Assembly: GCF_000003815.2 (NCBI RefSeq)
Contig: NC_049982.1
Span: 5,361,105 to 5,425,104 of the forward strand
Direction of reading: 5' to 3'
Length of the DNA: 64,000 bases
DNA from: Branchiostoma floridae
Lineage: Eukaryota > Chordata > Leptocardii > Amphioxiformes > Branchiostomatidae
The notes under the pieces are model-generated. The model saw only the letters and a list, made by a program, of their open reading frames with translations, did no database searches and was not told the origin of the DNA. Within the stretch, counting starts at the first letter, position 1; each line of letters starts with the position of its first letter. A program made the translations under genes and the position numbers. Of this stretch, positions 1 to 64,000 are shown piece after piece.

Positions 1-2
1 GT

Positions 3-3000
3 AAGGGAGCGGTGTGTCCCACCTGTGGCATGAAGTTTGCCTACAAGTCCAGTCTGAGGACTCACCAGTTCATACACTCAGGTTGGGCTTCTATATTTTC
101 TTATAAAGTAATTTCATTTTTTACCTTGCCGGGCCTTAGCCCGGCAAGGTAATGAGGCCCGATCTTTACATGGTTCGATGGATCAATGGTTCAAGCAATG
201 TTAACCCAGCCCTTCCAAAGGCCCTTCAAAAGGCCCTTTTCTCTTTGCCCAATTTTATGGCTTAGTTAGACAAGGGTACATTGCAGGCCAGTATTAAAAC
301 TGTATTTTAGACGTATGTGGTCCAGCGTAAATAAATCTACGCTTTAACCCATGTTTATCATAAAGATATATCAAAAATTGCATCAGAAGGAATTTATTTT
401 GTAATAAAGAATAATGCATACTCATTGTGGGTCAAAAAGTTTTACAATACCGGTTTATTGTGCCAATAATTTATCTGACATAGATTATGTTAATGAGGTA
501 AATTTCCCTACACTTGGGGATTTTTGCTGCATTTCATACTACAGTTGCTAGGTGTCGCTTTGTACATTGCAACAACATGAAACAAAAAAATAGCCGCAAA
601 CTTCGGGACTAGTCGCCAGGTAAGTACATTTTAAAGACATTTGTGACTATGAATGTCCTTGATAGAGTTTGTATTGTGTGAAAAATAGATTTGAGACTGG
701 ATTGGCAGCTGGAGAAGTCACTAAAGCTTTCCCGTACAAGAATTGGGGTGGGAGGGGGGCGACATTTGGAACTCTGTGGTTGTCTCTGATTATTTTGATG
801 TGATCCTCATGTTAACTGATGAACACTGGTGAAGCGCCGAGGTACCTTTTCCTGACGAAATCCCTACTACCCGGCAAGGTACAGCTTTTTTTAAAGCACT
901 TGTTTGTCTGTTGGTCACCAAGATAGCTCAAGAACTCAAGTATTTGATATGCTGGCAGATTGTGACAAAAACTAGAAATGACCCAGTGGCATGCTTTGGT
1001 ACTGCAGCAGAAGTATCTACTTTTCTGGACAAGCTATGGTCATAATTTTTGTGTGCTACATAAAGATAGCTTTTGTCTTATGACAAGCTATCATAGGTTA
1101 TAGATTCTGGGTGCAACATAAAGATAGCTCTTATGACAAGCTATGGTGCTACATAAAGATAACTCTTCTTGTCTGTTTCTCACTTGTCGTCTAGGGGAGA
1201 AGCCCTATCCCTGCTCAGTGTGCAGAAAGTCCTTCCGCCAGGCAGGCGATCTGCAGCGCCACCTAGCGGTGCACACTGGCGAGCGCAGGTACACCTGTCA
1301 GGTGTGCAAGAAGGGCTACAAACAATCAGGTAGGAGAGAAGATGAGTGTTAAGTGTAGTAGCCATTGCGGTTGGGAGTCTAGGATCCATTTTTTTATAGT
1401 GGGTACATGCTTCAGTTAAGACATATTTGATTTTTTTTGTCCCAAAATGTAAAAATAACCTTTGGTATCTTAACAAAGAAATTATGGGCCTTCAAACGTT
1501 TGCATTTACATTCTGCCAATGCATTGTGAAGAGTTCGTTATTCGCAACAACATATTTTTTATTTCTCAAGAGCCAATGTTTTGATGACTGTCTCCCATTG
1601 TCTCCAGGGCAAAAATGACAGACAGCCTGGTATCCTTGGCAACAATTATGCAGTCCCAAATGTAAACTATTGTCCCTTACATGGATCTTGTTTAGCAACA
1701 ATGCTGAGAGATACAGTGGTCATTATAACATTTGTTCTTGAAAAACGTGGTGGTGAATAATTATTATGCTGTCCTTTACCAATCAGAATGTCTATAATTA
1801 AACAACAGGCTATTTTCTTTTTCCTTTGTTGCTGATTGCTGTGTTCCCTCCTCTATCAGGTGACCTGGCAGCTCACATGATGGACCACACGGATGACGTC
1901 CGCTTCTCCTGTCCCGTCTGTAGCAAGAGGCTGAAGCGCAAATGTGACCTCAGGAAACACATGTACACCCATACAGGTAACACTGAAGAGATTGATCATA
2001 ATGACCTAGTAGGCAGACACTTTTAAGTCTGTAGTTTCATGTCTTAGTTGACTTTTGTGTACTACTGTAGAGCTTTGCAGCTTACTTTTATCATTGACTT
2101 TGTCTAACCTCCAGTGGCTATTATTTTGACAGACAGTAATTTAAGCACGTTACAGAAAAAAGAATGATTCTCTTCAAAAATAGCTTCATAGGACATACAT
2201 GCATTGTATCATTGCTAGTATCATTTCCTAACTACCTTAACACAAGTAGGCAAGTGCTTTTTTTTGTCTGTCTCTTCTACTATGGTTGATTTATTTCTTA
2301 CAGTGAATACTCTCTATAGAAAGACAGTTGTTTATTGCATTTTTGCATTTTGCAGGCTTCTACCCGTTCCAGTGTGACCTGTGTGGGAAGCAGTTCAGGG
2401 AGAAAGCCAAGATGCTGAATCACAAGCGCAACAAGTATGTCATATGTTATAATCTGTTATATCTGTAAATGTTTAAGTCCGTTTTATGCTAGAAGCTGTT
2501 ATATCTGTAAAATAAAACCTTTTTTCTTCACTTTGTCCTCTTTTAAACTTAAGTCTACCTCTGGCAAAATTTCCAAAATTAAGAAAAACAGATGCTAGAA
2601 TACAAAAGTTTGAATTAAAAGTTCACAACATTGCCAGATGTAGTCACAATACTCTGCTCATTCAGTGAGAAGGAATTACTGTACCATAGCAGTAGAGTAT
2701 CAACTGTAGTGTTTATGTATGATCAAATAATTTTTTTTACCAACAGGGCAAGCCTGCCTTAAACAAAAGTTGATGTAACCTTAGTCTGTGTAGCACAAAC
2801 TCTGCTCTCCGGGGGTGTAACTGGCCCCTCCCCACAGAGGCCGGCAGATGTTGGGCGGGCGACTATGAGCAAGATTTAATCAAGCTAAAGTAACCTTAAC
2901 CTCCTTTTTATCACAGACATGGAGCACAGAAGATCTTTGTGTGTGAAATCTGTGGGAAACAGTTTACCCATCCGGGCTGTCTGAAGAACCACCAGCGGAA

Positions 3001-3758
3001 ACACACGGGGAACAAGCCCCACGTGTGCGGGGTCTGCTCCAAGGGCTACGTGCAGCGGGGCAAGCTGCTCAAGCACATGCGCACGCACCAACAAACCAAC
3101 ACACAGGTAGGTAGCTTTTAGCCTGAGTACCATCCTCCGAAGTGACTGAAGCAACCATGGTTAACTATTGAGCTAGCGGTCACTCCAGAGGATGGTACTC
3201 AGGCTAGGTAGCTTTGTGTGTAGCTAGCCAAGTATGTATGGTGTATTGCAGGGTTTAACAAGTTTTCTAAAATTCACTTGTCCTATGCAAAATTTGCTTG
3301 CCATAACTAACTTTCTGCTTGCCCGAAATTTAAGGAACATTTTTCACTATGTATTTTTACATCCAGCATTGGAAATCTTTTATTATTGACTCTTTTTGTC
3401 TGTGTTGACTAATACTTGATTATTATTTCATTCCTTTTTTCTTTTCCAAACCTCATTTTCTTTCTTTCTTTCTTTATTCACAATGACACAATTCATTAAA
3501 TTACAGGTGTCAGCCTAGGTAATGGCTGATCCACCCACAAAAATGCAGACGGACACACATGGAATTTATCTTTGATCTCATTTGCCTTCCCAGGTTCCCC
3601 AGTGGGGTATTGTTGAGGAGGTGGTACTGCAGGAGGCAGGGGGCGTTAATCTGATGGACCAGGGCTACGAGGAGAACGTCATGAACGTCTTCAGGACCAT
3701 CGAGGCGGCCCAGGCGCTGACCTTTATGCCGGAGGCGGTCGTTGAGATACAGCTGTGA
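3..3758 (+). CDS. C2H2 zinc-finger protein, C-terminal part (5' end outside window)
   Basis: Six exons join in phase: <3-81, 1195-1329, 1860-1976, 2356-2434, 2917-3106 and 3594-3758 (765 nt, 254 residues plus TGA). All internal junctions are GT-AG; the first donor (gttggg) is weak. The product has seven C2H2 fingers (CX2C...HX3-4H) with TGEKPY-type linkers, several of them split by introns. After the last finger comes a finger-free acidic/hydrophobic tail of about 60 residues ending in VVEIQL. C2H2 arrays of this type usually bind DNA in the nucleus; the target is unknown. The N-terminus lies upstream of the window, so any BTB, KRAB or SET domain cannot be seen. I do not recognise a specific orthologue. 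The last coding module is repeated downstream (see 3879-4900). Confidence 0.87.
122..881. mobile_element. Non-autonomous TIR element in a zinc-finger gene intron
   Basis: The motif TACCTTGCCGGG at 122-133 is matched by its inverse CCCGGCAAGGTA at 870-881. A second inverse copy at 139-152 forms a 14-bp perfect hairpin with the left end. TA dinucleotides sit at both outer ends. No transposase is visible. It lies entirely in the intron 82-1194. Confidence 0.5.
1027..1165. repeat. Degenerate tandem repeat of about 55 bp just upstream of a zinc-finger exon
   Basis: The phrases 'gacaagctat' and 'acataaagata' recur three times in 1027-1165, ending about 30 bp before the acceptor at 1194. It is a short imperfect array with no evident function. 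Confidence 0.5.
3119..3205. mobile_element. Miniature inverted-repeat element (about 86 bp)
   Basis: An 18-bp inverted repeat (AGCCTGAGTACCATCCTC at 3120-3137 and its complement at 3188-3205) encloses about 50 bp. It is flanked by the direct repeat TAGGTAGCTTT at 3108-3118 and 3205-3215, which could be a target duplication. It starts 13 bp inside the intron after donor 3107. Confidence 0.6.
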
Positions 3759-3878
3759 ATGGGGAAGGGGAGAGTGAAGTCTTTGATTAGAATTTTTGCA
3801 AATGATGTCAGACTCAGAACTTGTAAACTGGAAGTTTTGTTGGACTAATACAGAGGGGTATTCAAAAGGAGCACCTAG

Positions 3879-4900
3879 GCAGCCCAGGCGCTAACCTTCA
3901 TGCCGGAGGTGGTCGTTGAGATACAGCTTTAGAATTTAGTAGGGTGTTGGAAAGGAGCAACCAGGGACTGTTGAGGTGGCCCAGGCCCTAACATTCATGT
4001 CTGAAACTGTGGTTGAGATACGGCTGTGAATGTAGATGGGCAAGCATGTTTCAGACAATCGAGGCAACCCAGGCGCTAACGTTAATGCCTGAAGCGGTCG
4101 TTGAGATACAGCTGTGATCGGGGAAGGGGAGAGTCAAGTCTGTGATAAGAATTTATGCAAAAAAAGTAAAGCAAGTGGTGTCAGACTTTTTGGAAAGGAG
4201 CACCCAGGGACAGTGGATGCAGCTCAGACGCTGACCTTCATGCCTGAGGCGGTGGTTGAGATACAGCTGTGATTGGGGAAGGGGAAAGTGAAGTCTTTGA
4301 TAAGAATTTATGCAAAAAAAGTAAAACAAATGGTGTCAGACTTGGAACCTGTAAACTGGAGGATTTGTGGGACTCATTCAAGGGATTGGAAAGGAGCACC
4401 CAGTGATGGTGGAGGCAGCCCAGGCGCTGACCTTCATGCCCGAGGCAGTCATTGAGAAACAGCTGTGAATGGGGAAGGGGAAAGTCAAGTTTGAGAAGTT
4501 TTTGATAAGAATTTATGCAACAAAAGTAAAACAAATGGTGTCAGACTCAGAACCTGTAAACTGTAGTTTTTGGGGGGACATTTGTATCAACCTAATCCAG
4601 AAGGGTATTGGAAAGGAGCGCCCAGGACGGTGGGTGCAGCTCAGGCGCTAACCTTCATGCCTGAAGCTGTCGTTGACATACAGCTGTGAATGGGGAAGGG
4701 GAAAGTCAAGTTTGAGAAGTTTTTGATAAGAATTTATGCAACAAGTAAAATAAATGTTGTCAGACTCAGAACCTGTAAACTTTTTGACATCTTGGTTTAA
4801 ACTAATCCAGAAGCGTATTGAAAAGGAGCGCTGTTAGGCAGCTCAGGTGCTACATTGTAACATTCGTGCCGGAGACAGTTGTTGAGATACAACTGTGATT
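3879..4900 (+). repeat. Decayed tandem copies of the zinc-finger gene's last coding module
   Basis: The final 19 codons of the gene (3702-3758, encoding [17 protein letters not shown]-stop) recur downstream. Six copies keep the reading frame and a stop: 3879-3932, 3973-4029, 4061-4117, 4216-4272, 4412-4468 and 4633-4689. A seventh at about 4835-4895 is broken. Spacing runs from about 90 to 220 bp, because most copies carry the following 3'-UTR segment (ggggaaggggaaagt...). Short fragments of the UTR part continue to about 5150. The copies may be 3'-UTR repeats or alternative terminal exons. Confidence 0.8.
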
Positions 4901-5155
4901 GTAGAAGGGAAGGGTCATGGCTTCAAACTTAAATGACATTTTATGCAGCAAAATGTTATAATGGAATTCTAGATGAAGCAGATTATGTCAAATTGACTGA
5001 CAAAATAAGCAACCAGAGGTAACACATGACAAGCATGTTTCAGACCATCAAGGTTGCTGAAAGACGTTGTTCTTTGTTGACATGCAGACAATGATTATTA
5101 ATAAGTGAAGTTTGAAAAGGGTTTATGCAGCAAAAGTAAAACCTAGGTGTCAAAC

Positions 5156-5897
5156 CTCATGCTTGAAGTTTTGGCGGAGAAATATTTCATCTCAAACTAG
5201 GCTTGAAAGGTCTTGACAAGAAATAACAAAACATGTTTACATGACAATTATTAGGACTACCAATGCCATTTATTTGCTAAGTTTTAGCCTGAAGATGTTT
5301 ATGGAGATGCAGCTGAGCCTAGCTGCAAGGGCTTGGATTTTGAGGAAATTTACAGAGCAACTATCACAACTGTAGTCTATTTTTGAAAGAGATGATAATG
5401 GTGGTGTTGTGTGGTGCAGCTCAACTGAGACGAACATTGTTGTTGTTGTTGTTGTCTCTCTAACCGCTTCAGTTCGTCGGTATATGGTCACATGTGCTTT
5501 CCTTCACTCCCTTCTTCTCTATGTGCATCCAAACACATGTGTTTCACTCTTGCTGCTTTTTCCAATTGGTCGGCTTTTGCACACTGTATAGGCGGTATCA
5601 CTTCAAACTTCCTTTCTTCTATTACTTTTGTCGTCTGTTCTCACTTGCATTCCTCACTCTCATCATTCATCATTCATTGTTCAAATCAGTGTTGATACAA
5701 CTGTAGTATTGTTTGGTGCAGTTTCTAACTGAGACTTGTACATTGTGCATTCTATATTCACTTTTAGTGGTAGACAGTCATGCAATTGACAATCACCTGA
5801 CAAAGTTTGTTAAAAAACTGTTTGTGTCAAAAATGTTATATGTAATGTAACATTAATGTTACTGACAGGATTATAATGTGGATGAAAAATAGCAGTA
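5156..5897. other. Intergenic, no gene seen
   Basis: AT-rich sequence with a short (TTG)n run at 5437-5455. The small open frames here show no domain and no splice context. Confidence 0.5.
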
Positions 5898-6771
5898 CAG
5901 TGGAAGCCAGTTAATTGCACCTCGGATAAACGCACACTTCGGATAATTGCACGGAATCCCTAAATCCCAAACCGTCTCCCATTCATTCCATTGTTAGTGA
6001 CTTCGCTTATCTGCACAACAAAAAATCACCAGCGCCGGATAATTGCACGAAAATTTGTCAAACATCGTCGGCAAATTGACTGAAAATGCGTGTTAAAATC
6101 GTCAGACACGGTACAAATAAGCTGATAATGACCTTTGTGAAGTCGCTTTACTGACAACATGTATGAAATTGTTATTGGGATCAAAAGAAAGCGATATTGT
6201 GGGGTCAGCACCATGAAGAGACGCCCGCCCGCTTGAAAGGTCGTCAAAAGCCGGCATTACGATTTGGCAGACAACTTGCTTTGACATACAGTACTCAATA
6301 ACAAATGTTCTCTATCTGTCCATTGTCTAATTACGTAATTAGGGTCGCGGGGAAATACTTATGCAGTGGTTTTATGTTCTTGGCAGCCAGTCGGAAACAA
6401 CACAGCGACTCGGGGCCTACAGACGGACATAACACTCGCCTTCGGCGGTGCGCATGCAGTGCTTTAGTTTCGTGGTAAGGAAGCTAGATAACGTATACAG
6501 TAACTTACTTTTAGTTTTGATTTCAAGTACATTGCAGAACGATGTTTCGTGAAGACATGTATATGACGTCCGGAGCACAACAGGTACAGCACTACTGTGG
6601 CACGTAAATAAACTGCGTTGTACTACCTCCCATACCACCTCTCGCCCAACCCCCCCCCCCCCCCGCCCGTGGTGATGCGGTCCAAATGACCAACTCCGCA
6701 TTATCGCACACGCCGGATGATTGCACGAAATTCGCTGGCAAATTGGGTGTGCAATTAAGCGGCTTCCACAC
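5898..6771. mobile_element. Non-autonomous pogo/Tc1-like DNA transposon (874 bp)
   Basis: The left end CAGTGGAAGCCAGTTAATTG and the right end pair as imperfect inverted repeats of about 25 bp. TA occurs at 5896-5897 and 6772-6773. Internal phrases 'ggataattgcacg' recur near both ends, as in pogo/Tigger-derived elements. There is a C-run at about 6649-6663 and no intact transposase. Confidence 0.65.
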
Positions 6772-6861
6772 TACTTGATTTATACAAAGGAAGCAAATGT
6801 TTCACAGAAATGAAAAAAGCTGCTAATATAATGTCTTGAATATTGTTTTTGGGTGCTTTGA

Positions 6862-6931
6862 GTGTAAAAAATGTTATTACACCCTTTATGCATTCCAATG
6901 GGACCCAGGGCTTTTTAAGTGCCCTTAAGGG
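6862..6931 (+). repeat. Isolated fragment of the 366-bp satellite unit
   Basis: About 70 bp match the satellite segment from 'gtgtaaaaa' to 'gcccttaag', including the phrase 'cattccaatgggaccc'. The fragment lies about 730 bp before the array and in the same orientation. The following 30 bp differ. Confidence 0.75.
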
Positions 6932-7017
6932 GGCACACACCAGTTTATTTGGGGGTTCAAATGTAGGCGGCACACCCTCAAGTCTAGCGACCATCTCTTC
7001 CAGGGAATTATCCTGAA

Positions 7018-7661
7018 GGAAAATAACTGTATATGGGCTGAGAGGATATACCTTCAGCTACAAGACCAACTGAGTTTCGATCCGTCAACTTCTCTAATTT
7101 TGAAAAATTATAGGGAAAAAAAACATTATTTTCATGTCAAAAATGATGTACAAAATCGGGCATTTTCGCATTGGATAAAACAGATGAAGATTTTTCCGGC
7201 AAGCACGACTGATACTGCCAGAAAGAGGAAAATCTAAAGACTAATCCAGCCAATTATAAAGACAATTCTAGTACTACAGTTTTTTTAAGCATCCACGGCG
7301 CGCGGCATTGCAACTTTGCTTGACACAGCGCTTCAGAGGTAAATCTAGGTCACGGGCCTCTTTACATTCAGGCGTAGGGATATCGCGGAAGCAACGCGCG
7401 AACCAAAACACAATTTGCACCAAAAACACACCATTTTCTACGCTTTTCAGCCACGCTCGTACCCAGCGCCGTGAAGAAGCCATAGATTTAATAGGACGCT
7501 GTGGAGGAGCGTGCTTTTCAGCCATGTAACCATTTAATGTCATTTCGCAGGAAATAATGAGAAATGTCAACTCAAACATGGGCCCTCGGAAGCCTTTCGT
7601 CACTTTTTGGTCGCGGACTACCGCGGACCCCGGTCGCGGAAGAACTGGAGTGTGCACCGTT
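7018..7661. other. Unique flank of the satellite, no supported gene
   Basis: 7018-7270 is AT-rich. 7274-7661 has more balanced base composition and carries part of a 177-codon minus-strand open frame that runs out of the first satellite unit. No domain is recognised. Confidence 0.4.
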
Positions 7662-10600
7662 AAGAGCGGCGACGAGATGTGCGCCCGCCATGGGTCCCCA
7701 GCCATGCCCCTGGCCAAGGCGCTGGGGATGGGCACCATAGTCTGGGGGAAAGACGTCTCTTTCTGGGCATATGTTGCGATTATACCTTCTGCGGTTCTCA
7801 AGGCCACGATGACGTCATAGCCCTGGGCAGGTGAACACCCGTTATCACCGCCTCAGGTGCACAGAGGGCTTCAGAGGCCGGATCTTCCGCACCAGGTCGA
7901 TGCGGACGGGCGACGGACATGTCTTGGTGCTAAAGTCTGGCGGCACTTGCTTGGTATAAAAAAAATAGGTGTAAAAAGCCCTGGCGCAATGCATTCCAAT
8001 GGGACCCAGGGCTTTTTAAGTGCCCTTAAGAGCGGCGACGAGATGTGCGCCCGCCATGGGTCCCCAGCCATGCCCCTGGCCAAGGCGCTGGGGATGGGCA
8101 CCATAGTCTGGGGGAAAGACGTCTCTTTCTGGGCATATGTTGCGATTATACCTTCTGCGGTTCTCAAGGCCACGATGACGTCATAGCCCTGGGCAGGTGA
8201 ACACCCGTTATCACCGCCTCAGGTGCACAGAGGGCTTCAGAGGCCGGATCTTCCGCACCAGGTCGATGCGGACGGGCGACGGACATGTCTTGGTGCTAAA
8301 GTCTGGCGGCACTTGCTTGGTATAAAAAAAATAGGTGTAAAAAGCCCTGGCGCAATGCATTCCAATGGGACCCAGGGCTTTTTAAGTGCCCTTAAGAGCG
8401 GCGACGAGATGTGCGCCCACACATGGGTCCCCAGCCATGCACCTGGCACAAGGCGCTGGGGATGGGCACCATAGTCTGGGGGAAAGACGTCTCTTTCTGG
8501 GCATATGTTGCGATTATACCTTCCGCGGTTCTCAAGGCCACGATGACGTCATAGCCCTGGGCAGGTGAACACCCGTTATCACCGCCTCAGGTGCACAGAG
8601 GGCTTCAGAGGCCGGATCTTCCGCACCAGGTCGATGCGGACGGGCGACGGACATGTCTTGGTGCTAAAGTCCGGCGGCACTTGCTTGGTATAAAAAAAAT
8701 AGGTGTAAAAAGCCCTGGCGCAATGCATTCCAATGGGACCCAGGGCTTTTTAAGTGCCCTTAAGAGCGGCGACGAGATGTGCGCCCGCCATGGGTCCCCA
8801 GCCATGCCCCTGGCCAAGGCGCTGGGGATGGGCACCATAGTCTGGGGGAAAGACGTCTCTTTCTGGGCATATGTTGCGATTATACCTTCTGCGGTTCTCA
8901 AGGCCACGATGACGTCATAGCCCTGGGCAGGTGAACACCCGTTATCACCGCCTCAGGTGCACAGAGGGCTTCAGAGGCCGGATCTTCCGCACCAGGTCGA
9001 TGCGGACGGGCGACGGACATGTCTTGGTGCTAAAGTCTGGCGGCACTTGCTTGGTATAAAAAAATAGGTGTAAAAAGCCCTGGCGCAATGCATTCCAATG
9101 GGACCCAGGGCTTTTTAAGTGCCCTTAAGAGCGGCGACCAGATGTGCGCCCGCCATGGGTCCCCAGCCATGCCCCTGGCCAAGGCGCTGGGGATGGGCAC
9201 CATAGTCTGGGGGAAAGACGTCTCTTTCTGGGCATATGTTGCGATTATACCTTCTGCGGTTCTCAAGGCCACGATGACGTCATAGCCCTGGGCAGGTGAA
9301 CACCCGTTATCACCGCCTCAGGTGCACAGAGGGCTTCAGAGGCCGGATCTTCCGCACCAGGTCGATGCGGACGGGCGACGGACATGTCTTGGTGCTAAAG
9401 TCCGGCGGCACTTGCTTGGTATAAAAAAAATAGGTGTAAAAAGCCCTGGCGCAATGCATTCCAATGGGACCCAGGGCTTTTTAAGTGCCCTTAAGAGCGG
9501 CGACGAGATGTGCGCCCGCCATGGGTCCCCAGCCATGCCCCTGGCCAAGGCGCTGGGGATGGGCACCATAGTCTGGGGGAAAGACGTCTCTTTCTGGGCA
9601 TATGTTGCGATTATACCTTCTGCGGTTCTCAAGGCCACGATGACGTCATAGCCCTGGGCAGGTGAACACCCGTTATCACCGCCTCAGGTGCACAGAGGGC
9701 TTCAGAGGCCGGATCTTCCGCACCAGGTCGATGCGGACGGGCGACGGACATGTCTTGGTGCTAAAGTCCGGCGGCACTTGCTTGGTATAAAAAAAATAGG
9801 TGTAAAAAGCCCTGGCGCAATGCATTCCAATGGGACCCAGGGCTTTTTAAGTGCCCTTAAGAGCGGCGACGAGATGTGCGCCCGCCATGGGTCCCCAGCC
9901 ATGCCCCTGGCCAAGGCGCTGGGGATGGGCACCATAGTCTGGGGGAAAGACGTCTCTTTCTGGGCATATGTTGCGATTATACCTTCTGCGGTTCTCAAGG
10001 CCACGATGACGTCATAGCCCTGGGCAGGTGAACACCCGTTATCACCGCCTCAGGTGCACAGAGGGCTTCAGAGGCCGGATCTTCCGCACCAGGTCGATGC
10101 GGACGGGCGACGGACATGTCTTGGTGCTAAAGTCTGGCGGCACTTGCTTGGTATAAAAAAAATAGGTGTAAAAAGCCCTGGCGCAATGCATTCCAATGGG
10201 ACCCAGGGCTTTTTAAGTGCCCTTAAGAGCGGCGACGAGATGTGCGCCCGCCATGGGTCCCCAGCCATGCCCCTGGCCAAGGCGCTGGGGATGGGCACCA
10301 TAGTCTGGGGGAAAGACGTCTCTTTCTGGGCATATGTTGCGATTATACCTTCTGCGGTTCTCAAGGCCACGATGACGTCATAGCCCTGGGCAGGTGAACA
10401 CCCGTTATCACCGCCTCAGGTGCACAGAGGGCTTCAGAGGCCGGATCTTCCGCACCAGGTCGATGCGGACGGGCGACGGACATGTCTTGGTGCTAAAGTC
10501 CGGCGGCACTTGCTTGGTATAAAAAAAATAGGTGTAAAAAGCCCTGGCGCAATGCATTCCAATGGGACCCAGGGCTTTTTAAGTGCCCTTAAGAGCGGCG

Positions 10601-13600
10601 ACGAGATGTGCGCCCGCCATGGGTCCCCAGCCATGCCCCTGGCCAAGGCGCTGGGGATGGGCACCATAGTCTGGGGGAAAGACGTCTCTTTCTGGGCATA
10701 TGTTGCGATTATACCTTCTGCGGTTCTCAAGGCCACGATGACGTCATAGCCCTGGGCAGGTGAACACCCGTTATCACCGCCTCAGGTGCACAGAGGGCTT
10801 CAGAGGCCGGATCTTCCGCACCAGGTCGATGCGGACGGGCGACGGACATGTCTTGGTGCTAAAGTCTGGCGGCACTTGCTTGGTATAAAAAAAATAGGTG
10901 TAAAAAGCCCTGGCGCAATGCATTCCAATGGGACCCAGGGCTTTTTAAGTGCCCTTAAGAGCGGCGACGAGATGTGCGCCCGCCATGGGTCCCCAGCCAT
11001 GCCCCTGGCCAAGGCGCTGGGGATGGGCACCATAGTCTGGGGGAAAGACGTCTCTTTCTGGGCATATGTTGCGATTACGGCCTTCTGCGGTTCTCAAGGC
11101 CACGATGACGTCATAGCCCTGGGCAGGTGAACACCCGTTATCACCGCCTCAGGTGCACAGAGGGCTTCAGAGGCCGGATCTTCCGCACCAGGTCGATGCG
11201 GACGGGCGACGGACATGTCTTGCGTGCTAAAGTCTGGCGGCACTTGCTTGGTATAAAAAAAATAGGTGTAAAAAGCCCTGGCGCAATGCATTCCAATGGG
11301 ACCCAGGGCTTTTTAAGTGCCCTTAAGAGCGGCGACGAGATGTGCGCCCGCCATGGGTCCCCAGCCATGCCCCTGGCCAAGGCGCTGGGGATGGGCACCA
11401 TAGTCTGGGGGAAAGACGTCTCTTTCTGGGCATATGTTGCGATTATACCTTCTGCGGTTCTCAAGGCCACGATGACGTCATAGCCCTGGGCAGGTGAACA
11501 CCCGTTATCACCGCCTCAGGTGCACAGAGGGCTTCAGAGGCCGGATCTTCCGCACCAGGTCGATGCGGACGGGCGACGGACATGTCTTGGTGCTAAAGTC
11601 TGGCGGCACTTGCTTGGTATAAAAAAAATAGGTGTAAAAAGCCCTGGCGCAATGCATTCCAATGGGACCCAGGGCTTTTTAAGTGCCCTTAAGAGCGGCG
11701 ACGAGATGTGCGCCCGCCATGGGTCCCCAGCCATGCACCTGGCCAAGGCGCTGGGGATGGGCACCATAGTCTGGGGGAAAGACGTCTCTTTCTGGGCATA
11801 TGTTGCGATTATACCTTCTGCGGTTCTCAAGGCCACGATGACGTCATAGCCCTGGGCAGGTGAACACCCGTTATCACCGCCTCAGGTGCACAGAGGGCTT
11901 CAGAGGCCGGATCTTCCGCACCAGGTCGATGCGGACGGGCGACGGACATGTCTTGGTGCTAAAGTCTGGCGGCACTTGCTTGGTATAAAAAAAATAGGTG
12001 TAAAAAGCCCTGGCGCAATGCATTCCAATGGGACCCAGGGCTTTTTAAGTGCCCTTAAGAGCGGCGACGAGATGTGCGCCCGCCATGGGTCCCCAGCCAT
12101 GCCCCTGGCCAAGGCGCTGGGGATGGGCACCATAGTCTGGGGGAAAGACGTCTCTTTCTGGGCATATGTTGCGATTATACCTTCTGCGGTTCTCAAGGCC
12201 ACGATGACGTCATAGCCCTGGGCAGGTGAACACCCGTTATCACCGCCTCAGGTGCACAGAGGGCTTCAGAGGCCGGATCTTCCGCACCAGGTCGATGCGG
12301 ACGGGCGACGGACATGTCTTGGTGCTAAAGTCTGGCGGCACTTGCTTGGTATAAAAAAATAGGTGTAAAAAGCCCTGGCGCAATGCATTCCAATGGGACC
12401 CAGGGCTTTTTAAGTGCCCTTAAGAGCGGCGACGAGATGTGCGCCCGCCATGGGTCCCCAGCCATGCCCCTGGCCAAGGCGCTGGGGATGGGCACCATAG
12501 TCTGGGGGAAAGACGTCTCTTTCTGGGCATATGTTGCGATTATACCTTCTGCGGTTCTCAAGGCCACGATGACGTCATAGCCCTGGGCAGGTGAACACCC
12601 GTTATCACCGCCTCAGGTGCACAGAGGGCTTCAGAGGCCGGATCTTCCGCACCAGGTCGATGCGGACGGGCGACGGACATGTCTTGGTGCTAAAGTCTGG
12701 CGGCACTTGCTTGGTATAAAAAAAATAGGTGTAAAAAGCCCTGGCGCAATGCATTCCAATGGGACCCAGGGCTTTTTAAGTGCCCTTAAGAGCGGCGACG
12801 AGATGTGCGCCCGCCATGGGTCCCCAGCCATGCCCCTGGCCAAGGCGCTGGGGATGGGCACCATAGTCTGGGGGAAAGACGTCTCTTTCTGGGCATATGT
12901 TGCGATTATACCTTCTGCGGTTCTCAAGGCCACGATGACGTCATAGCCCTGGGCAGGTGAACACCCGTTATCACCGCCTCAGGTGCACAGAGGGCTTCAG
13001 AGGCCGGATCTTCCGCACCAGGTCGATGCGGACGGGCGACGGACATGTCTTGGTGCTAAAGTCTGGCGGCACTTGCTTGGTATAAAAAAAATAGGTGTAA
13101 AAAGCCCTGGCGCAATGCATTCCAATGGGACCCAGGGCTTTTTAAGTGCCCTTAAGAGCGGCGACGAGATGTGCGCCCGCCATGGGTCCCCAGCCATGCC
13201 CCTGGCCAAGGCGCTGGGGATGGGCACCATAGTCTGGGGGAAAGACGTCTCTTTCTGGGCATATGTTGCGATTATACCTTCTGCGGTTCTCAAGGCCACG
13301 ATGACGTCATAGCCCTGGGCAGGTGAACACCCGTTATCACCGCCTCAGGTGCACAGAGGGCTTCAGAGGCCGGATCTTCCGCACCAGGTCGATGCGGACG
13401 GGCGACGGACATGTCTTGGTGCTAAAGTCCGGCGGCACGTGCTTGGTATAAAAAAAATAGGTGTAAAAAGCCCTGGCGCAATGCATTCCAATGGGACCCA
13501 GGGCTTTTTAAGTGCCCTTAAGAGCGGCGACGAGATGTGCGCCCGCCATGGGTCCCCAGCCATGCCCCTGGCCAAGGCGCTGGGGATGGGCACCATAGTC

Positions 13601-14392
13601 TGGGGGAAAGACGTCTCTTTCTGGGCATATGTTGCGATTATACCTTCTGCGGTTCTCAAGGCCACGATGACGTCATAGCCCTGGGCAGGTGAACACCCGT
13701 TATCACCGCCTCGGTGCACAGAGGGCTTCAGAGGCCGGATCTTCCGCACCAGGTCGATGCGGACGGGCGACGGACATGTCTTGGTGCTAAAGTCCGGCGG
13801 CACTTGCTTGGTATAAAAAAAAAATAGGTGTAAAAAGCCCTGGCGCAATGCATTCCAATGGGACCCAGGGCTTTTTAAGTGCCCTTAAGAGCGGCGACGA
13901 GATGTGCGCCCGCCATGGGTCCCCAGCCATGCCCCTGGCCAAGGCGCTGGGGATGGGCACCATAGTCTGGGGGAAAGACGTCTCTTTCTGGGCATATGTT
14001 GCGATTATACCTTCTGCGGTTCTCAAGGCCACGATGACGTCATAGCCCTGGGCAGGTGAACACCCGTTATCACCGCCTCAGGTGCACAGAGGGCTTCAGA
14101 GGCCGGATCTTCCGCACCAGGTCGATGCGGACGGGCGACGGACATGTCTTGGTGCTTAAGTCCGGCGGCACTTGCTTGGTATAAAAAAAATAGGTGTAAA
14201 AAGCCCTGGCGCAATGCATTCCAATGGGACCCAGGGCTTTTTAAGTGCCCTTAAGAGCGGCGACGAGATGTGCGCCCGCCATGGGTCCCCAGCCATGCCC
14301 CTGGCCAAGGCGCTGGGGATGGGCACCATAGTCTGGGGGAAAGACGTCTCTTTCTGGGCATACGTTTCGATTATACCTTCCGCAGTTCTCAA
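7662..14392. repeat. Satellite array: about 18.4 copies of a 366-bp GC-rich unit
   Basis: The phrase 'aagagcggcgac' starts units at 7662, 8028, 8394, 8762, 9127, 9493, 9859, 10225, 10591, 10957, 11324, 11691, 12058, 12422, 12788, 13154, 13520, 13886 and 14252. The last unit stops at about 14392. Units are nearly identical; they differ by a C/T at the 'agtCcggcgg' site, A-run length and a few indels. Each unit holds the palindrome ATGACGTCAT (CRE/ATF-type core), a TATAAAAAAAATAG stretch, and a 12-bp inverted repeat (AAAAAGCCCTGG...CCAGGGCTTTTT). Because 366 is divisible by 3, open frames recur on both strands: 109 codons on plus and about 100 on minus. I treat these frames as by-products of the array. 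Confidence 0.95.
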
Positions 14393-14970
14393 AAAAACAT
14401 AATTGGTGTTTAGTTTGCGCTCTTGATTTTTCATGTTTTTATTGGAGTCTAAATATTTTGGATAACATTTAATGTCAGGTTATGAATTTTGATAAGGCTA
14501 ACTGCAAGGGCTGCTTTGGATACAAAGATATTTAATGGAAATGTATCATTTTGAGGGTCAGCAAATACAAGTTATTATTAATAAATGTCTCATTTACAAG
14601 GCTCATTGCATTTCGTCTGTTCTCATGTTGTTATCAAATATTCATAGAAACCAATATTGACTTGAAATATTTTGTTGCTTAAGGTATTTGGAATGTGTAA
14701 TGAAATGTGCGATGACTATTTAAAAGTACATGTACTGTGAAATGCGAACAGCGAACATTACTTCTGTGAGAAATATTGCATTTCTCTTATGTTCCGCAAG
14801 GGGTCATTTTGCACCATCTGCTACCGCGCATCTTGATCACGTGATAGCTGTGGCTCAACGAGGGAGTTTGAGAGCAGCAAAACACAAAAATTACCAAATA
14901 CATAAAACGATATTTATAAGTCATGAAATAACCATTAAAAGCAATGCCAGTTTTATTTTGGGGATGGTTC
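14393..14970. other. Intergenic, no gene seen
   Basis: AT-rich single-copy sequence between the satellite end and the probable 5' end of the BTB gene. The 99-codon frame at 14730-15029 has no recognisable domain. Confidence 0.5.
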
Positions 14971-15134
14971 TAAAGTTTGAGTTGCAGTGGTGTTCGGAAA
15001 TATGCCCGAAATCCCGTCTAAAATATTGATGTCGCCACATTTTGCTGCCATCACCCGACGCCATTGAAGGGGACCCCAGTATCCCGGTTTGCGGCGATGT
15101 GGCCAAAATTTCGCTGAATTTCTCCACTAAAAAG
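14970..15134 (+). other. Possible non-coding first exon of the BTB zinc-finger gene
   Basis: A balanced-composition stretch ends in a strong donor, AAAG|GTAAGA, at 15134/15135. The first coding exon downstream has an acceptor (tacag) at 16105, 32 bp before its ATG. The 5' limit is not defined and no TATA box stands out. Confidence 0.35.
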
Positions 15135-16137
15135 GTAAGAAACAATGGTAGAATTTAAATTACGGATTGGACAAATACTTGTTCATTTTACTGGAGCACG
15201 ACATTCGCTGCAAACTTGCAGGATCGCTTCTGTGCAATGAAAAGTTTGGTGGGGTCCTGCATGGGGTTCGGGTGTTTCTGAGGGTGTGGTTGGGGCCTGG
15301 GCACGCACGCAGACGATACCCCGCGACATTTTCTGAAGAAACGCCGGTTTTCTCGGATATTTTGCTCTACCTGACAATCTAATAGATATTTCTATATATT
15401 ATGAGCCACACAGAATATTTTTAGCGCTCAAAAATCTCGGAAATATCCCAAGAATGATGGTAGGAGGAGAGCTCAGAAAGGGACGCCTGTTGAAAAATAG
15501 ATGAGGCCCTAAATGGGGCCATTCCCGATGCCCATAATTTACGTGAAGGGTATGGCGGGGTTTGCCTAAACATTGGTTTCTTTTGCGAAACACCAGATAG
15601 CAAACTTTAGAAACTTGAGTAGGGCAACAATCCTGCCGGCTGCATATATGTCTTGCTGTTGCATGAGCAAGGACGTTTTAACGCCATTGGAAAGAGCAAA
15701 CAAACATGCAAGCATATGTCATATTGGGAGGCCCTTATGTAGGGAGGCAAATATTGATATTTTTCAAGAATTTCTTCTATTTTTCAGCAGTGCCTTATTG
15801 ACTTTCAGTTCAATCAAGTGAGCTAGTAATATAATTATCATAATATGTAGTATTATGTTATAAGCATATTATCAATATTTATATTCATCTAGCATTACAA
15901 GTTAGATAAATAATCTGTGAAATATGTAAAATTCAAGAATTAGAATTTAGTGTAGGCATTAAATTAAAATACATGTTATAACTTATGATAATTGTTGTCC
16001 GCTGTCTTTCTGTCTTATGAATAATACTTGCAGGGAATTGCAATAAACTTTAAGAGTAGCACATTGTATATCTAATATCCTTGCATATGTTCATTGTTCA
16101 TACAGCAGATTCTAAGTGAGACTGCACCACAGTAACT

Positions 16138-19100
16138 ATGGAGACCCAGGTGCCCCTCCCGGGAGCCCCCCTGGCCGTGCAGACCCAGCCTCCCCCACCA
16201 CAGCCTCCGCTGCCGTCCGGGAAACAGCTGACTCTGCGGTTCCCGGAGCAGAGCCAGTCACTGGTGCGCAGCATGCGCGACTTCCAGCAGCACGGGCACT
16301 TCTGTGACGTCACCTTCCGTGTGCAGGACGAGCTCTTCAGGTGGGAGGTACTTTCACTTAGGGCTGTCTCAAGTCAAGGACCCGTCCTTCTGTCCTGGGA
16401 TGGAAATTTGCTTGATGAAGTTGACTCCATCCATCCCAAAAATCTGAACTTGATGACATGAAACTGTTCAAAATGTGATAGCAAGGAAAATCAACAACAT
16501 GAGCTCCCGAACAATGAGTGGGTTTAAAAAAATTCTAAGCTGGAGAGAGCCCTGCTTTTAGTATAATACTATAGATACTATCCTGAATGTTAATCTCCTA
16601 GTACCTGGTTATGGGCGATGTTTTCTGTCTCTGTTGCAAAAACTTGCAGCTACCACAAAATTGCCAAGCATTGTTTCATCTTTGGATGGGCTTTTGGTTT
16701 TACAAGAATTTCTTTCATTTGAGATAACAGCTCAGCTAGGCATTGTCCTTTAAAACGAAAGCAGTGATTAGTTAGAAGGCTTTGTGGCAATCCCTAGCTC
16801 AAAGCCCAAACTGTGGTGTAGATTACAAGCAGGTCATTCCAACATTTGCCTCTCTGTCTTGTTCACTTTCTGATGATACTGCCTGCATTTCTCCTAGGTG
16901 CCACAAGGTGGTGCTGGCAGCGCGGAGCTCCCTGTTCCAGAGCATCCTATCCGACGCTAACCTCCAGCCCAGCGAGGCCATCCAGCTCGACCTGATCGGA
17001 GCCAACATCTTCTCCGCACTGCTCAGCTACATGTACACCACCGAAATCGTCTTCGTTGACAACGACCGCGATGCACGCGACCTCCTGTCGGCCGCCAGCC
17101 TCCTGCAGCTACATCCGGTGGATACTTGGATACTTTATTAATATTAGATATCAAGTCCATAAGCTAACATACAAGATTTGAAAGCAACTAATCTTCCTGG
17201 ACATTAAATATACAAACAAACATTAGACATAGAAACTACGTAAAAGTCCTTACAGTTAGTGTTTACAGAAGAAGTTTATTTGCAAGTTCGTGCCCGAGGG
17301 CTAATTGCAAGTACATGGTATAAACATACATTCTGCACCTTATCAAGTAGTGATTTTATATATACACAAGAAGCTCCTGTGATTTATGCCCCTATACTGT
17401 CTTTTAACCATTGTAAAGTTCCCAGGGGCAATGCCAGGCCCTCAACTGTATGTGGTCATGTCTTCGACACTTCTCTGAACGCTTGGGCCACAAAATGTTG
17501 GCCTTCCGTACCTGTACCTGTCCCTACAAACTATCTGTAAATATTCGACATAGTGTTTACTAGTAGCCTTTCTTTGATACCAACAGGTGGTGGAGAAGCT
17601 GACCCAGTTCCTGCAGGACAAGAACGCGGCTCTAGAGGCGGAGAGCAGAGCGCTGCTGGCGGGGGAGGGCGGCAGGCAGGTAAGTCTGGAGTCTTTGTTT
17701 TTCTTACTTTTCATTCATTATTCACAGCTAAATGTATCACAAACATTGAAAGCTATTTACAGTAGTACCTTCTAATCATTGATAAAAGTTCTATACCTGT
17801 CAGAAGATGAACCGACAATGTTTTTCCAAGACTGGTTTTTAATCCATCAAAACAAGTCAACTCAAGTCTACACAGATCAGGACTTACTCAGGTCTCCTAA
17901 CCTCCTCCCCCATCATGTGCTGCCAGCCTGGGGCATGTCTAAAGCTATTGCAGTGACTCTGTCACAATACCTTCATTCACACAGACACATGCGTTATGAT
18001 GACATGAATACGCCACTATATGTACTACTGTTGTAGAGTATTTACAATGGCATTTCCTTAGGTACGTCCAGAGATGGTAGATCAGGCGATCAACACCGAC
18101 GAAAGCCGCTTGTTTACGGCGGCCCCGCCGCAGGGTGATGACGTGCACTCACGGATGTTCAGTGAAATACTGAGCGGCGGGACCACCAGCAAAGCTGCTG
18201 ACTCCAGCAAAGAACAGGCAGGAGACCAGGTCAGTCAGGGCAAATTGCTGTATTTCCAGACACGGGCAGATGGCCTACTTTCAGCCTACTTAAAATGATT
18301 AGGTACCCTTGGCAAAGGTGACTGTAGAAATGTTTTTCTTGGGATATGTTTGGATTTGGGAGATGTATATTACAGGTAGGGGTCGTAACCTCTATATCGT
18401 GTTGAAAAAAACGATTTTTTGCAAGGCTTTAGAAGTTAGGTGCTTTGGTGTTGTTTACAGGCAGTGAAAAGGGGTGAAAAGGTGACCACCTATGTTTTGA
18501 TCCCGTTTAACATAATTCTGCCACAAATTTTTTTCCTTGTTTTGTCGTCAAAGTATACTTTAGAGGCTGGACAACCAGGCGAATGTTCTAAAACTCAGGT
18601 AGGTGATTTTTGACAGCCTCTTTCTGTCATGATTCCCATTGTTAAGAATAGTCAGTCTAAATACCGAAATTTGTCCGTCAGCCCTCCACGAGCTCACAGC
18701 AGACTGACGTCCCTGAAGTAACGCCCGATGATGTGGAAGACGAGGGGGAGGAATCCGACTTGGATGCTGGTGCGATCGAAGACGTCTCAGAGTGGGAACC
18801 TGACAGCCCGGTAGCCCCGCCCACAAAACGCAGGCGGGGGAGGCCGCGCAAGGGGGAGTCCCGCGGTAGTGCCAGGCCGAGGAAACGGAAGAGGCAATTT
18901 CCTTATTTGTTTGCATATATGACATGAATTAAGAACACATTGAATGTAGAAGAGAAATACATGCAGGGGGAGGGCAGAAGCCATAAGGGCATTTCGTGGG
19001 CCTCCCCCCAGAGACAGAGGTCACATGAAATAATCTAATTATACATAATCAAATTGAACAAAATAACACATAACATGTGTTGAAATCATGACGTTAAGTA

Positions 19101-22100
19101 ACCTAATGAAACAGAAGTTATATTACAAATAATCAAACATAGATACAAAGCATAATAACCCACAAATTTTAGAAAAGGTGGGGCTTTTCGTCTCCCTCTG
19201 CTTCCAAAAAAGAAGTCAAACCCAACCTGTTTAGAAATAGCCAACTCTAGTATTACAGTAGAATATTGTTCATAACTGTCCATTGTCACTTGTATATCTA
19301 CTATGTTTATACCTTGTACTTGCAATTAGCCCTCGGGCACGAACTTGCAAATAAACTTCATTGTTTATATATGTTCTAAAAAAAATACAAATCAAATAGA
19401 AATAAGTATTTAATTTTACCGAAAACAGAAAGGAGAAGGGTATTCCTGACTGGAACCTGTCGAAGGATCAGCAGGCCTGGGTGAACCAGACCCTGGAGAA
19501 GGTGGAGAAGAGGCAGAGGAACTGTCCCGAGTGCGGAAAGGTCTTCAAGATGCCGCTCGACATGAGGAAGCACTTGATACAGGTTTGTAGTCTGTTTGTT
19601 TGATTGTTTATTTGTTTATTTATCTAGGAATCTCCATTAATGTTGACATACAACCACTACTCTTTATGGAGTCCTCCTACTCTTCATGGAGTCCTCCTTT
19701 CTGTAGTACTATATCTTGTGTTGTTAACTCAATATTGCAGCCATTCTCCAAATATGCCAGCATAACTGTACATGGTGCTTACTGATTACAATATAGTGTT
19801 TATGACAAAATGACTAGACACTGTGTCTGAAAATCTATGTTTTTAAAGCAGTTCAACTTTTATCATATGTTATTCTATCATACTGTTATTTTAAGGTAGG
19901 ACACATATTTGTCTACAGGGGTAGTAATTCCATTTTGTATCTGACCATTTAGTAAACTTTTCAGGATGGTATGTATGGTATCCAAGCTGATTCAGGCTTG
20001 CAAACAGAAATGGAAATATGCCCTGCAGAGGAGATAGGCGCCAGCATGACAATTGTTGTGCTGCCCCTACGGCTAATTAATCAGCCTACTGATTAAAAAG
20101 CTATGGGACTGATGATGATGAAACAGGACTGGTTGTAACTGTTGTTCCTTGGTCTGTTTTGGGTGCAGATCCACTCGCCAGAGCCTTTGTTCTGCTGCCA
20201 GTACTGCCAGATGACCTTCCGCACGTGGATGGGGATGTCTCGCCATGAGAAGGGGCATGAGAAGGAACAGGAGGGCATAGGTAGGGGATTTTCCTACTAA
20301 AGTAGAGGAATTGATTAAGTAAAAGAGGAAAGCTGCAAGTTGCTGCATATTCATTTTTGTGAACCTAAGATTGGAGTTTTGCACCTAATGTTCTTGACTT
20401 GGGGTGCACTAGTGCACCTACAAATTTCAGTTTTGCTGAACAGATATAATTTTATTTCATTCAATGTTGTGCACATATTCCTAACAATAAATGTTACCCT
20501 GCCTGTACATAGAAAGTGTTTGTCTTTCAGTAGGGATGATATCATGTTACTGAATCAGGGCTGTCTCCAGCTTTGAAATTTTTCCTGTACCTCTCATTGT
20601 TGGGAAGCCCATGTTGTTAATTTGGATTGTTAAAAATAGTGCCATTCTAAGCAAATGAAAATGCATTTTCATAAATTTTGTCCCAACAAGCAAAATGCTG
20701 GCCTAGGACGGAAGAATGGGTCCTGGAGACAACCCTGTACTTAATAATCCGTTTATATCAAATTTATAATATGCCTACTGGAATGTTCTGTGTTACCAGG
20801 TGAAGTCGGTGTGATAGAGGGAACTCCTGTCACACCCCAGTCAGAGAGAACGAAGCACCAGTTCACAGAAGAGCAGAAGCAGTGGATCCGGGACACGCTG
20901 GAGGATGTTGGGAAGAGACAGAAGAACTGTCCGTCATGTGACAAGGTGTTTGACACACCTGCCGCCATGAGGAAACACTTGCTGCATGTGAGAGTCTCTC
21001 ACTGCTGTTCTCTTATATACAATTCTTGTGTCTGTTTAAGCCTTAAAGTTTATTTAGGAGAAACTCAAATTGGCCACTTGGCCAATTTTGATTGAGGTCA
21101 TGAGAGAAGAGGTAAGGTACAAAACAACAAAGCTTCAAGCTCAAGTTCAAATATAAGTCTTACTTGCCACCTTTTCAGTTGATATTAGAATAGATTGAGT
21201 CAGAGAATGAAATGTTCCTTCCTTATGCCTTGCTAGGTTAACACAAATTCTCCGACCTGTAATGTTTGTGGCTTGTATTTACTAATTCTTGGTGCAGAAG
21301 CATCAAAATAAACTACCGGTAGTCCTGATTTATGACAATTACATAAAGGTTCTGAACTGAACTGAAGGTTCCTTCCTTCCTAGGTCCACATAGTCCCTGT
21401 TCCCCTGTAATTCCTGTGAGTTTTACTGACCAACTCTAGGTATAGAACTGTCGAAAGGAGGTTTACTTGAAATGCTCTGTTTATGACAGTCTTACGAATG
21501 TTTGTTCCTGCCAGGTCCACTCGAAGGAGCCCCTGTTCTCCTGTAACATCTGCTCAGCAAAGCTGCGTACGAGCAGCGGTCTGCGGCGCCACTCCCAGAC
21601 CCACATCCAGAACAAGCAGCACGTCTGTCCCATGTGTGGCAAAACCTTCAGTCGTAGGGACCATCTAGTGAAGCATGTCAGGGTCCATACAGGTAGGGGG
21701 TGTATGTGTTTGTTGGTGGGAAGGATACTGGTATTGCACATCCAAAACAGGCAGCACGTACAAAAGTTGCTGAATGTGTCTGTTATGATTAATCAATCAA
21801 TCAATCAATCAATCAAATGGTTTATTTGTCAGTTTCATGATTTAGAGTCAGATTGTATTGAATGTGGTGTAAGAGAATCTTGGACACATGTTTCCATCTC
21901 TTGAAACTTGGGTGGAGATTGGAATACCTACCAGGATTAATAGTAAGTGCTGTTGATAGAATGTATAGTTATAGGTAAACAATTTGCTTGTCAAGCCTAT
22001 GTCACTGCCGTGTATATTGACCCATTGCTGACGTCATACTTCTATTCATGTCAAGTGACATAGGCTCCAGGTCATTTTAACTTGACATTTCAACTTTAAG

Positions 22101-24274
22101 GATCAGAGGACTGACAGAAAGCTTACTTTGTGCATGGAAATTGCATATGGAATTTCTACAATGATTTTTTATCATTATGTTAAAGCATGTACTGTTGATT
22201 CCCCAGGAGAGAAGCCGTTTAAATGCCCTGACTGCGAGCGGCGGTTCCGCACCAAGTGGGAAGTCATCCAGCACAAACGGTACCAGATCTGCAACACTCA
22301 AGGTCAGGCAGGGTTCTAATCATAGCCCAGTCATTCTTAATGTCATCACTGCCTTTTTGGTACAAGCTTGAGAAAGAAACCTACTTATGCCATCTGATAA
22401 TTATTTGTACCTTTTACATTTAAATGCCTGTGTGCATGAGGTCTTTTACTAGCATGAAATCTCAATGGTTTGGAGTGCCCTGAGAAGTCATCTCATGACC
22501 CATCCTAGTCCTTAAGTTATTTCAATTATCATATGATTATTGTCATTGTTTTCTATTGCTTGTTATGTATTACAATATTACATATCAAATATTATAGATT
22601 AAGACTGATCAATTTTGAATTAGTTTAAAGGAGAGAGGCATAGCCTTTTAGCCCTTTTCCCTCCTCATGCACATTAATTTTTGTTTATAGTATTGTCAGA
22701 TCTTCTTTTAAATTGATAAATAAACAAATACATCTGTGCAGGCCCATTCATCTGTAAGCACTGTGGTATGGAGTGCCGGGGCGCGCCCTCCCTCCGGCTG
22801 CACGAGGCTGAACACAACGAGGAGAAGCAGTTCCAGTGTGAGGTGAGAGGGGGCACTGCTGCAACCAAACTCAAAAGGCACCCTGTTGATAATAGCATTT
22901 TGTTTGAACTCTCAAATAAGTAGCCTACTGTCAAACAATGAAGTATGACAAGGTGGTCTTGTGGTTAAGCTTGTTAACTTGGGATTTAAAGGTTCTGAAT
23001 TTTGATCCCAAGGGGTCCCAATGCTGTGCCCTTGGAAAAAGCTGTCTACATATTATGTCTATATCCTCACTTCACTCAGCCACAGTGTTACTGTCTCTAA
23101 GGTATTGGCGGAAAAACAAAAGCCAACCTTTTCTACACTGAGCTAGACTCTATAAGTCAATGTCATAAATTGACCAATTGGCCACTACTCAAGCTATCAG
23201 TTATCATGTAAGTAATAATTTTGTGAAACTGTCTAAATTTTTAAAATAATTTTACAAACTACGCACAATTCAGGGTTGGACCACAGTTATACATGTATGT
23301 TAAGTTTGAATTTGTAATTTTAATAAAGAATATCTCTCTTCAGGTCTGTGGGAAAGGCTTTGCCCTGGAGGACAACCTGAAGCGCCACCTGACGGAACAC
23401 GCAGACATCCCGTCCGTCCGAGACACCCTGTCCTTCAAGTGCTCGCTCTGTCGCTTCGTCACTACCTCCAAGCAGAACCTGAAACACCACGAGCTGAGGC
23501 ACAAGGGGGAGCGCGCCTTCCTGTGTGACTTCTGCGGACAGAGCTTCCTCACAGGTGAGACAGTTGTCTTGTAGGAGCATGAGATGTCTTTTGAGTGTTT
23601 TGTTTATCCTTAATGAAATTCATGGCACATGATCATCCATTTAAAGTGTCTGCTGCAATGAAGACTTGTGGACTATTTCAGATGTTTTATGCATTCATGT
23701 TTAGCTTCATGTAAGAGCAGCACAGTATTTTCTTTTGGCTCTATCTTTTCCTCTTCCTAGGTCCCAGACAAATATGGTGAATGATCTGACCAGACAGCTG
23801 TCACCATGGTTACTGGAGATGAAGCAGACACCTTGTTGTGGTTGATCATGTCGTGTAGCAACTGGCAGAACTGAGTTAGTCAATGTATTTTAGTAAGAAT
23901 AAACATAAATGATTAACATAGTATAAACATTATGTATTTGCCTGCATACATGTATGCTTTATTTATAGTTTTGTAAATTGTTTTTTATCATTTTTTCAGG
24001 GACCAAGCTGAAGCGTCACAAGTACATCCACAAGTCTGAGATGGAGCGGCCGCATCACTGCCAGCTGTGCGGGAAGGGCTTCATCCAGAAGAACCACCTC
24101 AAGAGCCACATGCAGAAGCGCCACCCGGAGTACGGCGGGCGCGGCCCCGTCCCGTTCACAAGCCCGGTGGCCGCCCCCCACCCCCAGCCGACCCACTGCA
24201 CGCTGTCGGCTACCCTTACCGACGTCCTGACTGTAGACCTGCAGCAGCTGGTCAGCAGCACGCACCACCAGTAA
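16138..24274 (+). CDS. BTB / AT-hook / 11-finger C2H2 zinc-finger protein (736 aa)
   Basis: Thirteen coding exons join in phase: 16138-16340, 16898-17117, 17587-17679, 18062-18229, 18682-18893, 19429-19582, 20169-20280, 20800-20987, 21515-21692, 22207-22302, 22742-22842, 23344-23554 and 24000-24274 (2211 nt, stop TAA). The start is the first ATG after the acceptor at 16105. A proline-rich leader is followed by a BTB/POZ fold at about residues 43-140 (FCDVTFRVQDELFR, CHKVVLAARSSLF, LLSAASLLQL). Next come a low-complexity acidic region and an AT-hook (RRGRPRK, about residue 278), then eleven zinc fingers. The sixth ends in Cys rather than His. A module of about 50 residues with a KRQxNCPxCxKVF core occurs twice, in exons 6-7 and 8-9. 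BTB-ZF proteins normally dimerise through BTB and act as nuclear transcription regulators. I assign no orthologue. Confidence 0.9.
17269..17325 (+). repeat. LINE-tail-like repeat, arm 1 of an inverted pair
   Basis: About 57 bp (containing 'ttcgtgcccgagggctaatt') reappear inverted at 19303-19362 with one or two mismatches. Ending in an AATAAA-like motif when read from the other strand, it resembles a retroposon 3' tail. It sits in the intron 17118-17586. Confidence 0.6.
18894..19428 (+). other. Probable GC-AG intron of the BTB zinc-finger gene
   Basis: Exon 5 must end in phase 2 to join exon 6 (acceptor cag at 19426-19428). No GT in the right phase lies near the end of conserved coding sequence. 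AAGAG|GCAATT at 18893/18894 gives the correct phase and a basic RKRKR-KEKG junction. GC donors are a known minor class. Confidence 0.6.
19303..19362 (-). repeat. LINE-tail-like repeat, arm 2 of an inverted pair
   Basis: This is the reverse complement of 17269-17325, just before exon 6. Together the two arms bracket three coding exons (17587-18893). Confidence 0.6.
21787..21816. repeat. (AATC)n microsatellite
   Basis: About seven AATC repeats in the intron after exon 9. Confidence 0.9.
22951..23115 (+). mobile_element. tRNA-derived SINE (degenerate)
   Basis: A pol-III box A-like segment (ggtcttgtggttaagc) is followed by a box B relic (ggttctgaattttgatccc) at tRNA-like spacing. A SINE body follows with 'gtcccaatgctgtgcccttgg' and 'cttcactcagccacagtg' phrases. 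This matches the general plan of tRNA-related lancelet SINEs. It lies in the intron 22843-23343. Confidence 0.65.
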
Positions 24275-26800
24275 AGCTGGAAAAACTTTCAAATTGTCTG
24301 ACTCTGAGGTCACACCAATACATTTCCTTGGTTCTTTGATGTTTGGTTTAAGTTATTGATATTTACAAGGCATAAATAAAGGAGTAAAACAGACTAAAAC
24401 AGCTAAGGCATGGACAATTACTTCAAACTTACTGTATTCACTTTCAATCCTTAAACTTTTGTGAACCAATGTAGTGACTTTACCCTCGGACTCTGTTTTC
24501 ATGTTCCAGTGCAGCATGTTTTTCTTTATTGAGAACCAACGATTTCAATTGATGTGGCCTAAGGAAGCAACCTACTAGTAGTGTAGTGTACAGTGTTGGC
24601 TGTCAAGTTTTTGGTGGCCAAATGGTTGTTAGTTCGGGAAGTTATTCCATGTTGACTCCATGTTGAGGCAGTGTTTTGGCTCAAGGTTGCACGGGTTTAC
24701 TGTTGCTGAGAGAAGATAAATGATAGGAATTTGCTCTGGGGAATTGTAAGATACTACATGTATATTGCACTGTTATTTTTTTCTGCATGGTCAAACTTGA
24801 AACACCATTGTGCCCACTTGGTGACATTTTGAATAGATCCAAGGGAGCTTGCCAGCATGCAATTTTTTTTCCTTTTTTTCACAATTGACAACTTTTTTCG
24901 GAATGGACTGCCAATAGCAGAACTACAATGTTGTATGTGCGTATTGAAGGACTGGGCAACTATTCTGCATGTTTCCTACTAGAAATTTTGATAGCTGAAT
25001 TTAGATAGCCAATGGGAGACTGATGGCATTATTTATCTGCTTATTTGGCTCACATTTTTTTGTCTCTGACATCACCCATTGTGATAAATTGTAAGATACT
25101 GTACAGAAACGTGAGGCACGAGGAGACTTTATTTAACAGAATACATTACAGCTTCTACAGTAACTTTTGTATCTAAGTCTAAAGCACTACCATTTTATGG
25201 TCATACTTACAAAAATACAGTATACAACATTAGCTCGGAGTCCTCATATTTAACAGAATACTTAACCCCTTCCTCAATACCGCAAGAACTACCATTCTAT
25301 AGTCATACTTACAAATGTATGTTATCAATTAACAGGTACATGCATTATTAGATGAAATAAACATACTGTACAAATGTATTTCACATAAAGACATCCTCTT
25401 TGTGCTAATTTAAGTTTAGAGTTTTGTGAAATGACCATTTCAGATCAGTTTGAGTTGATAAAGGGGTTCATAAATAAAGTAATGGATATGACACATTTTC
25501 TTTTGAAAATTTTGGAGGTGGCTTCAGAAAAGTTGCATTTTTTCCATGACGAGGTAAGGAAAACGGCAGAATAGGAATGAGAATATGGATAATTAAAAAC
25601 CTGCTGGATTTAAGACTGCCAGTCATATTCTTTTCACAGGGTTGGATTAATGCTAGTTACTGTGGATTAATCTTCATCATTAGTATAAAGTATATTAAGT
25701 TTTAACCCCTTTCCCCTTCCCTGTGCCCTTCACTAAAAAATAGTGTAGTTGCAGACTTTTTAAGTTTGCATCATTCTGATTCATCTCTACACCACAAACT
25801 CATCACATTTGTGAACATTCATTATTGTGTGGCTGCTATTTCTTCAACTGACATCTTAACACCACAAACTCTTGATTTCTTGAGATAGATTGTTTTCCAA
25901 GAAGTTGCATTAACAAATGTGTAAATGTAAGAATATAAGTTTGAAATCCAAGTTTGTTATGGAACTCTCATTTAAACTCATGGTATAAAAAGTACATAGT
26001 AGATATCCGATACCAACAGATACATATGCTCAAATAAAACTTACATACAAGATTACATAATACATCTATTAGATATACAAGTTTTGATCCTCACACGTAA
26101 CGTAAAAAACAGATAACATATACCAAAACAAATTTTGTCTAAAATCTGTGACAATGTGCTTACAGTTGCTGTAGTACATTTTGTATATTGTATCAGAGAA
26201 CCTTGCAGGCAAACAATGGATGAACTAATCTGCACAGCCACAGAACAAAACCACAACCATTGGATGTACTACATGGCCTACGCATTTCTGATCAGAGGAC
26301 AATGAGAATACAAGGTGAAAATTAATCTTGACATTACCTTACAGGCAACTCATACAGCCTGATTGGATTGCAGACCAAACTGAGGTAGGTGGTCAAGATT
26401 GTCCCAGGAATGTGGTTTTGTTAGTCAGTGCTACATACATGTACCAGGTACTTTACTACTTAGTGTTTACAGTTAATATGCAGCACCTTAAAGCTAGAAA
26501 CTTAACATTGACTCAATAGTGTAACAGTAATGGAGATTAAAATAAAACAAAGTTGTGCCTGTTTGCCCAGCCTTGGGCACAGGCAAATTATTTATCTTAA
26601 TGTCCATGAGAGGAATATACCAGTTTGTCTTTGCTTGATCTAAACATGGAACAGATCCATTTGTACAATGATGGATCTCTTTATCTTCCCCTCTCTTGCA
26701 ATGTTGCAGAAACATCACTTAAAGAGGTTGCCTTGCCATCAGTCAGAACTTGTATGATTCTATTCATTTCTAACCCCTCCTGATTTTGAGATGTATGACA
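24275..26800. other. 3' UTR and intergenic DNA between convergent genes
   Basis: AATAAA-type signals occur at about 24374, 25365 and 25472 on plus. About 130 bp are roughly duplicated at 25118-25320 ('atttaacagaatac', 'tagtcatacttacaaa'). No coding region is seen; the BTB gene and the minus-strand AIG1 gene end facing each other here. Confidence 0.5.
24308..24559. mobile_element. Diverged Harbinger-like MITE in the BTB gene 3' UTR
   Basis: Terminal inverted sequences (ggtcacaccaat... and ...attgatgtggcc) match, with divergence, the perfect TIRs of the element at 48182-48549. The right end is followed by TAA, the left preceded by TGA. An AATAAA lies inside at about 24374 and could serve as a polyadenylation signal. 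Confidence 0.55.
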
Positions 26801-28260
26801 TTACCTCACAAAGAATGATTTCAATTGATCCCAGAATGACCGCGGCTTGATTGTGTCAAACAGTTTTGTGTTATCATAGTCTTCATTCATAGCTCTGTCT
26901 CTTGCCGTCCTTTTCACTTCTGTACTAACATCCTTCCATGTAGCCTGACTACTTGTGATCTCTTGTATGATTCTATCCATTTCTTTCCTCCCTTCTTCAA
27001 ACAAGTTATCTGTGTATATTCCATTTTCTTTTACAATGTCATCAACTAACCTGATTAACTTAACCAGTTGCATTCTCAGTATGATCTCATCTTTGGAGAT
27101 GTTGTTGAAGAAGACACACCTATTGCCACATTTTTTAAGTAAATCTTGTAGGGCTTGAGATTTAGGTCTGAGATAGTCCACTTCACTAGCCATAAGTTCA
27201 TCATTTCCAGTAATGAGAAGTAAAGAATGTTTAAGGAACCTTTCCCCAAACATGAGTTCAAATATTCTGAGTGTCTCAGCCTCCTCCCAGGTGAATTTTC
27301 CTCTTCTGAGGACAAGAATAACTGTATGTAGACCTTCAGGGAAGAATGTTACAATACGACAGAGTTCTTTACAGATGTCTGTTACATTACCAGTGTCAAA
27401 CACTCCTGGAGTGTCCAGTACAGTAATTTGCCGATCCTTTTGCCTGATATGTTGCTCACATCTAGCTTTGTCAGAAACTTTGTACTCCTTTCCAGTGATA
27501 TTATTCCCTGTGTGACTTTTCCCTACTCCAGTTTTCCCTACCAGTACAATGCCAAGTTCTTCCCCCTCTGGGATTTGGCAGAGGGGAGAGAGATCTGCAG
27601 TGACGTACCTTCTAGCTCTATTAGACAATTCAGAGATACACTCAATAAGAGTTTTTAATGTCTCCTGCTTGTTTGCTAAATTACCTCTATTTTCAATTGC
27701 AATGACCCTGTTGTTGCATTGTTCAGTAATTTCTTTCTTGTCCTTTGGCAGTCCTTCAAGGAACTCTGGGATATCCTCCTGCTGAGCATGTGTGACCAGG
27801 ATGACAAGATGCTCATACAGTCCATCACCTAACAGCCTGTGGAGGGACTGGAACACTTGGACCTCCTTGTCTTCATTCCTCTGAGAGTCCTTGTAGTCCC
27901 AGACCAGACAGATGGCATCAAAACCCTCAGGAATCATCTTCACAGCTCGGACCAGCTCCTCAAACTCAGACTCAGTCATCTCATGGGAGACTCCGGGGGT
28001 GTCGACTACTGTCACCTTCCTGCTGACTCCATCAACCTCAAGGCTGCTGCTGCCCAGGCTGGACTTTTCTGTTCCTCCTCTCCTGGTGACTCTGAAAACC
28101 TCATGTTCTAAGATGGCGTTGCCTGTGTGGCTCTTGCCATTGTTCTTACAGCCCACAAGCAGGATATTTGTTGACATTTCTTGTTGTACAGCAGTCTCCC
28201 GGTCTTTCATGGTGGGATGCTCTGTCTTATCAGATGCCTGATTTGTGGCCGATGATGAAT
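26801..28260 (-). CDS. Exon: two AIG1/GIMAP GTPase domains in tandem
   Basis: 486 codons plus stop. First G domain: P-loop GCKNNGKS, then DTPGV (G3) and the GIMAP-type VTHAQQED region. Second: GKTGVGKS, DTPGVFDT, then LLITGNDEL (G4-like). An amphipathic, basic C-tail ends in DQLKSFFVR without a membrane anchor. AIG1 GTPases are septin/dynamin-related and GTP-driven oligomerisers. The acceptor is 28263-28261 (ttctgcttcag). The same frame is also open upstream to an ATG at 28309, which would give a 502-residue stand-alone protein. Confidence 0.9.
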
Positions 28261-31200
28261 CTGAAGCAGAATTATACAACTCTAAATAGTCTTTGAATAA
28301 GCTACACATTGACCCTATTCTTCAATAGTGATGGGCTGAAAACACTCTTCATTTGGAATAAAGTTAAGCTTGAGTAACAGCTGCATGTATCATCTTAAAA
28401 TTGCCCTCTCCTGTAAAATTGGATTCAATAGAAACAGCATTCATTACCTCGCACAGATAAGCCTTCCATAATTGATGATCACACACACACAGATACATGT
28501 ACACGCAGAGTCGCAGACAGACACACACACACACATACAGATACATGTGCGCACAGAGTCGCAGACAGACAGACACACACACATACAGATACATGTATGC
28601 ACAGAGTCGCAGACAGACACACACAGATACATGTACACGCAGACAAGCACACAAGTACACATAAACACACCCAAATTATGTACACAGACACACACACATA
28701 CACATGGTATTGACAGGGGAACTGTGGCTTTACAAAACCTTTTAGTCTTAAAAATAAAATATTAACCATCTGAGAACCAGTTCCCCTAATATACTGTCTC
28801 ATAACCCTCTGATATCTGGTTTCAAATCTTTTTTTGCAAACAAATCTAAAATTCTTCCTGATAGAGTCAATTCCAAGTCACCGAGATGGTTTTGAAATAA
28901 TATTTGTAATAAGTTTGAACTATTTTGAGTAAAAGAACATTTCAGTCACTTAAGTTCGAAATTGTTCAAACATTTCAAAATGAAAGTTTAAACATGTTTG
29001 AACCTTTTTATATTTGTTGGAACATTTGGGAAAGTAATGATATAATTATCTCTTTATTTAGAACAATTTTCAAACATCTATGTGTTTTTGTTACTGTTCC
29101 AACATGTTCCAACATTTTGTGTCATTTTTTCCCTCCATAAAAACTTTTATTGACACCATAAACAAAGCTGCTAAGCTTGGTCCTTTGTTTGGCTCTTATA
29201 TTTTTAGATTTTCTCCAGTATACACTGGTGAGTCTTTTGTGAGAAGGTGGCAGACAGACATAATTTCCTGCGCTTGGCAGGGATGTGTGAATTGCCCTCT
29301 TCCCAGCCCACTGACCCAGTTTCATCATGTTGTTTCCATGTTCGAACATGTGATCACAAATGATGCATCTATGTTGGAACAGTTTAGAAACTAACAGAAA
29401 TAATGTATTTGATGTTAGAAATGTTTCTAACATGTTTGAATACTATAGAAATATTTAGAACGTCACATAGATGTTATAAATAGTTCTAAACAGTTACTTA
29501 TCACAGTTAGATTGTTAAAAAGATTTCCAAAATGTTGGAACAAAAGGCAAGAAACACCCTCTCGGTAATATGGAATCGACTCTAATGATCACATCACATA
29601 TCAATTTGAACAAATGGCTCTACATCCTGATTTAACCTTTCAAGTAAAGATCACTTAAATTGATAACGTTACACCAATAACACCAATTAGTTAAGTGCAA
29701 AACATACCTGTTTGTTCTTCTTTGCTTGCTTCACTAGAAAATTCCTCTGGCGCAGGCTGTTTCTCCTTTCTCTTTGAGTCATCCGCCTGATTTTGACGCT
29801 CCATTGTCTGCTTGCCCTTCAGCTGGCCAAAAAGGGATTCTGGCTTGGCTGCTGTGTCCTCACTTGTTTCCTGTGCTAGTTGGAGTTCTTGGGTCTTCTC
29901 TGAGAGAAGCTTCTGCAATGCCTCATTATTCTCTCTCAGTGTTCTGACTTCATCTTGAAGGTTCTCATTACGATTAGACAGTTTTTCTTTTTCATCTGTC
30001 AGTTTCTCAATTATGTGAGTGAGTGTGTCTACTCTTGTCTTATTGATATCCTGTAACTGTTCTATTGTCGTCTTGTTTTCCACAAGATCTTTCTGTGCTT
30101 TCTCGTTCTCCTCTGTAAGCATTGTTACCTGCTTGCTTAGTCTACGCATCAGATCTTCTGACCCCTCTTTGGCTGTCTGTAGCTGTAATTCTAGCTGACT
30201 CACCTTTTGTTCTGTGTTCTGTAACTGTTCTATTGTCACTTTGTGTGCCAACAGGACTTTCTGTGCTTTCTCCTTCTCCTCTTTTAGCATTGTTACCTGC
30301 TTGCTCAAACTTCGGATCTGAGCTTCTGAACTTTCTTTCTCTACTTGTAGCTGTAGTTGGTGTTTTAGCTGACTGAGCCTTTGTTCTGTTTTTCTCACCT
30401 GTTGTAGAGCTGTCTGTACTTGTCTGGCTGTAAAGGTCACTGAGTGTATACTTATATCTACTGTGCCTTTATCAGCCTGATCCTTCCTGCTGAACCTAGC
30501 TAGGTCCAGGCCCATCAGACTGGAATGGTCCACATGTCTTGTGGGGGATGGCAACGTCATGATGTTGTCCACAGAAGTGGTATGATCCAAACCTGTTTAG
30601 TAGGAATTATGGAAAACAAACATTTATGAGGTGTCACATGCAATCAATAGAAACTGTCATTGAGTAGATCTCACCTAATGTTTCATTTAGTACTAATATG
30701 ATTGAGAATTTTTACCCTACTTTGCAAGCTTAGAAAGTAGTAAAAATTGGCCAAAGATGATGATGATGAATGGCCTTTTAAAGATATAAATAACTGACAG
30801 CCTGAATTGGTCCTGAAGACTAACTTGGTCCTACTGCCCATCCGCTTGTTTTGATTACAATTGTGTATATTTCCACCTCTTTCACAAAGGGCAAACTTAC
30901 TTTAAGTATGTGAATATAAAAAAAAAGCTGCATTGATATAATCAGAAAAAAAAAATGTGAATTTACCTTTAGCAGCAGATGTGGTGAGTCTGTAGAACAT
31001 GGCCTTCCTGAAGTCCTCCACATTGATGGTTGCCTTCACTGTGATTCTCTTTCCAAGCTGTGATCTAACCTCACTTAACAAACAACTGAAAAGCATGTTG
31101 CTCAGTTCCCCACCTCTGTACATAAACCAGAGTTTGCATAGCCCAGCCAAGTCTGTACATTGCAGGTAGAATGCTAAGCAGCCACTTCTCACACTTCTGA

Positions 31201-34200
31201 CATCAACACCTTTGATTTTCTCAAGTGTCTTGATTGATTCAATAATGTCAAGTACATCATCTACAGTTTTGATTTCTGGCACTACCTGTCTTAGCAAAGC
31301 AAGAGTTTCATCTGTCATGGTGATTTCAGTTAGAAGGATCTCGCTTGCAGTGGCAAAGTTCCTCATATGCTTAGGGGTCTTGACACTAGGTTTCACTTGT
31401 TCGAGTATCTCCACCTTAATGGGCAAGAGAGGAGGCATTTCTGAAAGAGAAATTGGTTTAATTGTAATGAAAAGTGATTAAGCACTGTGGGCAAAATTAC
31501 TGGTAAATGTACCTGACACCAATATGGATATAATACAACTGGCTTCTTGACAAATGTGCAATGTAGCCAGGTAAAGAAAACTTCCATTGTCAGCTGACCT
31601 GATAGCTGGAGCATAATATTTGTTTTGATAACAAATCTTACCTGGCTTTGAGGCTTTAGCACCATCACCAGACTCTGCTGTAGAAGCACTTCTCTTTCTC
31701 CTCTCAACTTGAGCTGGTTGTGGCATTCCATTCCCTGGAAACAATTCAATTCTGAATTTAAGTTGGATGGTTGGATGGAATCTTAATTGTTATACAGGTT
31801 TTGGTGTAACTGCTCTAATCAAGTGTGTAGATTAGACCAAGCATGCATTTACTAAAAAAACTGTAACCAAATATATGACCATCATCTATTATCCAATGGC
31901 AAATTAATGTTACCTGATAATTAATTCTTTCTGTCAAAATTCCTCCCATCTTTCAACTTACTAGTATTAAGCTGCTGTCAAAACTTTATGTTTTGACCAT
32001 GTGATAGCCAAAGATCATAATGATTCACCTCCATCCGTACAGGCTTTGATGAATTCCTGATGAGACTCTTTCCAGTACTCTGTGGACAGAAGCTCCCTCC
32101 TACATCTTGCTGCTGTTTCAAATGCTGCCTTGTTGTTTTCCAACACTCTCTTAATGTTTTTAGCCCAGTGATTTACATTGGCACTATCTTCACTTTCATC
32201 CATGTCAACAATGGAGTTATGTAGGTCATTTACATGTTCACGAATCAGGTCTGCTAATCCAGACCTGCTTGAAATAAGAACAGGAACGCCAGCAGCAATG
32301 GCCTCCAAGCCAATTAGTCCAAACGGTTCAGCACGGGAGGGTATCAGGACCAGGTGGGCCTGCATCATGTGTTGGTGGATGTCCATCAGTGAGTCACAAT
32401 GTTGGAGCGTCATTGGTAAGTTAGCGGATTTACTGCGATCAATGATTGCCTTGCTTGTTTGAACGTCATCTTTGCTGACGACACAGACACGCCATTTAAT
32501 ATTAATTTTCTCTGCAACAATGCTAAGGGCCCCAGCAGCAAGGTCAAGTCCCATCACTTTCTCGACACCTGTGACGATGCCAATAGACAGGACCACCATT
32601 ATCTCTGACTTCTTGTATTCAGTCTGTGCATCTTCAAAGATCTTTGAAGACCTTGGAACAAACTTAAAATGGTCAGGTCGCTTATTGGCAGGTATAGCGC
32701 TGAACTGGATTTGAAAATGGTCAAAAATCTTGTTTCCAAGGGAAAGGACCACATCAGCCTCTTGTGCATCTTCAAGGATGGACTTTTCCTTCTTACCTAT
32801 GCCCTTGGCCTCCTCCTCTCCTTTGTAGTACTCAGTATCCTCCGGTATGTCATGGGCAAAGAGGATGACTTTTGCATCTTGAAACCGTTCTTTCTTTATC
32901 CTGATTGCAGCCCTGCTTGTGATGTCAAAATGTCCGACAATGCTCCTTACTTTGGAGGGAATGTGTGGGTATCTACCAACGTGGTCAAAAGTCAACCAGG
33001 CCAGAGATGGAGTCCTTGCGTCTTCTGAGTAGAGACTAGGCAGTAAAAGTTCCACTCCATCATTGCATGCATCTTGTTTGTCCTCCTTAGTTGCCTTTAA
33101 AACAGTACTGTACAAAGGTATGTCTGGCACGTGTTCCCGGAGTGTTCCTACCAGCTGCCTGTGTACGGAGGAGATCCCAGCCTTAAGTTTGCCGTACTCC
33201 TCATGGAGCAGCAGAATGGCAGGGATCTCTGTGAATGAACAACAGGTGTGTTTTTGAACGGATGGTTCCATTCCCATGTTTGGTTTCTTGGTAGGATTTG
33301 GCAAAATCAAAGAAAAATTTCTCTCCCCCATAACTGCCTATTAAAGGGACTGCAGAGTTTTCAAACACTCTGAAAACACTTAGTCTAGTGTTGGGACCTC
33401 AAAAAGCTACAAACAAATTTTCATGATATTTGCTTTGTAGCCTTATAGGCAACTTGGGTAGGGATTGAAATCATAAGATAAAAAATATATGTATAATACA
33501 GGACTTATAAATAATGAAATAATCCTGGAGATGAAGATGGAAGGCTCTATGGCTGTGAGCCCATCAAATATTCTGAAGCATTAGTAGAAAACTCTGCTGT
33601 CCCTGTGTCCTACAATAGTAATGCTTCCATAACGTCTTAAGTTCACATAATCAAAAAAGGGTTTGGAGACCTCATACCTCCATGAAATATTGAGCCTTCG
33701 TAGATTTATGGACTCATTAATTATGCAAATAAGGCTATAATTAGCATACTAGTAATCTATTTTATTAATTATGGTCTTCTTGACAACAAACACATATACT
33801 GGCTGTAAAGAAGTCCTTTCATTTGGCAGAAGTTCATGTTCATAATTATCAATTATGCAAATGACTCTTACATTTAAATGATTTATGCAACATGGTGTTC
33901 ATCTTTAACAAACTTACATATGCCACAATGCATTTATTAAGATAATCCCCACCATTTACCACTTTGGAATTGTGTCACTTTCACATCAATTATCCTTTGT
34001 TATATTATAATCCTTAAAATATTTGTTACAAATTAAAATCCCTGAAGTTCCAGAGCAAGAAGCTAAGAGGCCCAAACCTACACAGCCGCTTCCTTATATC
34101 AAAAGCTATCTGGTGCAAATATATTAAGACCTCAACATGCCCAGGACAAAAAATACAAACAAAAACCGGGGGATTACAATCGACCTTGACCTTTGTCTTC

Positions 34201-34517
34201 CCACATACCAAATATCATTACAATCAATTTAGCGGTTGTAAAGTTATGTTGACCACAAATATCCGGAAATGCACGTACACATACACACACAGACCAAAAA
34301 CTATACCTCCATTTTTCATGGAGGTATTAAACAAAGATCATCAGTATCACCCAATACCCACCAACATACCAACCTATACTACTACTAGCTACTTGCTTGC
34401 ACTACCTTGCTTCGCGCGCACACATGCATGATAAAACAGAAATTGTGCATTTCACGGATGATTGGATCTTAACGAAAAGCTGTGTACTTACTTTATCACG
34501 TGAACTGACTTACCCAT
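26801..34517 (-). CDS. Predicted glycosyltransferase / TRADD-N-like / coiled-coil / dual AIG1 GTPase fusion (about 1371 aa)
   Basis: Six minus-strand exons join in phase: 34517-34514 (ATG plus one base), 33228-32029, 31734-31642, 31440-30967, 30592-29708 and 28260-26801 (4116 nt, stop TAA). Every intron is GT-AG and every junction is phase 1. Residues 2-401 are a GT4-like GT-B glycosyltransferase. Residues 402-432 are a basic linker, 433-590 a TRADD-N-like module, 590-885 coiled coil, and 886-1371 two AIG1/GIMAP GTPase domains with P-loops at 922-929 and 1127-1134. No signal peptide or membrane segment is visible, so it is probably cytosolic. The plan recalls NLR-like immune sensors, but no function is proven. 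Alternatively, the glycosyltransferase and AIG1 parts could be separate transcripts; the ORF upstream of 33228 could supply another start at 33331, and the AIG1 exon is also open to an ATG at 28309. Confidence 0.7.
28485..28705. repeat. CA-rich minisatellite in an intron
   Basis: About 3.5 units of roughly 56 bp combine (CA)n tracts with 'gagtcgcagacagacac' and 'cagatacatgta'. It lies in the intron 28261-29707. Confidence 0.85.
28863..29583. mobile_element. TIR element (721 bp) in an intron of the fusion gene
   Basis: Ends 'agagtcaattccaagtcacc' (left) and the imperfect inverse at 29560-29583 (right). The interior is full of 'ttggaaca'/'tgttccaa' motifs. It shares ends with the element at 47630-49049. 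No coding capacity. Confidence 0.6.
29708..30592 (-). CDS. Exon: long coiled coil with internal duplication
   Basis: 295 codons, very rich in E, K, Q and L with heptad spacing from about codon 55 to 235. A block of about 57 residues occurs twice (RSLSKQVTMLKEEKEKAQK / RRLSKQVTMLTEENEKAQK, each followed by TIEQLQ). It would mediate oligomerisation. Acceptor CAG 30595-30593, donor ACAG|GTATGT at 29707; phase 1 at both ends. Confidence 0.8.
30967..31440 (-). CDS. Exon: TRADD-N-like domain
   Basis: 158 codons. An N-terminal helical part is followed by a strand-helix-strand block: SGCLAFYLQC, then LAGLCKLWFMYRGGELS, then KRITVKATINVEDFRKAM. This alternating pattern (hydrophobic strand, Cys, LxxLWxxYxxGxL helix, strand, acidic helix) resembles the N-terminal domain of TRADD and related modules in invertebrate NLR-like proteins. 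The assignment is by pattern only. Acceptor 31443-31441, donor AAAG|GTAAAT at 30966. Confidence 0.55.
31642..31734 (-). CDS. Exon: short basic/serine linker
   Basis: 31 codons including ERRKRSAS, a basic patch that could be a nuclear-localisation or flexible linker segment. Acceptor 31737-31735, donor CCAG|GTAAGA at 31641. It is phase 1 at both ends, like its neighbours. Confidence 0.65.
32029..33228 (-). CDS. Exon: GT-B glycosyltransferase domain (GT4-like)
   Basis: About 400 codons. The N-terminal Rossmann start ILLLHEEYGKLKAGISSVHRQL-type strand-loop is followed by IVGHFDITSRAAI and VILFAHDIPEDTEYY. The C-terminal nucleotide-sugar half has VVLSIGIVTGVEKVMGLDL and the EX7E signature EPFGLIGLE (fusion residues 302-310), then AIAAGVPVLISSRSGL. 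These are the marks of group-1/GT4 retaining transferases. The preferred acceptor (tgttgttcattcacag) is in phase 1, and the 3' donor is GGAG|GTGAAT. Donor sugar and acceptor cannot be told from sequence. Confidence 0.85.
33663..34327. mobile_element. Dispersed 'acctccatgaaa' element, forward copy
   Basis: Starts at 'gacctcatacctccatgaaa' and ends at 'tttttcatggaggta', so its ends are inverted. Its 3' part ('accaaatatcattacaatca', ACACACACAGAC) recurs at about 58025-58135 and inverted at 59669-61108. It lies in the first intron of the fusion gene. Confidence 0.6.
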
Positions 34518-34600
34518 TATAACGACTGTCCTAGCCCATCATTTGTTGCTTGGATGTCTTCGTGTTCTGTTGGTAACAGAATTAAGACGTACATTATGAT
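34514..34600 (-). other. Probable first exon: 5' UTR plus ATG-G
   Basis: Reading on minus, ATGG is followed immediately by a consensus donor GTAAGT (34513-34508). This leaves a one-codon-plus-one-base coding start in phase 1. It fits the glycosyltransferase exon, whose acceptor is at 33231-33229, and gives M-E-I-P-A-I-L-L-L. A short upstream ATG-ATG-GGC-TAG frame precedes it. The 5' limit is not defined. Confidence 0.5.
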
Positions 34601-37600
34601 CTACTGAACTCGGCACAAAAAGTTTGGAATATAAACTTTGGTATATCATATTTCCGTTATTTCTGCATAATTTCAATGTATTACATATCAATAGAAAGCT
34701 TGTGTAATTTTCTTTCCTTTGGTATCAAACTTATCACGATTGTAAACACATGAAACGAGCAACATGCCTGCTTACGTGAGTGGGTAACGAAAAAAAAGGC
34801 CAAATTTCCCTGCTTCTGTTCATTACACTCGCTGACAACTATTAAAGCTGATCGTACCTTTCATCGGCAGGCATCAGCGGATGGGATAGAATTTTAAGTA
34901 ACACCATCGCGTCTGGATTAGGTGGATTGGGTACAAAGTTCACCATGTTACACTCTTTCAGTGTTCAAATCGCATTTTACGCCATACCACTGGTCATTTC
35001 AGCAAGTAATATGTGACAGATACATGTCATATTACATATTTCATGCTACATATTTCACACTTACCTCGAAAAAGACGATAGACGACCGCCGAGCAGGTAG
35101 CTATACCTGCCGAGTGCCGACACTGCCTACGAGAAAAGTATCGGTCACGAGGTAACGCGGCGGTTAGTATTAACTTATTAAGTGCAACATTTCTACGGGG
35201 GCACACATGATTTTGGTCTTACAAAATGTATGTTGTGGGCATGAACCAACAATGCAATCGACTTTGTCGTCTTTGGTATCCTTGTTGTTGGACTCTCGCT
35301 AGGCCCACATATAGTTTCTTTGGTCGCCCAGTCAGTGATGCCGGCGACAGTTTAGCAAGGCACTGGCCTGACAACTGCACCAGAGCGCTATTCTAGATCG
35401 GCGGGCATTACGAGCTGATCTGACGAACCTCTAATGCCTACCCCGCGAGAGTGGCAGGCATCCAGTGTGCACGTCTTGTGTGGAGACATCATCAGAAAAA
35501 GCACACTGAAACGTATTGAAACGCATATACATGTAGTTGCGGATTATTCATCATAGATACCCCAAGTTGCCGTATCATCATATATTATGGAAATATCAAT
35601 GAGGTCATATCAAATGCTGTAAAATGGCCGTCGACCAAGGATTCGAAAGAATGTAGCCCATTACCAACAAAAATCGAGTAGCAACTGTTGTATAGTGTTA
35701 ATGATTTTGTTACAAAAATTGAGGCAGTTAAAAACGGACACTGTTCCGAATACTTCTTTTGAAGTATGGCTTCGATTTATCCACATTCGCTGAATTGTTG
35801 GTATAAAAGCTTACTGTAGAGTTGTACCACCTAACGTAATACTCACGCGTTGCAGGGAACCGGCTTACCAAATAAATCATTCTGAAATGTATCATATTGC
35901 ATTCCCTTTGTGTAGTCGAAAAACCTATTTCATCAGAGTTTAGATAATCTGACCATATTCAACATTTATTCATAGTCGTACGTCCTTCTCGTATTACATC
36001 TAGCCAACACAATTAAAATACATGTTCAATGTTTCTACCTTTCTTACAATGGAAACCTCAAAATAATGAATAGATGACCAATAGCTAGAGAAAACTGCAG
36101 CTCATGAAAACTAGCAGTAACCTTATCTTCCATTTGATACATTAGTCTCATGTGGCCTATAATCTTAGCTGTCGGAAAGCGCCTTTACACAAATGTACGT
36201 CGAGATGGGTACCAGTTTTCAATTTCAAAGACGGCGCCTAGTCTGATGCTGGGAAGCTTCACAACGCCACCTTACAGTAACTCCTGCATAGAACAACGGC
36301 ACCGACAAGATAACCTTGACGAAGGTATCAAGAACGAGGGAGCTAACGTTACTTAATGGCTCGTGATGATATTGCCTATGATAATTAGTATATGGTAGGG
36401 AGAAAGTGTTGGATTGCTAGCATGCTGTCGCATCTGTCGACAAATTTAAGAAGGTCGATTACTAGTATATGCAACTCATGTTGACTAGCTTTAGTTGCTG
36501 GTCACTGACAATTTACACGCCTCAACTCAAATGATGTGACTTCGTTAGAGATAAGAGCCGGAGACATAATGATAACGTTATGGAAAATCACAATAACTAG
36601 ATACTCTGATTTAGTATATAGAAGAGTAGATTCATCCCTCAAGCTACAGTGTGCAAGATGTCGGTAGCTTGAGGGATGAATCTATTCTAATATAACTAAC
36701 ATGCATTGGCATAATACCGGTAGTAAGACTTATACCGGTAGATTAAAAATACTGGAACTTAAAGAGATCTACATATGCAACAATAGTTATTTCTGAGCTG
36801 TGAACACTTCAGACATCTAGGTGTCTAATACATCATTTACAAAGCATCGATAACAATGCATTCGAAGACAACAAGTCCAAAAGTTTTCAGTATCTTTTTC
36901 GGGGTAGGCAGCTCGTCGTGGGACGACCACACTGTCACATTCATTGCCAAATTTATAGATCATAATTACACATGCTCACGGCACAAGACGAACATCATTC
37001 AACAACAATCTTGAATTTCTTTTGGTGACCTACAACTCATGTAAAAGTGTGAAGAACCGTTGCATAATAGCCCGGATCTACGACTGAATGGGCAAAATTG
37101 AACGTACGCAGCCATTTTCCCGCCATTTTTATATCTACGCTAGCAGTAAAGTGTTACGTCATAGCGGTTGTGACAGACAAAAGTTAAATGAAAATTCTTG
37201 ACAGTATACGTCCGTTTTCTCATGACATTTTGTATGCTCATGCAGGTTTATGTTTTATGCATTTACTGACAGAAAAGGAAGGAACATCAGATGATGTATA
37301 AATGTACATAGCGGCAGTTAATTGTGTCGTGTTTCCGAGTCCGGCCGGTATTTTTTACCCCCTCCCAACCACGCGCCCGTTCGCCGTGTAATTCCGCGGC
37401 GTGCTACAATTACAATATTACGCTTTTAGCAGGACAAGAGTGGCAGAAACGTTACACAGAAGAAGTGGCAAGGGTAACCTATAACAGCAACATGTAACTG
37501 GAGAAAATGATGCGTTGACAATTTGTCAAATCAGTATGGCTAGAGAAATCGTCGTAAACGTACCGGTATTATGATAATAGATGTTATATATACTAGATAC

Positions 37601-39946
37601 TCTGATTTAGATGTAGTTCGTTGTTTGGACCAGTTGTACGATTGCGCTTGTTTCAATGTTGCAGAAAGACCTATATTTGTTGCTTCCGATCACTGAGAAA
37701 CATTTATACATTACACGGATCATCAGGAGCTGAAGAGGTCAGGGGTCAACTATCTCATCCGGTTGTCACTTTGGAAGATATAACATCCTTGGTCTCATAG
37801 ATCTCAGCCATGAGGCACCATCTTCATCAACAGAGTTTGTTGGCAGGTAGGGTCGATCCGCAGAGGTACGTTGTACCAAGGATATCCTTGACTTTTAATA
37901 CATTTGGACATACTTTGGACAATGATAGAAGATGGGAGGGCTTGAAGAAAACTGCTTTTGCCTCCCTGAGTCGACAGTCCTAGTCCCATAAAATTATTTG
38001 GTCGAGCAGCGCGGCCGGTCAGGTCCAAAATTTATCTATAACGTTACGGTTATACCATGGTTGTATAAACCGTAATAGTGTAATTTCAAACAAGAACCGT
38101 TGAAGAAGACGATTTGTGGATATCATCCGTTCCTAGACTGGATGAGCAGTTTGGGCATCTAAGGCGGGAGATAAGGGGAGGGGGGCAACCTACTTGATGT
38201 GGCCTTGAAAATTTCTGCATCGTTAAAGGGTCTTAAAGAAAGTCTCAATATGTCTTCAATAGCACTAAATATCTAGTTTGTGTTTGGGGCTTTAAAAGTT
38301 CAAGGAGATTGAATATATAACCTTGACAACAGTTATTACCAAATTATTAAGATCAAATGTGTTCCTTTTCCCAAACATATCGAAGGCAAAAATGTGACTC
38401 CTAATTGGTGCAGTATGTAATTATAAGAATGATCATAATATGAGTAAAATGTTTGACATGATAACTTTTGCTCAATGTGTATTGTTGTTGAACATTATGG
38501 TTTTGCTGTATCCCTTGCCTAAATGTAAAGTTAAGTAAATCGTAAAGAGTTCATTGGTGTAAATGTTGATGTTGATGTTGCAACAAATACCCACGGAACA
38601 TGTGGGATGGGGTCATTTATGTTTTCATTTTGTAAATCATGGACAGAAGAAAGTGTAGTTACCCCACTTTCTTTTACTAGTAATAGGTTGTAGTAATACA
38701 GAGAGGTACTAGTAAACTCTTTTCTCAGATGTTTCTTTAAGAGAAAAATATTTTAGTTTATGAGATGCTTTTCTGTGAAGAAAGCATTCTGTGAAGATAA
38801 TCCTTTAATTGTCCTTAAATTGTGTTTTGTTAGTTACTGCATCTGTAGTGCAGAGAAGCCCCATCATGTAGTACAGTATACAGGCACCAGGAGGCACTGC
38901 AAGCTACATTCAGACATAATACAGTCATGCTATTTTGAATTGATCACTATGGAGAAAATGGAGCATTTGTGGTGGGTGAAAGGTTGCATTTAAAACAGTG
39001 GTATCATTATAGTTAGAAGACAGAGCAAACCTTTTTTATGGTGGTCCGTACTTTCATTTATATTTGCAGTGAAAAGGCAAAAACATAACTTAAACCTCCA
39101 CAAACAATTCCCCTTTTACTTTACGATGACATTTTTCCCTCACGGAAGATTTACCTGATGTTACATTTGATATTTCCTATTAAAGTCTTTCATATCTGAA
39201 TGATCAAGGTATATTGTAAGCCTGGTGAAGAGTATGACAGGGCGATCGTGTACTGATTACTTACAATTAAAAAAAAATATTTCTGTCAACCATGAACAAG
39301 CAGCCAAGGTCAGGTGATTGTAACTACTTGCAAAGGATGTAGGGATGTGGAAATTTTTTATGACGTGATGTTTATCATGCAACAGGTGATTCATGCTGAA
39401 GTCCACCTTGTGTTATGTTGACTTTGCCATGTCAGCATCTCTGGCTCAAGTTTTATATCAGCAACCCAGTCTGCAAATCTCGTTCACATGACATGCTTGG
39501 GAGGTTATCACGTAGTGGATCTGAAAGTCTATAGGCGTAGCGCTAAGTCTATTGAACTTATGGCTCGTGCGTCATCGTTGCTATGCAAAGCTATTTGAAT
39601 TGGGTAGTTTTGGCGAAAACAAGTCCCATTGTTATCCGAAGTGCAAACACACATCATATGACTCATGCTGAGGTATGCAAGGTGATTGAATTTGTCCTCC
39701 AACAAGTTGATACATGTACCTGTTCCAGAACAAAAGTTCACTGGGTACACAAAGAGGGTACTGAAACCATCCCAGAATTCATTGCAGTATACATCCCACA
39801 GTTTTGCACATCCCAGATGTCTGACTGTGAGTGTGAGAAACAAGCATAAGGTCTTGACAAATGTCTTGTTGCCTTTGAAAATGCAACAACATAATCTGTA
39901 CATGTTCTTTAATTGACAAGTTGAACAGACTCAAGTGGTCCATGAG
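34601..39946. other. Long intergenic stretch without recognisable genes
   Basis: No open frame with a domain or splice context was found on either strand. It holds a perfect hairpin (36627-36684) and a 19-bp direct repeat, 'actagatactctgatttag', at about 36596 and 37592. Promoter elements of the fusion gene may lie just above 34600 but none is distinctive. Confidence 0.5.
36627..36684. repeat. Perfect 21-bp hairpin with 16-nt loop
   Basis: 36627-36647 is exactly complementary to 36664-36684. The flanks continue as an imperfect stem (agtatatagaa / ttctaatataact), giving about 85 nt in total. It could be a tiny MITE or a small-RNA precursor-like fold. Confidence 0.8.
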
Positions 39947-40276
39947 CAGGCTTTTAGCTAGGATTTTATCATAGCGTGTCCAAATTTCTTGCCGCTCGGC
40001 GAGTGCTGCAGGTGCGAGTATTGTGGGGGTCTGGAGACAATGTCACTCGGAAAATTTTTTAACTCTCTGAAACACCATTTCCCACATTTTGAGGTGCAAA
40101 TTTGGGGGAATGAAGCAAATTTACTGTCAGACAGGCCACATGTGACCTGTAGCATCCCTGAATTTCATGCTTGTCAGAGGATGTGCTCTCCAGTGTACTA
40201 GTAAGGGCGTACAATTTGAGTTATTTTTCTAGCAGGCTGTATATTGTACGCCTGCCTATAGCTAGCTAAAAGCCTG
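39947..40276. mobile_element. hAT-like MITE (330 bp)
   Basis: Ends CAGGCTTTTAGCTAGG (left) and CTAGCTAAAAGCCTG (right) are inverted. Flanks are 'tccatgag' and 'tccatcga', a near-match 8-bp duplication. Same family as 48681-49034. Confidence 0.65.
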
Positions 40277-40342
40277 TCCATCGAGGATGTTTGATTTTTG
40301 TGGAAGTTTTGTACCGTAAAACTTTTAAAGTTGATTGATAAA

Positions 40343-40766
40343 CACTGGTGGACCATTAATGCAAATACGACAGCAAAAGCGGTGCCCAAACTTCACCAAC
40401 CTGCAGTGTTTATCTGAAAATACTAAAATTGATTTATGATATTATAAGTTGTGCGTTCAGAAAACCCCAAATCCACCAGTGTGTGAGTGACCAACTAGTA
40501 CCCATGGGAAGGTAAAGAAGATGATATTTGTTGACAATTATTACCAAAACAATGTCAAATATCACCTTTACTTTCACATACTAGGTGCATTTTGGTGCAT
40601 TGGGGTATCATTAGACTAATATCATCAGTCGATAGTGTAATTTCAGAAAATACTGCATTTCGGTGCAGTTCGGGCAGCATTTTTGCTGTTAATACTTGCA
40701 TGAAATATTTGCATCATCTGACCTACTTGATTATGATGATATTTGAATCAATGGTCCACCAGTTTT
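40343..40766. mobile_element. Possible TIR element (about 420 bp)
   Basis: 'actggtggaccatt' near 40344 and its inverse near 40749 bound a stretch with no coding sequence. Confidence 0.4.
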
Positions 40767-41807
40767 TATTTCACAATTTAAGAAGGTGTACATACACAAA
40801 AGATACAAAAATCAGACATTCGCATGGTCTGCTGACAATTCAAGAAAATGAAAATAACTGAATTTATATTGCAGTTGTTGCATTTTCAAAGGCAACATGA
40901 CAAGTCTGTATGTTTGTGTATCACAGTCTGCCATCTGTTGTAATACCTGTGTGAAAATTTGCCTGTCCGGGACTAGTCCGGATTATAAAGATGAAAATGT
41001 CTATTTTCTCATCACCAGTCGATCTGCCACATTTCCCCATCTCTCATGCAGGGCAATGGTTGTACTTTAATACACAGGAGTCACCTGAGACTCATTTCTG
41101 ATTCAGGCGTCACTTATGGTACTTACTTGCAATGGACAAAACTTTTTTCATCCTCAGCTGCTGAGTCGTCATTTCAATATTTGCCTTTGGGATCATGTGG
41201 TAATGTTCATATGATTTTTATGCCGGCCATTCCCTTCTGTTGTGGACCAGCTTTATTGAATGATTCATGAGATGAGTCAACATTTCGCTGTTCTCATGTA
41301 CCTTGTTATTGACTCTGCCCCTTGCTGTAATCACCGACAGCTTCTCTAGCTCTGTACTTAGACCAATCTGGAGTGCAAAAGTTCATTGTAACAAAGTCCA
41401 AGCCTTAACATGTGCAGTAAAAACTTCTTAATAGCTAACTCATCAAGTAATATTTGTTGCTACCACTAGCTTTGTAAAATGGTTTTGCAGACAGTCAGGT
41501 AAAAAATGAAATAAATGTTTTTACCTTGTGAAAAAAAATTATGTATGCACCTGTTAAGTTTCAGACATCTCATTTCAACCAAGTAAAACTGTTACATTTA
41601 AAAAAAATATTTAATGGAAAACCTAAAATTTTTTATGCTCTGCGGCTCAGTTTTTAGCCTTTTAGTTTTAAATTGATGAACATTGCATTTGCCATGGGTT
41701 TTGCCACTAGCATGTTGACAGGGATGAGCTAGGTGGATATAAGTAGGGTACATACACACCAGTGACCCATCATTTTGTGTTCTTGAATAGCTGCATACAT
41801 TACTCTC

Positions 41808-41990
41808 CAAGCAGAGGTTTGGCTTCTCTTTTTTTACTTCTTTTAGGCATTTTTGTCTGGCTTTCTCTTTTTTTTACTGTTTTCTTCATGTCCGCCAGCC
41901 AAACGACTGGCAAACATTAGGAAAAAAAACATATAAAGCTTAACAAAAATGCCTAAAACACATCAAGAAACAGAACCGAACCTCTGCTTG
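41808..41990. mobile_element. MITE with long TIRs (about 183 bp)
   Basis: The left 50 bp (ccaagcagaggtttggc...aggcatttttgt) are inverted at about 41944-41990 with roughly 80% identity by eye. The short interior has no coding capacity. Confidence 0.65.
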
Positions 41991-42540
41991 TAGAGATAAG
42001 TACACAACACAATGCAACATAACTGATTAAACATCCAGTGGCACAGTATGTTCTACAGAGAGCACAGTCAGGGTTGCATACAATAAAACAGCCAACAGAT
42101 GTTTAGCAGTTTGATGACTTTATTGATCATGCACAAATAATGCTGTGGAACAGACTGGTAATATGAGTTTTGAAAAGCAGTTAACAACACAATTTTCAGT
42201 GAATATCCATCATCATCACCTATTAAACCATTTGCAATTTATTTCTTTGCATGTAGAAAAAACATTTAAGACTTTTTACATTAGTAAAGAAAATGCAAGC
42301 GAGAATGGCCCCCCCTTTAGACTTTTTATCTTATCAGCTAACGTATGGCTAACAATCAACCTTCTTGACCATTTAGATTTCATAATGAATGCAACTTTTG
42401 TGGGGGACCAAATTTTTTTAATTGCAAGCTCGTATCAGTTTTAGGGGTCCAGAGAATATCATCCATATGATTGAATCAGTATGGCCTCAGACTATATTAT
42501 TGTTGTGATAGTTTAACTGACAAATCTGAGAACTAACATA

Positions 42541-44346
42541 TTAAATTGGCATGGACTTAGCTAGAAAATAAACAACAATGGCAGGCCACAAAACAAAAAG
42601 AATAATACAGAAGATGAAGAGAATACATGAACAAATTGATACGTCTTTGACCTTACGTGTCAGGGAATAACAGTAATGTCCAAATTGTCTAATCCCTCTA
42701 TTTTGGAACATGGGGCCTTCATTTTCCAGCAATGGTCTGTTTTCAGATGTATCACTGCTTGAATCAAGCTGCTGGTTAGTGTCATCTTTGCTTTGAGTTT
42801 TGTTTATCATGCTATCAGCCAACATGATAAGTTGAATCTGTTGCATTCTCCTCTTTGTCTCATCCTTTGTTATATTGTCAAAGAAAACATAGCGCTCACC
42901 ACAATTTTGTACAATGTCAGTGAGTTCTTTGGGTGCAGATGTTAGATAGTCATTCTCGTTGCATGGTAGTTTGTCCTTACCTGTGAACAAAACAATAGAC
43001 CAGTTCCAGACATCTGTCAACATGTCATGGATCCTATCAGCCATTACCACATCTCCTCTTGTAATCCTACCAAGACTTACAATCATAATTAGAATATAGG
43101 TGGCACAGATTTTCTTAATGTCTTCAATCTCTGTTAGGAGTCTTTTTTCTTCTTCAACACAGTTCTGTGTTAAAGGTGGTGTGTCTACAACTGTTATCTT
43201 GCGACCTCCCATGTGTGATTCTCGACGAACATAGTCCTGTGTTTCTGATGACATTCTATCTGAAACTGAGAACACATTCTGACCGATGATGCTGTTGCCT
43301 GTATGGCTTTTCCCTACTCCAGTGTTTCCCAAAAGTACGACACAGAGGTCTTCTCCTGGTGGGATGTGGCAACAAGGAGACAGGTTTGAGGCTGTGTATC
43401 TCCTTCCACTTTCCTTGGACAATTCTTGAATGAGGCTCAGAAAAAGTTTTAACTGTTCACTTGCAGCTGGTTCTTTGCCATTCAGCTTGTCATCCATGGC
43501 AATAATCTTCTCATGAAACCTACAATAAGAAGATGTGTCTTTCATTTCTTTCTGATCAGAATCTGTTTGTTCATTATGGAATCCTGATGGAGCTTGCTGC
43601 TGGTTACTAGAATTAGACAGTTCATCAACTGCTGCCTGGCTGACTCCAGCCTCATTGATAATGTGTTTCATGCAAGTTATTCTGTATTGCGCATTTGCCT
43701 TGTCAGCAATTTTCTTCATGTTTTCTGGTAGTCCCTCGATGAACTCTGGGATGTCCTTCTGCTGAGCATGAGTGACCAGGATGACAAGATGATCGTACAG
43801 TCCATCACCAAACAGCCTGTGGAGGGACTGGAACACTTGGACCTCCTTGTCTTCATTCCTCTCAGAGTCGTTGTAGTCCCAAACCAGACAGATGGCATCA
43901 AAGCCCTCAGGAACCATCTTCACGGCTCGAACCAGCTCCTCAAACTCAGACTCTGTCATCTCCTGGGAGACTCCGGGGGTGTCGACTACTGTCACCTTCC
44001 TACTGACTCCATCAACCTCATGGCTGCTACTGCTGAGGCTTGCCTTCTGTGTCCCTCCTTTCCTGGTGACTCTGAAGGCCTCCTGTCCCAGGATGGTGTT
44101 GCCTGTGTGGCTCTTGCCGTTACCCTTACAACCCACAAGTAGCACATTTAGGTCTTGCAATTGATTGTGTGTCAGTTTGTCCAATGTGACTAGATCTTCT
44201 GTTTCAGTCAGGTTGTCAACAGATACTGATACATCAGCCATTTCCACATTTACATGTAAGCTTGTAGGAAAGTCAACGCTAGTTGAAGTATTGCTTCCAT
44301 TCCTTTTTCTAACATTGCTGTCTCTTTGATTTCTACCCCCAAACAT
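42541..44346 (-). CDS. Membrane-anchored dual AIG1/GIMAP-like GTPase (601 aa)
   Basis: A single open exon with ATG at 44346; an acceptor-like site (gattgttgcag) lies just upstream on minus, so a 5' UTR exon is likely. First AIG1 domain: P-loop GCKGNGKS at 72-79, DTPGV at 122-126. A Ser/Gln-rich linker of about 130 residues follows (about 200-320). Second domain: P-loop GNTGVGKS at 330-337, with G3 altered to DTPP (378-381). The C-terminus carries one strong hydrophobic segment at about 571-596, then KSMPI, which would tail-anchor the protein as in several vertebrate GIMAPs. The first G domain is almost identical in DNA to those at 28.0, 54.0 and 63.8 kb; the second is diverged. Confidence 0.9.
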   Translation of the reverse strand: MFGGRNQRDSNVRKRNGSNTSTSVDFPTSLHVNVEMADVSVSVDNLTETEDLVTLDKLTHNQLQDLNVLLVGCKGNGKSHTGNTILGQEAFRVTRKGGTQKASLSSSSHEVDGVSRKVTVVDTPGVSQEMTESEFEELVRAVKMVPEGFDAICLVWDYNDSERNEDKEVQVFQSLHRLFGDGLYDHLVILVTHAQQKDIPEFIEGLPENMKKIADKANAQYRITCMKHIINEAGVSQAAVDELSNSSNQQQAPSGFHNEQTDSDQKEMKDTSSYCRFHEKIIAMDDKLNGKEPAASEQLKLFLSLIQELSKESGRRYTASNLSPCCHIPPGEDLCVVLLGNTGVGKSHTGNSIIGQNVFSVSDRMSSETQDYVRRESHMGGRKITVVDTPPLTQNCVEEEKRLLTEIEDIKKICATYILIMIVSLGRITRGDVVMADRIHDMLTDVWNWSIVLFTGKDKLPCNENDYLTSAPKELTDIVQNCGERYVFFDNITKDETKRRMQQIQLIMLADSMINKTQSKDDTNQQLDSSSDTSENRPLLENEGPMFQNRGIRQFGHYCYSLTRKVKDVSICSCILFIFCIILFVLWPAIVVYFLAKSMPI

Positions 44347-45011
44347 TGATATTACTAAGCTGCAACAATCGTTGTCACAAGGAACTTTGCATTATCTTGA
44401 GAGATCTGTGCTTATTTGAGAGCATTTAGAGGTGCCCTTCTTGGATGTTTCACATTGACTGAAGTGTCCAACAGATGTATTTTGTTGTCAACAGTTTCCT
44501 GTCATGAGAGAAAAGAATGAAATCTTAGTGGAAATCAAATTAGTTAATGCCTGTTTAGCTTTAAGGCTATTTTTGTTTTGACATTCAGTACATGAGAGTA
44601 ATCTGATGAATAGAAGTACTGAACCAGAGGTGACCTAGAATGATTAGATACATGTAACTTTCAGTACTTATTTTTGGAAATAAACATGCTAGTAAAAAAG
44701 TTATTATGTCACATTTAGTTAGTATGTTTCATTACTCATGATCACTAGTGGGAGGTTCCATGCACTAACTGCATGGCCCTGTATAGCTACCCTGAGAGAA
44801 TATTGATCTTAATGGTCCAAAAGTCCTGACAATTGGCGATCAAATTATGATTCCCTGGTGAAGCACACACTTACATTGAGTGGGTATAATTCACACAAAA
44901 AATTATGGACTAATGAAAGTTCAGGATGAATTTTATTATAATTGTGATCATATCATAGAAAGTGAATTATGTGGTTAGAATATATGCAGTATAAGGAGGT
45001 TCAGAGCAATT
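44347..45011. other. Upstream region of the anchored AIG1 gene
   Basis: AT-rich. It probably holds the 5' UTR exon and promoter, but I cannot place them. Confidence 0.35.
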
Positions 45012-45846
45012 ATCAGAGGCGGCGGCAGCAAATTTCGTTTGGGGGGGGGCAAACTTTTCCTGACAGAAATTTGGGACACATGTAGCGCCGGAGGCGCGAC
45101 CATCCTAGGGGGGTCCGGGGATATGCTCCCCCGGGAAAATTTGAAATCTTAACCCTCTAAAACGCCATTTCCTGTGTTTTGACGGGCAAATTTTTGCTGA
45201 CAGACTAAGCTAACTTTGATGACAATTCTGTCAGAAAGACACATGATTTTAGCGAGGGCGATACCCCAAAGTATTTCACAATTTTGAGTACCGAAGGTGC
45301 AAGCTGTCGCAAGTTTGGTCTGGGGAAATCTTGAAACCTGCACCCTCTGAAACGCCATTTTCTCTATTTTGAGGGACAAATTTTGCTGAGGGACTATGCT
45401 AAATCTAATGCCATTTTTGTCAAAGAAAGAGATGTTTGAGGGCGATGACCCACGCCTCAACAAATTTTCACCATGTCGTCGTTTGATAGTCATCGCTAGG
45501 GAGGTCCGGAGAAAATGTTGAAATCTTGACCGCCTGACACGTCCTGCATTTAAGGGCCACATTCTACTTTTAAACTAAGCTAAGTAAGATAGTAAAATTT
45601 CTATTAGTTTAAAAGGTTTGTGAGAGCGACGTTCCTGCCACATATTGTCCTGCGCCGACATGGCCGAAGACGCGAGCCGTCACGAGGGAACTTTGGCAAA
45701 ATTTTGAATTCGGGACTCTCTGAAAGTCATTTCTTGCGTTTTCAGGCGTAAATTTTGCCGTTAGACTAGCTTGATTTAATGAAATTTCTATCACCAAAAA
45801 AAACACACAAGGTTTCACCCCCCCCAACATATTTTCCGCCACTGAT
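45012..45846. mobile_element. Non-autonomous TIR transposon with four internal subrepeats
   Basis: Ends 'atcagaggcggcggc...tggggggggg' (left) and its degenerate inverse 'ccccccccaacatattttccgccactgat' pair as TIRs. Inside, a module of about 190 bp ('ccctctgaaacgccatttc... gctgacagactaagctaa') occurs four times with decay, from about 45146, 45329, 45510 and 45715. Open frames here cross module boundaries and look spurious. Confidence 0.65.
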
Positions 45847-47629
45847 TATACAATCATTATGTAATTCAATTAATTACTAATGGGAGTCTGTGCTATCATA
45901 AACTCCTTGGTGTTATAATACAAGCTAGCTGACAATTTCAGAAAACAGACAAGCCAGTTAAATAGCCCCCAGGGAAATACAATAGAATGCTGAGTATGGC
46001 CAACTTAACACATTTTGAAGTAGCATAGCTAATGGGTAGTTATTTATTTACTTCAAGTTGGTAAGATAAAAGCGTGCCCTTTTTAAAAAAATTGAATTTG
46101 TAAAATTTATAAACTACAAAAAAGTAAAATGTTAATAGTATGCATTCTCACACCTGGTAAAACCTTAATCTGGGTCTGAAATACAGGAGGTCTGCAAGAA
46201 AATTACACTGGATTGGCATATGTGTTGTCATCACACAGACTATTGTTGATGTACCTTGCCAGTGGTCTACCAGAAACAGGCTAGGGTCATTTTTGTCCTA
46301 GACCAAGTTTGCAGATAACTCACTACATCTTGAATAACAACTTTTAGCTGTATTTATCTAACCTGGCACTTGACTAGTTTGAAGTGAAGGTAAGATGAGG
46401 AGACTCATGGCAATTGTGCACATTTTGAATAAAGATTGGCTTGGTTGATTTTAGTATAGAGGTATATCTTTTTGATAAAACATTATAATAAGAAAAGATG
46501 GAATTGATTGCAATAGCTGTTTAGAATAACTTTATGAATGACATACATGTCATGAAATTCTAGCTTTGCCAGTCTGAGAACATTTTCAGTGGAATTGCAC
46601 TTCAAGTCTGAGTACCATTCGGCTAGTATAGTTTGCTGGATACGTAGTTATATTACACACCTTATATTATCGCTTCTCTGCTATTTCGTCTGGGAATCTA
46701 TGTCTGCTCCCTCGCCATGATGACCAAGCACCCTCATACTAATTTTTTGTAGAAAAACCCCTTTAATATCATAAAGTGTCACAACACAAAGATCTGTTTA
46801 CTATTAGTAAGTACTTTGTTTGGTGCGGTAAAGGATGTATTATAATTGTATGGTGAAGACTTCTGGAGGAACTTACGGGTCCAGGACCTGCATGTACATG
46901 TAGCAGCTTTTCATGAACCATTTTGTGGCCAATATCCAAAAAACATCAGCAGAAAAACAGGAACTTTAAGAAAGAAAATGACTATTTCTTGTCTTGCTTT
47001 TTGTAAGCCTGACATATTAAGCAAAACTAGTTCTACTGCTGCAGCATTGTATATAATAGATCTCTGTGTCTGTCACTTTCCTAGGAAGCTCTATTAAAGT
47101 ACAATACAAAAGAATGATTGTACTTACTGTTTCATGCATTTGGATATGAGCCTTACAAGTTGCCTGCTTGATGCCTGTGTGTTAATGAAGCTCAGTCTCA
47201 TGCCCCTTGTGCCCTCTAATGTGTATTCTGTCTCATTGTTTACCATCAAACAGAATAGTGCTGTTAAACTTTAACTTTAAGGGCCAGTAGATTAATGTAG
47301 ACAGCTGTTACAGTAATAGTACAGTTACAGTCATAGGACTCCAGGAAGAATAGTGATACTACATTTAGTATCACTAATGGAGATCCAAATAAAACAAACA
47401 AACAAACAATAGCTGTTACTGTAATTTCAATCTAGAAATTATTGCAGCCTTTACAAGATCCTGATTATATTCATTGCTATAGGATTTTATGCATTTTCAG
47501 TACTGTTGTAGCATGCTTGAAGTACCAGATTTTGTCTCTTGAATTTCAGAATTGAACCTTTTTTTTCTTATTTTTTTCCAAATATTGTTAATTTTGAAAA
47601 CAAAAAGCTCAATTGTCTCATTGCAAGCT
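45847..47629. other. Intergenic, no gene seen
   Basis: AT-rich DNA with short (AAAC)n near 47395. No domain-bearing frame. Confidence 0.5.
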
Positions 47630-48181
47630 AGAGTCCATTCCAAGTCACCGTGCGGATGTTTGTTGCCATTGTTTAGAACTGATTTTAAAGTTTTGTAATT
47701 GTATGTATAGGACATTTGATACTTCAGAAATATTTCTAATACTGTCTCAACTTTGTAAATATTCCCCTGGTCCTGTAAAACTTCGGAAATATTTATGATG
47801 TGGAATTGGATAGTTCTAATGGTTTCTAAATAATGTTAACAGCATGCTACCATTATTTACCATTTTCTACCATTTCCTACCATTTTTGTAAATGGTTTAG
47901 TGGGCTGGGAAGAAAGCAAGTCACACATCCTTGCAAAGTATGGTTGGGTGCCATGCAACAATGGCCCACCACAAAGGATCCACCAGTGCCCAGCTGTGAA
48001 ATGTAAAAGTATACAGAGGCAACAATAGGGCTTACTTTTATGGGGGCAATAAACTAAGTTTACCATTTGGCAAAGTTTACAAATATTTGTAAATATTTGT
48101 AAATGTGAAAGAATCACAGAGAGGTTTCACAATTATTCTAAATAAAGATATTTTTGTACAGTTACTTTCAAATGTTTCTAA

Positions 48182-48549
48182 GGCCACACCAATTTAATTT
48201 CTTGGTTCACGGATTTTTTCATAAAAAGATGGAGCGAAAGGGCGAAATAAAAATAAAAATAAAAATTGTAAAATGGTTGAGGTAAAGGTAACGGCTAATC
48301 CAAAACATAAAGAAAAAAAGTTTTCAGCTTGAAAAAAGTACAAAAACACTATTATTGTACAGTAACAGCACCTGTACCCACACTTTAAGGAGCTTATAAT
48401 ATAAAGGCCAATTTGCTACACCAGAAAGTTGGTGAATGGTTTCATTAATGGTGAAAATTTGCTGAGTGGTAATTTTTATTTTTATTTATTTTTTTCCAAA
48501 AAATAGGAGCGAGCGAATCCGTGAACCAAGAAATTAAATTGGTGTGGCC
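48182..48549. mobile_element. PIF/Harbinger-like MITE with perfect 33-bp TIRs
   Basis: GGCCACACCAATTTAATTTC... at 48182 is matched exactly by its inverse ending at 48549. TAA at 48179-48181 and 48550-48552 is the expected 3-bp target duplication. Confidence 0.8.
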
Positions 48550-48680
48550 TAAAATATTCAAAATTTTCTTTCTCAATTTTTGGAAAAGAATTTAATTATT
48601 GTGGCTTTGATATTCTTTTATTCAAAATAATTCAGACTTATTACAATTTTCACCTAAAAACCCTCATGGTGACTTGGAAT

Positions 48681-49034
48681 CAGGCTTTTAGCCAGGCATG
48701 CGTCAACGTGTCATCTGGACGCACTTTTCTTAGAATAACAAGAAATTTGATGCCCCTGGACGCCCTATACTGGGGAGAAAATCCCCTGACAAGCATGAAA
48801 TTCTGAATGACCAGGGATGTTACCAGGTCATCTGTGGTCACAGTCTTCTACTGTGACATCTGTAACAGTATTTTTGCCTCTTTGGATACCTTAGAATGCA
48901 CTGTTTTAACTTAAAATCGTAAAAAAACTCTGCACCATGGAAGGTGGATGCCCCCAGACCCCCTACAATAGTCACTTACCGCAACTCACCAATAAGTTTG
49001 GACTCCCTATTATAAAACCCTAGCTAAAAGCCTG
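48681..49034. mobile_element. hAT-like MITE (354 bp) with exact 8-bp target duplication
   Basis: CAGGCTTTTAGCC (left) and GCTAAAAGCCTG (right) are inverted ends. CTTGGAAT flanks both sides (48673-48680, 49035-49042). It is inserted into the right TIR of the outer element. Confidence 0.8.
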
Positions 49035-49390
49035 CTTGGAATGGACTCTATCTCAACATTTTGACTACATGTATATTGATTGGTGTATGCACCCCAATTA
49101 AGATACCCCTGATTTGTGGCAAGTCCCAGACAAAACTGTGAGATTGATATGCAAAATTGATAAACTCAAAAGTATACACCCCTTCTCCACAATCTTGATC
49201 ACATTTTGAACCAGATGAATTAAAATCTTTTGATGGTTTGTCTCTTTCCCCGGACAATTAATAACAAAAACAAGGACTTCTATGTAATGTCCTTGCTTTG
49301 ATATCAAAAATGTTACCAGTAACTGTTCACCACTGGCATTGTCATTCTCTACAATCATTTGACTCCCCTATTGCATGCAGGTTACAATTT

Positions 49391-49987
49391 GGGGACGGGT
49401 TTTCTGCGCGTTAAAATCTGCGCGCGGGATGATAATCTGCGCGTTAAAAATTAGCTGTGCATTGAGAAATTCTTAGGCAGAGAAATGTGACCCCATTATA
49501 TGATTTTACATCTGTTACCTGAATTTTTGGTTTGAAAAGCCTCTAATTTTTAGGTCCCTTGGGAATAGGCTAGTTTGCATATCCAGAAGATTTCAAAATC
49601 ACTTGAATTAGACACAAATACATGGAAAAATTACTAGTGTGAGGCTTTATATCATAAGATATAACTGCTTGAGGCTTTTTTCCATTCTACAAGCTTCATT
49701 TAATCTTTTCTCAAATAGATTGTTTCACATGCAAACATCAACCTTTGTTGCGCGTTAAAACTTAACATTTAAAAATCACTTTAAAACTCCTGGAAAGGGA
49801 TATTTGTACTCTAGAATGCAACAATATGATACTTAATTTCATTTTGTGTTATCTTCTTCAAGCTTTTAAGTTTAAAACTGCAAAAAAGATTTCAAATCCC
49901 CAGGGAATCAGCTAATTTGCATATTTTAACGCGCAGGTTTTTAACGCGCAAGATTTAACGCGCAAATTTTAGCGCGCACAAAACCCC
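49391..49987. mobile_element. TIR element rich in GCGCGTTAAA motifs
   Basis: 'gggttttctgcgcgttaaaa' near 49396 and the inverse 'ttttagcgcgcacaaaacccc' at 49967-49987 form the ends. Several 'aacgcgca' repeats lie subterminally. The interior is AT-rich and non-coding. Confidence 0.65.
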
Positions 49988-50212
49988 AACCCAAAAAAAA
50001 ACATCATCCAGAATAGAAGCAATGTTGTACACAAAAAGCATGTGACAGTTTTCCATCCTTCATTTAACTGTAGCACCTTGGGTTGAGGTCCTTTTCCCCT
50101 TTTATATATTATGCAATAAGCCTCAAATAGAAATAGAATTTCTAGTATAGTATAGTAGAAATAGAATTTTGAAGTATCCTTCAATCATGCAAGGACTTTT
50201 TGAAAGCACATA

Positions 50213-50549
50213 CAGGGTTCTAGCCAGGATTTTATTTTAGCGTAGTGGGAATGGCATGGTAGCGAAGTGACTAATCAGGAGATTGGTGTGGAAAGGGGGG
50301 TCTTGGTCCTTCCACAGCCAGATTTGAAGATGTAGAGTTAAAAGTTAGGATTTTGGGGTCAGTTTTGAGTGGCATATCATCATTTTTCATTGTTCAGACA
50401 TTTATTAGTCATTGTTGAACAAGCAAATGACAGCAAAGCCCCAATACACTAGTTAAAAATTAGCGTAGTGGCCCTTATTTTAGCGTAGGGGTCACAAATT
50501 TTAGCGTAGTGGGCCAATACGCTAAAATGCTAGTCTAGCTAGAACCCTG
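50213..50549. mobile_element. MITE related to the 'gcttttagc' hAT-like family
   Basis: CAGGGTTCTAGCCAGG (left) and CTAGCTAGAACCCTG (right) are inverted ends. 'ttttagcgtagtgg' recurs inside. Flanks share only ACATA. Confidence 0.6.
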
Positions 50550-51073
50550 ACATAAAATTCTGCTCAGTATATCCGTGATCAAAATGACATAAAAATTTGG
50601 AGGTATATGTGTTTTGTAAGACTGAGTCACCGAAGAATATTCTATCAATTTACTCATATGACTGATGAACCTCTTCAGCCTCAAATAAAGTATGACAGCC
50701 GCCAACTTTGGCAACAGCTTGCAGCATCTTTTGAATCTTGAAATTCTAATAAATGTGTACTTTAATCAAGCAAGTACAGTATCAAAATTTTTATCCTTCA
50801 GAACCCTCAGTGTTCTTTGAATAATGCACAAAGTAAATGTCAAGTATGTGTATCATCATCACCATTTTACGTGTAACATTTTAGATGTTCATTAATGACA
50901 TAGTTGAAACAACGTTATCAACAACCTAGTATGCTACAACCCATACAAGAAAACATTAATTTTATGGCATGAATTGGACTGACCAGTCCATATGGACACA
51001 GCTCATCACTCTCTGGTCATCTGTCTGCCCAGGGGGTTGGCTTCAGCCACTTTATTACAGGCACTTGTTCTAA

Positions 51074-51433
51074 GGCACGATCTAGACACGGTTTTTCCCG
51101 ATATCGGCGAGCCAACAACCTCTCGCCGACAGCTTTTTTTCAGCGTCTAGATGGAACTGCAATATCGCCGTCAAGATATCGGGAAAATTTCTCCCGAAAG
51201 ATCCGGACCATTCGTACGAGACCTTACCGATAGCTTAGCAGGGGTCCCCGACAATTTCACGCGCTTTTAGATGCGTTCCGACTTCGGGAAGGCTCATTAG
51301 CATATAACGCCATTTGGAAAATCGCGCTATACGTTTATGAAGTTGCAAGCGCCATGGGTGTCCGGCCCCCTACGTTCTAGATCCCTCCCGACATCTCCAC
51401 AGATATCGGTAAAAACTGTGTGTAGATTGGGCC
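51074..51433. mobile_element. TIR MITE ('gatctagacacggtttttccg')
   Basis: Left 'ggcacgatctagacacggtt' and right 'aaaaactgtgtgtagattgggcc' form inverted ends of about 35 bp with a 'gatatcgg' subterminal motif. Flanks are TAA and TAT. Confidence 0.65.
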
Positions 51434-51455
51434 TATATATTAAGCTGTAACATTT

Positions 51456-51669
51456 AGTTCACCTTTATTCGCAGGGTAACCTGATATAATATATAGTATA
51501 TTCGTTGTATGTAAAAACGGAGTATGGGATTTCAAGTCGATAGACAGTGGTTCAAACTGCAATATTTCGAATTCATTGCAATTTTAAACCACCGTCCATC
51601 GACTTGATATCCCTAGATACTAACAGTTTGAATACAACGGATTTAGGTTACCCTGGATAAAGGCGAACC
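51456..51669. mobile_element. MITE with 'ttcacctttatcc' TIRs (214 bp)
   Basis: 'gttcacctttattcgcaggg' and the inverse 'ccctggataaaggcgaac' bound a palindromic interior ('tcgatagacagtggtt' / 'aaccaccgtccatcga'). A solo right-end copy is seen at about 59362-59385. Confidence 0.7.
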
Positions 51670-52075
51670 AGCATTAGATTGTTCTTGGCATTCTGGTATA
51701 TAGAGACAACAACAGTCTTTGTAGTAGTGTACATCTAGCACTTCTACCGGTAGATGCTTCAATCTCTTTACAAGTTAAGCTGTTATTTTGTGTGATAGTC
51801 AGAAATCTGTGTAAAGACAGATGGTTGGAATTTTCTTAGTTTGTAACTGTGTGATGATCAGACTGAAGTAAAATATCATTAAAAGTCTTGTCCTTTACAC
51901 TAGTCCTTTTCATATCTAATTTTTAGATGTTTGTGACATTACCTCACCACATCAAAGATGTTAATTTGTCCTACTAGAATGACTGGAGCTTTATCTATAG
52001 TACATGTATATAATAGTTTTGTGTTTTTTTAGTCTTCGTTCATAGCTGTCTCTTGCCCTCCTTTTCATTGCCTGA
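51670..52075 (-). pseudogene. Relic of an AIG1 gene 3' end
   Basis: 52030-52075 reads on minus like the ARDRAMNEDYxNT segment of the intact genes, but two-base losses break the frame. The flank at 51670-51900 matches, at lower identity, the DNA just downstream of the intact gene (52520-52690), e.g. 'tgtgatagtcagaaatctgt'. This suggests a partial tandem duplicate that has decayed. Confidence 0.6.
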
Positions 52076-52794
52076 GTGTAAAACTTTTACAGCAGGGGCT
52101 GGGGTTGAGTCATTGATTTGGGATATTTAGATCTTTTTAAACTTCAGCATGCATGCAAAGATATTCGGACATGAACAATATTGTTCCAGTTCAACTTTAT
52201 TCATATGAACTTCTTGGGGACCCTCATCTGCTCACTAATACAATAATAATACATTGTGCAATGTATTTTGATTTGATTTTCATTGTCTCCATGTTAGATG
52301 CTGACTAATGACATAAAACAAAGAATTGAAGAATTGTAAAATAGAGGAAATAATCTATCAGGTACATATGAACCACAGCTCAGGAGATTCTTACAAATAT
52401 GGATTAAATGGATTGATATTCTGCACAACAACAAATCTAGAGCCCATTACTATATAAAGTCACCATCATCCATTGTCACTTGGTTGGGTCAACTTCTGCA
52501 CTACAGCCACTTGTACATTAGCTAAAGATTGTCCTTGGCATTTGGCAGGAATCAACAACAGCCCTAGTACTAATATACATTTAATGCCTCATTCACTTCC
52601 AAGAAGATGTTATTCAGTGTGATAATCAGAAATCTATAACAGACAGATAGTCTCTCGAACATATGATCCAGAAAATTTAATACAATTTTACTTGTCCACT
52701 TCTATCCTGATTTTGAGATGTCTGTAGTCAAAGTCAAAGATGTCTGTATTGCAATTAGTAGCCAACAGCTAGTTGTACCTACCCAGCAGCACTT

Positions 52795-54299
52795 TTACCC
52801 TGACATTACTTCTACCATCTTACCAAATAATGATTTTACTTGGTCACACAGTTGGTGCCAGTTTGACTGGAGCTTTTCATAAAACTTGCCAAACAGATTT
52901 GTGTTACGATAGTCTTCATTCATGGCTCTGTCTCTTGCAATCTTTTTTACTGCCCTAGTAAGATCCTTCCAAGTAGCCTTACTACCTGTGATATCTTGTA
53001 TGATTTTGTTCATTTCTTTTCTCCCCTCTTCAAACCAGTCATCATTGTATACTCCCTCTTCTTTCGTGATAGTATCGACTAACCTGATCATATTAACCAG
53101 TTGCATCCTTAGTATAGTTTCATCTTTGGACACATTGTTAAAGAAAACACATCTATTACCACATTTCTTAAGGACATTTTTCAGGTCATCAGGAGCAGTT
53201 TTGAGATATTCCTCTTCACTGCTAGTAAGTTCATCCTTTGCTGTGATAAGAAGTAAAGAATGCTTAAGAAGCCTTTCGCCAAACATGAGTTCATATAATT
53301 TAATCGTCTCAGCCTCCTCCCAGGTGAATCTGCCTCTTCTGAGGACAAGAATAACTGCATGAAGACCATTTGGGAAGAATGTTACAATACGACAGAGTTC
53401 TTTGCAGATGTCCTCTACATTACCAGTGTCAAACACTCCGGGAGTATCCAGCACAGTAATTTGCCGATCCTTCTGCCTGATATGTTGCTTACATACACGG
53501 GTTTCTGACTTCGCTTTGTCAGAAACTCTGAACTTCTTTGTTCCTGTGATATTGTTCCCTGTGTGACTTTTCCCCACTCCAGTTTTCCCTACCAGTACAA
53601 TACCAAGTTCTTCCCCTTCTGGGATTTGGCAGATTGGAGAAAGATCTGAGGTGACATACCTTCTAGCACTATTAGACAATTCAGAGATACACTCATTAAG
53701 TGTTTTTAATGCCTCCTGCTTGTTTGCTAAATTACCTCTATTTTCAATTGCAATGACCCTGTTGTGGCATTGTTCAGCAATTTCTTTCATGGCATTAGGC
53801 AGGTCGTTAACAAACTCTGGGATATCCTCCTGCTGAGCATGTGTGACCACGATGACAAGATGCTCGTACAGCCCATCACCAAACAGCCTGTGGAGGGACT
53901 GGAACACTTGGACCTCCTTGTCTTCATTCCTCTCAGAGTTGTTGTAGTCCCAAACCAGACAGATGGCATCAAAACCCTCAGGAACCATTTTCACAGCTTG
54001 AACCAGCTCCTCAAACTCAGACTCTGTCATCTCATGGGAGACTCCGGGGGTGTCGACTACTGTCACCTTCCCATGGCTGCTGCTGCCCAGGCTGGACTTT
54101 TCTGTTCCTCCTTTCCTGGTAACCCTGAAGGCTTCCTGTCCCAGAATGGTGTTGCCTGTGTGGCTATTGCCATTACCCTTACAGCCTACTAATAGTAGGA
54201 CAGTACTCATTATTTGTCTGCTGTAGACACTTGTTGGAGTGTCAGACAAACTTGTTTTTTTGGTAGAGGACTTCTGTTTTTGGGGAGCATTTCTTCTTT
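52795..54299 (-). CDS. Dual AIG1/GIMAP-like GTPase with degenerate first P-loop
   Basis: The open frame to TGA at 52795 encodes two AIG1 domains, closest to the AIG1 exon of the fusion gene. The first in-frame ATG is 54210 (about 471 aa). The frame stays open upstream to a good acceptor (ctctgctcccag) at 54302-54300 in phase 1, so an upstream exon probably supplies the start. A candidate exon is 54674-54605, ending ACAG|GTAGAG. In the first domain the Walker A lysine is replaced (GCKGNGNS), and nine codons before VTVVDTPG are missing. The second domain is intact (GKTGVGKS, DTPGVFDT). It may be a pseudo-GTPase/GTPase pair. There is no membrane anchor; it ends FGKMVEVMSG. Confidence 0.85.
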
Positions 54300-54799
54300 C
54301 TGGGAGCAGAGGAGCATGACCTATTTGTTTGTCAGAGGGATGGCTTCCTCTCAGTTGATTCTGTTACTGGGAGGAAGCCAGTTGTCTCCTATTAAGCTCC
54401 TTTATATTTGTTCTGACTTGACCCTAGTATGCTGGGTTGATAAGCATCTCCAAGTATATATTTGCTTTCCTTCTTGGAACTGTTGTGTGTCTTCTGCAAT
54501 GTAATGTTTCTTGGAAGAGCTGCAAGAAACAGATAAGATAGTCAGATAATGAAAACTACTAATTTGCGAGCAAGAAAACTTAAGGCATAATTACTTTACT
54601 CTACCTGTCTCAAAATCAGCAGCAAAATCCAGGATAATTTCATCACCATCTTTCCTCTGATTGAATGAAAATCCCTGTGGTTGAATGGACCATACCAATT
54701 TTTTTAGAAATTAGACTGCACTGGACAATGTGTGATTGATACATTCAATTGCTTCCAATGCCATGACACATCTCTAACTTAGTGTGTACTTTATTTTAC

Positions 54800-54870
54800 A
54801 TTACATACATACACACATACATAACGTTACACATACATACATACATGTACATACATATACATGTATATAT
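54800..54870. repeat. (CATA)n microsatellite
   Basis: Imperfect run of CATA/CACA units. Confidence 0.85.
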
Positions 54871-54911
54871 AAATTTATGAAATATTCATATCGGCTTTTC
54901 TGTTCCTCTTA

Positions 54912-55800
54912 TACCCCCTTTCCACTGGGACTGCGCTCTCACAGCGCTCTCTCTGCGACCTCAAATTTGGTGGAGCGCGGTGAGAGCGCTGTGGGATCGC
55001 CAAGGTCGCCATCACGATCCAATGATGAGTGCAGAGAGAGCGCCAACAGAGCGCACAGCGAGCGCGATGAACGCAATAGGTCTCAACAATGGTTTATTTA
55101 GCTAGGATGGGGCTCTCACCGCGCTCTCTCTGTGCTCTCAACTGCGGCTTGTGAAGAAGTATTTTTGACACAGACAGAACCTGGAGAAATGTCCAAAATG
55201 TACAATAAAACAAACTGAGATGGAATAAACAAGGTTAAAGAAACAAAGGTTTATCATTTCTCAACTTTTTGAATTTCAACATGATGACATTAGGTTTTCT
55301 TGTTCTTCGTCTGTACATTTATACTTATTGAAGTCCTATTTTCAAGTTTCGGTGTTGTATGATTTACACTTATAACGTGACCTGATAAAAAAAATTATGG
55401 TGAACAAGTTACATGACAAATTTAAGAAAAAAGCAGCAAACATGTATATTTCAGTCTGAGTGACTACAGTGGCCAAAACTGGATTTGTTAACAGCCTTGA
55501 TTTTATACTTTGAATGTTATGTAAGACGTAAAAGGATGACGTGAAAGATACCAAAATAAACTATGCGTCAAAATACTCGCTTTTAATCTCTGAAATTCGT
55601 TGAGTAGTCTTTCGAACCTTTGCTAGCTCATAAAAAGATGCTGACATTTGAGTTTTTCGTCGCGGTGAGAGCGCTCTGGTGTCGCCGGAGAGATTCCACT
55701 AGAGCAGATTTTCCGGCGTCGCGGCGCTCTCACGGCGCTCTGGCCAATTTTCCATCGCAGCGAGAGCGTGGTGAGAGCGCCGTCAAGTGGAAAGGGGGCC
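54912..55800. mobile_element. PIF/Harbinger-like non-autonomous transposon (889 bp)
   Basis: Imperfect TIRs of about 45 bp begin 'taccccctttccactggg' (left) and end 'agtggaaagggggcc' (right). Both arms are rich in 'gagagcgc'. TTA flanks at 54909-54911 and 55801-55803. No transposase frame. Confidence 0.7.
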
Positions 55801-55803
55801 TTA

Positions 55804-57417
55804 CTGATACCATCACATAGTCTGTTCTTAGATCAGATACACTAAACCATACTTCATACATGTACTTCAATTCCCAAAGAGTGCATATTGTTGGACATGT
55901 TCCTAATGCTGTTTTGTATATATTCTAATAGATGTTTCCATGTATATTTTTGGTATGGTCCTGTTAGTGCTAGAAATATAAAATAGATTTAAAGTTATAT
56001 GTTTGGCACAACAACTGTAATCATAATTGTCATAAACATTGAACCTTAAAGCTTTGAGATGGATGTAAATCGTTAATAGTGTAGTGTTTTTTTTTTAATG
56101 GTTACCTGGGATTTTTTTTTCCTTTCATGTTGCAGTGATGTACTGGTTTGGAATATACTTATAGTTAGCAGCTTATTAGTAGTAAAAAATCACGTGGCCA
56201 TCCATGAAGTCTGTGGCTTAGTGTTGAAAAGATTGCTTTGCAATCAGAAGTCTTACTGTAGCTTTCACCCCTGATCAGGAAATTTTTTTCTTTTTGAATT
56301 TCCAATCTTGCTCATTATTTAAAGAAGTCAATGTTTTTGGGACTTGGTAATTTTTTCCCTTGACAAATGCAATGACAGAGCTCAGGGTAGAATACAATTA
56401 TCAGATTGAAAAAGTATGTGGCCATCCGTATAAAGTCTGTGTTTCACTTTGTGACACAATGAGCGTATTGGCTAGTGAGGACGCCAGAGCTTTGTATCCT
56501 GATGATGGGACTTTCTTTTTCTTTTTGAACATCCATTGTAGTTAATTAGTCTTTTCACTTCTGTTAATTAGACCTTTTGGGGGCATATTCACCTAAATTG
56601 TATTTATAGGTTTACCAATTTTTGATTTTCATAATAACTCTGCCTGAGTGCCTGCTGTAATGCCAGCTTTTTTCAAGCTAAGAACATACCAAGGTAACAT
56701 ATCAAATACATTTACATCATTCAAAAACATCCTGGATTCCTGTGGTGACTTAATCAGCCCACCCATTACAAGCTTGCAATTATCGGGAGAATAATCGGCC
56801 CACCAAATTAGAGATGACAAAGGGACCCAAAGTATCACCTCAAAGTCACAGTGCTTTACTGTTGCATGGAACCAATTCTTCTTTGAATATCATCTGAAAA
56901 AAATTACATTATGTGTAACGTGGCACCTTACACCTAATCTGTAGTGGCAAGGAGGTTACAAGAACCTATTCTAACTTCTGTGCATGGTAAAGGCAAGAGT
57001 TGTCAAGAATACTCTAAAAATGTATGCATGGTAACTGCTTCTGATTTCAGTGATTTTGTTTAGTCATCTTGCTTGAAAACAGTTCTGTAAGAGGTTGAAA
57101 GTCTGAATGATTAAGCATGTCAACTATTGTGTTACATAATGTTTCCTATCCAAAATATTGCCAAAATTTGACATATGGTGACTGTGACTAATTTTAAATC
57201 TAACTTATTTTTCTAAGTAAAAGTGCAAAATGCTTTACCTGTAGTTTGAGGAGAGGTGTTGCCAAGTTTCAGGACGCTCATGTCACTCCCTGAACAATGC
57301 AGATTCCGGTTAGCTTGCACATTGAAGACCTTTGTGCGCACTCCTTCCCAATGGTCTATTGATTCAACTGACGACTGACTGACCAAATAAGTAGTTGATG
57401 TTTAACTAATGTTCCAC
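55804..57417. other. Intergenic, no gene seen
   Basis: AT-rich DNA; 'gtggccatcc...aagtctgtg' occurs twice (about 56193 and 56421) as a diverged duplication. No supported coding region. Confidence 0.45.
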
Positions 57418-58135
57418 GACCTCATACCGTCGCCAAATTGTTTGAATTTTTTTGAGTGAAGTATTTATAATTTTTTTCCATATGATTATGCAAATAAGGT
57501 CCTGATTTGCTTAATTTGTGTCCGTTGATCATCTTTTCTATTCAAGAGGCACAAGTCCAAAGGATGAAATTCTTATCATACATAGCAGAGAAAGCCATTT
57601 TAGTGTTTCCTGATGTACATATCAACTGATATGTCTAATAATGTTCACTAAGCTTCATAATGTTGTAAGGACTGTATGAAATTCCCATCATTTACCACTT
57701 AGTATGGAATTATAATATTTTGTCATTAATTATGCAATGAGGTTGCTTACCAAAAATTATGATGATCCGTCAACACGTTCTCAAGTTATTCTCACCCAAA
57801 ATTTGAAAGGAAATCGGTGCCTGCAGTTCCAAAAAGCCGCTAGGGCGGCCAAACTTGCAGCACTTCATATACTCACTGCCCCGAGGGCTATCTACCACTG
57901 AAAAATCAAGACCACATGAACAAGAGTTATCAAAAGTTTAATTTTTGCTGCAGTACCTTGTAGGAAGCTGCTAGGGGGCCCATTCTCAAACTTGACCTTC
58001 ATTTTCTTGACCCCTACCCACTTACCAAATATCATCAGGATCAATCCAAGGCTTCTCGAGTTATGCTGTTAACAGACAGACACACACACAGACAAACACG
58101 CTCAGAACTTATAACCTTCTGGCGAGAATAACTAT
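57418..58135. mobile_element. Old copy of the 'acctccatgaaa' element
   Basis: It keeps the left 'gacctcatacc' phrase. The right part has 'accaaatatcatcaggatcaat' followed by 'acagacacacacacagac', as in 33663-34327. Strongly diverged. Confidence 0.5.
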
Positions 58136-59668
58136 GTCTTGACAGTTTTTTTTCAGTCGTCTAGATCTAAATTGTCAGCTTGTGTGCACTCCATAGCTGA
58201 TTTAGCTAATAATAAATGCACATCAACTTTGATTTTCTATCCACTAGAAACTGCACCTGTGGCTGTTTTACCTGCATTTCATAAAAATAATCTTTTCTAT
58301 CTTTAGCACCATCGTCATTTAGCAATTTTGTGATCTTATAACTGGAGCTCTGAGCTATAGCTAGCTACCTCATACTTGTTCTAAGTAGCATACAACCATG
58401 TCTTGACTTTGTTTTAATATACATTATTGTATTGATCTGTCTTACAGTTGTCTTCAATGATTGTATCACACATCAATAATGTTCGACAGGTTAAATATCT
58501 CCTGGATCTCTTATTTTTCTCAGTCACTGACAAAAGATTGCTAAATCTAACATTTGATTGACATTTACATTTACCAAAAGAAATTTACTTGCACAACCTA
58601 TAATAGTGGACTATTAACCCTATATCTCCTCTTTTGAAAATTTACAGAGATGTATGTAAGTAAAAGGAGATACATGAACACAACATGTTGTTGGTTTTAA
58701 ATTGTACAGTTTCATAAAGGGGTGATTCAGTGTCTACAACTGGATAAGGAACAGTTAGTATTGTAGAGATGGAATTGTCTTGAAGTATTGTTTACCTGGA
58801 TGTCTAACATCCATGAACAAAATTATAGGCCTTGTTATTTTTTTTTATTAGGGTCATTTCTTTGACCTGGCAAGGACAGGTAGTATTCTTGATGTGTGTT
58901 TAGCACAGTGGATAAAACCAACTTGCACTGGTGTAACTTGCGTATGCATGTGGTATTTTGAGCCCTGGACATTATACATGATCATGATTATATAACACAT
59001 ATATAACACATGTCACCATAAATACTTAATATAAGACTGCTTTGCTATTAGAAAGGACACCAAAACTCATGATTAGCCCAACTCGATTATAATACTATAT
59101 CAAAGACTTTTATTAGCTGTAATTGTTATGTTAATTAGGATGATAAGTCTTTCTATACATCTATTTTGTGCTTTGTGTCGTTGCCATACATTGTACCTTG
59201 TACAATTGTTGTGCAATAGATTTCTTCTTTTATAACCCATAATTTTATATATTATTATCATATAGCCAGGCACTGTGAACTAATCAGATTCTGAGGCCCC
59301 ATTCCATGTTGGTTATGACGTGGTAACACATAGATTCCGGCCAGCCCGGTGTGTATCGGCCAGCCCGGATAAAGGTGAACTAGTGTTACATGTATCATAG
59401 CTGCTGCTGCTGCTATGTTTTTGATAATACCTGCTGTCTTCAGTTTTAGCTTTTTGGCCCAATTAAAGACAAACTAAGGCTAATCGTCTCAGAATGGGAC
59501 AACGACAAAGGCTATGCCTTCTTTGTTGCTATTATTGTTCGGGTTTGCGTGCTTATGTTTCTATTAGTGTCACACACTGATGCAGAACTCTGCACAAACG
59601 AACTGTGTTGGTTGGCATGTGGTATATTAGCACCTTCCCTAAGAATGCTAGAGCTGTTTTCTTTTTAC

Positions 59669-61108
59669 CTCCATGAAATGTCATGGAATGGAGGTTATAT
59701 TTTCTGTTATGTGTCTCTGTCTGTGTAGATGATTACTCAAGAACGGCTGGATGGATTGGTTTCATACTTGTTGTGTTGGTGGGGTGTGATGAAAGCTCGA
59801 ATCGATGAGATCTTGGGAGCCGTATCTGTCGTTATAATCGATGTAATAATATCAGAAATCACCCCTATATTTGAGATATATTGGTACAGGCATCGTGCTG
59901 TATGTGTTTGTTAATGGGCTTAGCTGCAAGCAGATAGTGAGGTGACAGCTGTTTGGGGAACCCCCAGTAGTTTTATTTATGTCTGCTTAGGACTGTTTGA
60001 AATATTTGTAACAGTCCATGAAATGTCATGGAGGTTATATTTTCTGTTATGTCTCTCTGTCTGTGTACAAGATTACTCAAGAACGGCTGGATGGATTGGT
60101 TTCATACTTGTTGTGTTGGTGGGCTGTGATGAAAGCTCGAATCGATGTGATTTTGGGCGCCGTATCTGTCGTTATAATCGATGTAATAATATCAGAAATC
60201 CCCCCTATATCTGCGATATATTGGAACAGGCATCGTGCTTTAAGTGTTTGTTAATGGGCTTAGCTCCAAGCAGATAGTGAGGTGATTTGTATGACAGCTG
60301 TTTGGGGAACCCCGAGTTTTTTGAATATGATAATTAGTTTTATTTATGTCTGCTTAGGATATCATGGAGATGTGAAGCGTAAGTATAATTGTAAGAAGTT
60401 GAGGTACATTTAACGGTAATGCTTAACAGGTATGGATGTCTCACATACTGTACTGCTGATTTGAGTGACATGGTGATTAAAATGCCATTAGGTCCTCTCA
60501 TCTTAGATGGGTTGGGTGTCAGAAGTTTTATGGGCGATACAGATGTTCTGATTTTGTTACGATAAGGGACAGTTGTTAGTTGTCTCTTTCGTAGCCAATG
60601 GTACTTGTTTTTTAGCAGACGGGGTTGGCGCCAAGTATTCATCTTACAGTTAATGTAGGGCTATCAGAGGAAAGTGTGCATCTCATTTTTGTACCGTGTG
60701 AACAGCTGATGTTATGACATATTGGTGGAAAATCAAATCACCATCTGACTAAAGTTGGCCACATCCCTTCTTCTTTCTGAGTTTCTCAACTTCCTCCCAC
60801 CACACCGCTCTGGGCACATAGTCGAACCTCAATAATGCTGACAACCTTAGACAGTTTAAATGCCAAACATCAAGCTTAAGGAACACCACGCTACCATATG
60901 CCGTCGACATCTTAAACGCACATTACACAATTAAGTGTCACATTTTAATAATTACTAATCAGATGGACATCCTCTGTGTCATTAAAATAAATACACCACT
61001 ACTTTCCCATAACATTTATAACCATTACTCTCAAATACAACCGACTATAAACATACATACCATCCACAAAAAAGCAATAAATATTTCATGGAGGTATGAG
61101 GTCCCCGA
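59669..61108. mobile_element. Inverted copy of the 'acctccatgaaa' element with internal duplication
   Basis: Begins 'acctccatgaaatg' and ends 'tttcatggaggtatgaggtcc', the reverse of 33663-34327. Its first part is duplicated in tandem (about 59669-59942 and 60016-60287, near-identical 'gaacggctggatggattgg' blocks). Short open frames there come from the repeat. Confidence 0.6.
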
Positions 61109-62740
61109 ACTCTAGTTCATCTTACTTTTATCCTGAGCATGCATATGCATGCAACCAACACAATTGGCTGCTTGTCAGAAACCGGACAGTTCTGCCCACC
61201 AACATGGTGATGCTATAGGGTGCCCTCCGCTTCCGGTTTGACTGACATTATAATGCCCTTACTGCAACTTATGTATGTCATGTCCCACTCCCAGCTCCAT
61301 ATCTACACATACATAAAAAAAATTATGTAACACTCTAAGAAATAGAGATAGTGCAACAGACTAAAACATCAGGTTGTATATCACAATGTCAATTTGCTAT
61401 TTACGTCGTCCCTGTAGACCTTAGACGAGACAAGTGGCATTGTATTAATTGATTTATCATTTTTGCCGTACATTGTACCATGTACAAATGTGCAGTAATG
61501 TACCTTTAATCGTATATCAGCCTCCAGTCCTTTAAACAACTGTACTCAGTGGATTGTAGCTTTCATAAAAAAAGGGCAGCCTCTTTCTTTCACCAGTTCT
61601 GAGAGGATATTTTTTTCAGTGCAAAAAAGTTAACTCAAAGTCTGTATAATCAACAACCTAATGCAGGCAGCCATTTTTGTCTGACAAGTGCAGTTTTTTA
61701 TGGCATGAGGTGTTTGAAATCCTGATAGGACAGGGGGCGGCGCTTTGGGATCAGTCTACGATTGGCTACGATGCTAAATTTTCCAATGCAGGTCAAACAC
61801 CTGAATCATTTAATTCAGGTTTGTCTGACGTACGGTTTGTTTAACATAGCATTATGCAGGTGCCTCCTAGTTATAGACCATTTAACAAATCCCTTCTGTT
61901 GGAAAAAATATGAGAACTCCAGGTAATGCAGGAGGCAAACAAGATCACCATGAGTGTCATTATTTGATAACATGAGACCAGACAGGAAAAGTATGCATGC
62001 AATCATCTGCATTGTGACATAACTCTGTGATCAATGAAAATATCTATTGTCTGTCAACAGCTTAAAATCCCATGGATGTACAGAGTCTACTTGAACTACA
62101 CCTCCCAAAATGTAATCCCCTAGCTTCTATCCTGATTTTTTTACTTATCCTGTTCAATCAAAAAGAAGAAAATAAGGAAATACAGATATAGCATAATCTA
62201 TTTTGCAGTAATGTATCAGCACAAAATTGGTTTTACCCTCATTTTATGTTAATTGTGAAATTGAATGTCACTCAGCATGTTGGACCTGTCACAAAGGACG
62301 TGTTGAATGTATTGCTCCAAGTCTAATGATGCTGCAAAATGATAGAACGTCCCTCAACTTACAACTTGCCAATGTGTAGTATTACCTTTTAACATAACAA
62401 GAGAGGTTATGATATCTGTTTTTCCTTCAAGTTTCTTTTTTTGTGCTTTTCCTTGAAATTCATAATTTTTTTATATAGCCCTCCCATTCTATCCTTTTGC
62501 CTTAAAATTTGCTGACAATGTTGAATAATCACCAATCTCTTCTTGATTGAAATGCAAGGCATACACCCCTTCAGACAATTTTCTCATGATTTTGTCTTTG
62601 GCTTCTCCTGTTGCAGCAGAATGGCCTGGCCAAGCAGGTTAAAAATCTGATTTTTAACCTCTTTGGCCTGACTGACCAGTTGTGCTGTTCCTCAACCTCA
62701 TGATCTAGAATAACTGGATCATTGTCACATTCAGTCTGCT
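61109..62740. other. Intergenic / 3' flank of the last AIG1 gene
   Basis: AT-rich, no supported gene. Confidence 0.45.
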
Positions 62741-64000
62741 CTATATGAGAACTGCTGAATTAGCTCTGGTGTCACGATTTGTCATCTTCAGAACCAGTCT
62801 GATTAGTTTCACCAGCTGCTTCCGTCTTAATGTCTCATCCTTTGTTATGTTATCAAAGAACACATACCTGTCATGACACATCTTTAAATCATCCCTAAAT
62901 TTTAGAGGTGCATCTGTGATGTAATCTTCCTCAGACTCAGTTAACTGGTCTTTGCCTGTGATAACCATAATTACATGGTCAGAGAATTTGTCTCCAAGGA
63001 TGCGCTTTGTAATGCTTGCCATTTTTTCATCATCTGCCCCATACTTGCCTCTTTTTGATATCAAAAGAATTGCATCAAAATCTGCTGACCTTTCTTGAAA
63101 CCACTTTTCAACTGTTGTTTCAGACTCCTCACAAGACAAATCTATACCTGGTGTGTCAACTATATTCATTGTCAGGCTTCCCACTTTCCCTCTGAACTGT
63201 TCACAGGTGTCTGTTTTGGATACAGTAGTGTCTGAAACTGTGAAAGTATTAGTGCCAGCAATGCTGTTTCCTGTCCGACTCTTACCAACCCCTGTTTTGC
63301 CCACAAGCAGCAAGTGAATTTCATCTTTTTCCTTTTCACCAAGTTGTGGCATTTTACAGACTGAAGAGAGGTCAGCAAGAGTAAACCTTGAAGCCCCCAA
63401 TGTACTGGACAGTTTTGAAATTACATCAATCATAGTTCCTGTGACAGTCACTCTGTCTGGGCAGTACTTTGTAATGCTCTTCATGGAGTCAGGCAACGTG
63501 GTCAAAAACTCTGGAATGTCCTCCTCTTGAGCATGTGTGACCACGATGACAAGATGCTCGTACAGTCCATCACCAAACAGCCTGTGGAGGGACTGGAACA
63601 CTTGGACCTCCTTGTCTTCATTCCTCTCGGAGTTGTTGTAGTCCCAGACCAGACAGATGGCATCAAAACCCTCAGGAACCATCTTCACAGCTCGAACCAG
63701 CTCCTCAAACTCATACTCTGTCATCCCTAGTTTCCCTCCTTTGGATACTCCAGGTTCATCCTCTACTGCCGTCCTTTGGGTGATGCCAGGGGTGTCGACT
63801 ACTGTCACATCAATACTGACTCCATCAACCTCATGGCTGCTGCTGCCCAGGCTGGACTTCTCTGTTCCTCCTTTCCTGGTGACTTTGAAGGCCTCCTGTC
63901 CCAGGATGATGTTACCTGTGTGGCTCTTGCCATTGCCCTTACATCCCACAAGTAGTAGGTTCAACTTGATGTCCGTAGGTACATTTAACTTATCTTGTGA
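62741..64000 (-). CDS. Dual AIG1/GIMAP-like GTPase, 5' end outside window
   Basis: The open frame runs from the window edge (in frame from 64000) to a stop at 62741: 419 visible residues. First domain: P-loop GCKGNGKSHTGN, G3 DTPG, then about 18 extra residues (including a second PGVS) before MTEYEFEELV. Second domain: GKTGVGKSRTGN, DTPGID, MVITGKDQL (G4-like). It ends shortly after the G5-like YVFFDN region and VKLIRLVLKM, so it lacks the C-terminal tail of the other copies and has no membrane anchor. TTG at 63964 is not needed as a start because coding continues upstream. Confidence 0.87.
   Translation of the reverse strand, partial: SQDKLNVPTDIKLNLLLVGCKGNGKSHTGNIILGQEAFKVTRKGGTEKSSLGSSSHEVDGVSIDVTVVDTPGITQRTAVEDEPGVSKGGKLGMTEYEFEELVRAVKMVPEGFDAICLVWDYNNSERNEDKEVQVFQSLHRLFGDGLYEHLVIVVTHAQEEDIPEFLTTLPDSMKSITKYCPDRVTVTGTMIDVISKLSSTLGASRFTLADLSSVCKMPQLGEKEKDEIHLLLVGKTGVGKSRTGNSIAGTNTFTVSDTTVSKTDTCEQFRGKVGSLTMNIVDTPGIDLSCEESETTVEKWFQERSADFDAILLISKRGKYGADDEKMASITKRILGDKFSDHVIMVITGKDQLTESEEDYITDAPLKFRDDLKMCHDRYVFFDNITKDETLRRKQLVKLIRLVLKMTNRDTRANSAVLI

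Follow-up and report, generated by a model that had tools for sequence, protein, structure and literature searches.

A six-exon gene on the minus strand of a 64,000-nucleotide stretch of the Branchiostoma floridae genome (the window, C4:5361105-5425104) very probably joins a GT4-conflict glycosyltransferase domain, a TRADD-N-like domain, a coiled coil and two AIG1 (GIMAP-type) GTPase domains in one polypeptide. The explanation we favor on balance is a single gene of an exon-shuffled lancelet immune family, in which the AIG1 pair would be the switch and the GT4 domain a binding or scaffold module. The first-pass annotation had proposed six minus-strand exons encoding 1371 codons, and this model was rebuilt exactly, with zero internal stops, GT-AG at all five introns and entry into each of exons 2 to 6 in phase 1. 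The order and identity of the modules that it gave were borne out by direct matches to PF20706 and PF04548 and, for TRADD-N, through relatives. The genome searched comprised 513.4 Mb in 431 contigs; paralogous loci are given by their L numbers.

Table 1. Features of the gene and neighboring AIG1 frames, in window coordinates.
Feature	Position	Strand	Basis
Whole gene, six exons	34517-26801	-	
Coding exon 1, ATGG, phase 1 out, donor GTAAGTCA	34514..34517	-	Model rebuild
Exon 2, GT4-conflict glycosyltransferase domain, aa 2-401	32029..33228	-	PF20706 and paralogs
Exon 3, short basic linker VERRKRSAS..., phase 1-1	31642..31734	-	Model rebuild
Exon 4, predicted helical region and TRADD-N-like domain, aa 433-590	30967..31440	-	Homology
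Exon 5, conserved GLDHTTSVDN.. leader and putative coiled coil	29708..30592	-	20 genome rows, own included
Intron, coiled coil to AIG1, most doubtful join, contains a 48-bp tandem repeat	28261..29707	-	
Exon 6, linker, two AIG1 (GIMAP-type) GTPase domains and stop	26801..28260	-	PF04548
Stop codon TAA	26803-26801	-	Read in sequence
Neighbor AIG1x2 open frame, apparently stand-alone (by eye)	42541..44391	-	
Neighbor AIG1x2 open frame, apparently stand-alone (by eye)	52795..54363	-	
Neighbor AIG1x2 open frame, extends past the window	62741..64000	-	

The two terminal modules were identified directly. Exon 2 matches PF20706 (GT4-conflict) with 196.9 bits (E 7e-58, cut-off 26) over positions 2-383 of the 385-position profile, and a PDB sequence search with this exon returned RfaG/WaaG and glycogen synthases among 33 sequences at E ≤ 0.001, which fits a GT4 fold. 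Exon 6 matches PF04548 (AIG1) in two stretches with 242.2 bits (E 4.7e-72), and the P-loops GCKNNGKS and GKTGVGKS can be read in its sequence.

Exon 4 has no direct Pfam match, including to PF20694 (TRADD-like_N). We call it TRADD-N by homology, because its paralogs match PF20694 and the family profile aligns to TRADD-N exons on C13. Its family numbers 12 genome rows, own included, and 8 of the 10 aligned members match PF20694 (best E 0.00056); the exceptions are the exon of this gene and that of L040. The six members given individually score 15.3-20.1 bits, below the 23.7-bit cut-off. Frames located 0.5-1.2 kb after GT4 in three C13 genes pass PF20694 with 38.8-45.5 bits, and hhalign aligns the exon 4 family profile to these three exons with E 2.5e-6 and a probability of 88.8. 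At the position of the uS motif described for TRADD-N by Kaur et al. (PMC8195603), this gene and the three C13 exons have GC, and the other nine of the 10 aligned members have GS. Two AlphaFold models of exon 4 are of low confidence (pTM 0.47 and 0.39) and contain no strands, and neither gives the RRM-like TRADD-N fold. Foldseek against the PDB with the first model returned no matches at E ≤ 0.001, and a PDB sequence search with the family alignment returned four matches, the best only at E 0.57. In animals, TRADD-N acts as an adaptor downstream of the TNF receptor (PMC7159879). Genome-wide, TRADD-like_N is found in 69 rows; lancelet TRADD-N sets of 13-129 and 46-71 proteins are reported for two clades (PMC8195603). 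Fifty of the TRADD-like_N rows lie in a 0.6-Mb array at C17:18.30-18.90 Mb that holds none of the GT4 rows listed.

Exons 1 to 5 look like one gene, because the borders of the GT4 and TRADD-N exons recur in paralogs and the 4-nt first exon recurs in one of them. The GT4 exons of the 10 closest paralogs (L010-L019) all have the acceptor and donor at the identical place and in the identical phase. The other 19 GT4 paralogs have an AG at that place in 14 cases, some probably by chance, and the donor pattern in 7, and several of these exons terminate with a stop codon. Nine TRADD-N exons tested for borders have the phase 1 donor in every case and the phase 1 acceptor in eight. Exon 1 with its donor is the sole ATGNGTRAGN on the minus strand between window positions 33229 and 37000, and its donor score is ordinary (reached by 5.1% of background GTs). 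The 12-mer ATGGGTAAGTCA, which spans exon 1 and the donor, also occurs 1135 bp upstream of GT4 in L011. It is absent from the approximately 1.5 kb of upstream sequence checked in the nine remaining close paralogs, and L012, L032 and L033 carry looser ATGNGTRAG matches dissimilar to exon 1 of this gene. A short basic exon resembling exon 3 by eye lies between GT4 and TRADD-N in L044 and L045. Exon 5 looks like a coiled coil behind a conserved leader, and its borders and phase 1-1 arrangement are repeated in L054. The coil is internally doubled by an imperfect 168-bp duplication (1.8 copies, window 30051-30355).

The first-pass annotation rested its case for one gene on exact phase agreement. 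The agreement is real; its weight is reduced, because the GT4, TRADD-N and coiled-coil exons are all symmetric (phase 1 in, phase 1 out) and agreement is expected even between unrelated modules of this kind. The conclusion that all parts probably belong to one gene was upheld by the recurring exon borders, the splice sites at 29708 and 28260, and a sister locus. The join from 29708 to 28260 is the least certain of the gene, and splice scores, a coding-like linker and the sister locus argue for it. Donor 29708 and acceptor 28260 are each equaled by 0.18% of background sites (1116 GTs and 1123 AGs), as scored with a splice matrix derived from a single family (17 donors, 23 acceptors). Acceptor 28260 has the highest score (10.7) of the 83 AGs between 29.67 and 28.10 kb, the runner-up being 28410 (6.7), and it alone among the five best acceptors opens the AIG1 frame. 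Four other AGs reach 2.9, the score of the weakest accepted acceptor of this gene, and open 4 to 18 codons (14 before the stop for 28410); weaker acceptors such as 28410 could therefore be used. The linker of 28 codons after 28260 has a coding score reached by 2.6% of 609 open noncoding 27-codon frames, which overlap one another and were scored with a coding model trained on the other exons of the gene and its neighbors; 20% of noncoding 27-codon frames are open at all. The sister locus, L051 at C4:5.447 Mb in the same AIG1 array, carries exons for Death (49.5 bits), TRADD-N and AIG1x2, the first being a candidate partner of the TRADD-N. A 294-bp phase 1 intron separates its TRADD-N from AIG1 and the phases agree; no acceptor for its TRADD-N was seen at the homologous place.

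The principal alternative is two genes. The first, with GT4, TRADD-N and the coiled coil, would end soon past 29.7 kb or use a short exon in the following 1.4 kb, and the second, an AIG1x2 gene of its own like the neighbors, would splice a 5' UTR exon to 28260. The AIG1x2 frames of the array number six on a single strand (C4:5388076-5446912, window 26972 to beyond the window end), and those at 44.4 kb, 54.4 kb and C4:5.438 Mb look stand-alone by eye. The AIG1 exon also contains usable internal ATGs, one of them ahead of the first P-loop at a position shared with the 54.4-kb copy, which is the closest AIG1 relative among those compared (73.5% identical). Because of these ATGs and the stand-alone-looking frames, 28260 could serve a 5' UTR intron. 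Read-through past donor 29708 ends after five codons, 28410 provides a candidate terminal exon, and AATAAA occurs at 29151 and 29058, both in the last intron; none occurs within 1.2 kb past the stop of the gene. Against two genes stand the strength of donor 29708, the rank of 28260, the in-frame coding-like linker, and the sister locus with TRADD-N only 294 bp from the AIG1x2 exon. Long open frames also follow the coil at the three other coiled-coil loci read (L054-L056). Comparison of intron 28261-29707 with the available sequence gave only short or repeat-like matches, none of them upstream of the other AIG1 frames in the array. We consider two genes unlikely.

The single gene that we favor combines modules that elsewhere occur in smaller sets. 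A same-strand TRADD-N exon lies within 15 kb downstream of GT4 at 11 of the 73 listed GT4 places and an opposite-strand one at none; the 24 GT4 rows outside these places have no TRADD-N nearby, which gives 11 of 97 overall. Four pairs are in the wrong order, each due to the TRADD-N of a tandem neighbor. AIG1 follows TRADD-N within 6 kb at 2 of the 31 places listed, both in this AIG1 array, where TRADD-N rows precede only the two AIG1x2 frames at the array ends. This gene is the single place, of 18 listed, where AIG1 lies within 10 kb downstream of the coiled coil, and the single one of 73 listed where it lies within 15 kb downstream of GT4. The order TRADD-N to coiled coil is found at C13 as well. 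The downstream tails at the other loci read are TPR repeats (L057), NHL repeats inside the coiled-coil exon (L056) and a nearby kinase (L055). L054 has a DED exon (45 bits) upstream and, downstream, a frame whose zinc-finger match falls below the cut-off. At C12:3.247 Mb and C18:16.355 Mb the module order is reversed, with a same-strand coiled-coil exon preceding GT4. Kaur et al. put forward retrotransposition for such fusions (PMC8195603, section 11). Symmetric phase 1-1 exons, any two of which remain in frame when spliced together, point to exon shuffling too.

The GT4 domain of this gene has lost a motif that most of its paralogs keep. The R and K of the GR..KG motif presumably bind donor phosphates in GT4 enzymes, and an E-x7-E motif is a feature of active GT4 glycosyltransferases. 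Comparisons were made with the 29 best-scoring paralogs of 97 genome rows. Where most of these have SIGRV..EKLKG, this gene has SIGIV..EKVMG, changing GR..KG to GI..MG (R to I, K to M). The R is kept in 24 of the 29 and the lysine of KG in 27, and this copy alone among the 30 compared lacks both basic residues. The R is replaced in L016 (V), L021 (G), L022 (G), L024 (K) and L028 (K), so that two of these have K instead, and the KG lysine is replaced in L018 (Q) and L025 (E). Erosion of GR..KG is thus not limited to this gene. The E-x7-E is retained in the C-terminal part of the domain as EPFGLIGLE; its second E is D in L011, L018 and L019. Stops are present within some GT4 paralogs. Because both basic residues of the presumed donor-phosphate motif are gone, sugar transfer by this copy is doubtful and the activity may have been lost. 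The simplest reading is that the domain would be retained for binding or shape.

A working GT4 glycosyltransferase effector, turned on by the AIG1 pair of the same single gene, is the next alternative. The possible sugar-transferring effector of the first-pass annotation is of this kind, and Kaur et al. propose that GT4 domains modify invader molecules (PMC8195603). Its E-x7-E is intact, as an active enzyme would have it. Purifying selection also appears still to operate on the GT4 exon, as judged from dN of 0.20-0.29 and dS of 0.58-1.25 against seven listed paralogs. In the first of the two RfaG/WaaG alignments shown, the I of this gene aligns with a serine, so this solved transferase is itself without the motif R and loss of R alone need not abolish activity. 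The M of this gene aligns with a KG lysine that is retained in both alignments, however, and no paralog compared lacks both residues. An active effector is quite unlikely.

Misassembly or pseudogene decay that brought the modules together, to which the tandem array region and the stops in some GT4 paralogs might point, is highly improbable, since all six exons are open, their borders are intact and dN is well under dS in the GT4, TRADD-N and AIG1 exons (dN/dS 0.21-0.37 by a Nei-Gojobori-style method in the 18 comparisons with finite dS, rough figures as dS is often near 1; two further AIG1 comparisons are saturated).

The favored single gene of an exon-shuffled family suggests the following mechanism. 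The family plan would be an N-terminal module (GT4, DED or Death) followed by TRADD-N, in some members a coiled coil, and then a C-terminal module that varies and in this gene would be the tandem AIG1 pair, related to the surrounding AIG1 array. GIMAP-type GTPases undergo GTP-dependent assembly. The AIG1 pair is the likely switch, by analogy and because it is the sole NTPase module with P-loops, and it might assemble the protein under GTP control, perhaps on membranes, upon sensing an invader. Assembly would cluster the coiled coil and TRADD-N and pass the signal on to partners, and the GT4 end would serve in ligand binding or as a scaffold rather than in sugar transfer. The single genome suggests a source of variety, as the symmetry of the exons allows in-frame recombination of GT4, Death or DED modules, TRADD-N, coiled coils and variable tails. 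With its GT4 donor motif likely lost, the gene bears on whether "effector" domains can turn into sensors or scaffolds, and through its tandem AIG1 pair on GTPases as switches of immune proteins inside cells.

A bolder proposal is an NLR analogue without a STAND ATPase, in which a dead GT4 would sense a sugar-nucleotide or glycan, the AIG1 pair would cluster TRADD-N, and many such proteins would be made by phase 1-1 exon swaps; we regard it as a long shot of about the same standing as two genes. The layout of adaptor, oligomerizing module and nucleotide switch may be shared with NLRs (NACHT or NB-ARC receptors), but Pfam searches of exons 2, 4, 5 and 6 at E ≤ 1 gave no NACHT, NB-ARC or LRR match. 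The earlier statement that the AIG1 pair replaces the NACHT/NB-ARC of an NLR is too strong, as no NACHT match lies downstream of the paralogous loci read (L054-L057), where the TPR, NHL, kinase and weak zinc-finger tails are found.

The modules belong to published immune-type pairings (PMC8195603), in keeping with the immune context first suggested. Kaur et al. 2021 (PMC8195603) describe GT4 followed by TRADD-N and LRRs in cephalochordates, hemichordates and cnidarians, as well as fusions of TRADD-N with AIG GTPases. The combination, noted as unfamiliar at the outset, is therefore familiar in both its pairings; the consulted text of PMC8195603 does not describe the four-part order, and its supplementary tables might still contain this gene. 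What appears to be new here is the union of the GT4-TRADD-N and TRADD-N-AIG pairings in one gene, once among the places listed. The gene resembles the GT4-TRADD-N-LRR proteins of PMC8195603 in the placement of GT4 before TRADD-N and in lineage-specific expansion, and differs in having a coiled coil and tandem AIG1 pair in place of LRRs and in the lost GR..KG motif. With TRADD-N-AIG proteins and the sister locus it shares TRADD-N before AIG1, and with the latter the AIG1 array; unlike the sister, with its Death, TRADD-N and AIG1x2 exons, it has GT4 instead of Death and an intervening coiled-coil exon. Lancelet GIMAPs include CARD-AIG1(-HINT) and two- or three-AIG1 proteins (PMC12373286), the common point being AIG1 domains with a death-fold type partner, and term counts found none of "GT4", "glycosyltransferase" and "TRADD" in the main text of that paper. 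A CARD search (149 genome rows) placed some beside AIG1 genes elsewhere and none in this AIG1 array. Literature searches returned no paper uniting TRADD-N, glycosyltransferase and AIG1, nothing for GT4-conflict, and one paper on TRADD-N in Branchiostoma. Two coral studies (PMC12314368, PMC4083563) reportedly pair a group-1 glycosyl transferase with NACHT.

Other elements were observed in the window. Positions 7660-14392 hold 18.4 tandem copies of a 366-bp unit (99% matches), and one plus-strand frame, 121 codons long, is open in many of these units. A BTB/POZ frame (54.2 bits, 16776-17141) and a C2H2 zinc-finger frame (45.1 bits, 21446-21904), both on the plus strand, are perhaps one BTB-zinc-finger gene.
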